From: a virus
IMG/VR virus record: IMGVR_UViG_3300030333_002570
Location: 1-64,000 of that record
Reading direction: 5' to 3' (one strand)
Length of the DNA: 64,000 nucleotides
How positions within the stretch are numbered: the stretch's first letter is position 1; each line of letters opens with the position of its first letter. Below, piece after piece: positions 1 through 64,000 of this stretch. The notes below the pieces were generated by a model that searched no databases, was not told the origin of the DNA, and worked only from the letters and a program-made list of their open reading frames with translations. Position numbers and translations under genes: made by a program.

Positions 1-378
1 TATGGTTATAAATTTGGTCAAGAAGAAGAGACCTACAACATCGTTGCTGCTCATGGATACTTCGGTAGATTAATCTTCCAGTATGCATCATTCAACAACT
101 CTCGTTCACTTCACTTCTTCCTAGCAACATTCCCTGTAGTCTGTGTATGGTTAACCTCAATGGGTATCTGTACAATGGCATTCAACTTGAATGGATTCAA
201 CTTCAACCAGTCAGTCGTTGACTCTGGTGGTAAGGTTGTTCCTACTTGGGGTGACGTTCTTAACAGAGCAAACTTAGGTATGGAAGTTATGCATGAAAGA
301 AATGCACACAACTTCCCACTTGATCTTGCTGCTGCTGAGGTTAGTGAGGTTGCACTTGTTGCTCCTGCAATAGGTTAA
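1..378 (+). CDS. psbA: Photosystem II D1 protein, 3' end only
   Basis: The D1 core subunit of photosystem II binds cofactors for charge separation and is rapidly photodamaged. The phage copy keeps photosynthesis running in the infected cyanobacterium. The first 125 codons seen here are open from base 1 and match the D1 C-terminal third, including the stretch [20 protein letters not shown] and the lumenal [20 protein letters not shown]. The protein ends with the short tail normally cleaved by CtpA (after ...LDLAA). The 5' part lies outside the window. A strong intrinsic terminator follows 26 bases after the stop. No intron or frameshift is visible in this part. Confidence 0.98.
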
Positions 379-404
379 AACCAAAATCACTTTTTGATTT
401 CATT

Positions 405-436
405 ATACCCCGAAAAAAAATTCGGGGTATTTTTTT
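405..436 (+). terminator. Intrinsic terminator after psbA
   Basis: A perfect 10-bp stem, ATACCCCGAA (405-414) against TTCGGGGTAT (421-430), has a loop of six A and is followed by TTTTTT (431-436). It closes the psbA transcript. Confidence 0.95.
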
Positions 437-464
437 GTCTATAAGATTTTTCATAAATAGTTAC

Positions 465-713
465 ATGAAATTACCTAAGATCCCCAATAGTCAGTTGACC
501 TCAGAGTTAAAGGAACTACTTGGTGATAGTGATTTAGAGTTTGATTCTATTGTCTCTTCTTCAGATATATTTGACATCGGATTTGACCCTGAAGCACTTC
601 ACAGGGAGCGAATACTTATTGGGAAGGAAATAATAGAGTCAAGAAAAAAACAAGAACAATATGGAAGAGTCTCAAAGGAAAGACATTCGCAAGACAGCAA
701 AGAGATTAATTAA
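465..713 (+). CDS. Small hypothetical protein, 82 aa
   Basis: I do not recognise this protein. It is acidic in its first two thirds (GDSDLEFDSIVSSSDIF) and has a charged helical C-terminus. The ATG at 465 is used; an upstream TTG in frame lies inside the psbA terminator tail and is less likely. The end overlaps the next small ORF by 53 bases in another frame. A CATAAATA at 452-459 lies too close to the start to be a credible promoter for it. Confidence 0.6.
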   Translation: MKLPKIPNSQLTSELKELLGDSDLEFDSIVSSSDIFDIGFDPEALHRERILIGKEIIESRKKQEQYGRVSKERHSQDSKEIN

Positions 714-822
714 AGTTGCTAAAAAACATCCAGAATGGTACACTGAACAGGATGTTTTCTATGCAAAGCAGATCAGAAAAGAACTAAAACGCAAGAAGGA
801 CAGTTCGGTAGACACTAATTAA
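661..822 (+). CDS. Small basic hypothetical protein, 53 aa
   Basis: This lysine/arginine-rich helical protein contains KTAKRLIKVAKKHPEWYTEQD and ends RKELKRKKDSSVDTN. The reading frame starts inside the preceding gene (ATG 661), a translational overlap typical of this genome. Its charge suggests nucleic-acid or host-protein binding, but no domain is identifiable. A strong promoter begins 11 bases after its stop. Confidence 0.65.
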   Translation: MEESQRKDIRKTAKRLIKVAKKHPEWYTEQDVFYAKQIRKELKRKKDSSVDTN

Positions 823-832
823 ACTGGCACAC

Positions 833-866
833 TTGACAAGAATATAAGGATATGTTATTATAAATA
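833..866 (+). promoter_or_regulatory. Dual early/late promoter for the leader RNA and porin-like gene
   Basis: TTGACA (833-838), a 17-bp spacer and TATTAT (856-861) form a near-consensus sigma70 promoter. Overlapping the -10 is TATAAATA (859-866), an exact T4-type late box. The predicted start lies just before the structured leader at 888-980. Confidence 0.85.
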
Positions 867-887
867 CTTCTTAACATAACTAAACAG

Positions 888-980
888 GACTCGAAAGAAT
901 CGTAACCCTGCGTTAAGATGTTAGAAAAAGATCCCCATGTCGGGGGAATCTATCATCCGCAGGGATTTTTCTTGCGAGAT
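888..980 (+). ncRNA. Structured leader RNA, candidate cis-regulatory element
   Basis: Nested helices are visible. The outer stem is 890-899 with 969-978 (nine pairs, one A-G mismatch). The middle stem is CCCTGCG (906-912) with CGCAGGG (958-964), extended by GATG (917-920) with CATC (954-957). The inner stem is GATCCCC (930-936) with GGGG-A-ATC (943-950), with one bulged A. There is no U-tract after the outer stem, so it is not a simple terminator. It occupies the 5' UTR of the secreted porin-like gene. I could not match it to a riboswitch family from memory. It could be a riboswitch, an RNA-stability element or a stand-alone sRNA. Confidence 0.75.
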
Positions 981-995
981 ACTTAAAACAAAAAC

Positions 996-1388
996 ATGTC
1001 TATCAAATCAACAATCGCTGCAGTAGCAGCATCTCCATTCCTTCTCGCTGGTGCAGCTTTTGCTGGTCCATATGTGAATGTCGAGAGCAACCTTTCATAT
1101 CCTGATGGAGACTACAGCTCTGCTGCTACAGATCTTCACATTGGTTACGAAGGAACTGTTAGCGAAGGTAAGATCGCTTACTACGTTCAAGGTGGTCCTT
1201 CACTAAATCATGCTGAGTCTACTGACGATACAGAAACAGAACTTTCTGGTAAGTTCGGTGCTTCTTATGCTGCTACTGAAGACCTAGCTCTTTACGGAGA
1301 GATCTCTGGTGCTTCTAATGGTGAAGACGCTTCTGGCGACAACATCATTGACTGGGGTGCTAAAGTAGGTGCTAAGTTCGTATTCTAA
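996..1388 (+). CDS. Secreted porin-like outer-membrane beta-barrel protein, 130 aa
   Basis: A clear signal peptide (residues 1 to about 23, hydrophobic core, AFA cleavage site before GPYVN) is followed by about 100 residues of alternating polar/hydrophobic strands rich in Gly, Ser, Thr and Tyr. The protein ends WGAKVGAKFVF, with the terminal aromatic residue typical of beta-barrel proteins recognised by the BAM machinery. It probably inserts in the host outer membrane. There is no obvious Shine-Dalgarno sequence before ATG 996, so translation may depend on the structured leader. A terminator follows. The function is unknown; roles in permeability, superinfection exclusion or receptor masking are possible. 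Confidence 0.85.
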   Translation: MSIKSTIAAVAASPFLLAGAAFAGPYVNVESNLSYPDGDYSSAATDLHIGYEGTVSEGKIAYYVQGGPSLNHAESTDDTETELSGKFGASYAATEDLALYGEISGASNGEDASGDNIIDWGAKVGAKFVF

Positions 1389-1410
1389 GAGTACGATTTA
1401 TATCTAAATA

Positions 1411-1436
1411 AAGGGTGACTTCGGTCACCCTTTTTT
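1411..1436 (+). terminator. Intrinsic terminator after the porin-like gene
   Basis: AAGGGTGAC (1411-1419) pairs with GTCACCCTT (1424-1432) around a UUCG tetraloop, followed by further T residues. A CTAAATA late-box sequence (1404-1410) directly precedes it and could serve the glutaredoxin gene. Confidence 0.93.
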
Positions 1437-1451
1437 ATTTCCAATACAAAT

Positions 1452-1688
1452 ATGAATTTTACGGTCTACTCCAAGAATGGTTGTCCCTACTGTGAAACCA
1501 TTAAAAAAGTCCTTGATGGAAAAGGATACAATTATGCAGAATATAAATTGGGGGTTGACTTTGAGAAGAAAGCATTCTATGATCAATTCGGAGAAGGTTC
1601 AACCTTTCCACAAGTAGTACTCGGTAGCGAAAATTTAGGTGGATGCACCGATGCTGTTAAATACCTTCGCGATAAACAATTAATTTGA
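1452..1688 (+). CDS. grx: Glutaredoxin
   Basis: This thiol-disulfide oxidoreductase of the thioredoxin fold probably reduces ribonucleotide reductase or other phage enzymes in the cytoplasm. The active site CPYC sits at residues 11-14 (SKNGCPYCETIKK). The cis-proline TFPQV motif and the glutathione-binding GGCTD follow near the C-terminus. At 78 aa it has the usual size of a small phage glutaredoxin. Its TGA is followed within two bases by the next ATG. Confidence 0.92.
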   Translation: MNFTVYSKNGCPYCETIKKVLDGKGYNYAEYKLGVDFEKKAFYDQFGEGSTFPQVVLGSENLGGCTDAVKYLRDKQLI

Positions 1689-1690
1689 TC

Positions 1691-2038
1691 ATGGATGACC
1701 TTTATGATTTAGTTGAAAGGGCAATCGATTGTGCTTTCATAGATGACAAATATCTATTTAAGTGCTATAATTACTTGCAGTCAACCAAAGCAACTCGTTC
1801 TTATACTAGAAAGTTCATAGAATCTTCTACTGCAGGAAACATTGCTTTGACTATAGCAGACCTAGATGCTTACATAAAAGGAGGATCCGATAACGAACAT
1901 AAGATTCTAAGAGAAGCTTATGGACATCTTGGTAAACCAAGAGCAAGAAAAATAAGGGCATATCTTTACAGTATCTTACACGATGCATGGCAATACGAAT
2001 TAGATCGTAAACCTGGTCGTAAGAAACGCTCTAAATAA
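1691..2038 (+). CDS. Conserved cyanophage-type hypothetical protein, 115 aa
   Basis: I do not recognise a functional family. It is an all-helical, soluble, strongly basic C-terminal protein (LDRKPGRKKRSK) with an N-terminal acidic helix (MDDLYDLVERAIDCAFIDD). ATG 1691 is preferred because it follows the glutaredoxin stop immediately, suggesting translational coupling. The basic tail suggests nucleic-acid contact; this is inference only. Confidence 0.8.
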   Translation: MDDLYDLVERAIDCAFIDDKYLFKCYNYLQSTKATRSYTRKFIESSTAGNIALTIADLDAYIKGGSDNEHKILREAYGHLGKPRARKIRAYLYSILHDAWQYELDRKPGRKKRSK

Positions 2039-2069
2039 ACTTAGAGTTCAGATAAGTGGAGAAAACCAT

Positions 2070-2303
2070 ATGGAAATTGCACTTGTTGTACTTATTGTTA
2101 TTGGTGCTTTTATTCTAGGAATAACTGTATCATGGTTAGTAAAAGGATACGTTGAAGATTACATCGAAAACGCTGCTTATGCTAAGTCAGTTACACATCC
2201 AGAAATGCTGGATGAAAATGGAAACATTATTCACGATGAACTTATTTACATCCGACCACAAACAGTATGGGATGAACATGAAAGTGATGAAGATGAGGAT
2301 TAA
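2070..2303 (+). CDS. Small single-span membrane protein, 77 aa
   Basis: Residues 3-25 form one strong transmembrane helix (ALVVLIVIGAFILGITVSW), followed by a soluble, acidic tail ending DEHESDEDED. A GTGGAGAAA Shine-Dalgarno-like stretch precedes ATG 2070. Topology is probably N-out/C-in with the acidic tail in the cytoplasm. Its role is unknown. Confidence 0.82.
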   Translation: MEIALVVLIVIGAFILGITVSWLVKGYVEDYIENAAYAKSVTHPEMLDENGNIIHDELIYIRPQTVWDEHESDEDED

Positions 2304-2305
2304 TT

Positions 2306-2770
2306 ATGCCTAAAACTCTTGAAAATAGTAACTCTAGGTTACTTATTAGTGAGATCTTACGCAAGGTCTCTAATGCAAAAACTAAAGCAGAGAAGATTAA
2401 AATTCTCAGAGAAAATAATAGTGTTGCTTTAAGGCAACTTATGATTATTAATTTTGATGAGAGTATAGTCTCTGAGATACCTCCAGGAGAGGTTCCTTAC
2501 ACTCCTAATGATGCACCAGTAGGTACTGATCACAGTCGTTTGGAACAAGAGTATCGAGGATTGTATCGTTTCTTTAAAGGTGGTGATCCAAAGATCAAGG
2601 GATTGAAACGTGAGACTATGTTCATTCAATTACTTGAAGGATTATCTGCTGAAGAAGCTGAACTTCTATGTCTTGTTAAGGACAAGGATTTAAACAAGAA
2701 GTATAAGCGTATTACTAAAGCAGTTATCACTGAAGCATTTCCTTCTATTGAATGGGGTGGGAGGAGTTGA
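2306..2770 (+). CDS. Conserved phage protein of unknown function (DUF6433-like), 154 aa
   Basis: A soluble helical protein with an N-terminal basic helix (AKTKAEKIKILRENNSVALR) and the C-terminal segments RETMFIQLLEGLSAEEAELL and ITKAVITEAFP. This arrangement resembles the DUF6433 family of T4-like phages, recalled and not searched. Its ATG follows the preceding TAA by two bases. The last codons carry the Shine-Dalgarno sequence of the next gene. Confidence 0.75.
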   Translation: MPKTLENSNSRLLISEILRKVSNAKTKAEKIKILRENNSVALRQLMIINFDESIVSEIPPGEVPYTPNDAPVGTDHSRLEQEYRGLYRFFKGGDPKIKGLKRETMFIQLLEGLSAEEAELLCLVKDKDLNKKYKRITKAVITEAFPSIEWGGRS

Positions 2771-2772
2771 GC

Positions 2773-3036
2773 GTGCAAGTTCTTAAAGAGAATTGTAAAC
2801 CTGAAGAGGGGAATGATCCCAAGCTCCCTTATACATGTTATATTGTAACGTATAAGGTTGATGGTGAAGATCGATATGATCTATCCGTTGCTCAAAAGGC
2901 AGCAGATCTTTTTGATTATTATTATGATCTATATAAAAAAGATTTCGTTACCTTTAAGCAGTCTGGTGGGTTGCAGAATCCAAAACTATGGAACTATCAA
3001 TCCAAACAAACTAATACAAAAGGTAAAAAGAAATGA
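2773..3036 (+). CDS. Conserved hypothetical protein, 87 aa
   Basis: The function is not recognised. The aromatic-rich centre (FDYYYDLYKKDFVTF) and lysine tail are its main features. GTG 2773 is preferred over ATG 2752 because a strong GGGAGGAG ribosome-binding site at 2759-2766 sits six bases upstream. The coding region then begins after the stop of the previous gene. It overlaps the following gene by four bases. Confidence 0.7.
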   Translation: MQVLKENCKPEEGNDPKLPYTCYIVTYKVDGEDRYDLSVAQKAADLFDYYYDLYKKDFVTFKQSGGLQNPKLWNYQSKQTNTKGKKK

Positions 3037-3278
3037 CTAGTATTTACAAGGGGTATAAGAATCCAAAAGATTTAACTCCAGAAGAGGCAAATCAACAGGC
3101 ATTGAGAGGGTTAGGTGCTATCATCACCTTCTTTGTTAAACCTGTTATTGTTAGATGGTTGTGGAATTGGTTAGGTATTACAGCACTAGGACTTAGTTCT
3201 CTTACATACCTACAAGCACTAGCTTTATGCTGGTTGATCTCATTATTGTTTAGTACACAAAAGGATGAAAGTAACTAA
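3033..3278 (+). CDS. Small two-span membrane protein, 81 aa
   Basis: Two hydrophobic helices, roughly residues 28-50 and 54-74 (FFVKPVIVRWLWNWLGITAL, then LTYLQALALCWLISLLF), follow a polar N-terminus with the segment PKDLTPEEANQQALRGLGA. It overlaps both neighbours. The role is unknown; a small cytoplasmic-membrane accessory protein is likely. Confidence 0.78.
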   Translation: MTSIYKGYKNPKDLTPEEANQQALRGLGAIITFFVKPVIVRWLWNWLGITALGLSSLTYLQALALCWLISLLFSTQKDESN

Positions 3279-3897
3279 AGTATCTGTTACCCCTGACGCT
3301 GAAAAAACTATAGGATACATCGCAAGAGTATCAAACCCTAAGAACCAAGAGAACCCAAAGGTCTCTGGTCTTTTGTCATATTGTATTAAACATCAGCATT
3401 GGTCAGTATTTGAACAGGCATTCATGACCCTAGAGATTGAAACTACTAGGGGATTAGCAGCACAGATCTTAAGACATAGATCATTTACGTTTCAAGAATT
3501 TTCTCAGAGATATGCTGATACTAATCTATTAGCAGATGAGATTCCTATGTTTGATCTCAGGCATCAGGACACTAAGAATAGACAGAACAGTACCGATGAC
3601 GTACCGAAGAATAAAAAGGCAGATCTCCAGGCGAGGATCGCAGAATACTTTGTTGACTCGATGGATCTCTACAATGAACTCCTCGCTAATGGCATTGCGA
3701 AGGAGTGTGCGAGATTTGTTCTCCCTCTAGCAACACCAACAAGATTGTATATGACTGGTAGTATTCGTTCATGGATACACTACATAGATTTACGCTCTGC
3801 CCATGGTACTCAAAAGGAACACATGGATATAGCAGAAGAGTGTAGGAGTATATTTAAGGAAGAGTTTCCTATTATATCAGAGGCATTACAATGGTAG
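3265..3897 (+). CDS. thyX: FAD-dependent thymidylate synthase ThyX
   Basis: ThyX converts dUMP to dTMP using methylene-tetrahydrofolate, NADPH and FAD, and supplies thymidine for phage DNA. The signature RHRxxSxQExSxR appears as RHRSFTFQEFSQRY near residue 72, and the conserved substrate-binding region RSWIHYIDLRSAHGTQKEH lies near the C-terminus. At 210 aa it has the normal family length. It overlaps the preceding membrane gene by 14 bases and ho1 by seven bases. Confidence 0.97.
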   Translation: MKVTKVSVTPDAEKTIGYIARVSNPKNQENPKVSGLLSYCIKHQHWSVFEQAFMTLEIETTRGLAAQILRHRSFTFQEFSQRYADTNLLADEIPMFDLRHQDTKNRQNSTDDVPKNKKADLQARIAEYFVDSMDLYNELLANGIAKECARFVLPLATPTRLYMTGSIRSWIHYIDLRSAHGTQKEHMDIAEECRSIFKEEFPIISEALQW

Positions 3898-4577
3898 AAC
3901 AATTTTCAAAACAATTAAAAGAAGGAACTAAGAAGTCACATTCAGCAGCAGAGAATACAAAGTTTGTTGCTGGATTTCTTCGTGGTGTTCTTGACAAAGA
4001 ACAATACCGTCAACTCCTTACTAACTTCTATTATGTCTATGACACAATGGAACAGCGTATCAGAGAGTCTACAGATAATTTAGTATCAATGGTATGTTAT
4101 CCAGAATTGGAACGTGTTAACGCTCTTGAAAGGGATCTTAGATACTATTATGGTCCTATGTGGAGAGATAAACAGATACCTTCTGAAGCATGTAATACAT
4201 ACTGCTACAGGATTAATGAAATAGCAGAGAAGGATCCGTATCTATTGATAGCACATCATTATACTAGGTACATTGGTGATCTATCTGGTGGACAGATACT
4301 TAAAGGTATTGCATCAAAGGCATTAGATAATCCAGTAGGTGAAGGTTTACATTTTTATGATTTCCCTCAGATCGAAGATGCTAAGGCATGGAAAGACGGA
4401 TATAGATTATGCCTAGATAATATGGACTTGAATGAACAGCAAAAGAATGCTATAATAGTCGAAGCAAATTATGCCTTCAGATTAAACATGTATATCTTTG
4501 ATGAGATACAAGGAAGTGCCACCAAAGGTTTCTGGAAAGTTCTATTAGCCACTATGTTTCCCAAAAGAGGTAAGTAA
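3891..4577 (+). CDS. ho1: Ferredoxin-dependent heme oxygenase HO1
   Basis: The enzyme opens heme to biliverdin IX-alpha, the precursor of phycobilin pigments, using electrons from ferredoxin in cyanobacteria. The N-terminus has KKSHSAAENTKFVAGFLRG with the proximal heme-ligand histidine at residue 17. The distal helix appears as YTRYIGDLSGGQILKGIA. At 228 aa it is about the size of cyanobacterial HO1. No phage bilin reductase is in this window, but a ferredoxin gene is present at 60413 and a bilin-lyase-like gene at 21755. Confidence 0.96.
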   Translation: MVEQFSKQLKEGTKKSHSAAENTKFVAGFLRGVLDKEQYRQLLTNFYYVYDTMEQRIRESTDNLVSMVCYPELERVNALERDLRYYYGPMWRDKQIPSEACNTYCYRINEIAEKDPYLLIAHHYTRYIGDLSGGQILKGIASKALDNPVGEGLHFYDFPQIEDAKAWKDGYRLCLDNMDLNEQQKNAIIVEANYAFRLNMYIFDEIQGSATKGFWKVLLATMFPKRGK

Positions 4578-4807
4578 TGCCCACATATCCTGTAATAAAT
4601 AAAAATACTCAAGAGAAAAAAGAACTCAACATGAGTATGAAAGATTATGATCAGTGGAGAAAGGATAATCCCGACTGGGATAAAGACTGGTCTCAAGGGA
4701 CTGGAGGTGTTACATATGGCAAACCTAAAGTTGAAGATGGATTCAAAGAGGTGATGTCAAAAGTACAACAGCATCATCCTACTGCTAATCTAAGTCGTTT
4801 CACTTAA
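4577..4807 (+). CDS. Conserved cyanophage hypothetical protein, 76 aa
   Basis: The start ATG overlaps the last base of the ho1 stop, indicating translational coupling. The protein is short and polar, with a tryptophan-rich centre (YDQWRKDNPDWDKDWSQGT). The N-terminal MPTYPV start recalls small FmdB-like zinc-ribbon proteins, but the cysteines are absent, so that assignment is not supported. Function unknown. Confidence 0.75.
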   Translation: MPTYPVINKNTQEKKELNMSMKDYDQWRKDNPDWDKDWSQGTGGVTYGKPKVEDGFKEVMSKVQQHHPTANLSRFT

Positions 4808-4812
4808 ACATT

Positions 4813-5577
4813 ATGGCAAGAGCGAGAAAAAAGAACAACGGTAATGGTTCTCCTACTAATGGTATGAGTAATAAAAAACTTAAAAGAAAGAAACCTATTG
4901 ATCAGTCTTATATGTCAGAGATTAAACCTCTGACTGACAATCAAACAATGGTGTTTGATGCCTATAAAGAAGGTAAGAATATTTTATTGCATGGTGCAGC
5001 AGGAACTGGTAAGACATTTATCACATTATATCTCGCTCTTAAAGAAGTACTTGACATTACAACACCCTATGATAAAATAGTTATTGTAAGGTCATTAGTA
5101 CCTACAAGAGAGATTGGTTTCCTACCAGGTGACCATGAGGACAAGTCCTATCTCTATCAGATTCCATACAAGAATATGGTCAGGTATATGTTTAGTATGC
5201 CAGATGATAATTCTTTTGAAATGTTATATGACAACCTCAGAGCACAGGACACTATTGATTTCTGGTCTACGTCTTTTATTAGGGGTGTTACCCTTGATAA
5301 TACTATTGTTATTGTAGATGAGTTTAGTAACCTGAATTTCCATGAACTTGATTCAATGATTACTCGCATAGGTGAGGACTCTAAGATCATGTTCTGTGGT
5401 GACATCACTCAAACTGATCTCACTAGAGAGAAAGAGACTGCAGGTATTTCAGATTTCATTAAAATCTTACAGGCAATGGATAAAGATTTTACATGTGTTG
5501 AATTTGGTATAGAAGATATAGTTCGTTCTGGTCTTGTAAGATCTTATTTAATATCAAAATATAATTTAGGTTTCTAA
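4813..5577 (+). CDS. phoH: PhoH-like P-loop ATPase
   Basis: PhoH-family ATPases are widespread in marine phages; their role is still uncertain, with RNA metabolism and phosphate stress both proposed. Walker A is GAAGTGKT at residues 61-68. Walker B is TIVIVDEFSNL, and the sensor-like GDITQTDL follows. A lysine-rich N-terminal extension of about 35 residues precedes the ATPase core. Size (254 aa) fits phage PhoH. It is followed directly by the exonuclease gene. Confidence 0.95.
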   Translation: MARARKKNNGNGSPTNGMSNKKLKRKKPIDQSYMSEIKPLTDNQTMVFDAYKEGKNILLHGAAGTGKTFITLYLALKEVLDITTPYDKIVIVRSLVPTREIGFLPGDHEDKSYLYQIPYKNMVRYMFSMPDDNSFEMLYDNLRAQDTIDFWSTSFIRGVTLDNTIVIVDEFSNLNFHELDSMITRIGEDSKIMFCGDITQTDLTREKETAGISDFIKILQAMDKDFTCVEFGIEDIVRSGLVRSYLISKYNLGF

Positions 5578-6261
5578 ATGACTTTTACTTTCGTTGATGT
5601 TGACCTCAAAGTTCCAGAGGTTGAACCTGTGAATCAAGATGGTATTAGGTTTTATCCTATACCTGGAGCAGATAAATATTATCCGAGCGTTACCTCAATC
5701 ACATCGTTCCAGAACGCAAAGTTCTTCAAAGAATGGAGAACTAAAGTAGGTGAAGACGAGGCGAATCGTATTACTGCTAGAGCAACTCAACGTGGTACTG
5801 CATTTCATAGTATCACTGAAGATTATGTCAAAGGTGAACTAAATCTTGACAGGTACTTGGAAAATAATCCATTATCTGTTAGAATGTTTCAATCAGCAAA
5901 GTCAACACTCAATCGTATCGATAAGATACATTGTTTAGAGACTTTCCTTTACTCACATTATCTTGGTCTCGCTGGTCGAGTGGACTGTATAGGTGAGTTT
6001 GATGGTGAGTTAGCAGTGATCGATTTTAAAACTTCAACCAAGGAAAAACAAGAGAACTATATTGAACATTATTTTGTTCAAGAAACTGCATACGCAGCGA
6101 TGTTCCTTGAGCGTTCAGGAATAGAGGTAAAGAAAATTGTCACACTCATTGCCACTGAAGAAGGATCTGTTCAAGTATTTCAGAAGTACAATCTTGATGA
6201 CTATTTACAATTACTCAAGTCCTACATTGAAGAATTTGTTAGGGGAAGAAATAATGCCTAA
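5578..6261 (+). CDS. PD-(D/E)XK exonuclease, RecB/Cas4-like
   Basis: A nuclease of the PD-(D/E)XK superfamily, probably acting in phage DNA recombination or host DNA breakdown. The core appears as GRVDCIGEFDGELAVIDFKT, with the catalytic D and DxK pair, followed by KEKQENYIEHYFVQETAYA, the QxxxY element of RecB-type nucleases. An N-terminal serine/threonine segment (YYPSVTSITSF) is typical of this phage family. It lies between phoH and the late-transcription gene, and its end overlaps gp33. Confidence 0.88.
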   Translation: MTFTFVDVDLKVPEVEPVNQDGIRFYPIPGADKYYPSVTSITSFQNAKFFKEWRTKVGEDEANRITARATQRGTAFHSITEDYVKGELNLDRYLENNPLSVRMFQSAKSTLNRIDKIHCLETFLYSHYLGLAGRVDCIGEFDGELAVIDFKTSTKEKQENYIEHYFVQETAYAAMFLERSGIEVKKIVTLIATEEGSVQVFQKYNLDDYLQLLKSYIEEFVRGRNNA

Positions 6262-6508
6262 AGATAAAGCATTAGATGAAAATTTTTTAACCCCTACGAA
6301 GTTCTCGCAAGAGATCGAAAGGTTAGTTAAAAAAAGCAACGGTCTTATCTCATACATCGAAGCAGTAGTAACTTACTGTCAGGAGAATGAAGTAGAGATA
6401 GAAACTGTTCCAAAGTTATTAAACAAACCATTAAAGGAACGACTGCGACATGAGGCACAACGTTTAAATTATATGAAAGTCTCGTCTAAAGGAGTCTTGC
6501 CATTGTGA
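6254..6508 (+). CDS. gp33: gp33-like late promoter co-activator
   Basis: T4 gp33 bridges RNA polymerase to the sliding clamp for late transcription. This 84-aa protein has the right size and helical pattern (FSQEIERLVKKSNGLISYIE, then ETVPKLLNKPLKERLRHEA). It also has the same neighbours as in T4, 33-59-32. ATG 6254 overlaps the exonuclease end. Assignment rests on weak sequence resemblance plus strong gene order. It fits the many T4-type late boxes in this window. Confidence 0.85.
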   Translation: MPKDKALDENFLTPTKFSQEIERLVKKSNGLISYIEAVVTYCQENEVEIETVPKLLNKPLKERLRHEAQRLNYMKVSSKGVLPL

Positions 6509-7104
6509 CTGGGTTTGAAGTGTATAAAACTTATCTTGCTCTCAAACAACACTTCACTAAACAAAATTATGATTACATAAAGTATAACGGTAAAGTCCGA
6601 GCAAATGAAAAATCATTTGAAGAAAGACGAGACCGTTATTTTTTTAAGAAGTTGGCAGTAAAGTATCCTGATGATGAGATCTTAAATTATTTTGTGTCTA
6701 ATTTTATATCCAATCCAAAAGGATATTTAAGATCATTCAGTGATGATATCTACACTCAATGGAAGATACATCAAGAATCATTTTCATATAAATTCAAACA
6801 GGATGTTCACTTGCTGTTGGATGATTACACAGCACCTTATCAATTAGCATTTGATGATATCTTTACAGTAAAGGATGGACAACATCCTAAACTATTAAGA
6901 CACTATCTTGCTGATGAGATATCATTAGAAACTCTTGTTGTTTTTGAAGCATGTCTTGACTTTGTTTCAGATTTTGATAAGGTATTAACAGATCCTATCT
7001 GGAAAGATATTAGAATGAAAATCATTAAGTATCTTCCATTCATTAAATTAGATTGTGATGTTTATAGGAATAGCATATTAAGTACAATAGGTAATAAACT
7101 ATGA
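6505..7104 (+). CDS. gp59: gp59-like loader of the replicative helicase
   Basis: gp59 loads the gp41 helicase onto gp32-covered DNA at forks and recombination intermediates. The 199-aa all-helical protein opens with TGFEVYKTYLALKQHFTK and has aromatic-rich helices such as DRYFFKKLAVKYPDDEIL. It starts at GTG 6505, overlapping the gp33 stop, with GGAG at 6491-6494. Length and position between gp33 and gp32 match T4. Confidence 0.88.
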   Translation: MTGFEVYKTYLALKQHFTKQNYDYIKYNGKVRANEKSFEERRDRYFFKKLAVKYPDDEILNYFVSNFISNPKGYLRSFSDDIYTQWKIHQESFSYKFKQDVHLLLDDYTAPYQLAFDDIFTVKDGQHPKLLRHYLADEISLETLVVFEACLDFVSDFDKVLTDPIWKDIRMKIIKYLPFIKLDCDVYRNSILSTIGNKL

Positions 7105-7421
7105 GTTTTTTCCAATCGGAACAAGTACAAGAAAACTTACAAGATATTTTTCAAACCTATCATGAGATAGCATCTGTAACTTCTCAACTGTCTGCTATGG
7201 ATAGAGAGACACGATTAGATCACATTGATAGGTGTAAAGGGTTAGTGGATAAACAGAAGACTTTTTTCTTTAGATTATGTCTTGCAGCTAAGGAGGATGC
7301 TGAGGCAGCAGACATGAAGATGAGGATCAATGCCATGTCACAGGCATTTGGATTTGCTGACCTTACAGCATGTATGGATGCCATGATAAAGACCTTAGAG
7401 AACGCAGAACGTTCTGCTTGA
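7101..7421 (+). CDS. DUF1825-family protein, cyanobacterial type
   Basis: This 106-aa helical protein has the layout of DUF1825, a family otherwise typical of cyanobacterial genomes: start MSFFQSEQVQENLQDIFQTY, then MDRETRLDHIDRCKGLVDKQ and a run of helices. The function of the family is unknown. It sits between gp59 and gp32 and overlaps gp59 by four bases, so it is probably expressed with replication genes. It is likely an old acquisition from the host; base composition is like that of its neighbours. Confidence 0.82.
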   Translation: MSFFQSEQVQENLQDIFQTYHEIASVTSQLSAMDRETRLDHIDRCKGLVDKQKTFFFRLCLAAKEDAEAADMKMRINAMSQAFGFADLTACMDAMIKTLENAERSA

Positions 7422-7446
7422 CATCTTATAAATAGTATGCTACGAT
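7418..7446 (+). promoter_or_regulatory. Dual early/late promoter for gp32
   Basis: TTGACA (7418-7423), a 17-bp spacer and TACGAT (7441-7446) form a sigma70 promoter. Inside the spacer lies TATAAATA (7427-7434), a late box. gp32 could thus be transcribed in both phases, as expected for a protein needed in quantity. Confidence 0.8.
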
Positions 7447-7487
7447 TACACAGTAGCATTAATACACTCAATACGGAGAATACGATT

Positions 7488-8396
7488 ATGTCTTTTGCTT
7501 CTTTAAAGAAGGCTAGTGGTGGTAACTCACTTGCTAGACTAACACAAGAGATAGAAAAATTAAATCAACCTCAACAGACAGGTGCTGATGAGCGTTTATG
7601 GAAACCAGAACTTGATAAATCAGGTAATGGTTTTGCTGTTATTAGGTTCCTACCAGCACCCGATGGCGAAGAAATGCCTTGGGCAAAGGTCTGGAGTCAT
7701 GCCTTTAAAGGGCCAGGAGGTCAGTGGTACATCGAGAACTCTCTTACTACATTAGGTAAGGATGATCCCGTTGGAGAACTGAACAGAGAACTCTGGAACA
7801 GTGGTAGAGATGAGGACAAGTCAGTTGCTAGAGCACAGAAGCGTAAGCTTTCTTACTACTCTAACATCTATGTTGTGTCTGATCCTGCACACCCAGAGAA
7901 CGAAGGAAGAGTCTTCTTATATAAGTATGGTAAAAAGATCTTTGACAAACTTGTTGAAGCTATGCAACCTGCTTTTGCTGACGAGACTCCCATCGATCCA
8001 TTCGACCTATGGAAGGGTGCAGATTTTAAACTTAAGATCCGCAAACTAGACGGTTACTGGAACTATGATAAGTCTGAGTTTGCTGGTACCAGCACTCTAG
8101 GTGGATTTGATGATGATAAATTAGAGTCCATATGGAAAGGATGTTATTCACTCGCTGAGTTTGAAGCTGCTAAGAACTTTAAGTCTTACGAGCAATTAAA
8201 AGCACGTTTGACACTTGTTCTTGGAAGACCCTCTGCACCAACACCAGTTGATCCAGAGTTAGAAGATGAGAGTGAAGGAAGAGGAAATTGGGGACAAGAA
8301 GTCTCTGAGTTCCGTCAAAAAGCAGTCGCTGCTTCTCCTGTAGAATCTGAAGAAGATACTCTGTCCTACTTCGCTAAACTAGCAGAAGAGGACTGA
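7488..8396 (+). CDS. gp32: Single-stranded DNA-binding protein gp32
   Basis: gp32 coats single-stranded DNA in replication, recombination and repair. The 302-aa protein starts with the cooperative LAST-type N-terminus (SFASLKKASGGNSLARLTQE) and has the OB-fold core (AVIRFLPAPDGEEMPWAKVW, YYSNIYVVSDPAHPENEGRV). The C-terminus is acidic (SEEDTLSYFAKLAEED). ATG 7488 follows a CGGAGAA ribosome-binding site. The zinc-binding cysteines of T4 gp32 are absent: residues 71-110 contain no Cys, where ENSLTTLGKDDPVGEL replaces the T4 knuckle. Confidence 0.96.
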   Translation: MSFASLKKASGGNSLARLTQEIEKLNQPQQTGADERLWKPELDKSGNGFAVIRFLPAPDGEEMPWAKVWSHAFKGPGGQWYIENSLTTLGKDDPVGELNRELWNSGRDEDKSVARAQKRKLSYYSNIYVVSDPAHPENEGRVFLYKYGKKIFDKLVEAMQPAFADETPIDPFDLWKGADFKLKIRKLDGYWNYDKSEFAGTSTLGGFDDDKLESIWKGCYSLAEFEAAKNFKSYEQLKARLTLVLGRPSAPTPVDPELEDESEGRGNWGQEVSEFRQKAVAASPVESEEDTLSYFAKLAEED

Positions 8397-8407
8397 TTAT
8401 AAACTGT

Positions 8408-8447
8408 CACAAGGGGAGGTTGCAAGACTTCCCCTTTGTGCTATAAT
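8408..8447 (+). promoter_or_regulatory. Hairpin with embedded sigma70 promoter
   Basis: CACAA-GGGGA (8408-8417) pairs with TCCCC-TTTGTG (8430-8440) with a bulge. The loop carries TTGCAA (8420-8425), followed after 16 bp by TATAAT (8442-8447). The element appears to close the gp32 unit and start the next one in the same 40 bases. No U-tract is present, so terminator activity is uncertain. Confidence 0.7.
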
Positions 8448-8470
8448 ATAAACATATCAAAAGGAGATTC

Positions 8471-8872
8471 ATGAAAGTTGCACTCGCTGCTGCATTATTA
8501 TTAGGTTCACTTCCAGTGAACGCAGATGAGTATCAACCAGGATACTCTTCCACTAGAACCTGTGTTAAGACTGAGTACAGAGAAGAATATGTACCAGGCA
8601 CACAAGATAATCCTGGTTACGTTAAGAGTTGGTCTGAACAGATTGAAGTGCCATGTGAGCCTTGGCAAAGAAGAACTTCTGATAGACCAACATACCGCAG
8701 ACAAGTTACTGTTGTAGAAGATACTAATGATTGCTCAGATGGAGCAGTTCTTGGTGGAATTGCTGGAGCAGGTGCTGGTGCTGCATTATCAAGAGGAGAT
8801 GGAAGATGGTGGGCAATCCCTCTAGGAATTGTAACTGGATCCGTTATTGGATGCGATCTTGATGGTGGATAA
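8471..8872 (+). CDS. Secreted glycine-zipper protein, 133 aa
   Basis: A signal peptide (KVALAAALLLGSLPVNADE, cleavage near residue 18) is followed by a polar domain with three early cysteines and aromatic residues. A glycine-zipper double hairpin follows (GAVLGGIAGAGAGAALSRG, then IPLGIVTGSVIGCDLDGG). Glycine-zipper domains insert in membranes. It probably acts in the periplasm or outer membrane of the host; lysis-related and envelope-modifying roles are both possible. AAGGAG at 8460-8465 supports ATG 8471. Confidence 0.82.
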   Translation: MKVALAAALLLGSLPVNADEYQPGYSSTRTCVKTEYREEYVPGTQDNPGYVKSWSEQIEVPCEPWQRRTSDRPTYRRQVTVVEDTNDCSDGAVLGGIAGAGAGAALSRGDGRWWAIPLGIVTGSVIGCDLDGG

Positions 8873-8874
8873 TC

Positions 8875-9183
8875 ATGGACAAGCATGACATTCCCATCTT
8901 AGGAGATTTTTATACAAAGAAAGAAGTAGATGTTATGATTGCTGATGCTCTCGCTGAGGCACGTGCAATCGATGAAGAATCTATGAGAAAACATAACCGA
9001 GATGCTACTATCATTAGTATGATTCTCGGTTTTACTTGTCTTGCTTTGTTCCTTGATGGTCTTCTTAGAATACTAGGAATTATCCCACCATTTATGGATC
9101 TTGATGTTAATGTTGTTGATGATATTATAGATAAGGTTGAGTCAGATATTTTACCTTTAGTAAACAAAATTCCCCGAATTTAA
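8875..9183 (+). CDS. Tail-anchored-type membrane protein, 102 aa
   Basis: The N-terminal half is charged and helical (YTKKEVDVMIADALAEARAI). A transmembrane segment follows at about residues 46-66 (ATIISMILGFTCLALFLDGL), then an amphipathic C-terminus with many Asp and Val. The start is two bases after the preceding TAA. Function not recognised. Confidence 0.8.
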   Translation: MDKHDIPILGDFYTKKEVDVMIADALAEARAIDEESMRKHNRDATIISMILGFTCLALFLDGLLRILGIIPPFMDLDVNVVDDIIDKVESDILPLVNKIPRI

Positions 9184-9185
9184 TT

Positions 9186-9272
9186 ATGCATTTAGTATTA
9201 CCGATCATTTGTATCGCTTTGATATGTTTAGTAATAGTTTATTCTGTCATTCAAAAATACAATCCCCATTAA
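9186..9272 (+). CDS. Very small membrane peptide, 28 aa
   Basis: This short ORF encodes one continuous hydrophobic helix (LVLPIICIALICLVIVYSVI) with a polar end. It fits exactly between two membrane-protein genes, with two-base and one-base gaps. Tight packing and composition argue that it is real, but no homologue is known to me. Confidence 0.55.
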   Translation: MHLVLPIICIALICLVIVYSVIQKYNPH

Positions 9273-9273
9273 T

Positions 9274-9639
9274 ATGGCATTTCTCTACGTGTTATTACCT
9301 GTTTTAATGCTTGTACTTGGTGGGACTGCTGTTACATTAATTGTTAGAAATCTCATTGAGATTAATAAGATAATGAGTAAACCAGTCCCAAGAAGAAGGC
9401 AAACTATTCATCCAGAATTGGATGAGGTTAAAGATGGTGATGAATTACTCGTAGTAAAGTTTAAACCAGAAATTGATGAAGCAGGAACAGTGGATATTAA
9501 ATTCACTCCTGATGATAAGTTTACTGATAGACTATTAGATAAGGCTTTAAGAAAAAGGATACAAGAACTTAGTCCTGATCCTTGGGATGATGATGAAGAT
9601 GATGGTGATGGTGATGTACCTGCTGTTGTAAGAAGGTAG
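9274..9639 (+). CDS. N-terminally anchored acidic protein, 121 aa
   Basis: Residues 2-27 form a transmembrane helix (FLYVLLPVLMLVLGGTAVTL). The soluble domain is rich in Asp and Glu, with the segment DELLVVKFKPEIDEAGTVDI, and ends in an Asp/Gly run (DPWDDDEDDGDGD). It is the last gene of the plus-strand block before the convergent gp53. Unknown function. Confidence 0.8.
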   Translation: MAFLYVLLPVLMLVLGGTAVTLIVRNLIEINKIMSKPVPRRRQTIHPELDEVKDGDELLVVKFKPEIDEAGTVDIKFTPDDKFTDRLLDKALRKRIQELSPDPWDDDEDDGDGDVPAVVRR

Positions 9640-9680
9640 ACCCATATATAATTCGACTTTTTATTCCCAGGAAACCGCCA

Positions 9681-9704
9681 AAAAAACTCGGCAAATTTTT
9701 TGCC
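9681..9704 (-). terminator. Terminator for the minus-strand gp48-gp53 unit
   Basis: GGCAAA (9690-9695) pairs with TTTGCC (9699-9704). On the minus strand the hairpin is followed by GAG and TTTTTT (9686-9681). It lies 13 bases downstream of the gp53 stop in the convergent gap. Confidence 0.7.
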
Positions 9705-9716
9705 CCTTTAGATTTT

Positions 9717-10463
9717 TTAAGTTACTGTAGTAGTTTGAGATCCAGGTCCGTTATCATATGAAGTCACTGTTCCTACATTGTCTGTGACTACAACACTACC
9801 TGTAGCAGATCCAGAACTATCTAAGAATCTAGCACTACTATTAAGTAGTGTTTTTTTATTGCCTTCACGATCTATCTCATTATTTGTTTCGTACGCGACT
9901 AACTCTTCAAATTCATTATCGATCATTTCCACTATTGGTGGAGTTGGTAGTTTTATCTGTCTTTTCAATTCATTTTCATAATCTTCATATTCGTAATTTG
10001 TCACTGGATAGACAGATTCTTCTGATGACTTAGTTGTTCCATCTGGCAAAATTGCGTTAAAATTGCTATTTACTTGAATTCCCTTTTGGATGAAAATTTC
10101 GTCATTATATAAAATTTCATTTGTTTCATAATGGTGAATACCATCAGGATTATCGTAATTTGCTGCGACAAAGGACTGTAGTTCATTTACGTTTTTTGGC
10201 CATTGACTGTAAACATCAGTAATATTGTTAGTTAGTAAAATAATCCAATCTAGGTTAATATCACCATACATTGCATGAGCGATTAATGGAGGAGTTTCAT
10301 GATCACCTATATGATATGGTTCTAACAAGGTAATGTACTTATCCATATCTACCCTTGTTATAGTTCTTCTGAATAAGTTCTTTACAAGACGATATTTGAA
10401 AGATTCATCATCTGTAATTCCTTCTCCAACGTAAATATTTGGTAATTGTGAAAAATATGCCAT
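9717..10463 (-). CDS. gp53: Baseplate wedge subunit gp53
   Basis: gp53 completes the T4 baseplate wedge and connects wedges to each other. The 248-aa protein starts MAYFSQLPNIYVGEG and contains the conserved DWIILLTNNITDVYSQWP region near residue 72, both typical of the family. The C-terminal 70 residues are low-complexity Ser, Thr and Gly. It shares one base with gp48 and would be co-transcribed with it. Both are inverted relative to the rest of the window. Confidence 0.93.
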   Translation of the reverse strand: MAYFSQLPNIYVGEGITDDESFKYRLVKNLFRRTITRVDMDKYITLLEPYHIGDHETPPLIAHAMYGDINLDWIILLTNNITDVYSQWPKNVNELQSFVAANYDNPDGIHHYETNEILYNDEIFIQKGIQVNSNFNAILPDGTTKSSEESVYPVTNYEYEDYENELKRQIKLPTPPIVEMIDNEFEELVAYETNNEIDREGNKKTLLNSSARFLDSSGSATGSVVVTDNVGTVTSYDNGPGSQTTTVT

Positions 10464-11527
10464 TAGTAACCTGCTGCTGCGTCTGATTGAGTTATCAGTC
10501 TAGTTTCAGTAAATGTAACTGTCATAACAATAGCTGGATTATCAATACCAGCATTTGGTAAGTATTTAAATGCTTGATATTGGTTATCGGGTGTATAGTT
10601 AATATTAATACCTGTACAAACAGATGGATATATCTTAAACATTAAATCCCTTCTGCTAGTTTCGTTTATATTACCAGAACCTGATGCAGTATCATTATTA
10701 GTACCAAAACGGACAAAACGTAATTGGAATCTATCGGGAACCTCGAAGAATCTGTTTGATCCTGCATAATTAGTAGTTCCCTTCATACCTTTGAAGAAAT
10801 CTTTGTCCCATATATTCTTATGTTTCTTTTCTCTATCCTTTTCACCACCAGGAACTTTGAATTTTTGCTTATCGTTGATATATTTGGTTACAAACTCACC
10901 ACTTCTAATTCTAGGTAATGAACCAATTTTAATATAATTGATTATATTCCATATTTCATTTGATTCACTTAAATTCTTAGCATAGAACTTAAATGCAAAG
11001 TTATGTGTTCTAAAACTCATACCTTGGAACATTTGTTCTGAATATGGGTTAAAAACCTGACCACTTTGTAATTGTCTAACTGTATTAATATCTAATTGTC
11101 CTTGTAATCCAACGAATTGGTTAAATCCATTGATCATTTGCAAAACTGCAGATGTTGAGAATTCGGGTAATGCTGAATGTGCTGCATCTTGCAATTTTTC
11201 AGACATTTCACCGAAATCTGCTGATTTCATCATTCCTAGTGCAGCAATACCACCTACACCAATATCTGCTCTTCTATATGCAGGACTATATTGTGTTGCA
11301 ATTTGTGGAGGTACTGCAATATAGCATCTATCTGGATGTTGTAAAACTTTTTGTTGGTTACCTGGACTATTTCTTTTGTAGAAATTAGGAACATCCTTAT
11401 CATTATATGAAAATCTCTCACGACGAAGCATTAGGTAATCGGTAGCTTCTGTTGGGGAATCTGCTATTCGAGTACCTGCTTGCGACCTTGATGCTGGTGG
11501 TCGTAATGGGTATTTAAAGATTGACAA
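10463..11527 (-). CDS. gp48: Baseplate tail-tube cap gp48
   Basis: gp48 sits on the baseplate hub and starts tail-tube polymerisation. The 354-aa protein has the tube-domain segment SFRTHNFAFKFYAKNLSESN and the end region PAIVMTVTFTETRLITQSD. The likely start is TTG 11527: an AGGTAG ribosome-binding site lies just upstream on the minus strand, and no ATG is near. A minus-strand CATAAATA late box (11566 to 11559) lies 32 bases upstream. Confidence 0.93.
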   Translation of the reverse strand: MSIFKYPLRPPASRSQAGTRIADSPTEATDYLMLRRERFSYNDKDVPNFYKRNSPGNQQKVLQHPDRCYIAVPPQIATQYSPAYRRADIGVGGIAALGMMKSADFGEMSEKLQDAAHSALPEFSTSAVLQMINGFNQFVGLQGQLDINTVRQLQSGQVFNPYSEQMFQGMSFRTHNFAFKFYAKNLSESNEIWNIINYIKIGSLPRIRSGEFVTKYINDKQKFKVPGGEKDREKKHKNIWDKDFFKGMKGTTNYAGSNRFFEVPDRFQLRFVRFGTNNDTASGSGNINETSRRDLMFKIYPSVCTGININYTPDNQYQAFKYLPNAGIDNPAIVMTVTFTETRLITQSDAAAGY

Positions 11528-11534
11528 TTTCTAC

Positions 11535-11566
11535 CTAAATAATATCGTGATCTCTATGTATTTATG
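11535..11566. promoter_or_regulatory. Divergent late promoters between gp48 and gp4
   Basis: CTAAATA at 11535-11541 on the plus strand points to gp4 (ATG 11564). CATAAATA at 11566-11559 on the minus strand points to gp48 and overlaps the gp4 start codon. The two late boxes face away from each other across a gap of 36 bases between genes. Confidence 0.65.
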
Positions 11567-11986
11567 CGTTATAAGCAAGGAAAATATATTCCGAGGCTTC
11601 CAAAGAAGTATAAAGGTGATTATCGGAACATAGTTTACCGATCATCTTGGGAATATAAATTCATGCAGTGGTGTGATAATACCCCTTCAGTCGTTGAATG
11701 GGGAAGTGAAGAGATTGCTATACCTTATATATCCCCTGTTGATGGGAAACGCCATAAGTATTATCCAGACTTTTATGTAAAAGTTGGTAATAAAAAATAT
11801 ATGGTTGAAGTGAAACCTACTAGACAAACAAAAGAACCTAGAACTCAGAAGAAAATAACTAAGCGTTATGTTACTGAGGTTGTTACCTATAGTGTAAATA
11901 AAGCTAAATGGAAAGCAGCAGAGGAATTTTGTAAAGATTATGGATGGGAGTTTATGTTAATCACGGAAAAGGAACTTAAAGTATAA
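11564..11986 (+). CDS. gp4: Head completion protein gp4
   Basis: T4 gp4 (gp50) finishes filled heads before tail joining and has an endonuclease-like fold. The 140-aa protein contains SSWEYKFMQWCDNTPSVVEW, then HKYYPDFYVKVGNKKYMVEV with the nuclease-type PDF...VEVK motif. The ATG lies 22 bases after a late box. Its last base overlaps the next ATG. Confidence 0.93.
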   Translation: MRYKQGKYIPRLPKKYKGDYRNIVYRSSWEYKFMQWCDNTPSVVEWGSEEIAIPYISPVDGKRHKYYPDFYVKVGNKKYMVEVKPTRQTKEPRTQKKITKRYVTEVVTYSVNKAKWKAAEEFCKDYGWEFMLITEKELKV

Positions 11987-12846
11987 TGTTTGCAAGTATT
12001 TTCTCAGCAATAAATCAAATTGTTGGTGCTGTTTATGGCAATTCAACACCTGATCCTGGTGTACCTAATTGGGGTGAAGGTCGTCATTCATCATTACAAG
12101 AGTTTTCGTCATTTTTTAGAAAGCAAGCAAATTCTCCTGCATTAACAAATCTTTATTCTATTCACTTTACTACTCCTACAAGATTTAATCAACTTCCAAA
12201 CTGGGGGTTTGGTAATCAGCAAAGATATACTAACCTATTATTAGATTATTATTGTGATACTGTAAACCTACCAAGTAAACAAGTATCTACAGGACAGATT
12301 GTTACTCAGGGTGCATCTTATAAGTATCCAACTGGAAGTGCATTTAGTCAGATTAATATGACTTTTAAAATGCCACAGAATCAATATACACGAATGTTAT
12401 TTGAAAGATGGATAGCATTGATGAGAAATGATGCAGATCAATATACAGATTATTATGATGATATTGTTGCACCATATGTAAGAATTATAAAATGGGAACG
12501 AGGTGGTGGAAATAGTGTTCATCAATATAATGATAATGGTGCTCTTAGCCAGCAAGATACTAATGCTAGAGTAACTCCAGATAATTATAGAAAGCATCGT
12601 GTAACAGCTTGTTGGGAATTAAGAGAGGTTTTTCCATATAATATTGGATCGGTACAGTTGAATAATATGGAATCGAGAGTAATGACTGTTACAGTTGGTT
12701 TTTATTACTCTAGGTATAGATTTTATGGTAAAAATGAGCTAGATATACAAGATGGAAATGTTGGAACCCTTGTTCCTACTAATCCAGATAGGAGGACTAC
12801 GTTGAATCTGTTAGAACCAGATTCTCGATATATCTCTTACGGATAG
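11986..12846 (+). CDS. gp54: gp54-like baseplate tail-tube initiator
   Basis: gp54 tops the hub under the first tube ring. This 286-aa protein has the tube-type beta structure with NLLLDYYCDTVNLPSKQVST and the Thr/Gly segment after it, followed by FSQINMTFKMPQNQYTRMLF and the aromatic segment VTVGFYYSRYRFYGKNELD. Assignment depends on tube-protein features and its position in the baseplate block; a divergent tube-like protein is the alternative. Confidence 0.8.
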   Translation: MFASIFSAINQIVGAVYGNSTPDPGVPNWGEGRHSSLQEFSSFFRKQANSPALTNLYSIHFTTPTRFNQLPNWGFGNQQRYTNLLLDYYCDTVNLPSKQVSTGQIVTQGASYKYPTGSAFSQINMTFKMPQNQYTRMLFERWIALMRNDADQYTDYYDDIVAPYVRIIKWERGGGNSVHQYNDNGALSQQDTNARVTPDNYRKHRVTACWELREVFPYNIGSVQLNNMESRVMTVTVGFYYSRYRFYGKNELDIQDGNVGTLVPTNPDRRTTLNLLEPDSRYISYG

Positions 12847-12848
12847 AC

Positions 12849-12856
12849 CATAAATA
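12849..12856 (+). promoter_or_regulatory. Late promoter box before gp26
   Basis: CATAAATA matches the T4-type late box and lies 22 bases before ATG 12879, in a 32-base gap. Confidence 0.6.
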
Positions 12857-12878
12857 TTAATACTGAATTGAATGTACT

Positions 12879-13592
12879 ATGGTATTACCTACATTAAACA
12901 CACCGAAATTTAAGACGAAACTGCCTTCTGATGGCAGAACAGTCAATTTCAGACCGTTTCTAGTAAAAGAAGAAAAAATTCTTCTAGTTGCAACAGAAAC
13001 TGGAGACCAAAATAGTATGGTTTCTGCGATTAAGGATATTATTAGTGCTTGTACTGATATACAAGACTCTGAAAATCTTTCGACATTTGACATTGAATTT
13101 ATTTTCCTACAAATCCGCACGAAATCCGTTGGTGAATCTGTAGATGTTACGGTGCTTTGTCCTGATGATGAAGAAACTGAGACAAATGTGAAGATTCCTT
13201 TGAATACTATTAAAATTAAGAGAACCAAAGGACATACTAATGAAATTAAAATTAGTGATGAAGTAGTTCTTACAATGAACTATCCTACTTTAGAAACCTT
13301 TGTAAAGATGAACTTTGTTCCTGATGAAACACCTGGTGTTGATCAGGTATTTGATATGGCAGCTAGTTGTATAGCATCTATTGCTGATCCAGAACAAGTT
13401 TATGATGCACAGGATTTACCAAAACAGGAAATACTTGATTTCTTAGATCAGATGACTTCTGAGCAATTTAAGAAAATTCAGGATTTCTTTGAAACTATGC
13501 CTAAACTTCAGCATACAGTTAAGGTAACTAATCCTAAAACTAAAGTAGAGTCTGATGTTGTTCTTGAAGGATTAGCGGCTTTTTTCGGATAG
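12879..13592 (+). CDS. gp26: Baseplate hub assembly subunit gp26
   Basis: T4 gp26 is needed for hub formation. The 237-aa protein has the family-type start (VLPTLNTPKFKTKLPSDGRT) and the segment FLVKEEKILLVATETGD. The central FDIEFIFLQIRTKSVGESVD and the C-terminal ILDFLDQMTSEQFKKIQDFF follow. A gp51-like gene overlaps or directly follows it, as expected for the hub operon. Confidence 0.9.
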   Translation: MVLPTLNTPKFKTKLPSDGRTVNFRPFLVKEEKILLVATETGDQNSMVSAIKDIISACTDIQDSENLSTFDIEFIFLQIRTKSVGESVDVTVLCPDDEETETNVKIPLNTIKIKRTKGHTNEIKISDEVVLTMNYPTLETFVKMNFVPDETPGVDQVFDMAASCIASIADPEQVYDAQDLPKQEILDFLDQMTSEQFKKIQDFFETMPKLQHTVKVTNPKTKVESDVVLEGLAAFFG

Positions 13593-13609
13593 CCCTTCTT
13601 CATAACACC

Positions 13610-13780
13610 TTGAAGAATTATTATGATACTAATTTTGCTTTGATACATCATCATAAGTGGAATATTGAGTACATCGATAATCTTATGCCTTGGGAAAAAG
13701 AGGTTTATATTAATCTCTTAACCGAATTTCTTAAGGAAGAGGAGCGTAGAATGAAGGAGCAGAACGCGGCTAATGGCTAA
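13610..13780 (+). CDS. gp51: gp51-like baseplate hub assembly catalyst
   Basis: This 56-aa ORF ends at TAA 13780 and overlaps the next ATG (13773). The sequence YDTNFALIHHHKWNIEYIDN, then MPWEKEVYINLLTEFLKEEE, resembles the small helical gp51 family. The start is uncertain: TTG 13610 gives an N-terminus KNYYD, but no good ribosome-binding site is visible. T4 gp51 catalyses hub assembly without staying in the particle. The link to gp26 supports the call. Confidence 0.7.
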   Translation: MKNYYDTNFALIHHHKWNIEYIDNLMPWEKEVYINLLTEFLKEEERRMKEQNAANG

Positions 13781-16700
13781 ATTGCAGCTGTATAAATTTA
13801 TTAATCCAGGAGGTGCAGGCACTAGTAAGGGTCTGAAGCACAATGCTGGACGCACAGCAATTTTAGGCATTAACCGTTTAGGTAGTACTCTTAATGGTAT
13901 TACTCAGATTGTTGGTGATATGGGATCTATTGCTAAGGCAACAGATCGAGTTGAAAGATTACAAGAAAAAGCAGAACGCAGAAGGTTAAAGAGAGAACAA
14001 GACCAAGCTGCTGAGGATGAATTAGAACGTAAAAATGCCCTGATGGGAAAGGGCATAAAGTGGAAAGGGGCGGTAAAAAAACAAAAGAAGGGGTTTGCTG
14101 AACAGTTCTTTGATAAGATAATTACTCCTTTTGCAAGTTTCCTTAAGATAGTAGGATCCTGGTTAATTGGACTGGGTGGTAAACTTGCTATGTACGAGGG
14201 TCTGAAATGGTTAGCAGACCCTGCTAATAAAGATAAAGTAGAATTATTTTTACATAAACTCCATGTAGTCTGGTCAAAGATTAGTGGATTCTTCATGGGA
14301 AGAATTGGTAATATAATGGATGGGTTTGCCAATTTATTTGGAACTGGTAGTACTCTTGGAGAGAGATTAAAGGGTTTAGGAGAGCTTATACTTGGAATTG
14401 TTGGATTAGGGGCGTTATTAAATCCATTTGGATTAATGGATGCTATTCTAAGCTTATTAGGATGGGATTGGTATAGGGATAAACCACAGAGAGGAACAAA
14501 TAAAGGACCGAATCAAGGTAGAAACTCAAGACCAGGTAAAAATCCAAGGTGGACTAAGACTAGTAGTTCGATTAATCGAAGGTTTGGTAAGAACGGAAAT
14601 AGATTATTTGATCAATACCGACGTATGGGTATGTCGGAAAGTGAAGCACTTAAGAGAGTAACAAGAGCTGCACGTAAGAATCCCCAAGCATTTAAACCAC
14701 CTAAACCTACAAGTGGATTATCACCAAAAGGTGCTCCTAAAGGAAAGATAATAAAACCTGGTGCTAAACCTGGATTAGGGAAGATGCTTAAGAGAACTAA
14801 TCTTAAGTTCTTAGGACCTAAAGCATTAAAGGGTGTTAAGGGTGTATTTAAGAATGTATTTGGAAGAATACCGTTCTTTGGTGCTGCTTTAACTACTCTA
14901 TTCTCTCTAATGATGGGAGAACCATTAGATCAGGCATTATGGAAAGGTGGTGGTAGTGCTATTGGTGGTGCATTAGGAACTCTTATTCCTATACCAGGTG
15001 TAGGTAGTTTAGTTGGTATGCTCGTTGGTGAGTATGTCGGTGATTTGATGTACACCATGTTTAGTGGTGGTGGAATAAAAGCAGTTGGTGATAGATTAAA
15101 ACAAGATATTAAAAACGTATTTAATCAAGTTGGTAATTTAATTAACTGGGTTAAAAAAGGATTTGTCAGGTTATATGAGGGATTGCCTAAATGGAAGATT
15201 CCTGAACTTCCAAAATGGGTTCCGAGACGAGATTGGATAAGTAAATGGATGTTGATGGGTCTACCAGGAATGGAGATCCCAAATCCTATATGGTTAGCTA
15301 ATCCACTTAATATTTGGCCAAAAGCTAAGTTAATTGCATCTGCTTTCTTTGGTGATAGTGCTATTCCCAAAGGAAAGACTGAGACTGGTCAGAATGCCCC
15401 TAAAGAATTATCTGAGCAAGAGAAAGAGAAAATCAAAGGTGCTACTTCTGGTGTCAATGCTAGAAAACGAGCAGAACTTGAAGGTAAAACACCAATTTAT
15501 AATAAGCGTGGAAGAATTGTAGGTTGGAAAGATAATGAAACTGGTGAGGTTACAAAACAAGAAACTAAGTATGCAGCACCTGATCCTAATAAACGGCAGA
15601 TGGGTAGATCTGCTGCTAAAAAGAGGCAGGAGGCAAATAAAAGTAAAAGTAATATAATATCATCTATTACTCCTACTGAAGAACCTAAGAATCAGTGGTG
15701 GGATTTTCTAGATTGGTTCCCTAATAAGAAAAAAGAAGATGATAAACCTAAGCAACAGATGGGTAGATCTGCTGCTAAAAAGAGGCAGGAAGCAAAGAAA
15801 TCTGAAACTACACAGATAGGTCCTTGGGCTCCTGGTTCTGGTGGGTTTAAGACTTACGAAGATCATTTAAATAAACCTAAAAAAGAAGAATCAAAATCAA
15901 AATGGTGGAACCCATTTAGTTGGGGTAAGATGCGTGGAGGTAAGGTATTAGGTTATGGAGCCGTACCTCCTAGACTATTAAATAAGCAATATTTCTTTGG
16001 TAAGATCTTTAAAGGTATTAGTAGAGCAGTTAGTGGTGTAGTTAAAACTGTTACGAATGTAGTAAAAAGTGTTGCTTCATCCCCTATTTTAGGAGCGATA
16101 ATGCAAGTCGCACCTATTATATTCCCACCAGCAGCACCTTTCATATATGGTGCTCAGGCTGTTATGTCTCTGGCACAAGGAAATATAATGGGTGCTATAG
16201 CACCTGCTATGGGTGCATTAGGTGGATTCTTCCCAGGTACATTCGGACCAACATCTGCTATTGGTAAGTTCTTGGATGGTCCAATTGGTAAGATTGGAAT
16301 GGGATTCCTTGAAGGTGGTGTTGGTGGTGCATTAAGTGCTGGATTGGGTGCTCTTGGTGGTAGTGACATGTTCAAGGGCAGTAAGATAGGTAAATTCTTA
16401 CAAGGTAATATGGGTCAGATGATCGGAAGTGCTGCAGCAGCATTAATACCAGGTGTTGCTAACGTACCAGGATTGTCTCAATTATTTGGAATGGAATCCT
16501 TTATGCAACCACTGGATATGATGCAAACCCTTGCCGATGGAATGGGTATGGGTGGTATGTTTAAAGCCATATCAGGTATGATGGCTGGTGGAAACTTTAT
16601 GCAAGGTTTACGAGAACTTGCACCAGAGTTAGGTGTTGATCCTAGAGTTTTAGGTGTGTTTGATAAAAGTTCAAATATGTTTAGTGCTTCTTCAAGTGGT

Positions 16701-16859
16701 AGTAGACAGAGACAATTATCAAATGAATATGCGATGCAGACAGCAATAGAATTTGTTCCTGTACCAATGCTCATTGAGAAGTTAGTTGAAATTCCTAAGC
16801 CTATACCAATAAATAATCCTATACCAGTACCAGTCCCTCAGAAACAGCAACAGAAGTAA
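13773..16859 (+). CDS. Tape-measure-like virion structural protein, 1028 aa
   Basis: This large protein has a coiled-coil-like basic region (residues 45-80, EKAERRRLKREQ) and several hydrophobic helices (around 115-145, 200-230 and 365-425). A Lys/Pro-rich linker (240-350) follows, and a Gly/Ala/Met-rich C-terminal part (750-930). These are features of tail tape measures or hub-lumen proteins that are injected or cross membranes. The N-terminus (LQLYKFINPGGAG) is similar to that of the next gene, so the two look like ancient paralogues. A 13-residue motif occurs twice near residues 610 and 665. It probably replaces T4 gp29. Confidence 0.85.
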   Translation: MAKLQLYKFINPGGAGTSKGLKHNAGRTAILGINRLGSTLNGITQIVGDMGSIAKATDRVERLQEKAERRRLKREQDQAAEDELERKNALMGKGIKWKGAVKKQKKGFAEQFFDKIITPFASFLKIVGSWLIGLGGKLAMYEGLKWLADPANKDKVELFLHKLHVVWSKISGFFMGRIGNIMDGFANLFGTGSTLGERLKGLGELILGIVGLGALLNPFGLMDAILSLLGWDWYRDKPQRGTNKGPNQGRNSRPGKNPRWTKTSSSINRRFGKNGNRLFDQYRRMGMSESEALKRVTRAARKNPQAFKPPKPTSGLSPKGAPKGKIIKPGAKPGLGKMLKRTNLKFLGPKALKGVKGVFKNVFGRIPFFGAALTTLFSLMMGEPLDQALWKGGGSAIGGALGTLIPIPGVGSLVGMLVGEYVGDLMYTMFSGGGIKAVGDRLKQDIKNVFNQVGNLINWVKKGFVRLYEGLPKWKIPELPKWVPRRDWISKWMLMGLPGMEIPNPIWLANPLNIWPKAKLIASAFFGDSAIPKGKTETGQNAPKELSEQEKEKIKGATSGVNARKRAELEGKTPIYNKRGRIVGWKDNETGEVTKQETKYAAPDPNKRQMGRSAAKKRQEANKSKSNIISSITPTEEPKNQWWDFLDWFPNKKKEDDKPKQQMGRSAAKKRQEAKKSETTQIGPWAPGSGGFKTYEDHLNKPKKEESKSKWWNPFSWGKMRGGKVLGYGAVPPRLLNKQYFFGKIFKGISRAVSGVVKTVTNVVKSVASSPILGAIMQVAPIIFPPAAPFIYGAQAVMSLAQGNIMGAIAPAMGALGGFFPGTFGPTSAIGKFLDGPIGKIGMGFLEGGVGGALSAGLGALGGSDMFKGSKIGKFLQGNMGQMIGSAAAALIPGVANVPGLSQLFGMESFMQPLDMMQTLADGMGMGGMFKAISGMMAGGNFMQGLRELAPELGVDPRVLGVFDKSSNMFSASSSGSRQRQLSNEYAMQTAIEFVPVPMLIEKLVEIPKPIPINNPIPVPVPQKQQQK
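15597..15796 (+). repeat. Pair of 41-nt direct repeats inside the tape-measure gene
   Basis: Copies at 15597-15637 and 15756-15796 differ at one base and encode QMGRSAAKKRQEA in the same frame. The spacer is Pro/Lys/Trp-rich. It looks like a recent internal duplication in a linker region. Confidence 0.85.
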
Positions 16860-16862
16860 GTA

Positions 16863-19800
16863 ATGACATCTAGTTTTCCTAAAAGTAGAAAAATTAATAT
16901 GTATAAGTTCGTCTCACCAACGAAGGCGGCTGCTGGTGCAGAGGATCCTGGGATGGCAAAACTTGCTGGTCAAACTATACAGGCAATTAATAATTTAGGT
17001 AGTGTAGTAAACAGTATTGCTGGTCTTGCTAATGATCTTAGAAATATACAACTTGCTAATTTAGATGAATTAAAAAGGAAGAAAATATTTAAAGCAAAAT
17101 TTGATAAACCTGAAAAGGGTAAGTTTACTGGATTTGTTAATGATTTTATAGGAAGGGGAGCTCCTAAGTTCTGGGAAGCATTACTTAATATGTTCTCTGG
17201 TCTTCTTAAATTGATGATTATTCGACCAATATTAAAATGGTTGGCTAATCCAGAAAATCAAGAAAAGATAGAGAAGACTTTAAAGACTCTTGATACTGTA
17301 TTCAGGTTCCTTAAAGCATTTGTAGGGACAAATGTCACTAGAATACTTGATGGATTGTACGATCTGTTAAGAGATGATGCTACGTTGTGGCAGAGGATAG
17401 GTGGATTTGTTAAAGCTATGGTGGCTATGGGGGCATTATTAGCCCCATTAATGATCCTTAGAAATCCAAGAGGGACTATAATACTCTTAAGGAATTCTCT
17501 AAAATTATTCCAATCAGGTCTTCTTAAGTTCCATAAAGGACTTAAGCTGCGTAAGTTAGGTCGTCTTGGTAAGATAGCGACTGTTGCAACTGCTATTGGT
17601 GGAACTGCTTACGTTGCTAAGAAAGGTTGGGAGTATGGTCAGGATATTGCTGACAATATGGAACCATCTGCTTTTGGTGGTGGTAGAGGTGGTGATATAA
17701 CTCTTATGGAGTTTGAAGGCTCCTTTAGTATGGATGATATTAAAGGTGGCGGTCAAACTGTCATCGGTGAGATGACCAAACGACTTGGTAATCTTGAGAG
17801 AGCATTTGGTGGTTTAGTTCCAAAAGAAGAATATTATAAGACTTTACCACAGAGAGCAACAGGTGGATGGATTAATGGACCTGATTCTGGTTATCCTGTA
17901 TCATTAGGTCGTAAAGGTGGACAAGCAGACTTTATCGGTCACGGTTTAGAGTACGTAGCAAGGAATAACAAGGGTGAAGACTACGTTATTCCGATTAATA
18001 ACTTTGCAACTAGAGCAGTTCCTGGATTGGTATCTGCTAATATGAGGATGGCACATGCTCAGGGATTTGATATTCCTGGTGAACTACCAAGAGGTAAAGA
18101 TCATTTCTTCTGGGGTAGTATTAAAAAATGGGCAACGAATAAATTTACTGATAATCATGGTATAAGTTCTTTATGGAGTAAAAAACCTAAGAATCAGGGT
18201 GCTCCAGAGGGTTCTGGATGGTTTGGAAAAGCCATGAATTGGGGTAAAAACCTATTAGGTTTTGGTAAACCAGCAGAAGAGAAAAAACCAAGTATATGGC
18301 AGAATATTTTAAGTAATGCTGGCCAAATAGGTTCAATGTTTGGTGGTAAAGGTGGTGCTATTGGTGGTGCTATCCAAACTATCTTTGGTGGAGGAGGTTC
18401 TCTCGAAGGTGGTAAGGCTAGTGGATGGGATATTGCTCAAAGTCTTATGGGTGTTGCTGGATCATTTATGGATCCAGGTAGTAAAGCTGCTAATTGGTTA
18501 GGTAAAATTGGTGGTATTGGTAGTGCATTCTTCGGACCTGGTTCTGAAGGAATGACCTTTGGAGAGAAACTTGGTAGTGCTCTTGGAGTAATATCAGGTG
18601 GAGATGGAATGCTCGGACAAGTTGGTGATGCTCTTTCAGGTGGTCAAATTGGTGAACCTACAGGATGGGCTGATCAGGGATCCATGCGTGTTGGTGAAGG
18701 TGGAGCATCAGGTAGTGGAGGTGGACCTAAAGTTGGTCGTGATGGAGTTGCAAGATCTGCTAATGGTGGTATACAAGCAGCAATTAGAGCTGGTAGAACA
18801 GCGTTACAAAAAGGATTTACTGTATCTAATCACCCTAATTTTAGAAATAATAAGTGGAAAGGAGAAGGTGCTAATAGAAGAGGTGAGGATACTTCAGGTC
18901 GTCAACCAGTACGAGGAGGAAAACTTCATCAAAGAGGACTTGCTATTGATATTACAGATCATAGAAAGGGTCAAAATGCTCAGGCAAATCTTAGAGCATA
19001 TGCTGATGAATTATTTGGAAATAGAAAAGGTCAAGGTATTGCTGTAATAGCAAATAATAAATGGGGAACATGGCAAACTGGTGGTAGTAAGAAAGGACCA
19101 GGTTCTCACACTAAACCTAATACTACTACAGTTGGTTTTGCTGATAAACAAATTGCTGGCCAAGGTGGAGTAGGACTTGGTGAAAGTGATTTAAGGATGA
19201 TGAAAAAAGCTATTGTTTCTGAATCTGGTCAGACTGATACTACTACAGGAGCATTAATGGCTCGTAGTATTTTCAATCAAGCACAACAGATTGACAGTGG
19301 TTCAAGTTCTTCTATGTTTGGTGGTGCAAAAACACCTACTGAGATAATAGAGAATTTATTCCCTAAGAGTAATATTTGGGATAAACAATTATCTTCTGGA
19401 GAGAATAAGGCAGGAGAAAATATGCTTTCTTTGGCTTTTGATACTAAAACTTTATATAAGAAATTAAAAGATAAAGATTTAAGTGATGATTATGCTTCTG
19501 CCCTAATGGGAGCATCTTCCTTTGGTAAGGGTTCCATATATGGAGCAGGTAGTAAGGATACTACTCTTGCTTGGAGTGATATGAACTTCGCTACTTCTAA
19601 GGAAGGTTCAGATGATGCTCATCAAATATATGGAGATAAGAAGAAGGGAGGAAAATGGTTCCCTGGAGGACTGGGTGGATCAACAATGTTCCCTTCTCAA
19701 ATGAGCACAGCGAAACAAGATACTAATACAAATTATGGTGGTGGTACTGCTAAACAAACAGGTGGTTCAGGAGGTACTGGTAGTATTTTAAGTGGTCCTC

Positions 19801-20117
19801 AAGCAAAGCAGAAAGCAGGTGGAGATGGTAATGGTGCAGAGGATGGAAGAAATCAAAATATGATGAAGAAGATCACTGAGCAAAGGTCAAGAGCTCAAGA
19901 ACAAATGAGACAGAGCCAAGCTCAGATGGTTCAATCAGTGATAGAAAGTGTTTCTGCTAATAATCAAGCAGTTCGTTCTTCCGTTGCTGCTGCACAATCT
20001 GCCATAGCTAATTTGTTAGCTAAATCTAGAACTGGTTCTCCAGCTTCTAGAGCAGGTGCTATTAGAAATTCACAAGCACAAATACAAAATAGTAACTTTA
20101 ACTCATTTATAATTTAA
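16863..20117 (+). CDS. Tape-measure-like protein with a putative peptidoglycan hydrolase domain, 1084 aa
   Basis: The N-terminus (KINMYKFVSPTKAAAGAEDP) parallels the previous gene, and hydrophobic helices follow (residues 105-130 and 185-260). At about 620-755 there is an M15/Hedgehog-type metallopeptidase signature: KLHQRGLAIDI with His689 and Asp696 as possible zinc ligands, and a later His749 in PGSHTKP. Residues 775-900 carry a pattern recalling SleB-type hydrolases (MMKKAIVSESGQ, then ALMARSIFNQAQ). The C-terminus is a Gln/Ala-rich helix. It probably lies in the tail tube and cuts the cell wall on infection. The domain calls are by eye. Confidence 0.82.
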   Translation: MTSSFPKSRKINMYKFVSPTKAAAGAEDPGMAKLAGQTIQAINNLGSVVNSIAGLANDLRNIQLANLDELKRKKIFKAKFDKPEKGKFTGFVNDFIGRGAPKFWEALLNMFSGLLKLMIIRPILKWLANPENQEKIEKTLKTLDTVFRFLKAFVGTNVTRILDGLYDLLRDDATLWQRIGGFVKAMVAMGALLAPLMILRNPRGTIILLRNSLKLFQSGLLKFHKGLKLRKLGRLGKIATVATAIGGTAYVAKKGWEYGQDIADNMEPSAFGGGRGGDITLMEFEGSFSMDDIKGGGQTVIGEMTKRLGNLERAFGGLVPKEEYYKTLPQRATGGWINGPDSGYPVSLGRKGGQADFIGHGLEYVARNNKGEDYVIPINNFATRAVPGLVSANMRMAHAQGFDIPGELPRGKDHFFWGSIKKWATNKFTDNHGISSLWSKKPKNQGAPEGSGWFGKAMNWGKNLLGFGKPAEEKKPSIWQNILSNAGQIGSMFGGKGGAIGGAIQTIFGGGGSLEGGKASGWDIAQSLMGVAGSFMDPGSKAANWLGKIGGIGSAFFGPGSEGMTFGEKLGSALGVISGGDGMLGQVGDALSGGQIGEPTGWADQGSMRVGEGGASGSGGGPKVGRDGVARSANGGIQAAIRAGRTALQKGFTVSNHPNFRNNKWKGEGANRRGEDTSGRQPVRGGKLHQRGLAIDITDHRKGQNAQANLRAYADELFGNRKGQGIAVIANNKWGTWQTGGSKKGPGSHTKPNTTTVGFADKQIAGQGGVGLGESDLRMMKKAIVSESGQTDTTTGALMARSIFNQAQQIDSGSSSSMFGGAKTPTEIIENLFPKSNIWDKQLSSGENKAGENMLSLAFDTKTLYKKLKDKDLSDDYASALMGASSFGKGSIYGAGSKDTTLAWSDMNFATSKEGSDDAHQIYGDKKKGGKWFPGGLGGSTMFPSQMSTAKQDTNTNYGGGTAKQTGGSGGTGSILSGPQAKQKAGGDGNGAEDGRNQNMMKKITEQRSRAQEQMRQSQAQMVQSVIESVSANNQAVRSSVAAAQSAIANLLAKSRTGSPASRAGAIRNSQAQIQNSNFNSFII

Positions 20118-20118
20118 A

Positions 20119-21504
20119 ATGCCAAAATTAAGAAGAGATGTTGGTGAAATAGAATATCGTCTTACTATCCATAGAGATGGTAAGAGAATAGAGAATGATG
20201 GCAACTTTAATTTTAGGTCATTTTGCCAAGGATTTTCAATACAAGAGAGTTTTCAATTAGCAACAGTAGAAGCATCTTTTATATTTTCTGATGCTGCTGG
20301 TATGATTGCTGTACTGAGTGGTGCTGAAGAGATTAGATTACAAATAATTAGTTCTATTGTTGATAGGATCTATAAATTTAGGATTTATAGAGTTCATTCT
20401 CGCACTAGATCGTCACAAACAAGTGATGTCTTTATGGTTGATTGTGTTAGTGATGAGTATATGAGAAATGAAAGCACATCTGTTTTTGGTAATTCGGATA
20501 TTCTTTTTAAGAAGAAGAGAAAAGCAGAGAATATGATTGAGACCTTGGTTAAAGGAGGTAATTATCTTAACTCAAGTAAAAATCTTTATATAGAAGATAC
20601 TGTCAATAAACATTCATTTGTTGCAGTTAATTGGAGACCATTAGATACAATTTATTGGATTGCAAGACGTAGTATAAGAAAGTCTAAGTTAAGTGGAGCA
20701 TTACAAAATGCATTTTCCTTTTATGAGAATGGGTTAGGTTATCATTTTAAATCTATTGACAAAGTAATTGATGATATTAATAATCAACCAAAAGATGAGG
20801 ACACAAACTTTATCACTGGTGTACCTAGGATGTACACATATGCTATGAGTCCTAAACAAATGGATGATGAAGTCTTAGATGCCTTTACTTTTCAGGGTCT
20901 TGCTTTTCCTGAAGAAAAAAATATTTTAAGAAGTTTGAGAAATGGTACATGGTCTGGATATACAGTTGGGTTTGATCCAGTTAATATTACATCATCTAAG
21001 ATGGGATTGAGTAAAGATACAACAACTGATGATACTCGTTATACTATTGAGGGTATGTGGTCAAAGATGTCACATCTTAATGGTAAAATGACTGTTGATC
21101 CTATTACACAGATGGATGTTAGCGTTCAAAAACAAGTATTGAAACCTAGACGAGTTCGATATACAATGTTACCGAATCAAGTATTTGATCCTAAGTTTGT
21201 TGATAATGCTCAACCAAACTATCAGCAATTAGCTGACTTGGAAGCATATCAGTATATGAGGATGGAAACACTTACTAATATACAACTGCGTATTAATGTA
21301 CCTGGAAACCTAGACTTATATGCTGGTTCTGGTATTGAACTCAACATACCAGCAACTTTTAAAATTGGTCAAAAGACCCAGATGGATAAAAAATACAGTG
21401 GTAAATACCTTATTTCAACGGTAACTCATTCCACTGAAGCAGAAGGTAGTAAGTTTAGTACAACCCTGACATTACTCAAAGACTCGATTCTTAGAGATAA
21501 ATAG
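20119..21504 (+). CDS. gp27: gp27-like baseplate hub protein
   Basis: This 461-aa protein follows the tape-measure pair and precedes the spike gene. It has the beta-rich pattern of gp27/VgrG-type hubs: VEASFIFSDAAGMIAVLSGA, FRIYRVHSRTRSSQTSDVFM, then a C-terminal barrel (YSGKYLISTVTHSTEAEGSK). The motif FVAVNWRPLDTIYWIARRSI is typical of cyanophage hub proteins, from memory. It would form the trimeric hub that holds the gp5-like spike. A virion structural role is nearly certain; gp27 equivalence is likely. Confidence 0.8.
   Translation: MPKLRRDVGEIEYRLTIHRDGKRIENDGNFNFRSFCQGFSIQESFQLATVEASFIFSDAAGMIAVLSGAEEIRLQIISSIVDRIYKFRIYRVHSRTRSSQTSDVFMVDCVSDEYMRNESTSVFGNSDILFKKKRKAENMIETLVKGGNYLNSSKNLYIEDTVNKHSFVAVNWRPLDTIYWIARRSIRKSKLSGALQNAFSFYENGLGYHFKSIDKVIDDINNQPKDEDTNFITGVPRMYTYAMSPKQMDDEVLDAFTFQGLAFPEEKNILRSLRNGTWSGYTVGFDPVNITSSKMGLSKDTTTDDTRYTIEGMWSKMSHLNGKMTVDPITQMDVSVQKQVLKPRRVRYTMLPNQVFDPKFVDNAQPNYQQLADLEAYQYMRMETLTNIQLRINVPGNLDLYAGSGIELNIPATFKIGQKTQMDKKYSGKYLISTVTHSTEAEGSKFSTTLTLLKDSILRDK
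21496..21503 (+). promoter_or_regulatory. Possible late promoter box before cp12
   Basis: GATAAATA overlaps the stop of the hub gene and lies 34 bases before the cp12 ATG, which has its own ACGGAGAG ribosome-binding site. A late box here would place cp12 and cpeT under late control. Confidence 0.5.
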
Positions 21505-21537
21505 TATTGTTACCTATTAGTAACGGAGAGAAACATT

Positions 21538-21765
21538 ATGAAAACTATCGAAGACCATATTGCAGCAGACATAGCTATTATTGATGATCCTACAACTAAT
21601 GCTGCAGCTCGCAGACATTACAAAGAGGAGTTGCATGAATTAGAAGTTTATGCAGAGCATCATCATGATGAGATAGAAGCAGGAGATCACCATGATCCTA
21701 ATGCTATTGAATTATTCTGTGAGATGCATCCTGATGAGCCAGAATGTTTAATATATGACGATTGA
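21538..21765 (+). CDS. cp12: CP12 Calvin-cycle inhibitor
   Basis: CP12 binds GAPDH and phosphoribulokinase and blocks the Calvin cycle; cyanophage copies redirect host carbon flux to NADPH and pentose production. The 75-aa protein has the acidic helical N-terminus (KTIEDHIAADIAIIDD) and the diagnostic C-terminus LFCEMHPDEPECLIYDD with the cysteine pair that closes the GAPDH-binding loop. The N-terminal cysteine pair of plant CP12 is absent, as in several cyanobacterial and phage forms. It overlaps cpeT by 11 bases. Confidence 0.93.
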   Translation: MKTIEDHIAADIAIIDDPTTNAAARRHYKEELHELEVYAEHHHDEIEAGDHHDPNAIELFCEMHPDEPECLIYDD

Positions 21766-22201
21766 TGACTATTTGTTAGGTCATTGGTCGAATAGACAAC
21801 AAGCACAATCCAATCCCCACTCTTTTGCCCAGACTGAGATTATATGGGAAAAAGAGGAGGATTGGTACAAATCAAAAAATTTTTATCGTGTAGATGGTCC
21901 TGAAAAACCTTATAGACAGAAAAGACATAAGATAAAGGTCTTTGAAGATAAGGTAATCATGGAGAACTATCGCTTAGACTTGACAAGGAATGAAGAATGT
22001 GATATGTTATTCCTCTTTGAGGATGGTTCTTGGCATGGAAAATTGGATAGTGAGAGATGTCGAGGGGATAGAGGAAACCGTATTGTTTCAGAAATTCATC
22101 TATATGGTGACAAACTTCATTGCAAAGATCAAGGATTTGACTCCAACAACAACGTTGTATGGGGGTCTCCTTATTTGTACCGTTTTGTTAGGCTAGGCTA
22201 A
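21755..22201 (+). CDS. cpeT: CpeT-like phycobiliprotein lyase family protein
   Basis: CpcT/CpeT lyases attach bilins to phycobiliprotein cysteines; the phage version may handle bilins or act as a chaperone. The family signature appears at the start: LLGHWSNRQQAQSNPHSFAQ, followed by IIWEK and KNFYRVDGPEKPYRQKRH. At 148 aa it is shorter than host CpcT (about 195-200 aa). It fits functionally with ho1. Its translation is coupled to cp12 by overlap. Confidence 0.93.
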   Translation: MTIDDYLLGHWSNRQQAQSNPHSFAQTEIIWEKEEDWYKSKNFYRVDGPEKPYRQKRHKIKVFEDKVIMENYRLDLTRNEECDMLFLFEDGSWHGKLDSERCRGDRGNRIVSEIHLYGDKLHCKDQGFDSNNNVVWGSPYLYRFVRLG

Positions 22202-22250
22202 GGAAATATAAGGACAACCTTTAGATATTGGTAAAAGTAGCTAGAAATAC

Positions 22251-22279
22251 TTGCTTTTCCTGACATTCTATTATAAAAT
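22251..22279 (+). promoter_or_regulatory. Sigma70-type promoter
   Basis: TTGCTT (22251-22256), a 17-bp spacer and TAAAAT (22274-22279) lie 25 bases before ATG 22304. The 22202-22303 gap otherwise shows nothing. Confidence 0.6.
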
Positions 22280-22303
22280 AGTCTGAAGCATCAAATCGAA
22301 TCA

Positions 22304-22483
22304 ATGACTTACAGACATCCTGAGAGAGTTGTGGAGAAACTCACTGATGAGGAATGGGTAGAAATGATTGCTATCAAACAAGCAATAGCAGAAAATCCTT
22401 CTTCAGTACATCCAAGAAAAATGGAATACTTTACCGAATTACTAGTTCGTTCGGATAGTATCTATTCGAGGAAAATGTCATGA
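22304..22483 (+). CDS. Small hypothetical protein, 59 aa
   Basis: A charged helical protein (YRHPERVVEKLTDEEWVEMI) with no recognisable domain. It sits behind an early-type promoter inside the baseplate block, so it is probably an early takeover protein. Its TGA overlaps the next ATG in the ATGA arrangement. Confidence 0.65.
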   Translation: MTYRHPERVVEKLTDEEWVEMIAIKQAIAENPSSVHPRKMEYFTELLVRSDSIYSRKMS

Positions 22484-22644
22484 GTGGAGATACAGGTATA
22501 GAAGAACAACCATTGATCTTTTATTCTAGTGAAATGACTGCAGCTAAAAAAATCTTAATTAATAAGCATAAACTTTTAGTAAAACAAACAACTGGAGTAT
22601 ACGTTCAAGAAAGGTGGAGAACAGGCAGTCCTATGCAGGGATAA
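22480..22644 (+). CDS. Small hypothetical protein, 54 aa
   Basis: It is coupled to the previous gene by an ATGA overlap. The basic central helix (AAKKILINKHKLLVKQTTG) suggests a soluble, possibly nucleic-acid-binding peptide. Unknown function. Confidence 0.65.
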   Translation: MSGDTGIEEQPLIFYSSEMTAAKKILINKHKLLVKQTTGVYVQERWRTGSPMQG

Positions 22645-22647
22645 ATA
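22640..22647 (+). promoter_or_regulatory. Late promoter box before the gp5-like spike gene
   Basis: GATAAATA ends 19 bases before ATG 22667 and overlaps the stop of the preceding ORF. Confidence 0.6.
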
Positions 22648-22666
22648 ATAAAAAAGCCTGAATTAG

Positions 22667-24985
22667 ATGGAACTGGTTGATGGTATAGTTAACGAGAATG
22701 GTACGTCCTTTGTCGGTAAGGATGGTTTTTTCTGGTGGGTTGGTGAAGTAGAGGATAATGAAGATCCAATGGAATTGGGTCGTGTAAAAGTTCGTGTTCT
22801 TGGATACTACACAAGCTTTGATGGTGGTACTGTTGCAGATCTTCCTACTGATGGATTACCTTGGGCAACAGTATTACAACATACATCCCAAGCAGGTAAT
22901 AATGGACAAGGAGAATCTACAGGACAGTTACAACCTGGAGCAATAGTTTTAGGATTTTTCTTAGATGGTGAGATGGCACAGATGCCTATGGTATTGGGTG
23001 TCATGCGTGTTAATAAGTCAGATCTTACTAAAACACAGTCTTCTTTTGCATTTACAGATCAGGATTTAGTTCCTGGAACTTCTGTTAATTCTTCTGCTGT
23101 TCATCCAGCAGAGAGAAATGTTGTTAATCCAACTGCACCATTAAGACAGTCTGGTAATAATACTGTTGCAATTCCTGGTTGTAAACTTACTAATACTGGT
23201 GGTAGTGGATCTCCTAAGAATATTGGATCAGAGAAAGGTATACTAGGTGGAACAACTAATCCTATTAAACCTTCAACTCCTACTAAACTTATTCCTGCTG
23301 CTCATGGTGTTGGTGGTCCTTGGAAGACATTAGAGTACAAAATGTCTTATCTAATAGAGGATCTTGCTAACACTTCAGCAAATCTTGTTAAGATAGACAA
23401 AGATACTTACTTAGATATTGTTATTGGTTCATATGTTAAGAAAGAAGATTTAACTAAGAAGATTGATGATTACTTAAATGTTATCTTTACACAAGTAATA
23501 TCTGCTATGCGTCAATCAGTTGCTAATTTGGCAACTAACCTTAAAGTAGAGAATATTCTTCAGAGTTCTACTGGGTTACCATTTACTTCTTATAATATTA
23601 TTCAGGCAGAAGTAACTAAGATATTAACGTCATTATGTGCTTTAGATGCTAATATTGCCACATATAAAGCAACACCTCTTGCAACGATCAATGCTTATCT
23701 TGATACCTTCTTAGCAGGTGTTGAGGATAAACCCACTTTAGTTAAGAAAACGGTTGATACTGTTGTTGCAGATATAGTTAAGGATGCTGCTAGTATTGTA
23801 ACTGGTGTTGGTGATATTACTAAGAGTGTTAAAACTACTGTTAGTGGCATTGGGGAAGCAACTAAGATTATTGATGAATGGGAGAAAGGCAGTGGTATAT
23901 ACGAACTAAACACAAACCTTTTTGAGACAGTAAACACTAATCTTACTGGATTAATGAAACTACTGACCAAATTTACAAGTAGTAACTGTAATAGGTCTTC
24001 AGGAACAACATCGTCCGTTGGATGGTATCCCTTGTATGGTATTACTAATACAGTAAAGGATGTGTATGGTACCATGTTTGATGAAGCAGATCCATATCTC
24101 ACCAGTAGTAAAAATTATTTGAATGGTTCATATGAACTATATCTTGGAACTCCTGGTCGTCAGGGTGAAGTTCACAAGAAATCAAATGGTACAACTCATA
24201 CATCAGTCTCATTTAATGATGCTCATCTTTATGAGAAGCAGATAAGAGATCAATTAAGAAGAGATTTGCCACCAGATAGGTATGAATCTCTTACTTCTGA
24301 GGAAATTGAGGCAACAGTAAAGGAATATGTAGATGAAAAAACTGGTAAAAAGGGTGATATTGGTGGGTTAGTAGCAGATCATATTTCATATGCAGGTGCT
24401 TTGACTCAAGAAGTTCATGGTGATGATTGTAAATTGGTCAATGGTGGTTATGTTAGGACTATTGATGGTGATTATCATTTAAAGGTAACTGGTAACTGTC
24501 ATATAGAAGTTGGTGGTGGGTTTTTCCTTAGTGCTGAAGGTGCTGGATCTACTGCACCACAGAAGAACACTATTAAGTTTGGATCTGATCTTGACATGAA
24601 TGTTGTTGGTGCTAAGTTTGAATTGCAAGGTGCAGAGTGTAATGTCGCATCTATTTCTACTAAGATAACAGGACATTTATTTGAGAATTCTTCTTATCAA
24701 CAGACTATGAGTGCTGTAGAACTATCATTTACTGCTGATAATTCAATTGAAATGGTGACACCACACCTATTACAACTGATAAATGTTGAAGAAAATTCAA
24801 CACCTAAGAAAATGACTGGGATACGTACAGTGGTTTCTGGTGGATGGGATACCCAAATTAATCCATCAGATGTTAAGGGATATAGAATTTCCTTGACTTC
24901 CACCCGATCTTCCTATAACCTGCCAGTGACGGACAATCTATTTTCTGTCACAGTGGCAGATGCGGTTCGCTTGACAACCGCATAG
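22667..24985 (+). CDS. gp5: gp5-like baseplate hub spike lacking the lysozyme domain
   Basis: This 772-aa protein forms the central spike. The N-terminal OB-fold is seen in GFFWWVGEVEDNEDPMELGR and VKVRVLGYYTSFD. A Ser/Thr and helical middle follows (residues 200-450), and then a beta-helix-like C-terminus (about 590-690) rich in short strands (GGYVRTIDGDYHLKVTGNCH, then IEVGGGFF). The T4 gp5 lysozyme domain and its catalytic residues are not visible. Wall digestion may be supplied by the hydrolase-like domain of the gene at 16863. Confidence 0.88.
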   Translation: MELVDGIVNENGTSFVGKDGFFWWVGEVEDNEDPMELGRVKVRVLGYYTSFDGGTVADLPTDGLPWATVLQHTSQAGNNGQGESTGQLQPGAIVLGFFLDGEMAQMPMVLGVMRVNKSDLTKTQSSFAFTDQDLVPGTSVNSSAVHPAERNVVNPTAPLRQSGNNTVAIPGCKLTNTGGSGSPKNIGSEKGILGGTTNPIKPSTPTKLIPAAHGVGGPWKTLEYKMSYLIEDLANTSANLVKIDKDTYLDIVIGSYVKKEDLTKKIDDYLNVIFTQVISAMRQSVANLATNLKVENILQSSTGLPFTSYNIIQAEVTKILTSLCALDANIATYKATPLATINAYLDTFLAGVEDKPTLVKKTVDTVVADIVKDAASIVTGVGDITKSVKTTVSGIGEATKIIDEWEKGSGIYELNTNLFETVNTNLTGLMKLLTKFTSSNCNRSSGTTSSVGWYPLYGITNTVKDVYGTMFDEADPYLTSSKNYLNGSYELYLGTPGRQGEVHKKSNGTTHTSVSFNDAHLYEKQIRDQLRRDLPPDRYESLTSEEIEATVKEYVDEKTGKKGDIGGLVADHISYAGALTQEVHGDDCKLVNGGYVRTIDGDYHLKVTGNCHIEVGGGFFLSAEGAGSTAPQKNTIKFGSDLDMNVVGAKFELQGAECNVASISTKITGHLFENSSYQQTMSAVELSFTADNSIEMVTPHLLQLINVEENSTPKKMTGIRTVVSGGWDTQINPSDVKGYRISLTSTRSSYNLPVTDNLFSVTVADAVRLTTA

Positions 24986-24999
24986 GACTCTGCTATACT
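24960..24999 (+). promoter_or_regulatory. Hairpin with sigma70 promoter embedded in its loop
   Basis: ATGCGGTT (24960-24967) pairs perfectly with AACCGCAT (24976-24983) around an 8-base loop that holds most of TTGACA (24971-24976). TATACT (24994-24999) follows after 17 bp. The hairpin spans the last codons of the spike gene. Another imperfect hairpin (24921-24958) lies just upstream. Confidence 0.8.
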
Positions 25000-25024
25000 A
25001 TGAAAGTAAACAACGAGGCATACC

Positions 25025-25231
25025 ATGTCTAACTCTACACAAGCACCATCTGACGTTCTTGAGCATGTATTCGTAAACCTATCAAAAAGACAGGTTACCT
25101 TGCTTGATGAAGAAGGTTACACACAAGATGTGAACTTCAAGTTTGACTCAGAGGGAACAGAAGGATTCGCAGAGGTTATTGCAATTCTCAGCGAAAACCT
25201 AAAAGAAGAAACACTTACCATATATGACTGA
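25025..25231 (+). CDS. Small conserved-type hypothetical protein, 68 aa
   Basis: An acidic soluble protein; LEHVFVNLSKRQVTLLDEEG and the C-terminal helix FAEVIAILSENLKEETLT suggest a small alpha/beta fold. It is expressed from the strong promoter 26 bases upstream and overlaps the next gene by eight bases. Function unknown. Confidence 0.75.
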   Translation: MSNSTQAPSDVLEHVFVNLSKRQVTLLDEEGYTQDVNFKFDSEGTEGFAEVIAILSENLKEETLTIYD

Positions 25232-25469
25232 TATTCAGGATATAACAGAAGAAGAGGCAGTTTCAAACCTGCCTTTTCTTCTGACAATGACAGAAAGAAA
25301 CCGTACCGTTTGGAGAATTAAAAGTCCAAATGGTGCGGTTGCTTTATTATCACCAGTTTTACAATCTGGTCCTCCTGTAGATCAGGAGATTTTAGATCAA
25401 GTAGAGGATTTCAGGAAGGGATTTATGGAAAATACTCCCGAAGAAGCACAAGTTGACACCTCAGCATAA
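25224..25469 (+). CDS. Small hypothetical protein, 81 aa
   Basis: It is acidic, with a beta-rich middle (TVWRIKSPNGAVALLSPVLQ) and a helical C-terminus. It is translated from an overlapping start within the previous gene, so the two probably form a pair. No family recognised. Confidence 0.72.
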   Translation: MTDIQDITEEEAVSNLPFLLTMTERNRTVWRIKSPNGAVALLSPVLQSGPPVDQEILDQVEDFRKGFMENTPEEAQVDTSA

Positions 25470-25482
25470 ATACCTTATAATA
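25454..25482 (+). promoter_or_regulatory. Dual early/late promoter with consensus sigma70 boxes
   Basis: TTGACA (25454-25459), a 17-bp spacer and TATAAT (25477-25482) match the full sigma70 consensus. CATAAATA (25465-25472), a late box, lies inside the spacer. Confidence 0.88.
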
Positions 25483-25504
25483 CTCTGGTAAACGAGGCAG
25501 ACCA

Positions 25505-25639
25505 ATGCGTCTTAAAAGCCATGAAACTCCTAGAAAGCAAGGACGCAACTTCAAATCGAAGTTAGCGTCTGCTCGTTTGCGTCAACTCAAAAAACGCACC
25601 AAAACGTTAATTAAGAAACTCTATGAAAAAAACATTTGA
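25505..25639 (+). CDS. Very basic small protein, 44 aa
   Basis: About 40 percent of residues are Lys or Arg (RNFKSKLASARLRQLKKRTK). It starts 22 bases after a consensus promoter. The composition suggests nucleic-acid binding, perhaps to host DNA or RNA. It overlaps the next ORF by 17 bases. Confidence 0.65.
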   Translation: MRLKSHETPRKQGRNFKSKLASARLRQLKKRTKTLIKKLYEKNI

Positions 25640-25772
25640 GACAGTTGACAAAAAAGGTCGTCTATCGACTTGGGAATGGGAGGAAACTCCTGAAGCTAAG
25701 GCAGCAATAGCAAGACTACATGCTGTCGAACGATTACACAATGACATTAAGGAGGCACATTCAAATGACTGA
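25623..25772 (+). CDS. Small hypothetical protein, 49 aa
   Basis: It begins KKTFETVDKKGRLSTWEWEE, followed by an Ala-rich helix. It overlaps both neighbours, and its 3' end holds the AAGGAGG ribosome-binding site of the next gene. Unknown function. Confidence 0.6.
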   Translation: MKKTFETVDKKGRLSTWEWEETPEAKAAIARLHAVERLHNDIKEAHSND

Positions 25773-26013
25773 ATTGAGAGTAGTTCCTAATCTACCAATA
25801 GATCCTGTAGGAACTGATAGAAGAGAGCGTGTGTATGAAGTTATAGGTGATTATATTGGAGATAATAATGTTTCTCCTGGAGAAGCATATGAGGAGTTAT
25901 TATCAGAAGTTGAAGGTTGGATTAAGTACCATAGTGATTGTTTAGAAAAAGCAAGTGATTTGTATAACTTATTGTTGAATCAAGAGCAATCGAAAGTGCG
26001 TTTATCAGACTGA
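25765..26013 (+). CDS. Small acidic hypothetical protein, 82 aa
   Basis: ATG 25765 is chosen because AAGGAGG at 25748-25754 sits at good spacing. The protein is helical and acidic (GEAYEELLSEVEGWIKYHSD). It is last in the early-type cluster between spike and fibre genes. No domain recognised. Confidence 0.7.
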   Translation: MTELRVVPNLPIDPVGTDRRERVYEVIGDYIGDNNVSPGEAYEELLSEVEGWIKYHSDCLEKASDLYNLLLNQEQSKVRLSD

Positions 26014-26019
26014 TTTCGT

Positions 26020-26027
26020 TATAAATA
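26020..26027 (+). promoter_or_regulatory. Late promoter before the first fibre-module gene
   Basis: TATAAATA is an exact late box, 28 bases before the GTG start at 26056. Confidence 0.75.
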
Positions 26028-26055
26028 GACAAGTAGCCAATAGTGTGATTATTCC

Positions 26056-27387
26056 GTGGGAACTAAAAAGATATCTCAGTTAGAGACAATATCAGATGCT
26101 AATTTATCTGGAGAAGCAATTCTTCCAGTGGTAGTTTCTGACCCATTGATTCCTAATAGAAAAGCAAAAGTAAATCAATTATTCAAAGGAGTGGCACAGG
26201 GAACCAAAGCGAACCCTGGTCTCTCCTTTGACCTTGATAGGGACAGTGGATTGTACCAATCAGCATACGATCAATTAGGTATTGCGTTTGGTGATGGTGG
26301 ATTTTATATGTCTAGAATTGTCAATAGTGCAACGAGTACATCTTTGTATATCGCTGCTGTTGATGATGTTGCTGATAATGCTGATATAGTATTCTCACCA
26401 AAAGGTTCGGGTTCTGTTAAAGTAACAGGGCAATTTGAAATTGATGACTCTGCTTTTGTTTTAACAGACGCACAAGGACCGAAAGCGAGATTTGAAGTAA
26501 GTAACGTAGGAACTGGAACGGCTACACGTATATTCACATTTCCTGCAATTACTTCTGGTAGTGGAACAACAATAGTTGGTTCTGATACTACACAAACATT
26601 AACCAATAAGACTATTCTTATTGATGAAGATAATTTTGTTATTACAGATAATACTGAGGAAGCAATATTCCAGATTAACTGGTCTATTACTTCAGGAGCA
26701 CGTAGATCATATTTCTTACCTGATGCTGGTACAGTAACTACAACTGCTGAACCAACTGCAACAGTATCTACATTACTTGATACTAAAGCAGAGCAAACTA
26801 CTTTAAATAAAACTTTAGTTAATCCAAAACTTGCTGCTACTGCGGATTCAACTTCTAAAGCAACATTTGATTCTTCTGCCTTAACAGCAAATAGAAATAT
26901 CACAGTTCCTGATACAAATATTACTTTAGTAGGAACTGATGCAACTCAGATTTTAGAAAATAAAACAGTTAAGAATTTGATTCTTGCTGATGATACAGAT
27001 ATAACTAAAAAATTAAATTTTGACTTATCTAATCTTAATACAGCAACTAATAGAAAGTTAGGATTCCCAGCAACGGATGACCTAAATACTACTGTTAGTG
27101 ATACTAACGTTATTGTTCTTGATAAGGCAACTCAAACTTTAGAGAATAAGTTTCTAGTAACTTCAGGTTTCCAAAAACCAGCAGCAGGTGGTGGACAACA
27201 ATCTAAAGTTACTATAGATACTAGTAACATAACTGCTGACAGGAACATTAAGTTTCCAGATGCAGATGCTACGCTCTTATCAACTCAAAACGTTGCTCTT
27301 GAAGATGTTACTTTTGGTGCAGGTATTGGAGCAAACAACTTAACGGGACAAACCCGACTACAACAATTCTTTTACGCAGGATTCTAA
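26056..27387 (+). CDS. Fibre-type virion protein with repeated beta motifs, 443 aa
   Basis: The start is GTG 26056. After an N-terminal segment KKISQLETISDANLSGEAIL typical of fibre-attachment domains, there are several imperfect repeats. Each combines a strand such as TADRNIKFPDADATL with a segment like TTQTLTNKT or ATQTLENKF. Such repeats form elongated trimeric shafts. It probably belongs to a fibre or whisker at the baseplate or neck. Confidence 0.82.
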   Translation: MGTKKISQLETISDANLSGEAILPVVVSDPLIPNRKAKVNQLFKGVAQGTKANPGLSFDLDRDSGLYQSAYDQLGIAFGDGGFYMSRIVNSATSTSLYIAAVDDVADNADIVFSPKGSGSVKVTGQFEIDDSAFVLTDAQGPKARFEVSNVGTGTATRIFTFPAITSGSGTTIVGSDTTQTLTNKTILIDEDNFVITDNTEEAIFQINWSITSGARRSYFLPDAGTVTTTAEPTATVSTLLDTKAEQTTLNKTLVNPKLAATADSTSKATFDSSALTANRNITVPDTNITLVGTDATQILENKTVKNLILADDTDITKKLNFDLSNLNTATNRKLGFPATDDLNTTVSDTNVIVLDKATQTLENKFLVTSGFQKPAAGGGQQSKVTIDTSNITADRNIKFPDADATLLSTQNVALEDVTFGAGIGANNLTGQTRLQQFFYAGF

Positions 27388-27396
27388 TTATTCAAA

Positions 27397-28881
27397 ATGG
27401 CAGACCAAGGACTTCTAGGACAATCGAAACCAGCAGCAACTACAAACACCATTTTGTATTCTGCACCGATTAATTCATCAGCTAGTGCAGTGTTAACTAT
27501 TGCAAATGATGGAACTGGAGCAGCATATGATGTTGCAATTAAAGATTACGATCAAGATTTAACACTCGATGCAGCGACGTATAAATTGCATCCAGGTGAC
27601 TTAATTACAGATTATAGAGTTACATTAAATACTCCATTACCTTTATCTGCTGATCTTTTTGCAGGTACTAAACTTACATCAACTGATGGTGAGAAAAGTT
27701 TTTATTTTGAATCATTTTATGTTCCACCAACTACTGAGATTGATGTTAAATCTATTGCTATTCGTCAGATAACTGTTGAATCTGTAACAGGAACTTTTGC
27801 TGTTGCTGAAACACTTACAAAAGGAACTGGTGGTGATACTTCTACAACTACAATTTACGGTGCTCTTATTGGACAGGGTAGTGTAGTTCTTTATGTTGGT
27901 CCTTCTACGATTAATGGATCTGGATCTGAATTTGCTGCAGGTGATAGTGTATCATCAACTGGTGGTGCTAGTGCAACTGTATCCAGTGGTGGTGTTGGAG
28001 CAGCATCTAATGATTTTGTTTTATCAACAAATGGTGGAACATCTTATAATATGTTTATTAATGATGGTGTTTCAGGTAGTGGTGGTGAAGATATTACTGT
28101 GTTTGGAGACAGAACTTATAAATTTGATGTTTCTGACGCATCAATGTCAGGTTTAGATTTTAGTCTATCTACTACTGTTAATGGTGAGTGGGGTCCTGAT
28201 GGTACTGCTGGTAACTCTGATGATGGAACAGAATACACTACTGGTAGAACAGCAAGTGGAACTCCTGGTCAAGCAGGTGCTCATGTCACATATGACTTTA
28301 CTGCTAACACAAGTTTACCAGGTCAGTTATACTTTTATGAAGGAACAACTGGAACTGCTGCTAACTCAGGTTACGGTGGAGCTAATCGTCTGTTGAATAC
28401 TTCTTCATCATACACTTATACTGAATTGTATATCTATGATAAAGAAGGAACATGGGTAAACTCTACTGATGGATTTACTTATGGTGGAACGACTTATACT
28501 GTGACTGCTCAAACTGCTGGTCCTTATGGTTATGTTCGTAGTTACAATAGTACTTCGCTTAAAGTGATTTTAGGAACTGGATCTGCTGCTTTTGCAGGAA
28601 CAGATACATTTAGAGATGTTCCTAAATCAAATACAGGAACTCGTACTACTGCAACAGTAAGTAGTGTTGCCGTAGCTCAAACTGCTTTAGCAGGAACAGA
28701 GTATATTGCTAAAGATGTTACTAATGGGAACAACGAAATTGATAGAATTACATCTATCGTTATTGGACCTGGTGAGAATCTCATAGTCGAAAGTGCAACT
28801 CAAAATAACGTCTTCAGTCTTGTTGGATTTGAAGATGCTTCTACTGCATTTACAACTAGAGTATTTGGTGCTACTTCATAA
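27397..28881 (+). CDS. Virion structural protein with a cupredoxin-like insert, 494 aa
   Basis: A beta-rich, Gly/Ser/Thr-rich protein. Residues about 215-320 (DITVFGDRTYKFDVSDASMS, then GTPGQAGAHVTYDFT and LYFYEG) resemble a blue-copper-like fold often inserted in marine phage tail proteins, but Cys and His copper ligands are missing. The flanking parts look like baseplate or fibre connector domains. The gene starts nine bases after the previous stop and shares its late promoter. Confidence 0.78.
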   Translation: MADQGLLGQSKPAATTNTILYSAPINSSASAVLTIANDGTGAAYDVAIKDYDQDLTLDAATYKLHPGDLITDYRVTLNTPLPLSADLFAGTKLTSTDGEKSFYFESFYVPPTTEIDVKSIAIRQITVESVTGTFAVAETLTKGTGGDTSTTTIYGALIGQGSVVLYVGPSTINGSGSEFAAGDSVSSTGGASATVSSGGVGAASNDFVLSTNGGTSYNMFINDGVSGSGGEDITVFGDRTYKFDVSDASMSGLDFSLSTTVNGEWGPDGTAGNSDDGTEYTTGRTASGTPGQAGAHVTYDFTANTSLPGQLYFYEGTTGTAANSGYGGANRLLNTSSSYTYTELYIYDKEGTWVNSTDGFTYGGTTYTVTAQTAGPYGYVRSYNSTSLKVILGTGSAAFAGTDTFRDVPKSNTGTRTTATVSSVAVAQTALAGTEYIAKDVTNGNNEIDRITSIVIGPGENLIVESATQNNVFSLVGFEDASTAFTTRVFGATS

Positions 28882-28889
28882 AGCACAGA

Positions 28890-28897
28890 GATAAATA
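28890..28897 (+). promoter_or_regulatory. Late promoter box
   Basis: GATAAATA lies 24 bases before ATG 28922 in a 40-base gap. Confidence 0.6.
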
Positions 28898-28921
28898 ACC
28901 ATATAGGAATGCGAATAGGTA

Positions 28922-31900
28922 ATGTCACTAACTAGGCTAAAGAATATTATTACGTCCAGAACAGGACGTATTATCTATGTTAACCCTGACGATTTCGATG
29001 CTTCTGATGCTATTGATAACAGGGGTAACTCAGCATTGCGTCCTTTTAAGACATTGCAACGAGCATTTCTTGAGGTAGCAAGATTTTCATATAGAGTTGG
29101 ATTAGCAAACGACGAATTTGATGCCTTTAGCATCATGCTATATCCTGCTGAATATATTATTGACAACCGTCCTGGTGAAGTTCTTTATACTAATATTCCA
29201 CCTATAGATGCTAACTCTAACCTTGATTTAACATCTTCCAATAATGTATTATACAAATATAACTCAGTCGAAGGTGGTGTTATTGTACCTAGAGGTTGTT
29301 CTGTTGTTGGTACAGACCTTAGAAGAACTAAAATAATTCCAAAATATGTTCCATATCCTACTACCTTTACTCAAGGTGGTATTCTTAACGAAGCACAAGT
29401 CCCACCAAGATCAGCAATTTTCAAGGTAACTGGTGGTACTTACTTCTGGCAATTCTCATTCTTCGATGGTGCAGAAGAAGGAGTATATTTCAAACCTGAT
29501 TCTACTTCAACATTAGCACCTAAGTATTCACATCATAGACTTACATGTTTTGAGTTTGCTGATGGTTTAAATCCATTATCAACACTCATTTCTCAAGGTA
29601 ATGTTCCTAATGCAGATTATTCTGCTGTTGATGGTATTCTTACAAGAACTGACTTAGACATATATTATCAGAAGATATCTAAAGCATTCGCAACAATTCC
29701 TGATACATCTGGTGATCCATCTGCTGACCAAATTCAAGCAAGGGTTGAAGAAAACAGAATTGTTGGTCCGATTTCAGATGAATATAAAGTTTCTACTATT
29801 ATTAGAAATGGACAAACTGCTACAGCATATACTGTAGATGAGGCAGGTGGTGCAAGAGCACATGGATTCTCTGTTGGTGTTAATATTAATATTTCTGGTG
29901 TTACTGGTTCACAAGGTCCACAGTCTGAACTTGATGCTGGACTTTATAATGGTTCATTTACTGTTACATCTGCAACGAATAGCACATTCACGTATCAGAT
30001 GTCAGCAGAACCTTCTGGTACTGCTAGTGGTACTAATATAACAGTTAAGACTGAGATTGATACTGTTGACTCAGCATCACCATACGCATTTAACCTATCA
30101 CTAAGAAGTGTGTGGGGTATGAATGGTATGCACGCTGATGGTGCTAAGGCAACTGGTTTCAAATCAATGGTTGTGGCACAGTTTACTGGATTGTCACTAC
30201 AAAAAGATGATAGAGCATTTGTAAGATATAACGCATCAACTGGTAACTATGATGTAGCAACTGATGGAGATGGTGCTCACTTAGATGGATTTGCTGAGTA
30301 TAGAAAGGATTGGGGTCATAGACACATTATGGCATCTAATGATGCTTTCATTCAGGCAGTTTCTGTTTTCGCTGTTGGATTCCAAGGACACTTTACAGCA
30401 CTTAATGGTGCTGACATGTCAATTACTAACAGTAATAGTAACTTTGGTAGTATTGCACTTAGATCTGCTGGATTTAAGAAGAAAGCATTCTCTAAAGATA
30501 AGGCAGGTACATTAACTCATATCATACCACCTAAAGCACTTAATGTTATATCAACAACTGCTACAGGAACTAATGGTGCTAACTCAATTACACTTGCTAA
30601 TGATGGTAGTGTTAATGGTTTGATTGAGGGAATGATTGTTTCAGGAGCAGGTATTGCTGCTGGATCAACAGTTCAAAATATTAACGTAAATACAAGAGTT
30701 GTTACATTATCTACTGTTAACACTGCAACTGTTAATGGTAATGTTATCTTTGGTGAAGAAACTTCTGTTAACTGGGTTAACATTGATATTCAAAGAACTA
30801 GAACTATTAACCAACAGTTAGGACAGGTTGGTGGAACTCCTGGTACTAGATTATATCTCTATGGTTATACAGTTCAAGCATCACCACCAACTACAAGAGT
30901 TCAAGGTTATACAGTTGGTGCTAGACAAGATGGTACTGGAAATAGTGCAGTAGCAGATAAAATTAACTGTCTATTAATTCCATCTCAAGGTCAGGAGGCA
31001 GAAGTTAAATCTGCAAGTATTACACCTTATGGTCCTAGCGTATCTGGTGTTGCTGCTGGTACTGATGGTTCACCATTACAATATGATGAATCAACATATA
31101 CTATTGGTGGTGTTGCAGGAACAGTCGGTGGTTGGTATCTATCTGTTAGTGCAACTGACAATGGAATATATAATGTCCTTGATACTAACACAACAACTTA
31201 TGCGAATGTTAACTTTACACCTACTACATTCCTTAAGAGAATACCTGACCCAAGAGACTTACAAGATAGAACATATCGTGTTCGTTTAGAAATTGATAAG
31301 GATAAGACTAATCCATTACCAAGAGATCCTATCTCTGGTTATGTAATGCAACCTTTGAATAGTGATACAACATCATTTAATTTAAGTAAGTGTTTCTATG
31401 TGTATGATATAGAAGTAGTTCAAGTATGGGAAAGAGGTGTCAAGAATGGTATCTATTACATAACACTTCTTTGTGCATCTATTGCACCTTCAACTTCTAA
31501 CTTTAATGATAGGAAGTTCTCTCAGAATGTTAATGAAGTATATCCTACATTTGATAGAGATAATCCAGTAGCAGACCCAACTGAATCGGTATCTGTTGCT
31601 GATAATGAAGTTATTGGATTGGTTAATGCAACTGATGGTGCTACACCACCTAATAAAGATCCTAAGTTGTCCATAACTAAGGAAGCAACTAAGTTCTTAT
31701 TAAGTGATAGTGGATGGACAAATCCAGGTACTACTCCAAACTATGACTCTGTAAATAATAGATTATCTAGTGTAGAACTTACTGCAAGAGCAGGTGATGA
31801 GGAAGTTAGAAAGATTAATATAAGAGAGAATAATGATGGAACAGTTAATCCTATTGCTGTTGAGTTTAGACGACACTCAATTCTAAGATCTGGTAACCAT

Positions 31901-32902
31901 ACATTTGAATATCTCGGTTTTGGACCAGGTAACTATTCAACTGCATTCCCTCAAACTCAGGTTGAGACTCTTACACAGAACCAAGTTAGGTTCTCACAGA
32001 GTATTAAAGAAGAAGCAGGAGTTGCTTTCTATTCAGGATTGAACTCTAATGGTGACCTATTCATTGGTAACCAGGTTATTAACCCAGTTACAGGTCAGGT
32101 TACTTCAGAAGATATTGCACAGTTGAATGTTGTTGGTGAAGAAAATACCACTATTGAAACATTCTCTGAGGTTGTTCTTACTGATAAACTAACTGTTATT
32201 GGTGGAGCATCTAACCAGTTAGAATCTATCTTTGCTGGTCCTGTTACATTCCAAGGTCTAACAACCTTTACAAGTAACCTACAGTCTAAGAAGATTTCAT
32301 ACTTTAACCAAGATGGTACTGTTATTAAGCAGACATTACTTGCACCTAGACTTGCAAATGGTTTACCTGACTTCTCTAATATCACAGGGTATGATACTCC
32401 TGCTGATGGTGACTTAGTTTATGATATTAATTGGCAACCAGGTTTATCTCTTGGATGGATCTATTATGGTCAAGCATGGAAAGAATTTGGTTTAACTGAT
32501 ACTGGTAATATTAATATTGCTACAGATGGAACAGGTAATATTGGTTTAGGTGAAGCAGCACAATCAACAGAAAGAGTAAGAGTTAATGGTAATGTAAGAG
32601 TTGACGGTGACTTGGTTGTTACTGGTCGAGGTGGTGTTTCTGCTGATAAGTATGTTACTAGAACATATACTGGTGATGGAACAACTCTTAACTTTGCTAT
32701 TACTACTTACACAGGTGGTGTATCACATACAGCAAGTTCAGTATTAGTATTCTTAAATGGTGTTGCACAAATTGGTGGAACTACTGCTCAAGTTACTGGT
32801 GGAACTGCTAACTACTCATGTAGTGGTACAAACGTAACATTTGGATCAGGTGATGCTCCTCTAGCAGCAGACACTGTTCACATTGTCGAATTACCTATCT
32901 AA
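28922..32902 (+). CDS. Giant virion structural protein, 1326 aa
   Basis: This is the largest protein of the window. The N-terminal 250 residues have a parallel-beta-helix flavour (GRIIYVNPDDFDASDAIDNR, SALRPFKTLQRAFLEVARFS, then VIVPRGCSVVGTDLRRTKII), as in pectin-lyase-like fibre proteins. The middle is repeated beta sandwich, and the end has a short fibre-tip-like strand set. Conserved cyanophage proteins of this kind are found in virions, from memory. A role as long baseplate-attached fibre or wedge extension is likely. Confidence 0.82.
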   Translation: MSLTRLKNIITSRTGRIIYVNPDDFDASDAIDNRGNSALRPFKTLQRAFLEVARFSYRVGLANDEFDAFSIMLYPAEYIIDNRPGEVLYTNIPPIDANSNLDLTSSNNVLYKYNSVEGGVIVPRGCSVVGTDLRRTKIIPKYVPYPTTFTQGGILNEAQVPPRSAIFKVTGGTYFWQFSFFDGAEEGVYFKPDSTSTLAPKYSHHRLTCFEFADGLNPLSTLISQGNVPNADYSAVDGILTRTDLDIYYQKISKAFATIPDTSGDPSADQIQARVEENRIVGPISDEYKVSTIIRNGQTATAYTVDEAGGARAHGFSVGVNINISGVTGSQGPQSELDAGLYNGSFTVTSATNSTFTYQMSAEPSGTASGTNITVKTEIDTVDSASPYAFNLSLRSVWGMNGMHADGAKATGFKSMVVAQFTGLSLQKDDRAFVRYNASTGNYDVATDGDGAHLDGFAEYRKDWGHRHIMASNDAFIQAVSVFAVGFQGHFTALNGADMSITNSNSNFGSIALRSAGFKKKAFSKDKAGTLTHIIPPKALNVISTTATGTNGANSITLANDGSVNGLIEGMIVSGAGIAAGSTVQNINVNTRVVTLSTVNTATVNGNVIFGEETSVNWVNIDIQRTRTINQQLGQVGGTPGTRLYLYGYTVQASPPTTRVQGYTVGARQDGTGNSAVADKINCLLIPSQGQEAEVKSASITPYGPSVSGVAAGTDGSPLQYDESTYTIGGVAGTVGGWYLSVSATDNGIYNVLDTNTTTYANVNFTPTTFLKRIPDPRDLQDRTYRVRLEIDKDKTNPLPRDPISGYVMQPLNSDTTSFNLSKCFYVYDIEVVQVWERGVKNGIYYITLLCASIAPSTSNFNDRKFSQNVNEVYPTFDRDNPVADPTESVSVADNEVIGLVNATDGATPPNKDPKLSITKEATKFLLSDSGWTNPGTTPNYDSVNNRLSSVELTARAGDEEVRKINIRENNDGTVNPIAVEFRRHSILRSGNHTFEYLGFGPGNYSTAFPQTQVETLTQNQVRFSQSIKEEAGVAFYSGLNSNGDLFIGNQVINPVTGQVTSEDIAQLNVVGEENTTIETFSEVVLTDKLTVIGGASNQLESIFAGPVTFQGLTTFTSNLQSKKISYFNQDGTVIKQTLLAPRLANGLPDFSNITGYDTPADGDLVYDINWQPGLSLGWIYYGQAWKEFGLTDTGNINIATDGTGNIGLGEAAQSTERVRVNGNVRVDGDLVVTGRGGVSADKYVTRTYTGDGTTLNFAITTYTGGVSHTASSVLVFLNGVAQIGGTTAQVTGGTANYSCSGTNVTFGSGDAPLAADTVHIVELPI

Positions 32903-32905
32903 ATA
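32899..32905 (+). promoter_or_regulatory. Late promoter box
   Basis: CTAAATA overlaps the stop of the giant structural gene and lies 24 bases before ATG 32930. Confidence 0.55.
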
Positions 32906-32929
32906 TAAGCGAGGATCTTCTAATACGCT

Positions 32930-33352
32930 ATGGCAATATCTAGGATTAGTGGAAATCAGATCTCCACTTCAACAGCAGCAATTATAACAACTTTGAGTTT
33001 TCTAAACACTAATAGTGTTTTTAGGTTACCTGCAGGTACTACTGCTCAAAGACCAACAAGTGTTAGTGTAGGAACACTAAGATTTAATACTACATTAGAC
33101 GCTGCAGAAATTTATAAAGCAGATGATGGAACTGGAAGTGCAGGTTGGGCATCTGTATCTGGTGGTGGACCCGCTATAGGAACTGATAGTGTTGTTAGAA
33201 CAAATCCTAATACTATTGGAGAGAATCTTACTATTGGTCCTACAGCAAATAATGGTAGTGAATATGCTAACGGAATGACCGCAGGTCCGATAACGGTGAA
33301 CACAGGTTTCACGGTCACCGTAGAATCAGGAGCATCCTGGAGTATAGTATAA
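32930..33352 (+). CDS. Short fibre-type structural protein, 140 aa
   Basis: It carries the small fibre motif seen repeatedly in this module, FRLPAGTTAQRP, followed by a strand with RFNTT and a short loop. The C-terminus is a beta-helical-type end (GPITVNTGFTVTVESGASWS). It probably acts as a trimeric tip or connector. The stop overlaps the next start by one base. Confidence 0.75.
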   Translation: MAISRISGNQISTSTAAIITTLSFLNTNSVFRLPAGTTAQRPTSVSVGTLRFNTTLDAAEIYKADDGTGSAGWASVSGGGPAIGTDSVVRTNPNTIGENLTIGPTANNGSEYANGMTAGPITVNTGFTVTVESGASWSIV

Positions 33353-34398
33353 TGGAATTAAAAGTAAACACTATTCGTGGTCTGTCTCCTGATTTCAGAA
33401 CCGACGTAGTGGATACTCTTGAGATGGGTGCTGAAGTAAAGTTACTCAATCAACAGTATCTTCCCGTACCTGCAGGTAGTGGATCAACTAGACCACCAGC
33501 AGCACAAGATGGTGCTATACGTTTTAATACCGATAGTGGTAAGATGGAATATTATGTTGGTAATGGATGGCAAATAGTAACAGATATTTCTGAAGAAGGT
33601 GGTGGTGGAAGTGCTGGTCCATATGTTGATGTTGATGCTCCTGCAAATAGAATAGAATGTTTCTGGGATGGTGCTCCTGCAAATGTTTCTGGAAATACAT
33701 GGTCATCATCAGCAGCACACCCCAATGTATCTAATGCTAACTGCATAATGCAGAACAGTCCATCATGGAACTCAGCGATTAGTGGTGGTGATGGAACTAT
33801 GGGATATTGGAACTTTAATGGATCTAACCAGTATGGTTACATTAGAGAACTTAACTATAGTCAAGGTGGACAACACGGACCTAGTAATAATGGTAGGTTA
33901 TCAGAATTTACTATGGGAACTTGGTTTAGAACTTCTTACGGTTCACCAGGTGGTAATACTTGGGACTCTGGAAACTGGTCATGGTTAGACTGGGATAGAT
34001 CAGAAGTTATATCATGGAACATTGGAACAACTGGAAAGGTACAGTTCTCTGGTTATAGTAACGCTGGTGGTTATTATGATATAACTGGTAATACATCATG
34101 TAATGATGGTCAATGGCACTTTGGTGCTTGCACTGTATCATCTGCTGATAGTCGAATAAGATTTTATGTTGATGGACAACCTGATGGTTCTCATAGTCAT
34201 AGTTTCTCATACTTTGGGGCAAGAACTAGACGTTGGGGATTCATTGGAGATGGTTCAGAAGCAGGTGGAGAAAATGGTTCTAGAAACAATGTTTACTATG
34301 ATGGTGATATAGCACAGCAATTCTTATTATCAATTAAATGGACTGATGCACAAGTATTAGATCATTATACTAAAACTAGAACAAGGGTAGGTGTATAA
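33352..34398 (+). CDS. LamG/concanavalin-like adhesin, copy 1
   Basis: The N-terminal 85 residues form a fibre attachment motif (LPVPAGSGSTRPPAAQDGAI, RFNTDSGKMEYY). Residues about 100-348 form a concanavalin A-like jelly roll of LamG type: GYWNFNGSNQYGYIRELNYS, then FTMGTWFRTSYG, NWSWLDWDRSEVISWNIG and DGQWHFGACTVSSADSRIRF. LamG domains bind sugars or proteins, so this is a strong receptor-binding candidate. Copy 2 is at 34652. It overlaps both neighbouring genes by one base. Confidence 0.85.
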   Translation: MELKVNTIRGLSPDFRTDVVDTLEMGAEVKLLNQQYLPVPAGSGSTRPPAAQDGAIRFNTDSGKMEYYVGNGWQIVTDISEEGGGGSAGPYVDVDAPANRIECFWDGAPANVSGNTWSSSAAHPNVSNANCIMQNSPSWNSAISGGDGTMGYWNFNGSNQYGYIRELNYSQGGQHGPSNNGRLSEFTMGTWFRTSYGSPGGNTWDSGNWSWLDWDRSEVISWNIGTTGKVQFSGYSNAGGYYDITGNTSCNDGQWHFGACTVSSADSRIRFYVDGQPDGSHSHSFSYFGARTRRWGFIGDGSEAGGENGSRNNVYYDGDIAQQFLLSIKWTDAQVLDHYTKTRTRVGV

Positions 34399-34655
34399 TG
34401 AGTCAGATTAAACTTGGAAAATTACAGGGAACGGCAACAAATCTTAATCAGGTTACTATTGAACCTGGATATAAATTAAGAATAGCATCTGAAGGTACTA
34501 TAGATATGGTAGGGACTGGTGCATTCCAGTTACCTAGTGGTACTACTGCTCAACGTCCTGCTTCACCACAGGCAGGTTACATGCGTTGGAATACAACTAC
34601 TACTGAAGCAGAATTTTATAATGGAACTGAATGGAAGAATCTATCTGAAGAATGA
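34398..34655 (+). CDS. Fibre-motif mini protein, 85 aa
   Basis: It contains only the attachment motif (FQLPSGTTAQRPASPQAGYM, then RWNTTTTEAEFYNGTEWKNL) and lacks the adhesin domain of its neighbours. It could be a structural chaperone or tip, or the remnant of a duplication that left the lectin domain behind. It overlaps the next gene by four bases. Confidence 0.75.
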   Translation: MSQIKLGKLQGTATNLNQVTIEPGYKLRIASEGTIDMVGTGAFQLPSGTTAQRPASPQAGYMRWNTTTTEAEFYNGTEWKNLSEE

Positions 34656-35737
34656 GCACTATTAACGTCAACGAACTAAGAGGACACGAGACCACTGATT
34701 TCAGGGTTCAGATGCCTAGTGATGCTTATATTAATGTTAATGGCACACTTGAAGTTGAGTCTGGGTCATCACAATTTTGTTTACCAAAAGGAACTACTGG
34801 TCAAAGACCAACTAGTCCTACTGCTGGTATGATAAGATATAATACCGATTCATCTCAATTAGAATGGTATAATGGAACTGAATGGAAAGTAAAGGGTGGA
34901 CCTGTTGCTGATCCTAGTGGGGATGAAGGTGAGGGAGAACCAGAACCAGAACCACCATATACTGATCTTGATTCTGGGTCTGCTACTGTTGAATGTTTCT
35001 GGGATGGTGCTTCCGATCAAGTTAGTGGTAGTACATGGTTATCTAAAGAACAGCATCCTAATCTAAGTAATGCTAATTGTGAAATGGTTAATAGTCCTAC
35101 CTATACTTCATCAGTACCTGGTGGAGATGGATCTATTGGATATTGGAACTTTAATGGATCTAACCAGTATGGTTGGATTAGAGATTTGAATTATAGTCAA
35201 GGTGGATCACATGGTCCTAATAATAATGGTAGGTTATATAATTTTACAATGGGTATCTGGTTTAGAACTACATATGGAACACCAAATACAGGTGGTGGTT
35301 GGGACTCTGGAAACTGGTCATGGTTAGATTGGGATAGATCTGAAGTTATTTCTTGGAACATTGGTACTGCTGGTAAACTTCAGTTCTCTGGTTACAGTAA
35401 CAATGGTGGTTATTATGATATTACAGGTAATGCAACTTATAATGATGGGAACTGGCACTTTGGTGTTTGTACTGTATCAGCAGATAATAATCAGATAAAA
35501 TTTTATGGTGATGGTATAGCAGATGGTTCTCATAGTCATAGTTTTTCATACTTTGGAGCAAGAACTAGACGTTGGGGATTTATAGGGGATGGTTCTGAAG
35601 CAGGTAGTAATAATAGTAGTAGAAACAACGTTTATTATGAAGGTGATATAGCACAACTATTTTTAATTAATGAAGTTTGGTCTGAGTCAAAACAATTAGA
35701 ACATTATAATAAAACTAAAACTCGTTTCGGGCTATAA
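34652..35737 (+). CDS. LamG/concanavalin-like adhesin, copy 2
   Basis: The domain order is as in copy 1: attachment motif (FCLPKGTTGQRPTSPTAGMI), a Glu/Pro linker (DEGEGEPEPEPPYTD), then the jelly-roll domain (GYWNFNGSNQYGWIRDLNYS, NWSWLDWDRSEVISWNIG). Most core residues are identical to copy 1, whereas loops and the N-terminal part differ. That suggests duplication followed by diversification of binding loops. Confidence 0.85.
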   Translation: MSTINVNELRGHETTDFRVQMPSDAYINVNGTLEVESGSSQFCLPKGTTGQRPTSPTAGMIRYNTDSSQLEWYNGTEWKVKGGPVADPSGDEGEGEPEPEPPYTDLDSGSATVECFWDGASDQVSGSTWLSKEQHPNLSNANCEMVNSPTYTSSVPGGDGSIGYWNFNGSNQYGWIRDLNYSQGGSHGPNNNGRLYNFTMGIWFRTTYGTPNTGGGWDSGNWSWLDWDRSEVISWNIGTAGKLQFSGYSNNGGYYDITGNATYNDGNWHFGVCTVSADNNQIKFYGDGIADGSHSHSFSYFGARTRRWGFIGDGSEAGSNNSSRNNVYYEGDIAQLFLINEVWSESKQLEHYNKTKTRFGL

Positions 35738-35740
35738 ATA
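35733..35740 (+). promoter_or_regulatory. Late promoter
   Basis: TATAAATA overlaps the end of the second LamG gene and lies 24 bases before ATG 35765. Confidence 0.7.
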
Positions 35741-35764
35741 TAAACATAGGAGTTATAGTATAAC

Positions 35765-36598
35765 ATGGCATCAGGTAAATTAACTATAGAAACCGCAAGT
35801 TCGAGTGTAGGTATTAATTTACCATTACATCCTGCTGAGAACTTACCTCAAGGAACAGTGGGTGATATTTGTTATGTTAAATCGTCTAACACTGCTGGTA
35901 GTTTGTATTTGTATACACCAAATGCTGATGGAAGTGCTAATAATTGGGTGAATACTGCACCTGGATCCTCTGAACCACCAGGTACTGCTTCTAACCCTGC
36001 TGCTTCTCCTAAAGCTATTAGAGATGCTGGTATAACTGCTGACGGGATATATTATATTGATACGGGTTCATTAGGAGTTCAACAAGTATATGTTAAGTTT
36101 GATTCGTTTGCTGGTGGTAGTATAGGTTCTACTAATGCTTGGGCATTAGTAAGTAGACATAACTCATATTCATATAGTAGTTACAATCAATATGGATACT
36201 TAGATTCTATTGAGACAACAACCTTTGGAACTAATAGTACAAGTGGTTGGTGGATAGATCAAAATGTATCTGGTAGAGGATGGTTGAATGATGTTAACTG
36301 GGTTTGTTATGAAGATACTAGTTTAGGACACTGGGCAACTGAAGCACAATCTGCTACACTATGGCAGACTTCGTTTATTCATACAACTTCATCTGGTTAT
36401 CCTTCAAATATAAGTTATACATTTAACTCATCATCTTGGGATGCTTCTGGTGGTGCTGTTGTATGTTGGTGTGAAGGTGTTGGATGCACAGAACACATAG
36501 AAGATAATAATGGTGGTGCATGTAGTGGAACGGATAGAATTAGAAATGATAATTATGGTGGAACTTCTCTTTTAAGGTATTGGGTAGCAGTAATATAA
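35765..36598 (+). CDS. Fibrinogen-like-domain tail protein, 277 aa
   Basis: Residues 1-75 are a short fibre attachment part. From about residue 80 the sequence SPKAIRDAGITADGIYYIDT, followed by VQQVYVKFDSFAGG and WALVSR, matches the start of fibrinogen-related domains, where an Ala/Gly-rich helix is followed by G-Y-Y-I and a sugar-binding core. The C-terminus has several Cys (VVCWCEGVGC, GGACSGTD). Such domains bind acetylated sugars in animals. Here it is a candidate receptor-binding protein. The assignment is by eye. Confidence 0.75.
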   Translation: MASGKLTIETASSSVGINLPLHPAENLPQGTVGDICYVKSSNTAGSLYLYTPNADGSANNWVNTAPGSSEPPGTASNPAASPKAIRDAGITADGIYYIDTGSLGVQQVYVKFDSFAGGSIGSTNAWALVSRHNSYSYSSYNQYGYLDSIETTTFGTNSTSGWWIDQNVSGRGWLNDVNWVCYEDTSLGHWATEAQSATLWQTSFIHTTSSGYPSNISYTFNSSSWDASGGAVVCWCEGVGCTEHIEDNNGGACSGTDRIRNDNYGGTSLLRYWVAVI

Positions 36599-36602
36599 TG
36601 TA

Positions 36603-36986
36603 ATGGATTTTGCGAATTTATCTGAGGATATGCTACATTCTGGCATACCTATTGACTTAGTGGCAAAAGAAATCCGAATGCTTGCTTATAATCATATGAT
36701 AGATCAAGGTATTATGGAAATTAATGCTGAGGCATTTGCTGAGGATATGCGTCAGAGTGTTTATAAGTTACAGGAGAATAAACTCGAAAAAATTTCTCAA
36801 GGAAAAATTGACTCTTTAGAGTCTTCATATAAGGTTACTGATCTTGATATGAAGATGTCAATTTGTATGGATTGTGAGTTTCTTATGAAACCTGATAGCA
36901 TATATAAAAAATGTCAGAAATGCGGTTGTTTCATGGAACTCAAATGGAGAGTACCAGGAATGAAATGTCCTATAGGTCTATGGTAA
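36603..36986 (+). CDS. Zinc-ribbon phage protein, 127 aa
   Basis: The N-terminal half is helical. The C-terminal 45 residues carry a zinc-ribbon-like cysteine set: ICMDCEFL, CQKCGCFMELKW and the end MKCPIGLW. This pattern resembles the DUF6171-type proteins that accompany marine phage tail genes. It could be a fibre assembly factor. Confidence in zinc binding is moderate to high; the specific role is unknown. Confidence 0.78.
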   Translation: MDFANLSEDMLHSGIPIDLVAKEIRMLAYNHMIDQGIMEINAEAFAEDMRQSVYKLQENKLEKISQGKIDSLESSYKVTDLDMKMSICMDCEFLMKPDSIYKKCQKCGCFMELKWRVPGMKCPIGLW

Positions 36987-36992
36987 TAAATA
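36985..36992 (+). promoter_or_regulatory. Late promoter box
   Basis: AATAAATA lies 21 bases before ATG 37014, overlapping the previous stop. Confidence 0.5.
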
Positions 36993-37013
36993 ACTTTATA
37001 TTGGTAGAATAAA

Positions 37014-37214
37014 ATGCCCTATTTCGCTTATAAAAAATCAGGTGCTGCTGCAAATACTGATTCATCTGCTCCCGATCACGATGTCTTCTGTTGTGGTAAC
37101 GGAATCTGGAGTGATGTCTATGCTGATAGAAAATTACATGCCTATGCACACTCTGCTGAATTTGATGGTGGGGAAGGATGTATAGTTGTAGAAGACTCAT
37201 CATACACCCCATAA
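37014..37214 (+). CDS. Small hypothetical protein in the fibre module, 66 aa
   Basis: It begins PYFAYKKSGAAANTDSSAPD and ends EGCIVVEDSSYTP, with a CC pair in the middle. Soluble and unfamiliar. It has its own late boxes on both sides (36985 and 37219), suggesting a late product, possibly a small virion or fibre-assembly protein. Confidence 0.65.
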   Translation: MPYFAYKKSGAAANTDSSAPDHDVFCCGNGIWSDVYADRKLHAYAHSAEFDGGEGCIVVEDSSYTP

Positions 37215-37218
37215 TCCT

Positions 37219-37226
37219 TATAAATA
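37219..37226 (+). promoter_or_regulatory. Late promoter before the glycine-rich adhesin and 2OG operon
   Basis: TATAAATA is an exact late box 34 bases before ATG 37261. I found no further exact late box before 45.2 kb, so this may drive the adhesin and the oxygenase array together. Confidence 0.7.
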
Positions 37227-37260
37227 CAACAGAACCAGAGAACCCATTTGATGCTTAACT

Positions 37261-38310
37261 ATGTCTACAGTAAATGCTGGAACGCTTAATGTCACAAGTA
37301 CGCTAAATCTCCCGTCTTATACAAAGACGCAAAGGGATGCACTATCGCCTACTGCTGGACAAATGATATACAATTCAACTGATGGATCAGTTGATGTTTG
37401 GGACGGAACTGACTGGAAATCTGCTGTTGGATCTTCAGAGTCATTTATTGTTGCAAGTGGTGGAACTGAATCTACAAGTGGAAATTATAAAATTCATACA
37501 TTTAATAATACCTCAACTTTTACGGTAACTGGTGCTGGTGATGAAACAAATGGTAAGGTTGATTACTTAGTCGTTGCTGGTGGAGGCGGTGGAGGTGGTT
37601 TTGCTTCTGGTGACTTCAACAACTTTGGATCTGGTGGAGGTGGTGGTGCTGGTGGTATGCTTGCTGCTGGTGGATATAATTATACTGTTAATGCTACATC
37701 ATATCCTGTAAGTGTTGGTGGTGGAGGAACTGGAGGAACTGGTAACTCTGCTGGACAACCTGGTGGAAATAGTACCTTTGGATCTTCTATCACTGCTACT
37801 GGCGGTGGAGGTGGAGGTCAACAGGATAAACCAGGACAACCTGGTGGATCTGGTGGTGGATCTGGAACTGATGGTGACGGATATAACCAACCTAGAGGAA
37901 CAGGAACTCCTGGACAAGGATATCCTGGTGGTAGAGGTGCATCTTCACAGAATGGAACTTCTGGAGGAGGTGGTGGAGCATCACAGGCAGGAGAAGATGG
38001 ATATAATAGACCAAACTCCAGACCTGCAAATGGAGGAAATGGAACTGCAAATTCAATTAGCGGTTCTTCGGTAACTTATGCAGGTGGTGGCGGTGGTGCT
38101 AATTATCCAGGTGGTCCTCATAACCCTAATGGTGGTTCAGGTGGTGGCGGTAATGGTGCTTTATCTCCTACTGAAAGTGGTTATGCAGGTACTGATGGAC
38201 TTGGAGGAGGTGGCGGAGGTGCTGCTGACCAAGATCCTCGTCAGTATCCAGAACCAAAAGGCGGTAATGGTGGTAAAGGTATCGTAATCATTAAGTATAA
38301 GTATCAGTAA
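37261..38310 (+). CDS. Glycine-rich distal fibre adhesin, 349 aa
   Basis: The N-terminus has a fibre attachment motif (LPSYTKTQRDALSPTAGQMI, YNSTDGSVDVWDG). From residue about 100 to the end there are many runs of four to eight glycines separated by short polar loops, then the end KGIVIIKYKYQ. This is the design of glycine-rich adhesins, as in gp38 of T-even phages, where poly-Gly helices pack and loops contact the receptor. It is a very likely host-range determinant. Confidence 0.85.
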   Translation: MSTVNAGTLNVTSTLNLPSYTKTQRDALSPTAGQMIYNSTDGSVDVWDGTDWKSAVGSSESFIVASGGTESTSGNYKIHTFNNTSTFTVTGAGDETNGKVDYLVVAGGGGGGGFASGDFNNFGSGGGGGAGGMLAAGGYNYTVNATSYPVSVGGGGTGGTGNSAGQPGGNSTFGSSITATGGGGGGQQDKPGQPGGSGGGSGTDGDGYNQPRGTGTPGQGYPGGRGASSQNGTSGGGGGASQAGEDGYNRPNSRPANGGNGTANSISGSSVTYAGGGGGANYPGGPHNPNGGSGGGGNGALSPTESGYAGTDGLGGGGGGAADQDPRQYPEPKGGNGGKGIVIIKYKYQ

Positions 38311-38315
38311 AAACT

Positions 38316-38882
38316 ATGGCACATTTTGCAAAAATCGAAAAAAGAACAGGCACAGTCGTAGATGTTGTTGCTGTTGCCGATAGTGACACACAAACTGCTG
38401 CAGGTGTAGAGAAGGAATACATTGGTATTGATTTCCTTAAGAAAGTATTTCCTGATACTGCTGCATTATATGATTGGAGACAAACATCATACAATGCTTA
38501 TAAAGGTAGGCATAGAAAAGAAGTTGATGGATCCCTTGTGTGGGATCAGAAACCATGTCTAAGAAAGAATTATGCTGCTATTGGTGGAAAATATGATTAT
38601 ATGAGAGATGCTTTTATTGCACCACCTAATAATCCTAACAATCAAGTCCTAAATGAGGATACTTGTCATTGGGATACCATAACACAAGCAAATCAAACTA
38701 CAACAAATGAGGGTGGACCTCTTGACTATACGGACACTTCCGACTATAGTGATAACTCTAAGATGACTCCTGCCACGTGGGAGTGGACTAATGAGACAAG
38801 AACTTATGTCTCTAAAACTGCTCAAGTTGTAAAACCAGCAGTATATCAGTACAATTCCTCTACTAATACTTGGGAAGCATGA
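38316..38882 (+). CDS. Marine phage virion-associated protein of the MAHFAKI type, 188 aa
   Basis: It starts MAHFAKIEKRTGTVVDVVAV and contains LRKNYAAIGGKYDYMRDAFI, then APPNNPNNQVLNEDTCHWDT, a motif common in tail-fibre-associated proteins of marine phages, from memory. It lies six bases behind the glycine-rich adhesin. A tail-tip or fibre component is likely. It marks the border to the oxygenase array. Confidence 0.78.
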   Translation: MAHFAKIEKRTGTVVDVVAVADSDTQTAAGVEKEYIGIDFLKKVFPDTAALYDWRQTSYNAYKGRHRKEVDGSLVWDQKPCLRKNYAAIGGKYDYMRDAFIAPPNNPNNQVLNEDTCHWDTITQANQTTTNEGGPLDYTDTSDYSDNSKMTPATWEWTNETRTYVSKTAQVVKPAVYQYNSSTNTWEA

Positions 38883-38896
38883 CCCTTTAAATTATT

Positions 38897-39409
38897 ATGA
38901 TTACATCATGGTTTGCGAAAGCGATCTACTTTGAACCGAATATACTTTTAGATAAATTACCTACTTATGAAACTAATATCAAGCAATCACTTGATAAAGT
39001 AGGAACTATTCGTACAGAGTTAGTCAATGTAGATTCTACATCTAATACAAGAAAGAACCTATTTGAGGTTGTTGAATTAGATGGTTTAAGAGAACAGTTA
39101 TATAAACATGCAATAGCATTTGCAAAGGAGATTGGATATAAAGAAGATATTACTTTTAATAATGTTTGGACTGAAATAGGTAAGAAAGGTGATTATGCTT
39201 TTCCCCGTAATTTTCCTAGATCTGTAGTATCTGGGGTTTTTTATGTCAAATCATCAATGGATGATAGTATTAAATTTTTTGAAGGTAGTAATTATCAAGC
39301 AATAAAATGTGTTCCTGGATCTATAGTTTTATTTCCTAGTGAAGTTATGTATGGCATGACATCACAATTAGCAGAAGAAAGTATTTCTATATCATTTACT
39401 TTAGGATGA
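38897..39409 (+). CDS. 2OG-Fe(II) oxygenase-fold protein, probably inactive
   Basis: The 170-aa protein has the C-terminal double-stranded beta-helix seen in its neighbours (RSVVSGVFYVKSSMDDSIKF, CVPGSIVLFPSEVMYGMTSQ, ESISISF). The expected metal and 2OG ligands are absent: where paralogues have HxH or HxD it reads PRNFPRS, where the second His should be it has Tyr, and the Arg is Ser. It may be a structural or regulatory pseudoenzyme. It overlaps the next gene by four bases. Confidence 0.7.
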   Translation: MITSWFAKAIYFEPNILLDKLPTYETNIKQSLDKVGTIRTELVNVDSTSNTRKNLFEVVELDGLREQLYKHAIAFAKEIGYKEDITFNNVWTEIGKKGDYAFPRNFPRSVVSGVFYVKSSMDDSIKFFEGSNYQAIKCVPGSIVLFPSEVMYGMTSQLAEESISISFTLG

Positions 39410-40017
39410 AGGAGTATATAATACCATCTACTAATTTTATTGGAGCATGGTTTATTGATGATAAAGTATGTGATGGATTGATTTCGTACTTTGATGAGAG
39501 TCCAGACCAAGGACCAGGAGAGATTGGGCAAGGAGTAAATGAAGAATATAAAGTATCAACTGATGTAGCAGTTATACCAAGGGTTAAAGATGAAAGAATA
39601 CAAATATATCTTGACACATTAGGAAGAGTATGCGATAATTACATCGAACGTTATCCTTGGTGTTCTACTAATCATAGTGGTTGGGGTATAAACACTAATT
39701 TTAATATACAAAAATATAATCCTGGTGAGGGATTTTATGGTTGGCATACTGAAAGATCAACTTATAAAGATCTAGTAGGAACTAGACACTTGACATTTAT
39801 GACATATTTAAATAATGTCACAGATGGTGGTGAAACTGAATGGTATCATCAAGGTCTAAAGATACAACCACAAAAAGGATTAACTGTCATTTGGCCCTGT
39901 GATTGGACACATACACATAGAGGTGTACCATCACCAACCCAAGTTAAGTATATAACTACAGGGTGGTATACTTATAAGGTAGAAGGTTTTGATTACTCAG
40001 AGTTTAATGGAGGTTAG
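39406..40017 (+). CDS. 2OG-Fe(II) oxygenase, HxE type
   Basis: A prolyl-4-hydroxylase-like enzyme fold of 203 aa. Iron ligands are suggested by FYGWHTERS (His-x-Glu in place of His-x-Asp), with the second His in DWTHTHRGVP. The 2OG salt bridge could use Lys in TQVKYITTGWY. The middle strands are HLTFMTYLNNVTDGGETEWY and GLTVIWPCDW. The substrate is unknown. Confidence 0.85.
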   Translation: MKEYIIPSTNFIGAWFIDDKVCDGLISYFDESPDQGPGEIGQGVNEEYKVSTDVAVIPRVKDERIQIYLDTLGRVCDNYIERYPWCSTNHSGWGINTNFNIQKYNPGEGFYGWHTERSTYKDLVGTRHLTFMTYLNNVTDGGETEWYHQGLKIQPQKGLTVIWPCDWTHTHRGVPSPTQVKYITTGWYTYKVEGFDYSEFNGG

Positions 40018-40635
40018 ATGAACTTAAATTATACTTACTGGTATTTTCAGGGTGTTATTAAACCTGAGATATGTGATCGTATTATTAATATAGGTAAAGA
40101 TCTTAATATTAAACGAGGTGAAGTCAATAGGGAAGAGACTAAACGAATAGAAGAATATAGTGAAGAAGAAATGAATGATCTCTTAAAGTTTAGAGATTCA
40201 CATATTTCATGGATAGATGAACCTTGGGTTCATAATTTAATTAAACCACTCATTCAAAAAGCAAATGAGATGGCAGGTTGGAATTTTCAGTGGGATTGTA
40301 CTGAGATTATGCAGTTTACCATTTATAATGAGGGTCAATATTATGAATGGCATCCAGATCAACATCATTATGTGTATGGTGATGACCAACATGAAAGTAT
40401 GAGAGGAAAATATAGAAAACTATCATCTACATTACTATTAAATGATCCTAGTGAGTTTGAAGGTGGTGATCTTGAATTTCATTATAATAGAAAAGATCAA
40501 TGTGTTGCTAAAGAATTGAATAAACAAGGATCATTAGTTGTATTTCCATCATTTGTATATCATAGAGTACTACCTGTTACTAAAGGAACTAGGTATTCTC
40601 TTGTCAGTTGGAATTTAGGAGATCCATTCAAATGA
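40018..40635 (+). CDS. 2OG-Fe(II) oxygenase, PiuC/P4H-like
   Basis: This 205-aa protein shows the full catalytic set: HPD in YYEWHPDQHHY, distal His in FPSFVYHRVLP and the 2OG-binding Arg in GTRYSLVSWN. The strand LSSTLLLNDPSEFEGGDLEF is typical of the PiuC-type group. Start ATG 40018 directly follows the previous TAG. It is likely active. Confidence 0.88.
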   Translation: MNLNYTYWYFQGVIKPEICDRIINIGKDLNIKRGEVNREETKRIEEYSEEEMNDLLKFRDSHISWIDEPWVHNLIKPLIQKANEMAGWNFQWDCTEIMQFTIYNEGQYYEWHPDQHHYVYGDDQHESMRGKYRKLSSTLLLNDPSEFEGGDLEFHYNRKDQCVAKELNKQGSLVVFPSFVYHRVLPVTKGTRYSLVSWNLGDPFK

Positions 40636-41150
40636 TTTATATCTCACAAGTTCAAATACCATGCCAAGAAGAGATTATTCAGTTGTTTAAGGATAATTTT
40701 CTTAGCACCTATGTTTGGGATGAAACAAGAGTTCTCAGTATGGATAGAGGTGGTATTGGGGATAAAGTAAAATCTGATACTTATAAAAAAATATATGAAA
40801 TAGTAAAAGATGTTAAGAGGAGGGTATACCATGACAATAGATTTTCTGTATTACAGAATGTAGAGATAGTTAAGTATCCTTGTGGTGCATGTAAAGGATT
40901 TCATTATGATAGAGCAAGACCTACAACAACTGGTGCATCAATTACATATATTAATGATGATTATATTGGTGGACATACTATAGTTGAAGGTGTTGATGTA
41001 CAACCTTTATCTGGTAGAACAGTTTACTTTGATGGAATGGAATTTCGTCATGGTGTAAGTAATGTTGTAAAGAGGGATAGATATACTATATCAATGTGGT
41101 ATGGTAAAGATAAATCTATGCCACTTAATGATGAATTTCTGGAGATTTAA
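40632..41150 (+). CDS. 2OG-Fe(II) oxygenase
   Basis: 172 aa. The catalytic residues can be read in CKGFHYDRARP (HxD), MEFRHGVSNV (His) and KRDRYTISMWY (Arg). ATG 40632 overlaps the previous TGA. The N-terminal helical part (QVQIPCQEEIIQLFKDNFLS) is normal for the family. No partner domain; the substrate is unknown. Confidence 0.86.
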   Translation: MIYISQVQIPCQEEIIQLFKDNFLSTYVWDETRVLSMDRGGIGDKVKSDTYKKIYEIVKDVKRRVYHDNRFSVLQNVEIVKYPCGACKGFHYDRARPTTTGASITYINDDYIGGHTIVEGVDVQPLSGRTVYFDGMEFRHGVSNVVKRDRYTISMWYGKDKSMPLNDEFLEI

Positions 41151-41152
41151 CT

Positions 41153-41629
41153 ATGAAATGTGTAAATGACTTCTTAGATGAGGGATTATTTAAGAAAATA
41201 CAAGATGATATATTTGATAAGGATTCAACTCCTTGGTTCTGTATACCAGATATATCTGGTGAAGGTAAAGAAAAGGATGCTTACTTCTGTCATATGCTTT
41301 ATGACCAAGAAAGACCATGCAGTAACAAATATTGGATTGCTGAAGCACTGAAGTTTGTTATAGATGCAAAAGCATTAATTAGAGTAAAGGTAAATCTATA
41401 CCCTAGAACAGATACTTTAGTTCATCATACACCACATACTGATTTTGATTTTGACCATAAAGCAGCAGTATTATCTTTGAATACATGTGATGGTCATACT
41501 AGTATTAAAGGTATGACAGTTCCTTCAAGAGCAAATAGAATAGTATTTTTTGACCCTCAAGAACCTCATAATAGTACTAATTGCACTGACCAACAATTTA
41601 GAGCAAATATTAATATCAATTATTTTTAA
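41153..41629 (+). CDS. 2OG-Fe(II) oxygenase
   Basis: 158 aa. VHHTPHTDFDFDHKAAVLSL has the HxD motif, FFDPQEPHNSTN the second His, and FRANININYF the Arg. It is short but includes the complete double-stranded beta-helix. It starts three bases after the previous stop and shares its last base with the next start. Confidence 0.85.
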   Translation: MKCVNDFLDEGLFKKIQDDIFDKDSTPWFCIPDISGEGKEKDAYFCHMLYDQERPCSNKYWIAEALKFVIDAKALIRVKVNLYPRTDTLVHHTPHTDFDFDHKAAVLSLNTCDGHTSIKGMTVPSRANRIVFFDPQEPHNSTNCTDQQFRANININYF

Positions 41630-41991
41630 TGCAATTACTTAATCCTAGAGAATTATATACATTTGAAGAGTTCTTTGATACTGATATTGAAAAGGTATCA
41701 TTGACAGATATGGCAGCACGTATTCAAGATGTATTAAAGGATGAGTTTGGGATTACATGTAACTTGGATCATGCAAGTGAAATATTTGATTGTGAGATAG
41801 AGGCACACAATGATTTTGTATCATGTGTATGTCAAGAGACAGGTAATCTATATCATTACTGTCTTGAAGTTGTTAATCGTGAAGGTAAATTTAAATTTGA
41901 TTTAAAACCAAAGAAGATGAGGTTCTTTAGAGCATACGTCTTTAGATGGTCTAATACTATGGAAATAGATAATGTCAAATATATTTTTTGA
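41629..41991 (+). CDS. Unknown protein within the oxygenase array, 120 aa
   Basis: No 2OG motif is visible. It has an acidic N-terminal helix (FEEFFDTDIEKVSLTDMAAR), four cysteines in the middle (including VSCVCQETG) and a basic, aromatic C-terminus. It is fully embedded in the array with overlaps on both sides. It may be a partner of one of the enzymes. Confidence 0.7.
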   Translation: MQLLNPRELYTFEEFFDTDIEKVSLTDMAARIQDVLKDEFGITCNLDHASEIFDCEIEAHNDFVSCVCQETGNLYHYCLEVVNREGKFKFDLKPKKMRFFRAYVFRWSNTMEIDNVKYIF

Positions 41992-42580
41992 TACACCTTC
42001 TGGGTTACCAGTTATATTCATACGTGATTTCTATTCAAATATAGAATTGACTTCAATATTTAATGAGTTAAAATTTTTATCATCTATTGATAGGTTTAAA
42101 GATCCAACAGATCCAGATGGACCTGGTACTGCAATGTCAAATGGTGTAGTATTAAAATCTGGAAAAGGTATGCACTTAGATGTAGTATATAAGGATCGAT
42201 CTGAATCTGACATACTAAAAGTTAATCGTAAACTATTCAGTAAAGAGACTACTACTCTATTAGAGAGTTATCATTCTTTCTTTAGATATGTAAGAAGATC
42301 TAATGCAGACAATACTAAACTACATTATTATACTAACGGTGATTATTATAAATCACATGTTGATGATTGTGTAGTCACAGCAATTAGTTTCTTTAATATT
42401 GAACCAAAAGGATATAGAGGTGGTGATTTAGTATTAGAACATAGACTTAAAATACCTTGTCTAAATAATTCGCTAGTGGTCTTCCCTTCTATTATGTGGC
42501 ATGAAGTCACACCGATTGTAATGTATGACTTTAGTCCTAATATGGGTCGATATTCAATGACTCAGTTTTTGGAAATGTAA
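41972..42580 (+). CDS. 2OG-Fe(II) oxygenase
   Basis: 202 aa. The catalytic set is YYKSHVDDCVV (HxD), FPSIMWHEVTP (His) and MGRYSMTQF (Arg). The strand EPKGYRGGDLVLEHRLKIPC is typical of prolyl-hydroxylase-like enzymes. It overlaps the previous gene by 20 bases. Confidence 0.87.
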   Translation: MSNIFFDTPSGLPVIFIRDFYSNIELTSIFNELKFLSSIDRFKDPTDPDGPGTAMSNGVVLKSGKGMHLDVVYKDRSESDILKVNRKLFSKETTTLLESYHSFFRYVRRSNADNTKLHYYTNGDYYKSHVDDCVVTAISFFNIEPKGYRGGDLVLEHRLKIPCLNNSLVVFPSIMWHEVTPIVMYDFSPNMGRYSMTQFLEM

Positions 42581-42582
42581 TT

Positions 42583-43224
42583 ATGCAAATTATTCACTTT
42601 GAAAATGAACCACCAAAGACAAGGTTCGCACCTATATTTAATTTTCACATCTATGAGAATGATGTAGATGTAAGAGATATAAAGAATATAATATTATCTA
42701 AAGAGCAAGATATTATTAAGAGTAATCCATACACAAGTGATTGGAATACTGGATTAGGATCTAATAGTATGACATCAAGATCTAATTGTTATAATGTACT
42801 TAAATGGGATGAAGCATATTTTTTAAGAGAAATAATAAGATCATCACATGATAATTTTATAACAACTCTTGGATATGATTGGGAGGATAAAATATATGTT
42901 CAATGTTGGGCAAATGTTCTTAGAAAAGGTGAAAGGATAAAACAACATCAACATTGGACAAGTGAATACACATATATTGGTGGACATATACACTTAGATG
43001 ATTTACATACTAGTACTCATTATGTAAATCCATATAATCAGAAGTTATATTCATCAGAGAATAAGAAAGGTAAGGTAACATTATTTCCTAATTGGTTAGA
43101 ACATTATACTGACACATATAATGATAATGAATTTAGAGTATCAATAGCATTTGACATTATTACTGAGATAGTATATAATGAGGACATTTATGAGGATAGG
43201 AAAGAACACTGGGTTCAATTATGA
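42583..43224 (+). CDS. 2OG-Fe(II) oxygenase, PF13759-like
   Basis: 213 aa with the HxH variant typical of this family: KQHQHWTSEYTYIGGHIHLD. The distal part is VTLFPNWLEHYTDTYND followed by Arg in EFRVSIAFDI. The motif order resembles TIGR02466-type putative 2OG oxygenases common in cyanophages, from memory. It overlaps the Fe-S gene by four bases. Confidence 0.82.
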   Translation: MQIIHFENEPPKTRFAPIFNFHIYENDVDVRDIKNIILSKEQDIIKSNPYTSDWNTGLGSNSMTSRSNCYNVLKWDEAYFLREIIRSSHDNFITTLGYDWEDKIYVQCWANVLRKGERIKQHQHWTSEYTYIGGHIHLDDLHTSTHYVNPYNQKLYSSENKKGKVTLFPNWLEHYTDTYNDNEFRVSIAFDIITEIVYNEDIYEDRKEHWVQL

Positions 43225-43931
43225 AACTCGAACAGATTCGAGAAGTAATTGATAATGTAATTGGTGATATACCTTTCATGTATGATCTGTCAGTAACTAC
43301 ACCACCATCTGAGTTAGTTACACAAAGAGCACAAGATCATTTTAATAGAGGTAAACCAGAATCATTAAATCAGACTTATCAGTTAGATAATACTTGTAAG
43401 TCTGTTATTGTATGGAATGTTTTTAGTCGTGTTGCATATGATTACCACTATAAGAATAACTTCTTACCAGAGATCATTAGACGATTAAATACATTATACA
43501 ATTATAATTTTGGGTATGATGATTACCTATTAAATAGAAAACAGTTTGCTATTAGATCAGGTGCAGCAACATTAGCAAAAACATCATTAGCATTTCATAA
43601 AAGATTTGGAATGAATTATAAGATTGATCTAATCTTTACTAATGCTGAATTTGATGAGACTATTGTTATTGATGGTGAACCTCATTATAGTAATTGTATT
43701 GGGTGTGATGCACCTTGCGAATATAAATGTCCTATGGGATGTACAATGAACTTTGATCTTGTTGATTGGGAGAAGTGTTCTAATTTTGTAGATGTTCCTG
43801 AAGCATTTAAAGATCTTGATAGTATTTGTAGGATATGTCAAGACAGTTGCCCTTATTCACAGGAGTTGACTAAAAGAATCCTCGAAATTAATCCTCGTTA
43901 CGGAGAACGTATTCATGCCACATTTACATAG
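43221..43931 (+). CDS. QueG-like 4Fe-4S protein
   Basis: A 236-aa protein with two clusters of cysteines: Cys159, 162, 166 and 170 (NCIGCDAPCEYKCP) and Cys186, 203, 206 and 210 (ICRICQDSCP). That is enough for one or two 4Fe-4S clusters. The segment KQFAIRSGAATLAKTSLAFH followed by KRFG resembles the R-x-G...GK...RFG region of epoxyqueuosine reductase QueG, and the ICQDSCP motif is also QueG-like. It is shorter than QueG (about 350 aa), so the cobalamin domain is at least reduced. Function is uncertain: tRNA modification or redox supply to neighbouring oxygenases. Confidence 0.75.
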   Translation: MKLEQIREVIDNVIGDIPFMYDLSVTTPPSELVTQRAQDHFNRGKPESLNQTYQLDNTCKSVIVWNVFSRVAYDYHYKNNFLPEIIRRLNTLYNYNFGYDDYLLNRKQFAIRSGAATLAKTSLAFHKRFGMNYKIDLIFTNAEFDETIVIDGEPHYSNCIGCDAPCEYKCPMGCTMNFDLVDWEKCSNFVDVPEAFKDLDSICRICQDSCPYSQELTKRILEINPRYGERIHATFT

Positions 43932-44568
43932 ATGGAATCAACCTAAAGGTAATAATCCATTTGCACCTGAATTTGATATATCTTTATGGGTTGATGATTT
44001 ACCTGAAGTATTAATTGATGAATTAATGGTACAAGTATTGTTGCACGAGGATGAAGGGTTATATGATAATGATAGATGGGAACACTATAATATATTTCAA
44101 TGGGAAGGTTTTGCTGTAAAAGAATTACAAGAGATGATATTAACATCTTATGAAGCATTTTGTAATTCTCTACATGTAGAGAAAGAAGAAAGAATATGGA
44201 TTAGAGGATGGGTATATCCTCAGAAACCAGAGATAAAAGTTAAACGAAGAATGAATATAGGTAGACACCAACACGCAATGCACGAGAACGCATTTCTAAG
44301 TGGTGTGTTAAATATGCAAGATCATTTTATTGGTACTGATTATGATATACCTTATGTTGGATGGACAGGTATAGGTAGTAAGAAAGGTAGATTAACACTT
44401 TCACCATCATCATTACCTCATGCAGTTAAAGCATTAAGATATGAAGATACTGATAGATATACTATTGCATTTGATCTAATAACACAGAAAGGAATGGATC
44501 ATTTCTGGTTCTCTAAGTTAGACAAAGATACATCAAAAGATCCTTTAAATTTAGCGATTGAATTGTGA
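43915..44568 (+). CDS. 2OG-Fe(II) oxygenase-fold protein, PF13759-like
   Basis: 217 aa. NIGRHQHAMHENAFLSGVLN holds the His-x-His motif, SPSSLPHAVKALRY the second His, and TDRYTIAFDLI the Arg. It is preceded by an N-terminal aromatic helix. It overlaps the Fe-S gene by 17 bases and the next gene by four. Probably a divergent active member. Confidence 0.8.
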   Translation: MPHLHRWNQPKGNNPFAPEFDISLWVDDLPEVLIDELMVQVLLHEDEGLYDNDRWEHYNIFQWEGFAVKELQEMILTSYEAFCNSLHVEKEERIWIRGWVYPQKPEIKVKRRMNIGRHQHAMHENAFLSGVLNMQDHFIGTDYDIPYVGWTGIGSKKGRLTLSPSSLPHAVKALRYEDTDRYTIAFDLITQKGMDHFWFSKLDKDTSKDPLNLAIEL

Positions 44569-45185
44569 ACACACAGTTATTAGATAATGGATTCTTATTA
44601 GTTAAGAATTTTGTTCATGTTGACTTAGCAAATAGTTTGTATCGTGAGTTAGTTGATAATGGTCAGACTAAATTGCATTTCTTAGATAATGAATTTCATG
44701 GACCTTGTTATAACTATCAGTCACCAACAGCATCACAAGAGTTATTATTTTATATGTTGCATGATATGGTGGATATAGTTGGAGAATCATTATTTCCAAC
44801 TTATTCATACATGAGATTATATAAACATAATGCTTTTTTAAATCCTCATACAGATAGACCTGCATGTGAAGTATCATTAACTGTACATTTAGGATCAGAT
44901 AAAGAGTGGGAGTTTGGTATAAGAAACTATCGTAATAATAATGAGTTTAATGTAGTATTAGATCAAGGAGATGCACTGATATATTTGGGATGTGTAGCAC
45001 CACATTGGAGAAATGGTAAGTATAGTGGTGAGAATTTTGCACAGTGCTTCTTACATTATGTCAGAAGCAGAGGTCCAATGTCATGGTGTTTGAACGATAC
45101 TAATAGGTCATTACCAGAGGGTAATTGGGAGGATGAATTGAAGAAAGAGTATGACAGTATAATAGGTGTCACACAATCACCCTAA
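44565..45185 (+). CDS. 2OG-Fe(II) oxygenase
   Basis: 206 aa; starts at GTG 44565 overlapping the previous TGA. HxD occurs in FLNPHTDRPACEVSLTVHLG, and the second His in CVAPHWRNGKYSG. The expected Arg is replaced by Gln in FAQCFLHYV. It ends the array; the following gene has its own layout. Confidence 0.82.
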   Translation: MNTQLLDNGFLLVKNFVHVDLANSLYRELVDNGQTKLHFLDNEFHGPCYNYQSPTASQELLFYMLHDMVDIVGESLFPTYSYMRLYKHNAFLNPHTDRPACEVSLTVHLGSDKEWEFGIRNYRNNNEFNVVLDQGDALIYLGCVAPHWRNGKYSGENFAQCFLHYVRSRGPMSWCLNDTNRSLPEGNWEDELKKEYDSIIGVTQSP

Positions 45186-45228
45186 TCCAGAAAATACGTG
45201 ATAGACTACATGGGTTGCAGTTATTATC

Positions 45229-45483
45229 ATGCCTACGTTTACACTCACATGCACAGATGAAGATTCTACAGTAACAACTAAAGAGTTTAAATCTGCCTAC
45301 CTACAAGATGTTGTAGAAAAAACAGGAGACTTTCTCAGGGGAGTCGGTTACTATTTTGATGATTTGACTATTGTTAAAGTAGAAGAAACCGAAGAAACTA
45401 TTGAGGATGACTCTTATGAAGAATATGATCCTATTACAGGTACAAATTCTATTATTGATCCTTCATACCTTAATAAAAACTAA
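45229..45483 (+). CDS. Small acidic hypothetical protein, 84 aa
   Basis: It has a beta-rich N-terminus (FTLTCTDEDSTVTTKEFKSA) and an acidic C-terminus (EETEETIEDDSYEEYDP). It is separated from the array by 43 bases without a clear promoter. No domain recognised. Confidence 0.72.
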   Translation: MPTFTLTCTDEDSTVTTKEFKSAYLQDVVEKTGDFLRGVGYYFDDLTIVKVEETEETIEDDSYEEYDPITGTNSIIDPSYLNKN

Positions 45484-45490
45484 AGACTAT

Positions 45491-45531
45491 TAGGCAACTC
45501 ATTGACAATAATGGGTTGCCTATGTTAATAT
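45491..45531 (+). promoter_or_regulatory. Hairpin with embedded sigma70 promoter
   Basis: TAGGCAACTCAT (45491-45502) pairs with ATGGGTTGCCTA (45511-45522), 12 bp including one G-U. The 8-base loop plus one stem base hold TTGACA (45502-45507). A -10-like TAATAT (45526-45531) follows at 18 bp. Confidence 0.7.
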
Positions 45532-45567
45532 ATACAAATGTAGTTCAGAAAAACTGACAGATCACAG

Positions 45568-45759
45568 ATGGGTAAGACTTTTCGCCGAGGTGGTAACGAG
45601 CGAGGTTACTATTCTCCTGGAAAATCATTACGAGACAAACGCCAAAAAGGAACAAATCGAACATCTAAATGGGAGGAATCTTATGACCACAACCAACCCA
45701 AAGGACATAATCACCCTAAAAAAAGAGCAACCACCGAAGAGTTCGGAGGTGACCTATGA
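45568..45759 (+). CDS. Small basic cyanophage protein, 63 aa
   Basis: A charged, arginine/lysine/glycine-rich protein (GKTFRRGGNERGYYSPGKSL, RDKRQKGTNRTSKWEESYD). I recall similar small proteins in other cyanophages but no function. It overlaps the next ORF by 77 bases in another frame. Confidence 0.7.
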   Translation: MGKTFRRGGNERGYYSPGKSLRDKRQKGTNRTSKWEESYDHNQPKGHNHPKKRATTEEFGGDL

Positions 45760-45844
45760 AGATGATGGTCTGGACTATGAAGACCTATATTATGATGATG
45801 CTTCATATGATGGAGTTGAAATAGATTACACAGTACAATACTAA
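45683..45844 (+). CDS. Small acidic protein overlapping the previous gene, 53 aa
   Basis: ATG 45683 follows a GGGAGGA site at 45671-45677. The C-terminus is very acidic and Tyr-rich (YEDDGLDYEDLYYDDASYDG), opposite in charge to the basic protein encoded by the overlapping gene; the two might bind each other. The last base is the first base of the next ATG. Confidence 0.65.
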   Translation: MTTTNPKDIITLKKEQPPKSSEVTYEDDGLDYEDLYYDDASYDGVEIDYTVQY

Positions 45845-46044
45845 TGCCAAGTAAAGATCAATTATCCGTAGATGATAACGAGACTAAAGACCAGAAATGG
45901 AATAGAGGTCTTGATATTTGTATAGAGTCATTTTATAAAGCAGACCACTCTTTGCGTGGATGTGCTCACAATCAACGGTGTTTCTATGAAATGATGGAAA
46001 TACGTGATAAAATAATAGAGTATGCAAAGACTCTAAGGAGATGA
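45844..46044 (+). CDS. Small hypothetical protein, 66 aa
   Basis: A helical polar protein with three cysteines (DICIESFYKADHSLRGCAHN). Embedded in a chain of overlapping small genes. No family recognised. Confidence 0.68.
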   Translation: MPSKDQLSVDDNETKDQKWNRGLDICIESFYKADHSLRGCAHNQRCFYEMMEIRDKIIEYAKTLRR

Positions 46045-46244
46045 TCGGTCTTTACTCACAGTTACTCTCAAAGGATCAAAAAATGATCGTAAAAGATGCT
46101 CTAATCATGTATGTCTGTCAATTACAGAAACAATACTTTAGAGATAATGTTATTCCTATGGATGAATATCATCGTAGGATGGCAGATATTGATGAAATCA
46201 CTGAAAAATTACATTTAAAAGATTTGTATAAACATGACAGTTGA
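46041..46244 (+). CDS. Small helical hypothetical protein, 67 aa
   Basis: It starts MIGLYSQLLSKDQKMIVKDA and continues as amphipathic helices. ATG 46041 overlaps the previous stop by four bases and its end overlaps the oxygenase gene by 11. Function unknown. Confidence 0.68.
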   Translation: MIGLYSQLLSKDQKMIVKDALIMYVCQLQKQYFRDNVIPMDEYHRRMADIDEITEKLHLKDLYKHDS

Positions 46245-46878
46245 AATGTTTACACCTCGTTGGTATTATAAGGGTAAAGTTCCCTTTGAAAACCAACAAG
46301 AGATTGAACGCACCTTTGAAGAGTTTATGGACTTGGAGAAGAACTTTATTAATCCTGATAATATTAATGGTGAACTATTAACATCTTATGGATTACCTAC
46401 TAATCAATCTGCACCTTGGGAAAGGTGGTTAGAGTTTATTAAACCTTGTCTATCTGAAATGGTAGATCAATTAAAACCTAAGAGGGATATAGAAGTAGTT
46501 CCTCAAGAGGCATGGGTTAATCGTTATCAGCAAGGACATTATCAAGAGTACCATTGTCATTCTGTTCAACATTGTAATCTTGCAGCAGTATATTTTTATA
46601 GATTAGAGGGTGGATGTACTAACTTTAAATTCTATAATAATCAACACGCAGCATATAAAGCATGTGGATTAGATGATATGTTTGAGATACCAACAGCAGC
46701 AACTATAACACCTAAAGTACAACAAGGTGATATAATTATATTTCCTGCACATTATCCTCATTTAGTATCACCTAATAAGAGTGACTTTGAACGTATAACA
46801 TTTAGTGCAAACTTTGATGTTGTGCCAGCAAGCAATCTGTCTACTACTAAGCATGGTAAGGACTTAGATCTGATATAA
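46234..46878 (+). CDS. 2OG-Fe(II) oxygenase, stand-alone copy
   Basis: 214 aa, PF13759-like. The metal-binding region reads YQEYHCHSVQHCNLAAVYFY; the distal half has GDIIIFPAHYPHLVSPNKSD and Arg in FERITFSANF. It is outside the main array but only 1 kb downstream of it, next to the nuclease/methyltransferase pair. Confidence 0.84.
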   Translation: MTVEMFTPRWYYKGKVPFENQQEIERTFEEFMDLEKNFINPDNINGELLTSYGLPTNQSAPWERWLEFIKPCLSEMVDQLKPKRDIEVVPQEAWVNRYQQGHYQEYHCHSVQHCNLAAVYFYRLEGGCTNFKFYNNQHAAYKACGLDDMFEIPTAATITPKVQQGDIIIFPAHYPHLVSPNKSDFERITFSANFDVVPASNLSTTKHGKDLDLI

Positions 46879-46901
46879 TAGGATTGAGTTCAAAGATAGT
46901 T

Positions 46902-47369
46902 ATGAAATTGCGACCAACCAAGCAAGATGTGATCTTGAATCATACTTACACTTTCAAGTGTGATGCTACATTCGGTACACTATCTAAGGAGAGAGTTTAT
47001 AAATTATTCACAGATGGTAGAAGGGCATCAGGATTCTTAGAACTACAGTTAGAAGATTGGTTTGAAGGTCTTGAATTTGTAGATGGTAAAGGATATGACC
47101 ACATCAATCATTTGGTGGAGGGTCAACTGTATGATGCTAAATGTTTTACTAGACATGGTGCTAAATTCTGTTCATCAAAATATTTGGGTGTGGGTAGATC
47201 ATTAGATGTTAAAGAGCATGAAGCACACGCAGAAAATATAATTTATATTTTTACAGATGTAGTATCATTTCCTGAAGTAAGAGTTAGATTTGTAAAAGGA
47301 TCAGATTTAATTCAAACTTATAAAAAAGGTTCGATTCCATTTTCTCATAGAGATGATTTATTTGAATGA
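46902..47369 (+). CDS. Possible restriction-type nuclease paired with a DNA methyltransferase
   Basis: 155 aa from ATG 46902. The middle shows VEGQLYDAKCFTRHGAKFCS, then SKYLGVGRSLD: a Glu plus Asp-x-Lys arrangement and a GxGR segment that could be a PD-(D/E)XK nuclease core. It overlaps the following methyltransferase gene by 17 bases, as many restriction genes do. I cannot confirm homology to a restriction family; it may be an unrelated phage protein. Confidence 0.55.
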   Translation: MKLRPTKQDVILNHTYTFKCDATFGTLSKERVYKLFTDGRRASGFLELQLEDWFEGLEFVDGKGYDHINHLVEGQLYDAKCFTRHGAKFCSSKYLGVGRSLDVKEHEAHAENIIYIFTDVVSFPEVRVRFVKGSDLIQTYKKGSIPFSHRDDLFE

Positions 47370-48141
47370 TTGTATCGCAGGTATGCGACACTTAGATGAT
47401 GAATGTGTTGATGCTATTGTTACATCACCACCTTATAATCTAAACATTAAGTATAACAAATACAACGATAAAAAACCAAGAGATAAGTATATCTCATGGA
47501 TGAAAGATGTGTTTGTTGAATGTAAACGTGTACTGAAAGATGATGGTCATCTATTTGTTAATATGGGATACTCAAATGTAGATCCTACGATAGGGTTAGA
47601 GGTCATGTTTGCAATTAAAAATACATATAATTTGCAAAATAATATAGTTTGGGTTAAGTCTATTCATGTAAATAACAAGACAAGTGGACATTTTAAACCT
47701 ATTAATAGTAAACGCTATTTGTGTCCTACTTGGGAGAATTTGTTTCACTTTACCAAAGATGGTAATGTAGAAATAGATAGACTATCTGTTGGTGTTAAGT
47801 ATGAATATTATGAAGCAAATATTCGTGGTAATAATACGATTGAGAACAAACCTAATTTAAGAGATAAAGGTAATACTTGGTTCATACCATATGAGACTAT
47901 TAATAGTAAAGAATTGCGTGGTAAACATCCTGCTACTTTCCCAGTTAAATTAGCAGAGGATTGTATCAAATTAACAGGTATAGATCGTGGTGTAGTTCTT
48001 GATCCTTTTATGGGAACAGGTAGTACTGGAGTAGCAGCAAAGAATTTAGGTTGGAGATATATTGGATTTGAAATAGATGAAGATTATGTTAAATTTGCTG
48101 AAAATAGGATAAATGGGGGGTTGACTTCCATATTAAATTGA
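47353..48141 (+). CDS. Site-specific DNA methyltransferase, beta-type
   Basis: 262 aa. The catalytic motif IV TSPPYN is at residue about 24, before the AdoMet-binding motif LDPFMGTGSTGVAAKNLGWR near the C-terminus; this order defines the beta class of N6-adenine or N4-cytosine methyltransferases. A lysine-rich target-recognition region lies between. It may protect phage DNA against host enzymes or against the neighbouring nuclease. The 3' end contains the next promoter. Confidence 0.93.
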   Translation: MIYLNDCIAGMRHLDDECVDAIVTSPPYNLNIKYNKYNDKKPRDKYISWMKDVFVECKRVLKDDGHLFVNMGYSNVDPTIGLEVMFAIKNTYNLQNNIVWVKSIHVNNKTSGHFKPINSKRYLCPTWENLFHFTKDGNVEIDRLSVGVKYEYYEANIRGNNTIENKPNLRDKGNTWFIPYETINSKELRGKHPATFPVKLAEDCIKLTGIDRGVVLDPFMGTGSTGVAAKNLGWRYIGFEIDEDYVKFAENRINGGLTSILN

Positions 48142-48149
48142 TATATAAT
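48121..48149 (+). promoter_or_regulatory. Sigma70-type promoter
   Basis: TTGACT (48121-48126), 17 bp and TATAAT (48144-48149) lie across the end of the methyltransferase gene, 79 bases before ATG 48228. The 5' leader (about 48156-48227) shows no strong structure. Confidence 0.8.
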
Positions 48150-48227
48150 ACTGACAAAGAAATTCGTGGAAGATACACCAATCGGAAGCAATTTCAAAAG
48201 TTAAACTAAACTTATCGAGGACATATT

Positions 48228-49361
48228 ATGTCGAAAGCACTAGAGGTGGGACAATGGTATACTTTACCTGGAATCCCAGATGTAGAAATAGCGGTATTAA
48301 TTACCAAAGCATTTTTAAAGTATCCTGAGTGGATAACTCAGAGAGATACAGAGAACAGACTTAAGAAGAAAGGTGTTATAGATCACCTAAGAAAACTATT
48401 TCCTACTCATCATATTGTAGCAGTTGGAGAATTAACTGAACAGGATGATTGGGAAGATAAAGATGGTAATAAGGAAGTATATGAAGCAGGTCATACTTGG
48501 AGACTTGATGCTAACACAAGAGCAAAAGTATGGGAAAGAGGTTTAGTTGATGAACTTCCTAAAGGTGTACTAGCAGTTAAGTTTAAGGGTAAAACTTTAA
48601 AAGATATAAGGAATATTTACTGGGCATTTGATAACCCAACAGCAGCAGAGTTAGCAGCAGAAGTTATTACTGGATGTCTTAAATCTCTTGGTATAGAGTT
48701 ACTAACTAAGAAGTTTAGGGATGGACAATTTGTAACTGCATTATCATATTGTTGTAAATTTGATGCACCAGATGTATATGGTACTAAAGGATTATGGTCT
48801 GAACCTGATGATAATTCAGTAACTATATCTGAATACAAAAGAACTCAAACTTTACATGCAGTTAGAGATTATGCTGATACAATTAAGGCAGTTGATGAAC
48901 TATTATCTAAGACTGGAATTGTACCATCTTTCGATCAAACATTTATAACAGCACTATTCTTATTCCATAGAAAGTACGGTTGCTTTGATGATAATGTAAC
49001 TAACCTATGTTTAAACCTTACAGGTAGACTTAAGGATGAAGATGGTGAACAGTTATTAATAGCAACTGCACCAAATCCAAGTGCTAAGTTAAATGCTACT
49101 GCATGGATTGATAGGGAAAATAACAGATCATTCTCTAATTTTCAAGAGCAATGTGTTATTAAAGACAGATCTAAAATGGAAGGTTTCTATCAAGGAGTTC
49201 CATTCTTTACCTACTGGTTATCAATAGCATCACAAAATGGTCTTAAGCATAGACAAAATAAAGGTGCAAAAGGTGGTTATACCAACTGGTTTGAAAATAC
49301 ATTCCTTAAGATTAATAAAAGAGAAGTGGTTGAAAAACTAGAGAAATCACTGTCAATCTAG
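48228..49361 (+). CDS. Hypothetical protein with a ParB/Srx-like N-terminal motif, 377 aa
   Basis: The segment GHTWRLDANTRAKVWERGLV near residue 87 resembles the GNTR/GxxR box of ParB/Sulfiredoxin-type nucleases. After it comes a long helical part (NPTAAELAAEVITGCLKSLG) and a C-terminal domain with basic helices. It has its own early promoter and a TCGAGGA-type ribosome-binding site. It could act on DNA or bind a partner protein; the family is not confirmed. Confidence 0.7.
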   Translation: MSKALEVGQWYTLPGIPDVEIAVLITKAFLKYPEWITQRDTENRLKKKGVIDHLRKLFPTHHIVAVGELTEQDDWEDKDGNKEVYEAGHTWRLDANTRAKVWERGLVDELPKGVLAVKFKGKTLKDIRNIYWAFDNPTAAELAAEVITGCLKSLGIELLTKKFRDGQFVTALSYCCKFDAPDVYGTKGLWSEPDDNSVTISEYKRTQTLHAVRDYADTIKAVDELLSKTGIVPSFDQTFITALFLFHRKYGCFDDNVTNLCLNLTGRLKDEDGEQLLIATAPNPSAKLNATAWIDRENNRSFSNFQEQCVIKDRSKMEGFYQGVPFFTYWLSIASQNGLKHRQNKGAKGGYTNWFENTFLKINKREVVEKLEKSLSI

Positions 49362-49364
49362 AAA

Positions 49365-49407
49365 CTGTCCACTAAATGCCCCATTTCATCCTGATCTGGG
49401 GTATATT
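49365..49407 (+). promoter_or_regulatory. Candidate promoter of the GTGTC/CCCC cassette class
   Basis: CTGTCCACTA (49365-49374), CCCC (49379-49382) and TATATT (49402-49407) are spaced as in the cassettes at 52.1, 53.5, 54.7 and 56.8 kb. CCCCA also pairs with TGGGG (49398-49401 region) to form a short hairpin. It precedes ATG 49428. Confidence 0.55.
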
Positions 49408-49427
49408 AATATTGTTGAGAAATTCAA

Positions 49428-49613
49428 ATGAAATTCTTTTCTGCCAAGACACAAATCTATGGCATCAAAAAAGCACTCAAAGCGAGTGAACGTGATCCAT
49501 TTCTTTATAATGAAGAAGAGATCATCAAACTAAAAACTTCTCTTCGCAAATTACGTGAAGAGCAAGAACAAACCCGACAAATTCAAAACGGAGGATTTGG
49601 TTACGATGTCTAA
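49428..49613 (+). CDS. Small basic helical protein, 61 aa
   Basis: KFFSAKTQIYGIKKALKASE, then charged helices (IIKLKTSLRKLREEQEQTR) that could form a coiled coil. It overlaps the next gene by eight bases. No known family. Confidence 0.68.
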   Translation: MKFFSAKTQIYGIKKALKASERDPFLYNEEEIIKLKTSLRKLREEQEQTRQIQNGGFGYDV

Positions 49614-49746
49614 AAGACTATTTGTTCCAAAAGTTGAATACGATGAAAACTTTGACAACTGTCAAGAGGAAGAAGACAGTTGGGTATCCTCAGTTTTAGG
49701 AACTGAAGATGATGCAATCTATGACGTACTTTCGGAGATTCAGTAA
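49606..49746 (+). CDS. Small acidic protein, 46 aa
   Basis: ATG 49606 is preceded by GGAGG at 49590-49594. The sequence is acidic (DENFDNCQEEEDSWVSSVLG). It ends in a one-base overlap with the next ATG. Unknown function. Confidence 0.62.
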   Translation: MSKRLFVPKVEYDENFDNCQEEEDSWVSSVLGTEDDAIYDVLSEIQ

Positions 49747-49937
49747 TGACAATTCCAAAGAAATTGCAACTTCTACTTGATGCTTATGATGATGGAGTTC
49801 TTCCTGAAGATTTACAAGTAGAAATGTGTCAGTTTATGATAGATTGTGACCTACACAATGAGTTGACACAGTATCAACAACTCTGCGATTATTACATTGC
49901 AGAAGGTTTATGTTATGAAGTATGTTTTGATTCCTGA
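49746..49937 (+). CDS. Small hypothetical protein, 63 aa
   Basis: A compact helical protein (PKKLQLLLDAYDDGVLPEDL) with four cysteines. It is coupled to both neighbours by one-base overlaps, forming a four-gene operon. No domain recognised. Confidence 0.7.
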   Translation: MTIPKKLQLLLDAYDDGVLPEDLQVEMCQFMIDCDLHNELTQYQQLCDYYIAEGLCYEVCFDS

Positions 49938-50299
49938 TGAATACTTACGAAGTCTTATTACAACGTGACATTGGCATAAACAAGACAGTTTATGTACACG
50001 ATTGTTATTATGAAGATGAAGCAAGATTACTTGCTGAGTCTCAATATGGACTTCCAGTTTTAAGAGTATTATATAAGGGATCTTCTAATAATAATACTAT
50101 GAATGATGTTCCTGAACCCTATTATGGTGGCACTTGGTTATCAACAATAGGGTCAGGAAATAGTTCTATTACTAATATATTAGCATTGCCATTTGGTATC
50201 TTAATTATTATATTATTAATAGAATTTTGGTGGTGGTTTGTTGCTATAACTTGCATAGGAATTGGGTGGAGAACTTATCAGTATATCAAGGACGATTAG
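49937..50299 (+). CDS. Membrane protein, 120 aa
   Basis: The N-terminal 50 residues look like a small cytoplasmic domain (YEVLLQRDIGINKTVYVHDC). Two adjacent hydrophobic stretches follow (ILALPFGILIIILLIEFWWW, FVAITCIGIGWRTYQYI) at about 80-115. Role unknown, possibly a modifier of the host cytoplasmic membrane. Confidence 0.75.
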   Translation: MNTYEVLLQRDIGINKTVYVHDCYYEDEARLLAESQYGLPVLRVLYKGSSNNNTMNDVPEPYYGGTWLSTIGSGNSSITNILALPFGILIIILLIEFWWWFVAITCIGIGWRTYQYIKDD

Positions 50300-50426
50300 G
50301 CATTTATTTTTGTTAATTAGATGTCGAAATTCTAACATTATTATACTAAATAGTGGTAGAATTAAGGATAGCAAGATGAACTGAAAACTCTCTTGGTTAT
50401 GATTCAAAAGTTAAAAGGAGTTGGAT

Positions 50427-50594
50427 ATGTCACACAATTTAATATCTTCAAATCATTTAGCACAATGGAAACATGGTGTAAACGAAATTCCTGAATATCA
50501 GGATCAATTACTGGACGATTACTTTGAGTGCTTAATTGATTGTGAAGACGATCAATCTAGTTGTAGGAGGGTATGTAAGGAAATTCTTATGTGA
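50427..50594 (+). CDS. Small hypothetical protein, 55 aa
   Basis: It has the ribosome-binding site AAAGGAG at 50414-50420. The protein starts SHNLISSNHLAQWKHGVNEI and contains four cysteines in the acidic C-terminal half (CLIDCEDDQSSCRRVC), which might bind a metal. A terminator follows. The 127-base gap before it shows no clear promoter. Confidence 0.68.
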   Translation: MSHNLISSNHLAQWKHGVNEIPEYQDQLLDDYFECLIDCEDDQSSCRRVCKEILM

Positions 50595-50613
50595 CTATCT
50601 TACTAAATTCTAT

Positions 50614-50652
50614 AAAAAGAGGGTTTACAAACCCTCTTTTTTATTGTATAAT
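50614..50652 (+). terminator. Terminator hairpin carrying a promoter in its loop
   Basis: A 13-bp stem, AAAAAGAGGGTTT (50614-50626) with AAACCCTCTTTTT (50629-50641), makes an intrinsic terminator. TTTACA (50624-50629) straddles the loop and TATAAT (50647-50652) follows after 17 bp, so the same DNA is also a sigma70 promoter for the downstream genes. Confidence 0.85.
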
Positions 50653-50674
50653 ACTCTATGAATACATCATTAAT

Positions 50675-50746
50675 ATGTGGTACATTATTTTTTGGACAAG
50701 TCTTATTATGTTCATACTTGTTAAAGTAGGTGCATTTAAGAAATGA
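50675..50746 (+). CDS. Tiny hydrophobic peptide, 23 aa
   Basis: WYIIFWTSLIMFILVKVGAF is one membrane helix with two C-terminal lysines. It ends in an ATGA overlap with the following methyltransferase gene and lies right behind a promoter, so it may be a leader peptide. Evidence is only composition and spacing. An overlapping 23-codon frame from 50658 is an alternative. Confidence 0.35.
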   Translation: MWYIIFWTSLIMFILVKVGAFKK

Positions 50747-51708
50747 AAGATACGATATTATATGGTGACTGTCGTCAAACATTACCAGCATTTATTGATA
50801 ACGCACAAATGTGTGTTACATCCCCACCTTATTATGGATTGAGAGATTACGGTGGTAAAAGTGAACAAATAGGACAAGAACAAACACCAGAAGAGTATAT
50901 TGAAGAAATGGTAAATGTCTTTAGGTTAGTGAGAGATAACCTTAAAGATGATGGTGTGTTATGGTTAAACATAGGTGACACATATTATAATTATCGAAGT
51001 GATGGTAATTATCCTAAGCAAACTGTTAGTAAGACTAATCAAGATTTACCCTCATTTTCTCCTGCTAGAGGTAACAAATTAGAGGGGTTAAAGAGTAAAG
51101 ATTTGATCGGTATTCCTTGGATGTTAGCATTTGCATTACGAGCAGATGGATGGTACTTAAGGCAAGATATTATATGGCATAAACCTAATCCAATGCCAGA
51201 AAGTGTAAAGGATAGATGCACTAAAGCACATGAATATATCTTCCTATTAAGTAAAAGTAAGAACTATTATTATGACAATGAAAGTATAAAAGAACCTGCT
51301 AAAGATTGGGGAACTAGAGATAGAACTAATGGCAAATATCATAATGAAGGAACAGGATTAACACCTCATTCTGGACTCACTAAATCATATCCAACAAAGA
51401 ATAAACGTAGTGTATGGAGTATAACAAACAAACCATATAAGGGATCACATTTTGCTACTTTCCCACCTGATCTAATTGAACCTTGTATATTAGCAGGTAG
51501 TAGAAAAGGTGATATAGTATTAGATCCATTTATGGGTAGTGGCACGACTGCTATGGTAGCAAAGCAACTAGGACGGTATTATATCGGATGTGAACTGAAC
51601 GAGGACTATCGAGAATTGATAGAAAAACGTGTGACAGTCAACAAAGTGGAGCAAAATGCTTCACATTCTGAAACAAATGGGTTGATTGACCTATTGGGTA
51701 CTGTATAA
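50743..51708 (+). CDS. DNA methyltransferase, beta-type, second copy
   Basis: 321 aa. Motif IV is VTSPPYYGLRDYGG, the AdoMet motif is VLDPFMGSGTTAMVAKQLGR, and the spacer has IIWHKPNPMPESVKDRC. The motif order is of the beta class; TSPPYYGLRDYG is typical of a common phage/bacterial group of N4-cytosine or N6-adenine enzymes. Not closely similar to the one at 47353. The gene end includes a sequence like the promoter cassettes (51629-51649). Confidence 0.93.
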   Translation: MKDTILYGDCRQTLPAFIDNAQMCVTSPPYYGLRDYGGKSEQIGQEQTPEEYIEEMVNVFRLVRDNLKDDGVLWLNIGDTYYNYRSDGNYPKQTVSKTNQDLPSFSPARGNKLEGLKSKDLIGIPWMLAFALRADGWYLRQDIIWHKPNPMPESVKDRCTKAHEYIFLLSKSKNYYYDNESIKEPAKDWGTRDRTNGKYHNEGTGLTPHSGLTKSYPTKNKRSVWSITNKPYKGSHFATFPPDLIEPCILAGSRKGDIVLDPFMGSGTTAMVAKQLGRYYIGCELNEDYRELIEKRVTVNKVEQNASHSETNGLIDLLGTV

Positions 51709-51709
51709 T
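51682..51709 (+). promoter_or_regulatory. Sigma70-type promoter
   Basis: TTGATT (51682-51687), 16 bp and TATAAT (51704-51709) overlap the end of the methyltransferase gene, 27 bases before ATG 51736. Confidence 0.65.
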
Positions 51710-51735
51710 ATGGGGGTAGTCAACTTTCAGCACTT

Positions 51736-52107
51736 ATGCCAGTTAAGTCTCCAACAAGGAAAACCGCAGCAACAGCAGCAACTCCTCGTAAAAGACGCAC
51801 TCGTAAGACAACCGCTTCAACACCTAAAAAGGTTTCTATAAATAAGTCACAATCTGCAAAAGTTATTGTGACTGAAGAACCAAAAGTTGAAGTAAAAGTA
51901 GACACAAAACCTACTCAAATTGCACCACCAAAACCTAATCTTTCTCGTGAAGATTACATTGCTGATATAAAAGCAAGATGGGCAATTCATACCTATGAAG
52001 TTAATGCCCTCGGTGCAGATTTAGTTAAAGGTTATAATCTAGTAACACCATATCTTCAAAAAGGTGTTACTTATGTCAAAGACTCTTACAAGAGAGCATT
52101 TGCATAG
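51736..52107 (+). CDS. Histone-H1-like basic protein, 123 aa
   Basis: The first 60 residues are rich in Lys, Arg, Ala, Thr and Pro (SPTRKTAATAATPRKRRTRK), like eukaryote H1 tails and some bacterial nucleoid proteins. The C-terminal 45 residues form a helical domain (LSREDYIADIKARWAIHTYE). It probably binds DNA or another acidic polymer. A terminator follows. Confidence 0.78.
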   Translation: MPVKSPTRKTAATAATPRKRRTRKTTASTPKKVSINKSQSAKVIVTEEPKVEVKVDTKPTQIAPPKPNLSREDYIADIKARWAIHTYEVNALGADLVKGYNLVTPYLQKGVTYVKDSYKRAFA

Positions 52108-52129
52108 ACCAGATTACAAAGTGTCTACT

Positions 52130-52153
52130 AAGACCCCACAAGGGGTCTTTTTT
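52130..52153 (+). terminator. Intrinsic terminator
   Basis: AAGACCCC (52130-52137) pairs with GGGGTCTT (52142-52149) around ACAA, followed by TTTT. It is preceded by GTGTCTACTA (52121-52130). CCCC to TATATT (52158-52163) is 24 nt, so a cassette-type promoter may overlap. Confidence 0.88.
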
Positions 52154-52166
52154 ATTGTATATTAAA

Positions 52167-52232
52167 AGAGTGGAAGGCAAGGGTGAGCGACCCCAGTGGA
52201 AAATGCTCTTTAAGTCGAACCTCTTCCACACT
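52167..52232 (+). ncRNA. Structured leader of the helicase gene
   Basis: AGAGTGGAAG (52167-52176) pairs with CTTCCACACT (52223-52232), nine of ten positions. Inside, GGGT (52181-52184) pairs with ACCC (52190-52193). A third arm between 52196 and 52222 is not well defined. The element is followed by AAGGAG and the TTG start at 52256. It could be an untranslated regulatory leader. It is too short and lacks an anticodon arm to be a normal tRNA. Confidence 0.5.
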
Positions 52233-52255
52233 CAACATTATTAAGGAGATCGTCT

Positions 52256-53506
52256 TTGACAGACACATTACGACCTCATCAACAACGTGCTTATGATAAA
52301 ATGATTGAGCATGATTGTGGACAAATTGTTATACCTACTGGTGGTGGTAAAACATATATTATGATTGAAGATTGCAAGAGGTTAGTAACAACAACACCAC
52401 GCAATCCTCAGACTATTGTTGTAGTTGCACCACGTATATTACTTGCTAATCAGTTATCAGAAGAGTTTGAATCTGAGATTGATAATGTTAAGATAGCACA
52501 CGTACATTCTGGTGAAACTCATCATTTTAGCACCACAGATTGTAGGGATTTAACACATTGGAATAGCACTAATCCTCAGTATGATAAGTTAATCTTTACC
52601 ACTTATCATTCACTACATAGAGTATTAGATAGTATGGTAAATATTGATAGGATATATTTTGATGAAGCACATAATGGCACTGGTAAAAACTTCTTTAAGC
52701 AGATAAAGAGAGTTGCTAAGTTAAACATAGCAAGATACTTCTTTACTGCTACACCACGCATTTCACGCTCTAAGAATAACATTAGTGCGGAACGTGGTAT
52801 GAACAATGCGGAAATATGGGGTGATATATTAGAACAAACAGCAGCACAAGAGTTAATAGATAGTGGCACTATTTTATTCCCTAAAGTTATACCATTTGAG
52901 ACAGATAGAGAGAGGACTAAGTTAAATGCACATGAAGTAGATAGTGATAACTTAAAGGACATATTGACTAGCATAACTGATACAAACCCTAAGGTACTTG
53001 TGTCTGCTCCAACAACAAGAATACTATGGAATATGCTCTCACAAACTGATATTAAAGATTGGTTAATTGAGCGAGAGTATAACATTATGCACATCACATC
53101 TAAGCATGGTGCTATCATTAATGGTAAGAAAGTTGGTAGAGAAGAGTTCTTCAAGACACTAACATTGTGGGGTAAGGATGATACTAAGAAGATGATAATC
53201 TTCCATTATAGTATACTATCAGAAGGGATAAATGTTCCAGGTTTGACTCATTCAGTTATGCTAAGAAATCTACCTAATATTGAAATGGCACAAACAATAG
53301 GTAGAGTAATTAGAATACATCAAAAGGATGTAGATGATATGAATTCAGGTAAAATACCTGCTGGTGCTTATAACTTATACCATAAAAGTTTTGGTCAAAT
53401 ATGTGTGCCAATATCAGGCAAATATGGTAAAAGAATAGCAGATAGACTACAATCAGTCGTATCGTATATCTTTATAGAGGGTATTCCACCACTTTCATAT
53501 GTTTAG
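52256..53506 (+). CDS. SF2 DNA/RNA helicase, UvsW/DEAD-type
   Basis: 416 aa with Walker A PTGGGKT at residues 27-33, Walker B FDEAHNG, motif III FTATPR and motif VI QTIGRVIRIHQ. The N-terminal LRPHQQRAYDKM is a Q-motif-like element typical of restriction/UvsW-type helicases. The start is TTG 52256 with AAGGAG at 52243-52248. It may act in recombination or branch migration. The stop overlaps the first promoter cassette. Confidence 0.9.
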   Translation: MTDTLRPHQQRAYDKMIEHDCGQIVIPTGGGKTYIMIEDCKRLVTTTPRNPQTIVVVAPRILLANQLSEEFESEIDNVKIAHVHSGETHHFSTTDCRDLTHWNSTNPQYDKLIFTTYHSLHRVLDSMVNIDRIYFDEAHNGTGKNFFKQIKRVAKLNIARYFFTATPRISRSKNNISAERGMNNAEIWGDILEQTAAQELIDSGTILFPKVIPFETDRERTKLNAHEVDSDNLKDILTSITDTNPKVLVSAPTTRILWNMLSQTDIKDWLIEREYNIMHITSKHGAIINGKKVGREEFFKTLTLWGKDDTKKMIIFHYSILSEGINVPGLTHSVMLRNLPNIEMAQTIGRVIRIHQKDVDDMNSGKIPAGAYNLYHKSFGQICVPISGKYGKRIADRLQSVVSYIFIEGIPPLSYV

Positions 53507-53564
53507 TGTGACAGTACAAGTAGTGTCTACTATTTTCCCCATTGTCCCTAAAATCGGTTATTAT
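53505..53564 (+). promoter_or_regulatory. Promoter cassette 1 (GACAGTA-N4-TAGTGTC type)
   Basis: The dyad GACAGTA (53510-53516)-CAAG-TAGTGTC (53521-53527) is followed by TTTTCCCC (CCCC at 53537-53540) and TATTAT (53559-53564). No TTGACA at -35. It begins inside the helicase stop codon and precedes ATG 53594. Confidence 0.65.
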
Positions 53565-53593
53565 ATAAGAGTAAACAAATCACAAGGAGTTTA

Positions 53594-53713
53594 ATGAGCA
53601 CTCTATCACAGCAAATTTACGATCAGTTGGTTAATCCAACACCAGTGATAAAGTATTATTTCCTTACACCTTTTTACAAGCAAACTAACAACAAAAGGAG
53701 GAATTCTAAGTGA
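53594..53713 (+). CDS. Small hypothetical protein, 39 aa
   Basis: It has AAGGAG at 53584-53589. The sequence STLSQQIYDQLVNPTPVIKY is followed by a basic end (KQTNNKRRNSK). The tail of the gene carries AAAGGAGG, the ribosome-binding site for the next GTG start, which it overlaps. Confidence 0.6.
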   Translation: MSTLSQQIYDQLVNPTPVIKYYFLTPFYKQTNNKRRNSK

Positions 53714-53838
53714 GTACATTACATCATGAGAGCATACTTGAAACATTATTTGAAGAAGTATGCGAAGAGTATCCTCAATTTAGCGAGGAACAATGCGAGG
53801 TTATCGCACAACAACGTTTCGAGGATTTATGCCAATGA
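53710..53838 (+). CDS. Small acidic protein, 42 aa
   Basis: GTG start 53710, AAAGGAGG eleven bases upstream. Helical and Glu-rich (LETLFEEVCEEYPQFSEEQC). It shares a TGA/ATG overlap with the next gene. No known family. Confidence 0.6.
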   Translation: MSTLHHESILETLFEEVCEEYPQFSEEQCEVIAQQRFEDLCQ

Positions 53839-54011
53839 ATAATCTTGATTGTCTATCTGAAGTATTAGAAGACTTCTGCACTAAGTATAACTTAGAGTTT
53901 ATGAGTGCAGATGATCTTTTATACGGTGATTCTGAAGGTAAATTAACAAATTACCAGAGAGATTGGTTAAGAAACTATATCTCTATCTGGGACATTATTG
54001 TAAACTACTAA
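53835..54011 (+). CDS. Small acidic protein, 58 aa
   Basis: ATG 53835 overlaps the previous stop; ATG 53829 is an alternative. The sequence NNLDCLSEVLEDFCTKYNLE is followed by NYQRDWLRNYISIWDIIVNY, with a predicted helix pair. Unknown function. Confidence 0.62.
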   Translation: MNNLDCLSEVLEDFCTKYNLEFMSADDLLYGDSEGKLTNYQRDWLRNYISIWDIIVNY

Positions 54012-54021
54012 GGAGGATTTC

Positions 54022-54240
54022 ATGGCAAAAGTTAAAGAATTTACATACTCATTTCGCATCCTATGTGAACATGACGATGCACCAAATCCTGTTCATTTAT
54101 GTGAAGAAATACAGGCATATTTGAACTCTAATTTAGATTATTATAATGAAGAATTAGGTGAGCATGTTAATGCTGAAGTTACAGGATATAGGGTAGAGAT
54201 AGATAAAATGACACCCTATATTGCTCAAGATGAGTATTAA
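54022..54240 (+). CDS. Small hypothetical protein, 72 aa
   Basis: An AAGGAGG ribosome-binding site lies before ATG 54022. The sequence FTYSFRILCEHDDAPNPVHL, then EIQAYLNSNLDYYNEELGEH, suggests a compact alpha/beta fold. No family recognised. Confidence 0.68.
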   Translation: MAKVKEFTYSFRILCEHDDAPNPVHLCEEIQAYLNSNLDYYNEELGEHVNAEVTGYRVEIDKMTPYIAQDEY

Positions 54241-54244
54241 TTAA

Positions 54245-54463
54245 ATGATAACATTACGCATACATGAGAATAACACAGGCACGATAGATTTCGAGTCCGA
54301 AGAACAATTAGAGGCATGGATTGATGCTCCTAATTATAAACAAGTACAGTGGGAATATACAGAGAAAGATGTATTTCATAGGACATATTTTGTAGAACGT
54401 AACACTAACTCTATTAACCCAACTTGCGAGGACATTAGTAATGCCATCTGGAACAAATCGTGA
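54245..54463 (+). CDS. Small hypothetical protein, 72 aa
   Basis: ITLRIHENNTGTIDFESEEQ opens a beta-rich N-terminus; the rest is mixed. It overlaps the following gene by 23 bases in a different frame. Function unknown. Confidence 0.66.
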   Translation: MITLRIHENNTGTIDFESEEQLEAWIDAPNYKQVQWEYTEKDVFHRTYFVERNTNSINPTCEDISNAIWNKS

Positions 54464-54692
54464 TGCTAATCTAATCATCACACCAAAGACTTCAGCATCT
54501 ATTGAATTAAGTTTTGATCAAATTAGCACTCTATTGTATATAATAGAGGGATATTGTCAAGGTGATGATTACAATCAAGACGATCAATTTGCTAGTGATT
54601 GTGATAACTTAATTGAGATATTAGAGCAAGCAAGTGAAACAATACCATTGGATGATGATCCTCTAATTGATGAATTGAATTACTACAAGTAA
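54441..54692 (+). CDS. Small acidic protein, 83 aa
   Basis: After a short polar start it has the helix SIELSFDQISTLLYIIEGYC and an acidic end (IPLDDDPLIDELNYYK). ATG 54441 lies within the previous gene. It ends two bases before cassette 2. Not recognised. Confidence 0.66.
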   Translation: MPSGTNRDANLIITPKTSASIELSFDQISTLLYIIEGYCQGDDYNQDDQFASDCDNLIEILEQASETIPLDDDPLIDELNYYK

Positions 54693-54693
54693 T

Positions 54694-54757
54694 AGTGTGA
54701 CAGTACGATTAGTGTCACACAATTTTCCTATAATGCCTATAAATCGGGTATTATAAT
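54694..54757 (+). promoter_or_regulatory. Promoter cassette 2 (GACAGTA-N4-TAGTGTC type)
   Basis: GACAGTA (54699-54705)-CGAT-TAGTGTC (54710-54716) is followed by TTTTCC (54723-54728) and TATTAT (54749-54754), with TATAAT overlapping at 54752-54757. It precedes ATG 54783. Confidence 0.65.
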
Positions 54758-54782
54758 AGTATAAACAAATTTAAAGGATTTT

Positions 54783-55262
54783 ATGACTGTTGCAACTGCT
54801 GAATTTAGACAAGAACTTCAAGAGAAGTTAGCAGACAATGTATTACTTTGGACTGAGCAGTTATGTGACAATCTTGAGAAGAATTACTTCAATTATCACA
54901 AGAGAATGATAACAAATAACTCTCAAAGATATACAGAGGGTGAGTTATCAGAGTATGCACAATCTCAGTTAGAAAGTATCAACAATGGCACTGCTAATCT
55001 AATGAAGTTTCGTATACAATCAGGTAAAAAGTACTATAAAATTATACAACAAGATTATGACACTTTCCAAGATAGAAATGAATATAGGGATGGAAGTGTT
55101 CACGCATTTGTTGATAAGAAAACAGGTGAAGTTTATAAACCTGCATCATGGAAATCTCCTGCAAAGCATGTAAGATATGATATGAGAATTATCAAACATC
55201 GTGAGTTTTTACATAACTCAGACAACGTAGATTGGGCAGGTGGTTATCTCTATATGAGATAA
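54783..55262 (+). CDS. Conserved phage protein of unknown function, 159 aa
   Basis: A helical N-terminus (REQLxx-type helices such as VLLWTEQLCDNLEKNYFNYH) is followed by a conserved-looking core KYYKIIQQDYDTFQDR and VHAFVDKKTGEVYKPASWKS, then PAKHVRYDMRII. I recall the second motif in many cyanophage proteins but no function. It is transcribed from cassette 2. Confidence 0.75.
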   Translation: MTVATAEFRQELQEKLADNVLLWTEQLCDNLEKNYFNYHKRMITNNSQRYTEGELSEYAQSQLESINNGTANLMKFRIQSGKKYYKIIQQDYDTFQDRNEYRDGSVHAFVDKKTGEVYKPASWKSPAKHVRYDMRIIKHREFLHNSDNVDWAGGYLYMR

Positions 55263-55302
55263 TCTTCTCTCACTAATTATTACTTTTCATTCCCTTATTA
55301 CA

Positions 55303-55680
55303 ATGGCAATTTATTCACAAAAAGCAAATCCTAACGCAACTAATAGTGAATTAGATGCTAAGGTTATTGTTAAACATCCCAACCTAACTTCACTTCAATT
55401 AGATGAAGTTAGAGACCAATATGCAGAGATAGTTCTTGATAGAATGGACTATAAAGATCTAGAGCAATATGTATATGATTCTCTATCAGATTACTACGGT
55501 AAAATGTCACAAACTGAACTAAGAGAACATATCATCGAAATGGAAAATAGTGGTGATCCCACTGATAACTTATTTGATGAATTAGCAGAGAATGTAACAA
55601 TTAGGGATTTGATGAAAGAGAAAGATAGTGACGAAGATAACACTTGTATGCAAACATTTATTCCAGGATTTCATGACTAA
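55303..55680 (+). CDS. Acidic hypothetical protein, 125 aa
   Basis: It contains DEVRDQYAEIVLDRMDYKDL, then EQYVYDSLSDYYGKMSQTEL, probably all-helical. The pI should be low. It overlaps the next gene by eight bases. No family recognised. Confidence 0.7.
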   Translation: MAIYSQKANPNATNSELDAKVIVKHPNLTSLQLDEVRDQYAEIVLDRMDYKDLEQYVYDSLSDYYGKMSQTELREHIIEMENSGDPTDNLFDELAENVTIRDLMKEKDSDEDNTCMQTFIPGFHD

Positions 55681-55852
55681 TTTAATTCAACAATGGTCAC
55701 AAACTTACTTCACTGATTTAACACCAGAGAAGCATCAAACTAATAATAATTGGTTTGAACTTATGCTCTCTATGTTAACACCAGAGGGTGAATTGTATGT
55801 CCCTTGTTTAAACAAATCATTCAACAAATTAGGGGAAGAAATTAATGACTAA
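55673..55852 (+). CDS. Small hypothetical protein, 59 aa
   Basis: NLIQQWSQTYFTDLTPEKHQ begins the protein; WFELMLSMLTPEGELYVPCL follows. ATG 55673 is chosen for the short overlap with the preceding stop. GGGGAAGAAAT near its end serves the next gene. Confidence 0.62.
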   Translation: MTNLIQQWSQTYFTDLTPEKHQTNNNWFELMLSMLTPEGELYVPCLNKSFNKLGEEIND

Positions 55853-56006
55853 CGTCACAAAGTACACTCGTTCAGGTGTTAATGGGAAGTATATTACATG
55901 CCCTAAATGTCAACAATCAAACAAGGTATTTCACTTTAGTTGGAGTGCATTAACCTGTTTATGTTGCAGAGAAAGTATTAACAAACTCGATTGGATTATT
56001 ACCTAA
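55845..56006 (+). CDS. Small zinc-ribbon protein, 53 aa
   Basis: Two cysteine knuckles, TCPKCQQS and TCLCCRES, about 22 residues apart define a zinc ribbon. It is short, basic and probably DNA- or protein-binding. Overlaps the previous gene by eight bases. Confidence 0.75.
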   Translation: MTNVTKYTRSGVNGKYITCPKCQQSNKVFHFSWSALTCLCCRESINKLDWIIT

Positions 56007-56007
56007 A

Positions 56008-56157
56008 ATGACATACTACACAGTCGAAACTGATCTCTTTACTGTTGACTTTAAGGATCAAATTACCTACCTTGAATGTTTACGAACAGCAGCAGATTTA
56101 GGGGTTAATTTAGATCATTATCTTCTTGAATTTCAAATAGAAGATGAAGAGAATTAG
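56008..56157 (+). CDS. Small acidic protein, 49 aa
   Basis: TYYTVETDLFTVDFKDQITY, then CLRTAADLGVNLDHYLLEFQ. It starts one base after the previous stop. Its TAG lies in the beginning of cassette 3. Unknown function. Confidence 0.62.
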   Translation: MTYYTVETDLFTVDFKDQITYLECLRTAADLGVNLDHYLLEFQIEDEEN

Positions 56158-56228
56158 TGTGACAGTGGACAAAGAGGTACAAGGTCGCTTGATTTTTGCC
56201 CCATTTCATGCGATACTATGTATATAAT
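56156..56228 (+). promoter_or_regulatory. Diverged promoter cassette 3
   Basis: AGTGTGACAGT (56156-56166) continues as GGACAAAGAGG, without the right half of the dyad. CCCC (56199-56202) and TATAAT (56223-56228) keep the cassette spacing of 24 nt; TACTAT (56214-56219) is an alternative -10. It precedes ATG 56251. Confidence 0.5.
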
Positions 56229-56250
56229 CAAGTTTTACGAATTTTTCAAT

Positions 56251-56553
56251 ATGTCAAAATCTCTTTTTTCACAGTCCATCAACCTTTGCGATGACTATCT
56301 AGGTTTCGAGTGGTCAAGAGGTGTAGTCACCTCAATGTTTGACACTTACCGCCGTCAAAACGATTTAGATCCAAATCTTTCAATCTACCACTATGGTAAT
56401 GATCGTTTTGAAGTCAAAACTATGGTTTACGATGATTCAAAAGGTTGCATCATCGGTGACGAGATACATATCGGCACTTTTGATAACATCTTCGATGCTG
56501 AAGATTGTGCTGAAACTTATCTCAAAGATCTACTATTAGACCTCGGTGTTTAA
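56251..56553 (+). CDS. Hypothetical protein, 100 aa
   Basis: ATG 56251 is chosen because an upstream ATG at 56218 lies inside the promoter. The sequence INLCDDYLGFEWSRGVVTSM and the acidic end suggest a soluble mixed fold. Downstream 56554-56595 is T-rich with no clear hairpin. Confidence 0.68.
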   Translation: MSKSLFSQSINLCDDYLGFEWSRGVVTSMFDTYRRQNDLDPNLSIYHYGNDRFEVKTMVYDDSKGCIIGDEIHIGTFDNIFDAEDCAETYLKDLLLDLGV

Positions 56554-56595
56554 TATTAGATCTTTTTTCTTGCTCACTATTTTACATTATTTGTT

Positions 56596-56796
56596 ATGCC
56601 ATCTTTCACAGTTAACAACAAAGATTACTCTCACAAAGAGTTAAATAAGATTTACGATTTCTTCACTCAAGATCAATGGGATGTGATAGATCAGGCACTT
56701 GATTGTTATGCTCAATCTGAAAAATATGTTGGAGTTGTAAACGATACAGGCGAAATTAGAGATGCTATGTATCAACTATTAAGGACAGCATACTAA
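56596..56796 (+). CDS. Small hypothetical protein, 66 aa
   Basis: PSFTVNNKDYSHKELNKIYD, then WDVIDQALDCYAQSEKYVGV. A small alpha/beta fold is likely. It is followed directly by cassette 4. No family recognised. Confidence 0.65.
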   Translation: MPSFTVNNKDYSHKELNKIYDFFTQDQWDVIDQALDCYAQSEKYVGVVNDTGEIRDAMYQLLRTAY

Positions 56797-56855
56797 GTGT
56801 GACAGTACATTTAGTGTCCATATTTTTCCCCTAAGTATCAATTTTCCCTTATAAT
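56796..56855 (+). promoter_or_regulatory. Promoter cassette 4 (GACAGTA-N4-TAGTGTC type)
   Basis: GACAGTA (56801-56807)-CATT-TAGTGTC (56812-56818), TTTTTCCCC (CCCC 56828-56831) and TATAAT (56850-56855). Spacing is the same as in cassettes 1 and 2. It precedes ATG 56882. Confidence 0.65.
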
Positions 56856-56881
56856 AAATGTATACCAAACAAAGAGGATTT

Positions 56882-57163
56882 ATGAACAAAACTTCTAAGA
56901 TCATGCAAAGAATCTTACAGGTTGAGAATTTCCAGAATGTAGCATGTGTATGTGCTAATTGGAAAGAATTCACAGAAGAATTAAGCGAGTGGGGTGTATA
57001 TGGGTGTGCTAAGATAGATTTTGATGATGAAGATCTTGACGTTTCATTATTAGATAGATTCATCAAATCTGAAAATGGATATGAAAGAACTGGTGACGAT
57101 TGGAACCTAATTTATAACAATGGTAAAAACCTAGTTAATAACTTTGGGGGTGTATTCGCATGA
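56882..57163 (+). CDS. Hypothetical protein, 93 aa
   Basis: Start ATG 56882 has AGAGGAT upstream. The sequence KIMQRILQVENFQNVACVCA, then EFTEELSEWGVYGCAKIDFD, indicates a mixed fold with three cysteines. Overlaps the next gene by four bases. Confidence 0.68.
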   Translation: MNKTSKIMQRILQVENFQNVACVCANWKEFTEELSEWGVYGCAKIDFDDEDLDVSLLDRFIKSENGYERTGDDWNLIYNNGKNLVNNFGGVFA

Positions 57164-57396
57164 ATAGTTTAAAAGAATTTGTTGACTATGTTTGGTCATT
57201 TTATAATACTGAAGATGGGTTATATCCTATCGATGGTATAACTAGGCAAGACATTTATGATGCCTTTTATGTGTACAAACACAGATTATTACATGCACAA
57301 AATGATAATTACACTTGGGGATATGGTGATAGTTTAGATAGAGAAAGGGTAAGAGATATAATGCTAGAAAATAACAATTTATCCTGGAGGATTTAA
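57160..57396 (+). CDS. Hypothetical protein, 78 aa
   Basis: A helical, Tyr-rich small protein (SLKEFVDYVWSFYNTEDGLY). GGAGG at 57386-57390 within its end serves the next gene. No family known. Confidence 0.66.
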   Translation: MNSLKEFVDYVWSFYNTEDGLYPIDGITRQDIYDAFYVYKHRLLHAQNDNYTWGYGDSLDRERVRDIMLENNNLSWRI

Positions 57397-57397
57397 C

Positions 57398-57652
57398 ATG
57401 TTTAAAAGTGAAGAATTCGGACGTATTTTCTGGGTTGATGATAACTATGATCTGCAATCATGCCCACAAAATGTTGATGGAACAGGTGATTTTGACTGTT
57501 CTGATTATGTCGAAGACTGGACAGATTGGGAGGGGGTTAGTATAAAGAAATTGCTAGGAATTCACAAGGCATGTATACTTAATAAGAAAGATTACGCTGG
57601 TTCATTAACACTTACAGATGCCCATTTTTCAGGACTAAGTAACAATGAATAG
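57398..57652 (+). CDS. Hypothetical protein, 84 aa
   Basis: FKSEEFGRIFWVDDNYDLQS followed by an acidic middle with Cys and Trp (GDFDCSDYVEDWTDWEGVSI). It starts one base after the previous stop. Unknown function. Confidence 0.66.
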   Translation: MFKSEEFGRIFWVDDNYDLQSCPQNVDGTGDFDCSDYVEDWTDWEGVSIKKLLGIHKACILNKKDYAGSLTLTDAHFSGLSNNE

Positions 57653-57659
57653 ATATAAT

Positions 57660-57758
57660 ATGTCTCGCATTATTGTGGATCGCCGCCGATATTTTTCTTA
57701 CAATGAGTATACATTTCCAATTAATTCAATGGAACTTATTAACAACTACTTTCGATAG
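57660..57758 (+). CDS. Tiny hypothetical protein, 32 aa
   Basis: SRIIVDRRRYFSYNEYTFPI is a short basic peptide in a 137-base gap between larger genes. Support comes only from position; it could be spurious. Confidence 0.4.
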   Translation: MSRIIVDRRRYFSYNEYTFPINSMELINNYFR

Positions 57759-57789
57759 TTTACGTTATGAAGAGATAAACAAACCAACT

Positions 57790-57942
57790 ATGACTTACCT
57801 CGATTTGTTACAACAATTAAATGAACTTCCAAAAGAAAAGTTACAACAAACCGTCACAATTTACGACAAAGATTGTGAAGAATACATCCCCACAGATAGC
57901 ACACTATTTGTCAAGAATGACAAGGTACATTTACAAATCTAA
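57790..57942 (+). CDS. Small hypothetical protein, 50 aa
   Basis: TYLDLLQQLNELPKEKLQQT, then YDKDCEEYIPTDSTLFVKND, gives a helix plus beta strands, similar in layout to several short cyanophage ORFs. ATG 57790 gives the compact product. Confidence 0.62.
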   Translation: MTYLDLLQQLNELPKEKLQQTVTIYDKDCEEYIPTDSTLFVKNDKVHLQI

Positions 57943-57963
57943 TTGTTACTCAGGGGCGATAAT

Positions 57964-58221
57964 ATGAGCAAGAAATATGATTTTAAAAAAGGTGAACTTA
58001 TCAGCATAAAAGATGATAAAGGACGGATAAATTTCATAGGAAAAGAATATTTTACGCTTACAACTCATGAGTGGAAAGATGATAACAAACTACATGGAAT
58101 TGCACAGGTTAATGTATTAGTTTTTAGATCAGATTGGGATGATATTGTTTATCATGAACGAGAGAAATTAGAGGGCAATTTGTATAAGTCACAAGAGCAT
58201 AGATACGAGGATGTACAATGA
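57964..58221 (+). CDS. Small hypothetical protein, 85 aa
   Basis: SKKYDFKKGELISIKDDKGR begins a beta-rich, SH3-like pattern. ATG 57964 has CAGGGG upstream. It overlaps the next ORF by four bases. Confidence 0.65.
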   Translation: MSKKYDFKKGELISIKDDKGRINFIGKEYFTLTTHEWKDDNKLHGIAQVNVLVFRSDWDDIVYHEREKLEGNLYKSQEHRYEDVQ

Positions 58222-58358
58222 AACAATTACCAGACGATTACATGCACAAAAATGTTACTCACGGAGAACAGATTAACTACGTCTGGATAACATTAAAGGA
58301 ACTCGTAATTATGCAATGGGAATATATACGAAAAAACAGATTATGGAGGAGTTATTAA
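58218..58358 (+). CDS. Small basic protein, 46 aa
   Basis: KQLPDDYMHKNVTHGEQINY, then a Trp/Arg-rich C-terminus (WEYIRKNRLWRSY). ATG/TGA overlap with the previous gene supports translation. Last gene before a 302-base noncoding gap. Confidence 0.6.
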   Translation: MKQLPDDYMHKNVTHGEQINYVWITLKELVIMQWEYIRKNRLWRSY

Positions 58359-58660
58359 CAACTATGTGGAAAACTTCCGTTTAATTGTTGATAACTTTAA
58401 ATGGTTAATTAAATCTAGTTGTGTTTACTTTAGTGTGGAAAAACATGTGGAGAAAGTGTTGCCTTAGCACGTTAATTACCGACTTGTCAATAACATTTAA
58501 CAACATGCAATATTCGCCGAGTTACTAACAAGAATTGCCCAGAAATCAGTCAGGGGTTAGTATAAACAATTCATGTGCCAGTGAGGAAAGTGTCCACTAG
58601 TTACTGACAACTACCTGGAAATCATGTATTATAATAGTATAAACAAATTCAGGTTAATTT
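58359..58660 (+). other. Long noncoding gap with DnaA-box-like repeats
   Basis: This is one of the longest gene-free stretches in the window. It holds TGTGGAAAA at 58365-58373 and 58434-58442, and TGTGGAGAA at 58446-58454; the first two match the reverse complement of the relaxed DnaA box TTWTNCACA. GTTGATAAC lies at 58387-58395. The end holds AGTGTCCACTAGT (58589-58601) and a promoter. It may be a replication start, a regulatory region or an entry site for host factors. No ORF of useful length. Confidence 0.45.
58604..58632 (+). promoter_or_regulatory. Sigma70-type promoter
   Basis: CTGACA (58604-58609), 17 bp and TATTAT (58627-58632). The 5' leader after it shares the run TATTATAATAGTATAAACAA with cassette 2. 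It precedes ATG 58661. Confidence 0.65.
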
Positions 58661-58978
58661 ATGAGAGTTATTGAAAAGAACATGTGCAGAGCGATTTCTA
58701 ACAAGAAACCCTTCTCATCTTCCAACACTTCAGTAACATTTTCCGCAGACAATTCTCAAGCATTTGTTTATCTTCACGGCAACCACATTGCAACGGTAAG
58801 TGATAACAATCTTCAAATATTTGATGGAGGTTGGCAATCAAATACCACGAAAAGTAGGTTGAACTCGTTATTAGAAACCTTCACAGGATTAGGCAGAGGT
58901 TTGTATCAACGAAACTGGCAATGGTTCGTACAAAGTAACAACAACCCCTTCTATTCTGGAATGATTTTTAATACTTGA
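58661..58978 (+). CDS. Conserved-type hypothetical protein, 105 aa
   Basis: SNTSVTFSADNSQAFVYLHG, then HIATVSDNNLQIFDGGWQSN and TKSRLNSLLETFTGLGRGLY, then QRNWQWFVQ. A beta-rich front followed by a helix. I recall similar proteins in cyanophages without function. Its stop overlaps a promoter. Confidence 0.72.
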   Translation: MRVIEKNMCRAISNKKPFSSSNTSVTFSADNSQAFVYLHGNHIATVSDNNLQIFDGGWQSNTTKSRLNSLLETFTGLGRGLYQRNWQWFVQSNNNPFYSGMIFNT

Positions 58979-59003
58979 CAAGATAAACAGTTTCTGTTAT
59001 ACT
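58975..59003 (+). promoter_or_regulatory. Sigma70 promoter overlapping a gene end
   Basis: TTGACA (58975-58980), 17 bp and TATACT (58998-59003). The predicted start falls in the 5' arm of the terminator that begins at 59004, so transcripts from here would skip that hairpin. Confidence 0.82.
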
Positions 59004-59029
59004 AGAGGGGTAAATAACCCCTCTTTTTT
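59004..59029 (+). terminator. Intrinsic terminator
   Basis: AGAGGGGT (59004-59011) pairs with ACCCCTCT (59017-59024) and is followed by TTTTT. It ends the transcript of the preceding gene and touches the promoter at 58975-59003. Confidence 0.9.
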
Positions 59030-59049
59030 ATGCCTAATTAACAAATAGT

Positions 59050-59130
59050 ATGCCACTATCTATAAACATATACAGGGCAAATCGCAGTCCTGGTGGGGGT
59101 TCTTGGTCTTTTTTCCGGCCCTTATATTAA
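59050..59130 (+). CDS. Possible leader peptide, 26 aa
   Basis: PLSINIYRANRSPGGGSWSF, ending FRPLY. It is the first ORF after the promoter and lies in an otherwise gene-free 200 bases. No ribosome-binding site is clear. Low confidence. Confidence 0.3.
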   Translation: MPLSINIYRANRSPGGGSWSFFRPLY

Positions 59131-59179
59131 AAAAGCAAACTACCCTAACCTACAAAGGTTCCCCAGAGAGAGATATATT

Positions 59180-59443
59180 ATGAAACATTTCTTGTCTCCT
59201 CTATATAAAAAAATCCTCCAGAAAAAAATTATGTCCTTAGAGTTTTCACAAGCATTTCAAGATGAACGCACAAGAGTCTTAGAACATCTTGTACGTAGGG
59301 AAGGTCATTTAGATACTAGGATGTATGAATTCTCGCAAGATATCGCCGAGAAAGGAATATTTGAAGATGTCGAAGCACTATATACCTTGTGGGAGCAATG
59401 GAAGTCTAAGTTCCCAACCCCACAGATAATAAATCGCCTATAA
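59180..59443 (+). CDS. Hypothetical protein, 87 aa
   Basis: ATG 59180 (AGAGAGAG upstream) gives KHFLSPLYKKILQKK, a basic start, then SLEFSQAFQDERTRVLEHLV and further helices. ATG 59231 is an alternative. Unknown function. Confidence 0.65.
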   Translation: MKHFLSPLYKKILQKKIMSLEFSQAFQDERTRVLEHLVRREGHLDTRMYEFSQDIAEKGIFEDVEALYTLWEQWKSKFPTPQIINRL

Positions 59444-59447
59444 GAGT

Positions 59448-59609
59448 ATGAGCAAACGATTCACAACTAAATTGGATGAAGACGATTACGGCGATCTTGT
59501 TCTTACGATTCCATACGATATTTGTGAAGAGTTAGGTTGGAATACAGAAACACCTCTTCAATATGATGTCAATGAAGATGGATTTCACTTGAAGAAACAA
59601 GAAGAGTAA
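59448..59609 (+). CDS. AbrB/SpoVT-type DNA-binding protein, 53 aa
   Basis: DLVLTIPYDICEELGWNTET, followed by PLQYDVNEDGFHLKK, is the swapped-hairpin pattern of AbrB/MazE transcription factors. No toxin partner is seen next to it, so an antitoxin role is not supported. It may bind DNA as a dimer and regulate early genes. Confidence 0.78.
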   Translation: MSKRFTTKLDEDDYGDLVLTIPYDICEELGWNTETPLQYDVNEDGFHLKKQEE

Positions 59610-59611
59610 TC

Positions 59612-59797
59612 ATGATTTACATACTATACAATGATGAGCATAAGATTGAAGGAGAGTTTTCCACAGTCGAGAAATTGGAGTCATATATGGATTCCATTCG
59701 AGAACATCGTAATGAGCGTTGGCCTAAGACACCAAGGATGACTTGTTTTGATTACATTAAGTCTATTGGATGGTTCTTTGATATAAAGGATGTATGA
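59612..59797 (+). CDS. Small hypothetical protein, 61 aa
   Basis: It starts two bases after the previous stop: IYILYNDEHKIEGEFSTVEK, then helices. It overlaps the 2OG gene by four bases. No family recognised. Confidence 0.68.
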   Translation: MIYILYNDEHKIEGEFSTVEKLESYMDSIREHRNERWPKTPRMTCFDYIKSIGWFFDIKDV

Positions 59798-60390
59798 ACC
59801 TTTTCCCTTCTATAGTACATTGTATCGATATTCCCGATTACAGTGAAATAAAAGGCAGCCTCATAGGTCAATTGCTCAAGGAGCGTGCCTTGGATCCACA
59901 AGGATTAAAGAAATCTAATTGTGGCGGGTGGCATTCGAGGACTAATCTACATCAAGACGATAATAGTATAGTAAAGGATACGATATTTGATAATGTCGCA
60001 TGGTATTTCTCTAGTAATAAGATTCTTAAGGAGAATTCTAGACTAGAGTTTACTGCTATGTGGACTATGATTAATGGTTTAAACAATTATAATGAGTACC
60101 ATATGCACTCTGGATCTGATATAGCAGGTGTATTTTGGATTAAGACACCAGAAGGTTGTGGAAATCTATATTTTAATTCTCCACATGCATATAATACTTT
60201 TGCTGAAGAGATGCATTATAGTGAAGAATATAAGAAAGAGAATAATTTTTATTCATCCTATTGGTTTCCTGCTACTGAAGGACGTATTATAATGTTTCCA
60301 TCATCTCTTTATCATTCGGTTAAACCTAATCAGTCTGGTTTAGAACGAATATCTGTATCTTTTAATATTACATTGTCAACTGATACATAA
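59794..60390 (+). CDS. 2OG-Fe(II) oxygenase, PF13759/TIGR02466-type
   Basis: 198 aa. The start [12 protein letters not shown] is typical of this family. [30 protein letters not shown] and [20 protein letters not shown], with Arg in [10 protein letters not shown], give the family core. Followed by the ferredoxin gene with a 22-base gap. Substrate unknown. Confidence 0.88.
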
Positions 60391-60412
60391 TATGGTTACC
60401 TTATATACAACT

Positions 60413-60709
60413 ATGGCTACCTATAATGTTACATTGATCGACACCGAAGGCAACGAAACGACATTTGAATGTCCTGAAGATGCCTATATACTGGACCAAG
60501 CAGATGAGGAGGGTGTAGATGCACCTTATTCATGCCGAGCAGGTGCTTGTAGTACTTGTGCTGGTAAAATTCTAGAAGGTACAGTTAACCAAGAGGAGCA
60601 ATCATTCTTGGATGATGATCAAGTAGAAGAAGGTTTTGTGTTAACTTGCGTTGCATATCCTACTTCTGATGTTAAAATACGTTTAGGCGAGGAGGAAAAC
60701 ATTTACTAA
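60413..60709 (+). CDS. petF: Plant-type [2Fe-2S] ferredoxin PetF
   Basis: Ferredoxin carries electrons from photosystem I and is the electron donor of cyanobacterial heme oxygenase and bilin reductases. Cys ligands appear in [16 protein letters not shown] plus a fourth in [12 protein letters not shown] 60413 gives the usual 98-aa length; a longer version from 60392 is less likely. Its last base overlaps the next start. Confidence 0.95.
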
Positions 60710-60936
60710 TGGCTTTACACATGAGAGAACAACTATTGAGAGCAGTTTTAGCACATGCTCAAGGTGAAATTGAAAAACATAAGGTGAACGTTAACGTTTA
60801 TCTAGAAAATCCTGCAGGTATTGGAGAACATTCCGATATTACAGAGGCAATTCAGGTCGAATTAGATAAGATTGCTCGATATCATGATCAGATAGAGGTA
60901 ATCAACAAATATTTTAGGTCGCCTACAGAGAGATGA
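60709..60936 (+). CDS. Conserved-type small helical protein, 75 aa
   Basis: HMREQLLRAVLAHAQGEIEK, then IGEHSDITEAIQVELDKIAR. It is entirely helical and shares start/stop bases with neighbours. I recall it in cyanophages without function. Confidence 0.7.
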   Translation: MALHMREQLLRAVLAHAQGEIEKHKVNVNVYLENPAGIGEHSDITEAIQVELDKIARYHDQIEVINKYFRSPTER

Positions 60937-61040
60937 TCGTAGTTAATGGCGAGAATATTAGATTATTACTCGTCATGATACTAGGTGTTGTTTGGTTTTA
61001 CCTTTTAAATGAACAATTGAGGAAAAATAATGAAGATTGA
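60933..61040 (+). CDS. Tiny membrane protein, 35 aa
   Basis: A single hydrophobic helix (LLLVMILGVVWFYLLN) follows a short polar start and ends in charged residues. Both ends overlap neighbouring genes, which supports it. Confidence 0.55.
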   Translation: MIVVNGENIRLLLVMILGVVWFYLLNEQLRKNNED

Positions 61041-61197
61041 TGGTATTTCCGACTGGGAAAAGGAATATCTTACTATGGATGTGACTATTTCTAAGAGAGA
61101 AAAGGAAATTCTTGAAGGTGCTGACATAAAATCCCATGAAGGGATGGTATATGGTAGAATGTATGCCGATTGGAAACGCAGAAAGGGGTATCCATGA
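61030..61197 (+). CDS. Small hypothetical protein, 55 aa
   Basis: KIDGISDWEKEYLTMDVTIS, then helical and basic (DWKRRKGYP). It begins in the end of the previous ORF and overlaps the next by ATGA. Unknown function. Confidence 0.6.
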   Translation: MKIDGISDWEKEYLTMDVTISKREKEILEGADIKSHEGMVYGRMYADWKRRKGYP

Positions 61198-61331
61198 GGT
61201 TTCCTTACTGTAAATCCCATATGCTCGTTGTAGGTGGCAAGGCAACTCGTTGGTTTCCACCTATAGACCTTAGTACTATTGAGGATAAGATCACAAATTT
61301 GAAACTTAGAGGTTATTGGAATGACTTATGA
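61194..61331 (+). CDS. Small hypothetical protein, 45 aa
   Basis: RFPYCKSHMLVVGGKATRWF, then PPIDLSTIEDKITNLKLRGY. The chain of overlapping starts suggests an operon. No family. Confidence 0.58.
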   Translation: MRFPYCKSHMLVVGGKATRWFPPIDLSTIEDKITNLKLRGYWNDL

Positions 61332-61497
61332 TGAAGACAAGTTCATGAAAATGGACAAAGGTGAGTTAATTAGTGAATTATTACAGATTAGTTCTTTACT
61401 AGGTGGTACAATGCAAAGAGTAGAGACACTTAACTCTATGGGTAGATCATCTAAGAAAATTATTATTGAATACGATGTCAAGCAAAGAAAAGATTGA
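61321..61497 (+). CDS. Small helical protein, 58 aa
   Basis: DKFMKMDKGELISELLQISS, then MQRVETLNSMGRSSKK. Overlaps both neighbours (11 and 23 bases). Unknown. Confidence 0.58.
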   Translation: MTYDEDKFMKMDKGELISELLQISSLLGGTMQRVETLNSMGRSSKKIIIEYDVKQRKD

Positions 61498-61714
61498 TAA
61501 GTGGCAAGATAATCAAGAAGCACATGAAGCAATCAACATGTGTCTTGAAGCAATTGCTGGTAGATTAGTAGAGATAGAAAAACGTCTCCAAGAGCTCCCT
61601 ACACCTGATAAAACCTACTATCAACCACCAGATGAGGACAAAGATCTCGATTTATTCCAAAATTTTACTAAAATTTACGAAAAACTGGACAAAATCGAGA
61701 AAAAAGTGCTATAA
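61475..61714 (+). CDS. Coiled-coil-like small protein, 79 aa
   Basis: ATG 61475. EAINMCLEAIAGRLVEIEKR and IYEKLDKIEKKVL flank an acidic linker; both ends can form coiled coils. A promoter for the following gene lies in its 3' end. Confidence 0.65.
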   Translation: MSSKEKIDKWQDNQEAHEAINMCLEAIAGRLVEIEKRLQELPTPDKTYYQPPDEDKDLDLFQNFTKIYEKLDKIEKKVL

Positions 61715-61715
61715 T
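61686..61715 (+). promoter_or_regulatory. Sigma70-type promoter
   Basis: TGGACA (61686-61691), 18 bp and TATAAT (61710-61715), 51 bases before ATG 61767. Confidence 0.55.
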
Positions 61716-61766
61716 TAGTGTATTCGCCGCGAGCGATCCACATTTTAACGCAAATTAAGGTATTTT

Positions 61767-61913
61767 ATGGCAAAATCCGTTGCTTGGGGCTCAAATACGA
61801 ACTATATTGAGCCTAAACCCAAGAAAACCCGTCAAGGACGTTCTGCAAGAACAAAACTTTCAGCGACCTCACGGAACCATGCAAAAAAGAAGTATAGAGG
61901 ACAAGGAACATGA
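61767..61913 (+). CDS. Small very basic conserved cyanophage protein, 48 aa
   Basis: AKSVAWGSNTNYIEPKPKKT, then RQGRSARTKLSATSRNHAKK. The family is one I recognise as common in cyanophages, function unknown. Basic composition fits nucleic-acid binding. Confidence 0.75.
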   Translation: MAKSVAWGSNTNYIEPKPKKTRQGRSARTKLSATSRNHAKKKYRGQGT

Positions 61914-62119
61914 TTCATTTTGCATCTGCTTCACTAAATCTTAACGAGGCATGGAACTTGTCTTGGTCAGAAGGCATCCAATTCATACTAGTACTTGCTT
62001 TTGTCTATTGGTTGAAGGTAAAAATTGATACACGAGCTGGTTTAGGTAAGAAAAAACTAAGACAGTTGAAGGGTGTTATAGTAGAGGCAATTAAAGAAGC
62101 CAACAATGAGGGCAAATAA
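61910..62119 (+). CDS. Small membrane protein, 69 aa
   Basis: A hydrophobic stretch around residues 20-36 (GIQFILVLAFVYWLKVKI) is followed by a basic C-terminus (GLGKKKLRQLKGVIVEAIKE). It overlaps the next gene by 14 bases. Unknown role. Confidence 0.68.
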   Translation: MIHFASASLNLNEAWNLSWSEGIQFILVLAFVYWLKVKIDTRAGLGKKKLRQLKGVIVEAIKEANNEGK

Positions 62120-62732
62120 AACTGATTTTAACCTGTTTCCTACTCCAGTAACCCACTGGAGAGGATTATTGAAGACTATAGAGGTTCAACCTATAGTCGA
62201 TTTTTGTAAGAACTATAAATCAGGTCAACATAATATGTTAGAAGGGGACGCAGTATGCTCTAGTGGCAGTACTCGTCCTCTTTCTCATACAGACAGTATT
62301 TTAAGAGAGATAGATAAAACCCTTGGTTTAGACCTTTCTGAGGCGTTAGAGGACGTTTTAAACAGGTATGCGAAGCAATATGGCATACAACCAGTAACTT
62401 TGACTAATAGTTGGTTTAACCTCCAATCTGAAGGGAGTGTCTTGAGACAACATAATCACCCCTTTAGTGTAATATCTGCTGCATTATTTGTTAATGCACC
62501 TAAGAATTGTAGTAAATTATATTTTGAAAATCCAAATCCTCATATAGAGTTTAATTATAGGTTGGATGAAAAAGGAAGAAATGAGAGTTTATATGAATAT
62601 TGGCATTTTGAACCAGAATCAGGAGATTTAGTGATATTTCCATCATGGTTAAAGCATGGATCGATGTATGAAAAGAATAATAGTACTGATAGACTAGTCA
62701 TAAGCGTAAATGCAGTTAGGAAAACCGACTAA
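62106..62732 (+). CDS. 2OG-Fe(II) oxygenase, PF13759/TIGR02466-type
   Basis: 208 aa. NLFPTPVTHWRG start, then NSWFNLQSEGSVLRQHNHPF with HxH, SVISAALFVNAP, SGDLVIFPSWLKHGSMYE and Arg in TDRLVISVNAV. It is complete and probably active. A late box follows directly. Confidence 0.88.
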   Translation: MRANKTDFNLFPTPVTHWRGLLKTIEVQPIVDFCKNYKSGQHNMLEGDAVCSSGSTRPLSHTDSILREIDKTLGLDLSEALEDVLNRYAKQYGIQPVTLTNSWFNLQSEGSVLRQHNHPFSVISAALFVNAPKNCSKLYFENPNPHIEFNYRLDEKGRNESLYEYWHFEPESGDLVIFPSWLKHGSMYEKNNSTDRLVISVNAVRKTD

Positions 62733-62735
62733 ATA
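62729..62735 (+). promoter_or_regulatory. Late promoter before the gp25 block
   Basis: CTAAATA lies over the 2OG stop codon and 21 bases before GTG 62757. Confidence 0.6.
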
Positions 62736-62756
62736 TAATTAGTTGTTATGTATTAA

Positions 62757-63041
62757 GTGACATATCAGGCTTTACCAGATGGATTATTCATTAATTCTAG
62801 TCAAGTTGCTGGCCAAGGTATATTTACCAATAAAGCACTAGAGATAGGTACTGATCTAGGCATGTCACACCTTATAATTGGTGATGAGATCATTAGGACA
62901 CCGTTAGGAGGGTTTATAAACCACTCTGACACTCCAAATTGTGAAAAATATATGATAGATAACCGTTATTATGTTCGAGTGATTAGATCGATTGTTCCTA
63001 TGGAAGAATTGTTTCTTAAGTACACCTTTTATACTGTATAA
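62757..63041 (+). CDS. Small SET-domain protein
   Basis: SET domains transfer methyl groups from AdoMet to lysines. The 94-aa protein has GLFINSSQVAGQGIFTNKAL as motif I, the diagnostic GGFINHSDTPNC (NHS) and the C-terminal ELFLKYTFY motif in the right order. GTG 62757 is the start. It is next to gp25, so baseplate or host proteins may be targets. Its last base overlaps gp25. Confidence 0.85.
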   Translation: MTYQALPDGLFINSSQVAGQGIFTNKALEIGTDLGMSHLIIGDEIIRTPLGGFINHSDTPNCEKYMIDNRYYVRVIRSIVPMEELFLKYTFYTV

Positions 63042-63460
63042 TGGCATTAAAAGAAGTTTCAGGAACTAATACTAATTTATCCCGTGCATTTAAAGATATT
63101 GCTATGGGATTTCGTCGTAATACAGTTACTAAGGATACTGGTATTGTTAAGAACGAAAATTCTATTAAGCAATCAATAAGGAATTTAATACTTACACAAA
63201 AAGGCGAGAGATTAATGCAACCTGATGTTGGGTGCGAAGTCTTTACCCTTTTATTTGAACCCTTAGACCCTATGACAGCTGACGCAGTTAGGGATGAGAT
63301 CATAAATACTATTAATCAATATGAGCCTAGAGTTAGTCTTATAGATGTTACTGTCAATACAGTTGAAATCTATAACAAATTCGATGTTACTGTAGAATAT
63401 CGCATTGTCGGACAACCTATTGTTGAAGAAGTCGATTTCGTATTAAAGAGACCTGAGTAA
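63041..63460 (+). CDS. gp25: Baseplate wedge subunit gp25
   Basis: gp25 is a conserved lysozyme-like-fold baseplate protein in contractile systems, nucleating sheath assembly. The 139-aa protein has SIKQSIRNLILTQKGERLMQ, then PDVGCEVFTLLFEPLDP and a terminal beta-hairpin. It overlaps gp6 by one base, the same gp25-gp6 order as T4. Confidence 0.95.
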   Translation: MALKEVSGTNTNLSRAFKDIAMGFRRNTVTKDTGIVKNENSIKQSIRNLILTQKGERLMQPDVGCEVFTLLFEPLDPMTADAVRDEIINTINQYEPRVSLIDVTVNTVEIYNKFDVTVEYRIVGQPIVEEVDFVLKRPE

Positions 63461-64000
63461 TGCAACCAAATAATCTTACAGCATTAGATTTTACTGATGT
63501 AAAAGCTTCTATTAAGTCCTATTTACGGACCAGGGAGGAATTTACTGATTATGATTTTGATGGTGCAGCTTTATCATACTTAATAGATGTTTTAGCTTAT
63601 AATACGTACTATACCGCATTTAATGCCAATATGTCATTGAATGAGGCGTTTTTACCTTCCGCTACTGTTCGTGATAACGTAGTAAATATTGCAAAACTAC
63701 TAAATTATGTTCCACGTTCTATTATTGCATCACAAGCAACGGTAAATTTAACGATTCAAACTAAGCAAACGAGTAATTCTTATCCAAGTACTATTACTCT
63801 TGCGAAAGGACCAGTTCTTTCAGGTGGAAAATACTTCTTTAACGTTACTGCACCTACTACAGCATCTGTTGATTCTGTTACAGGAATAGCGAATTTAAAC
63901 AATCTTGTATGTAAGCAGGGATCTATTGTATCTTTCTCTTATATTGTCAATACTTTCCAACAACAAACTTATGTAATTCCTTCTCCTAACTGCGATATAA
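63460..64000 (+). CDS. gp6: Baseplate wedge subunit gp6, 5' part
   Basis: gp6 forms the inner wedge ring that spans the baseplate. The first 180 codons are open to the window end: FTDVKASIKSYLRTREEFTD, then YDFDGAALSYLIDVLAYNTY and YTAFNANMSLNEAFLPSATV, the N-terminal helices typical of baseplate J-like proteins. The rest lies outside. Confidence 0.94.
   Translation, partial: MQPNNLTALDFTDVKASIKSYLRTREEFTDYDFDGAALSYLIDVLAYNTYYTAFNANMSLNEAFLPSATVRDNVVNIAKLLNYVPRSIIASQATVNLTIQTKQTSNSYPSTITLAKGPVLSGGKYFFNVTAPTTASVDSVTGIANLNNLVCKQGSIVSFSYIVNTFQQQTYVIPSPNCDI

Follow-up and report, generated by a model that had tools for sequence, protein, structure and literature searches.

The DNA analyzed here is a 64-kb window that forms the first part of a virus record of 130,092 bases (IMGVR_UViG_3300030333_002570). 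Judged from its sequence, the source of the window is a T4-like cyanomyovirus. The isolate nearest to positions 52000-57500 is the Prochlorococcus phage P-SSM7, with about 80% identity across the matched parts, and the 365 phage records that match this region are all cyanophages or marine viruses. As in P-SSM7, S-TIM4 and S-SSM5, the window carries short promoter-like cassettes grouped among small ORFs in the interval from the methylase/helicase genes to the baseplate gene gp25. The cassettes of the window are listed in Table 1.

Table 1. Cassettes in the window. E values are from a profile made without any window site.
Type	Positions	Strand	Dyad core or half-site	Other elements	-10 box	E value	Downstream feature
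Half-site with hairpin, absent from the first-pass annotation	8398..8461	+	AAACTGTCACA	Stem AAGGGGAGG...CTTCCCCTT; TTGCAA in the hairpin loop	TATAAT 8442-8447	1.5e-5	Gene 8471-8872 (phrog_767, cAMP phosphodiesterase)
Half-site	49357..49421	+	Right half-site AAACTGTCCAC	CCCC 49379-49382	TATATT 49402-49407	3.9e-6	Small ORF 49428-49613 (phrog_711)
Composite	52114..52175	+	Right half-site AAAGTGTC 52118-52125	Terminator-like hairpin 52130-52149 and T-run	TATATT 52158-52163	4.1e-6	Helicase gene 52256-53506
Dyad	53504..53580	+	GACAGTACAAGTAGTGTC 53510-53527	TTTTCCCC 53533-53540	TATTAT 53559-53564	2.6e-11	Small ORF beginning 53594; inferred start near 53571
Dyad	54693..54770	+	GACAGTACGATTAGTGTC 54699-54716; outer arms TGTGACA/TGTCACA	TTTTCC 54723-54728	TATTAT 54749-54754	1.5e-13	Gene 54783-55262 (phrog_818)
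Dyad, diverged	56155..56231	+	GACAGTGGACAAAGAGGT 56161-56178	TTGATT 56189-56194	GATACT 56212-56217 (probable)	4.7e-5	
Dyad	56795..56871	+	GACAGTACATTTAGTGTC 56801-56818	TTTTTCCCC 56823-56831	TATAAT 56850-56855	6e-12	phrog_9580 gene, ATG near 56882
Dyad, absent from the first-pass annotation	58572..58648	+	GCCAGTGAGGAAAGTGTC 58577-58594	No CCCC	TATTAT 58627-58632	5.5e-10	Gene 58661-58978 (phrog_554)

The first-pass annotation of this DNA had described a recurrent cassette at 49365, 52121, 53510, 54699 and 56801, in which a (T)GTC half-site is followed by a C-tract and then by a -10 box. This cassette is real. At the five sites, in that order, the gap between the half-site and the C-tract is 9, 8, 9, 10 and 9 nt, and the -10 box follows the first C by 23, 24, 22, 22 and 22 nt. 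The half-site had also been read in three cases as the right arm of GACAGTA-N4-TAGTGTC, and this arrangement is indeed present at 53510, 54699 and 56801. The pattern GTGTGACAGTA-N4-TAGTGTC is exact in three sites; with a variable spacer (GTGTGACAGTA-N2-6-TAGTGTC) it matched at 3 places in the 130-kb record, and the reversed control at 0. A looser dyad, GMCAST-N6-ASTGKC, occurred 5 times in the same record and 0 times in the reversed control. We then made a profile from 56 sites, none of them from the window, and counted matches at E values up to 0.1. The motif search through the genome and its relatives, which had been proposed as a check, recovered the five sites, the diverged copy named at 56156 and two more places in the window, 58573 and 8398 (E 1e-13 to 5e-5), and it showed strong conservation in relatives.

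The half-site and its dyad were correctly recognized, but the extent given to them was too short. Composition tables showed that the conserved unit is a 24-bp palindrome, TGTG(A/C)CA(G/C)TT-N4-AA(C/G)TG(T/G)CACA (also written TGTGMCASTT-N4-AASTGKCACA). The statistics of the dyad and the -10 box were computed on fetched phage loci, in which non-redundant dyads numbered 340, compared with 10 in a reversed control and 0 in a scrambled control. A TATAAT-like box lies 31-33 nt past the end of the dyad core (48, 76 and 27 sites at these three distances, against about 2 per position elsewhere), and a consensus -35 is absent. When the start is set 7 nt past the -10 box, the center of the dyad falls by arithmetic at about -53. 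The right half-site with a -10 box at the set distance was found at 201 sites, whereas two scrambled half-sites gave 9 and 11. Another pair of control patterns, which were reversals, gave 46 and 50 matches, and because reversals may overlap real sites, we relied on the scrambled controls. The full left arm was present in 74 of the 201 sites, and 84 more had five of its six positions.

The same architecture was obtained by an independent route. Relatives were fetched solely through the product of gene 54783-55262, and upstream of the gene many of them showed the dyad or half-site again, frequently followed by a terminator, and then TATAAT and ATG. Furthermore, viral contigs were scanned with the dyad and CCCC, the -10 box being excluded from the pattern. 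Most of the 62 loci obtained had TATAAT, TATATT, CATACT or a closely similar box some 22-24 nt past the C-tract, followed by a start codon. In P-SSM7, the -10 box sits closely 5' of the start codon.

The CCCC tract, which had been taken as a fixed part of the cassette, turned out not to be one. CCC was found at -26 to -17 of the -10 box in 24 of the 74 full-dyad sites (2.8% by chance), and at the 52121 site the CCCC forms the left arm of a hairpin that resembles a terminator, AAGACCCCACAAGGGGTCTT-TTTT. CCCC is an optional sub-feature that marks a subclass of about a third. All five of the originally named sites match the profile, but the one at 52121 is a composite of terminator and promoter. 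The copy at 56156 is likewise a profile match, but the -10 box first assigned to it (TATAAT 56223) is probably wrong, because the P-SSM7 counterpart at 43974 has neither CCCC nor TATAAT at that place and because the spacing of the class leads to GATACT, 33 nt past the dyad core and 17 nt past TTGATT. At the position given by this spacing, the counterpart keeps TTGATT and a -10-like box.

A consensus TTGACA had been described as lacking, and our analysis agreed; such an absence suits a promoter in need of an activator. A -35 matching TTGACA in at least four of six positions occurred in 24 of the 74 full-dyad sites versus 15% by chance, a weak enrichment. The architecture fits the earlier description of a promoter class with a dyad suited to a dimer and no consensus -35, and activation is what this architecture suggests. 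We think that the cassette is probably a family-wide promoter of the Kyanoviridae, used early, in which a dimer-bound palindrome serves the host polymerase and its main sigma factor at a -10 box. A dimeric protein would bind the palindrome about 53 bp upstream of the start, and the bound dimer would recruit the host RNA polymerase with the main sigma factor to the TATAAT-like box in spite of the missing -35. The cassettes occupy short gaps in the hyperplastic region, where they separate small genes, and also precede a few core genes. Where a cassette holds a terminator between the half-site and the -10 box, a single gap would end the upstream unit and start the next one.

A repressor site would look identical to the proposed activator site. 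The dyad might thus be an operator at which a repressor shuts the genes off, with the -10 region belonging to a plain sigma70 promoter. A promoter scan found sigma70-like sites in the region to be no commoner than chance, so promoter strength is not to be judged from hexamers alone, and several half-site cassettes with a hairpin (such as P-SSM7 1540, P-SSM7 33454 and window 8398) have a TTGACA-like sequence in the hairpin loop, 16-17 nt 5' of the -10 box. Both points favor an operator. However, the -35 is missing in most copies, and a dyad at about -53 lies 5' of the contacts with polymerase that a repressor would usually block, and we regard repression as quite unlikely.

Stem-loops lie between the half-site and the -10 box at 52114 and 8398, and none is fused with the promoter at 53504, 54693, 56795 and 58572. 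True terminators in some cassettes, together with the upstream stop codons that adjoin the dyad, could suggest that the dyad itself acts as an RNA hairpin, a terminator or processing site ending the upstream transcript, and that the adjacent -10 box is a separate matter. We analyzed 81 sites from loci that were not picked by the motif, the sites themselves being picked by a regular expression fixing eight positions, and base-pair covariation of the mirror positions of the dyad was absent; position 5 formed 27 pairs versus 39 expected. The dyad had no match in Rfam, and an RNA hairpin would leave the fixed distance between the dyad and the -10 box unaccounted for. The hairpin explanation is thus highly improbable. 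Because the arms of the dyad lack covariation, the sequences argue that reading by a dimeric DNA-binding protein is likelier.

We next consider the distribution of the class. In 12 Kyanoviridae isolates, the profile matched 4-33 times per genome. Syn9 had 10 and carries the class at 44774-52994; P-TIM68 had 4, with the strict dyad absent, and the use of the cassette in the family is therefore uneven. S-TIM5 gave six weak matches, and T4, P-SSP7 and Ma-LMM01 gave none. P-SSP7 is a Prochlorococcus phage of another family. In P-SSM7, the genes 3' of the cassettes are small hypothetical genes (in the 40-45 kb region) and those for a helicase, a cAMP phosphodiesterase, a peptidase and cobS; the pair of cassette and phosphodiesterase gene seen at 8398 in the window recurs at 1540 in P-SSM7. 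The profile could help to predict transcription units of this type in the genomes of uncultured cyanophages. In 251 Cyanobiaceae host genomes, the dyad showed no excess (19 versus 18 in the control). A host regulon was also considered and rejected, as the strict palindrome had only 44 scattered matches in 84,980 species, none of them titled Prochlorococcus or marine Synechococcus, and the neighbor genes were unrelated.

Doron et al. (2016, ISME J 10:1437) reportedly found, in Syn9 and P-TIM40, a novel regulatory element at early genes and host-like promoters at middle genes, and the early-gene element is said to be conserved in T4-like cyanophages. The present class resembles that element in belonging to the same phage family, in being abundant and conserved, and in its place upstream of small genes, and Syn9 carries it; the likeness is one to the reported description. 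Because it fits this description, we regard the class as probably the early-gene element already reported for T4-like cyanophages. The reported early use of that element and the lack of MotA both point to the cassettes being probably early promoters and not middle ones. Against this timing, cobS and further core genes that lie 3' of certain cassettes may belong to the middle class.

The first-pass annotation had called the class middle-type and activator-dependent; under this reading, an early phage protein would switch it on by binding the dyad. The dyad and the -10 box without a consensus -35 would be compatible with this. However, MotA (PF09114) was absent from the record of the window and from all 13 cyanophage records searched, in a search in which T4 itself scored, and Doron et al. 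reportedly assign host-like promoters to middle genes. A passage of PMC5780444, which cites Doron 2016, also states that T4-like cyanophages are without T4-like middle promoters and motA/asiA. On the other side, three expression classes are described in these phages (PMC5082946), and a putative middle-promoter motif was earlier proposed for Syn9 and P-SSM4, according to a passage of PMC2984593. On balance, we consider a middle-type class unlikely. At stake is the timing of the first genes in cyanomyoviruses, which are without the T4 genes alt, modA, modB, motA and asiA and in which early and middle control has been described as unclear (PMC2984593).

As to the reader of the palindrome, the lack of an excess in the hosts and the absence of the site from P-SSP7 make a factor supplied by the phage likelier than a regulator that the host uses for a regulon of its own. 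Since the palindrome is not in excess in host genomes, such an activator is possibly carried in the virion. A point against early timing is that an early promoter should need no protein that is yet to be made, unless the protein travels in the virion, is expressed beforehand from promoters of another kind, or comes from the host. The phrog_385 protein, a 76-aa product of window 4577-4807 that is annotated as a transcriptional regulator, was present in all Kyanoviridae tested and was not found in T4, P-SSP7, Ma-LMM01 and S-TIM5. Because no Pfam domain was found in it and any core gene of the family shows the same pattern, it is a lead only. P-SSM7_154, annotated as a 'DNA binding protein', was rejected, being in fact a relative of pyrimidine-dimer glycosylase.

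Two other known systems are close to the present class. The P2 Ogr and P4 Delta promoters have a TGT...ACA dyad centered near -55, no -35 and a sigma70 -10 box. The position of the dyad, the missing -35 and the -10 box are common to the present class, but the dyad is TGT-N12-ACA there and TGT-N18-ACA here, and the Ogr/Delta zinc-finger activator (PF04606) was absent from all records tested. The MotA-dependent middle promoters of T4 likewise have a -10 box without a -35 and need an activator. The MotA box, however, lies near -30 and is not palindromic, whereas the palindrome here lies at -53, and motA is absent. If a phage-supplied dimeric activator does read the palindrome, it would add to MotA and Ogr another means by which the sigma70 polymerase is activated at phage promoters that have no -35. 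With a 24-bp probe (TGTGACAGTTNNNNAACTGTCACA), a position near -53 and no excess in hosts, the reader of the palindrome becomes a question for a pull-down. A host promoter of the NtcA type, GTA-N8-TAC (consensus per PMC3037559), was tried and rejected, since the triplets at that spacing misfit in three of the window dyads.

Finally, the order of the genes between cassettes is permuted among the window, L070 and P-SSM7. In P-SSM7 the phrog_9580 gene follows the helicase gene; in the window it stands 3.3 kb farther along, and the similarity begins at the -10 box of the cassette. Repeats of 5' leader sequence are also shared by cassettes. The permuted order would fit modular exchange. The cassettes might accordingly be kept chiefly as recombination sites that shuffle small genes, promoter activity being secondary. 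We find this very unlikely, because the kept spacing and -10 box are promoter constraints whereas recombination needs identity alone, and the dyad is kept between copies in which other bases differ. We suggest only tentatively, as a rather doubtful extension of the promoter reading, that the Kyanoviridae have a promoter class read by a phage-supplied dimeric activator and fused to terminators, in which cassette and gene are mobile as one module.

Such a module recalls the promoter(early) stem-loop (PeSL) cassettes of T4-like phages (Arbiol 2010; Comeau 2014), as cited in a passage of PMC4503421. In PeSLs, promoter and stem-loop are fused in short gaps among variable small genes, and gene order varies between relatives at the cassettes; of the present cassettes, only a subclass has the stem-loop, and the permuted gene order may be a parallel. 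To our knowledge, a 24-bp upstream palindrome is not part of the PeSL definition. Location in the hyperplastic region, a trait of PeSLs, was found for the cassettes of P-SSM7, S-TIM4, S-SSM5 and the window. In S-PM2, a stem-loop at 11369-11391 has been described, and PeSLs were judged too sparse there to account for gene gain (PMC4503421). In that region of S-PM2, the profile found cassettes at 8575, 9854 and 11347-11419, the last of which encloses this stem-loop.

The phrog_385 protein, which is annotated as a 'transcriptional regulator', was present in every member of the Kyanoviridae tested, and it was not found in T4, P-SSP7, Ma-LMM01 or S-TIM5. A Pfam search of the protein encoded in the window found no domain.

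Features in the window
Feature	Position	Strand	Length
phrog_385 protein	4577-4807		76 aa
Extra dyad GACACTAATTAAACTGGC	811-828	+	
Terminator-like hairpin AAAAAGAGGGTTTACAAACCCTCTTTTT with TATAAT	50614-50652		
TTGACA-17-TATACT, then terminator-like hairpin	58975-59030		

We also found the palindrome in contigs assigned to bacteria. At position 4382 of L200, a contig titled Flavobacteriales bacterium TMED113, it is followed by CTATAATAAAGGAGTAG, the same as in cyanophages, and this contig looks like a phage contig that was placed in a bacterial MAG by binning. The identical strict palindrome occurred in six contigs (L159, L166, L170, L176, L188 and L191) of one Pyrinomonadaceae MAG, SSF56. The majority of these copies are intergenic, and their number is well above the chance expectation for a single genome. 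They may belong to an acidobacterial regulon that is unrelated but uses a site resembling this one.

In S-PM2 (NC_006820), cassettes lie at 8575, 9854 and 11347 within the 'ORFanage' region. In that region, PeSLs, the early promoter stem-loop cassettes of T4-like phages, were judged too scarce to account for gene gain (PMC4503421).

At 811-866, TTGACA, 17 nt and TATTAT adjoin the 3' side of the dyad, and the TATTAT shares bases with TATAAATA, the T4 late-promoter box. That is, about 55 bp holds the dyad together with stacked sigma70-like and late-like signals. The distance from the dyad to the -10 is 27 nt here, which differs from the other cassettes.

The loop of the hairpin AAAAAGAGGGTTTACAAACCCTCTTTTT contains TTTACA, and TATAAT lies 17 nt downstream; this stretch is a putative promoter-terminator composite in which the palindrome is absent. 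Immediately 3' of TTGACA-17-TATACT is a strong terminator-like hairpin with a T-run (59004-59024), and the predicted transcript would therefore stop nearly at its own start.
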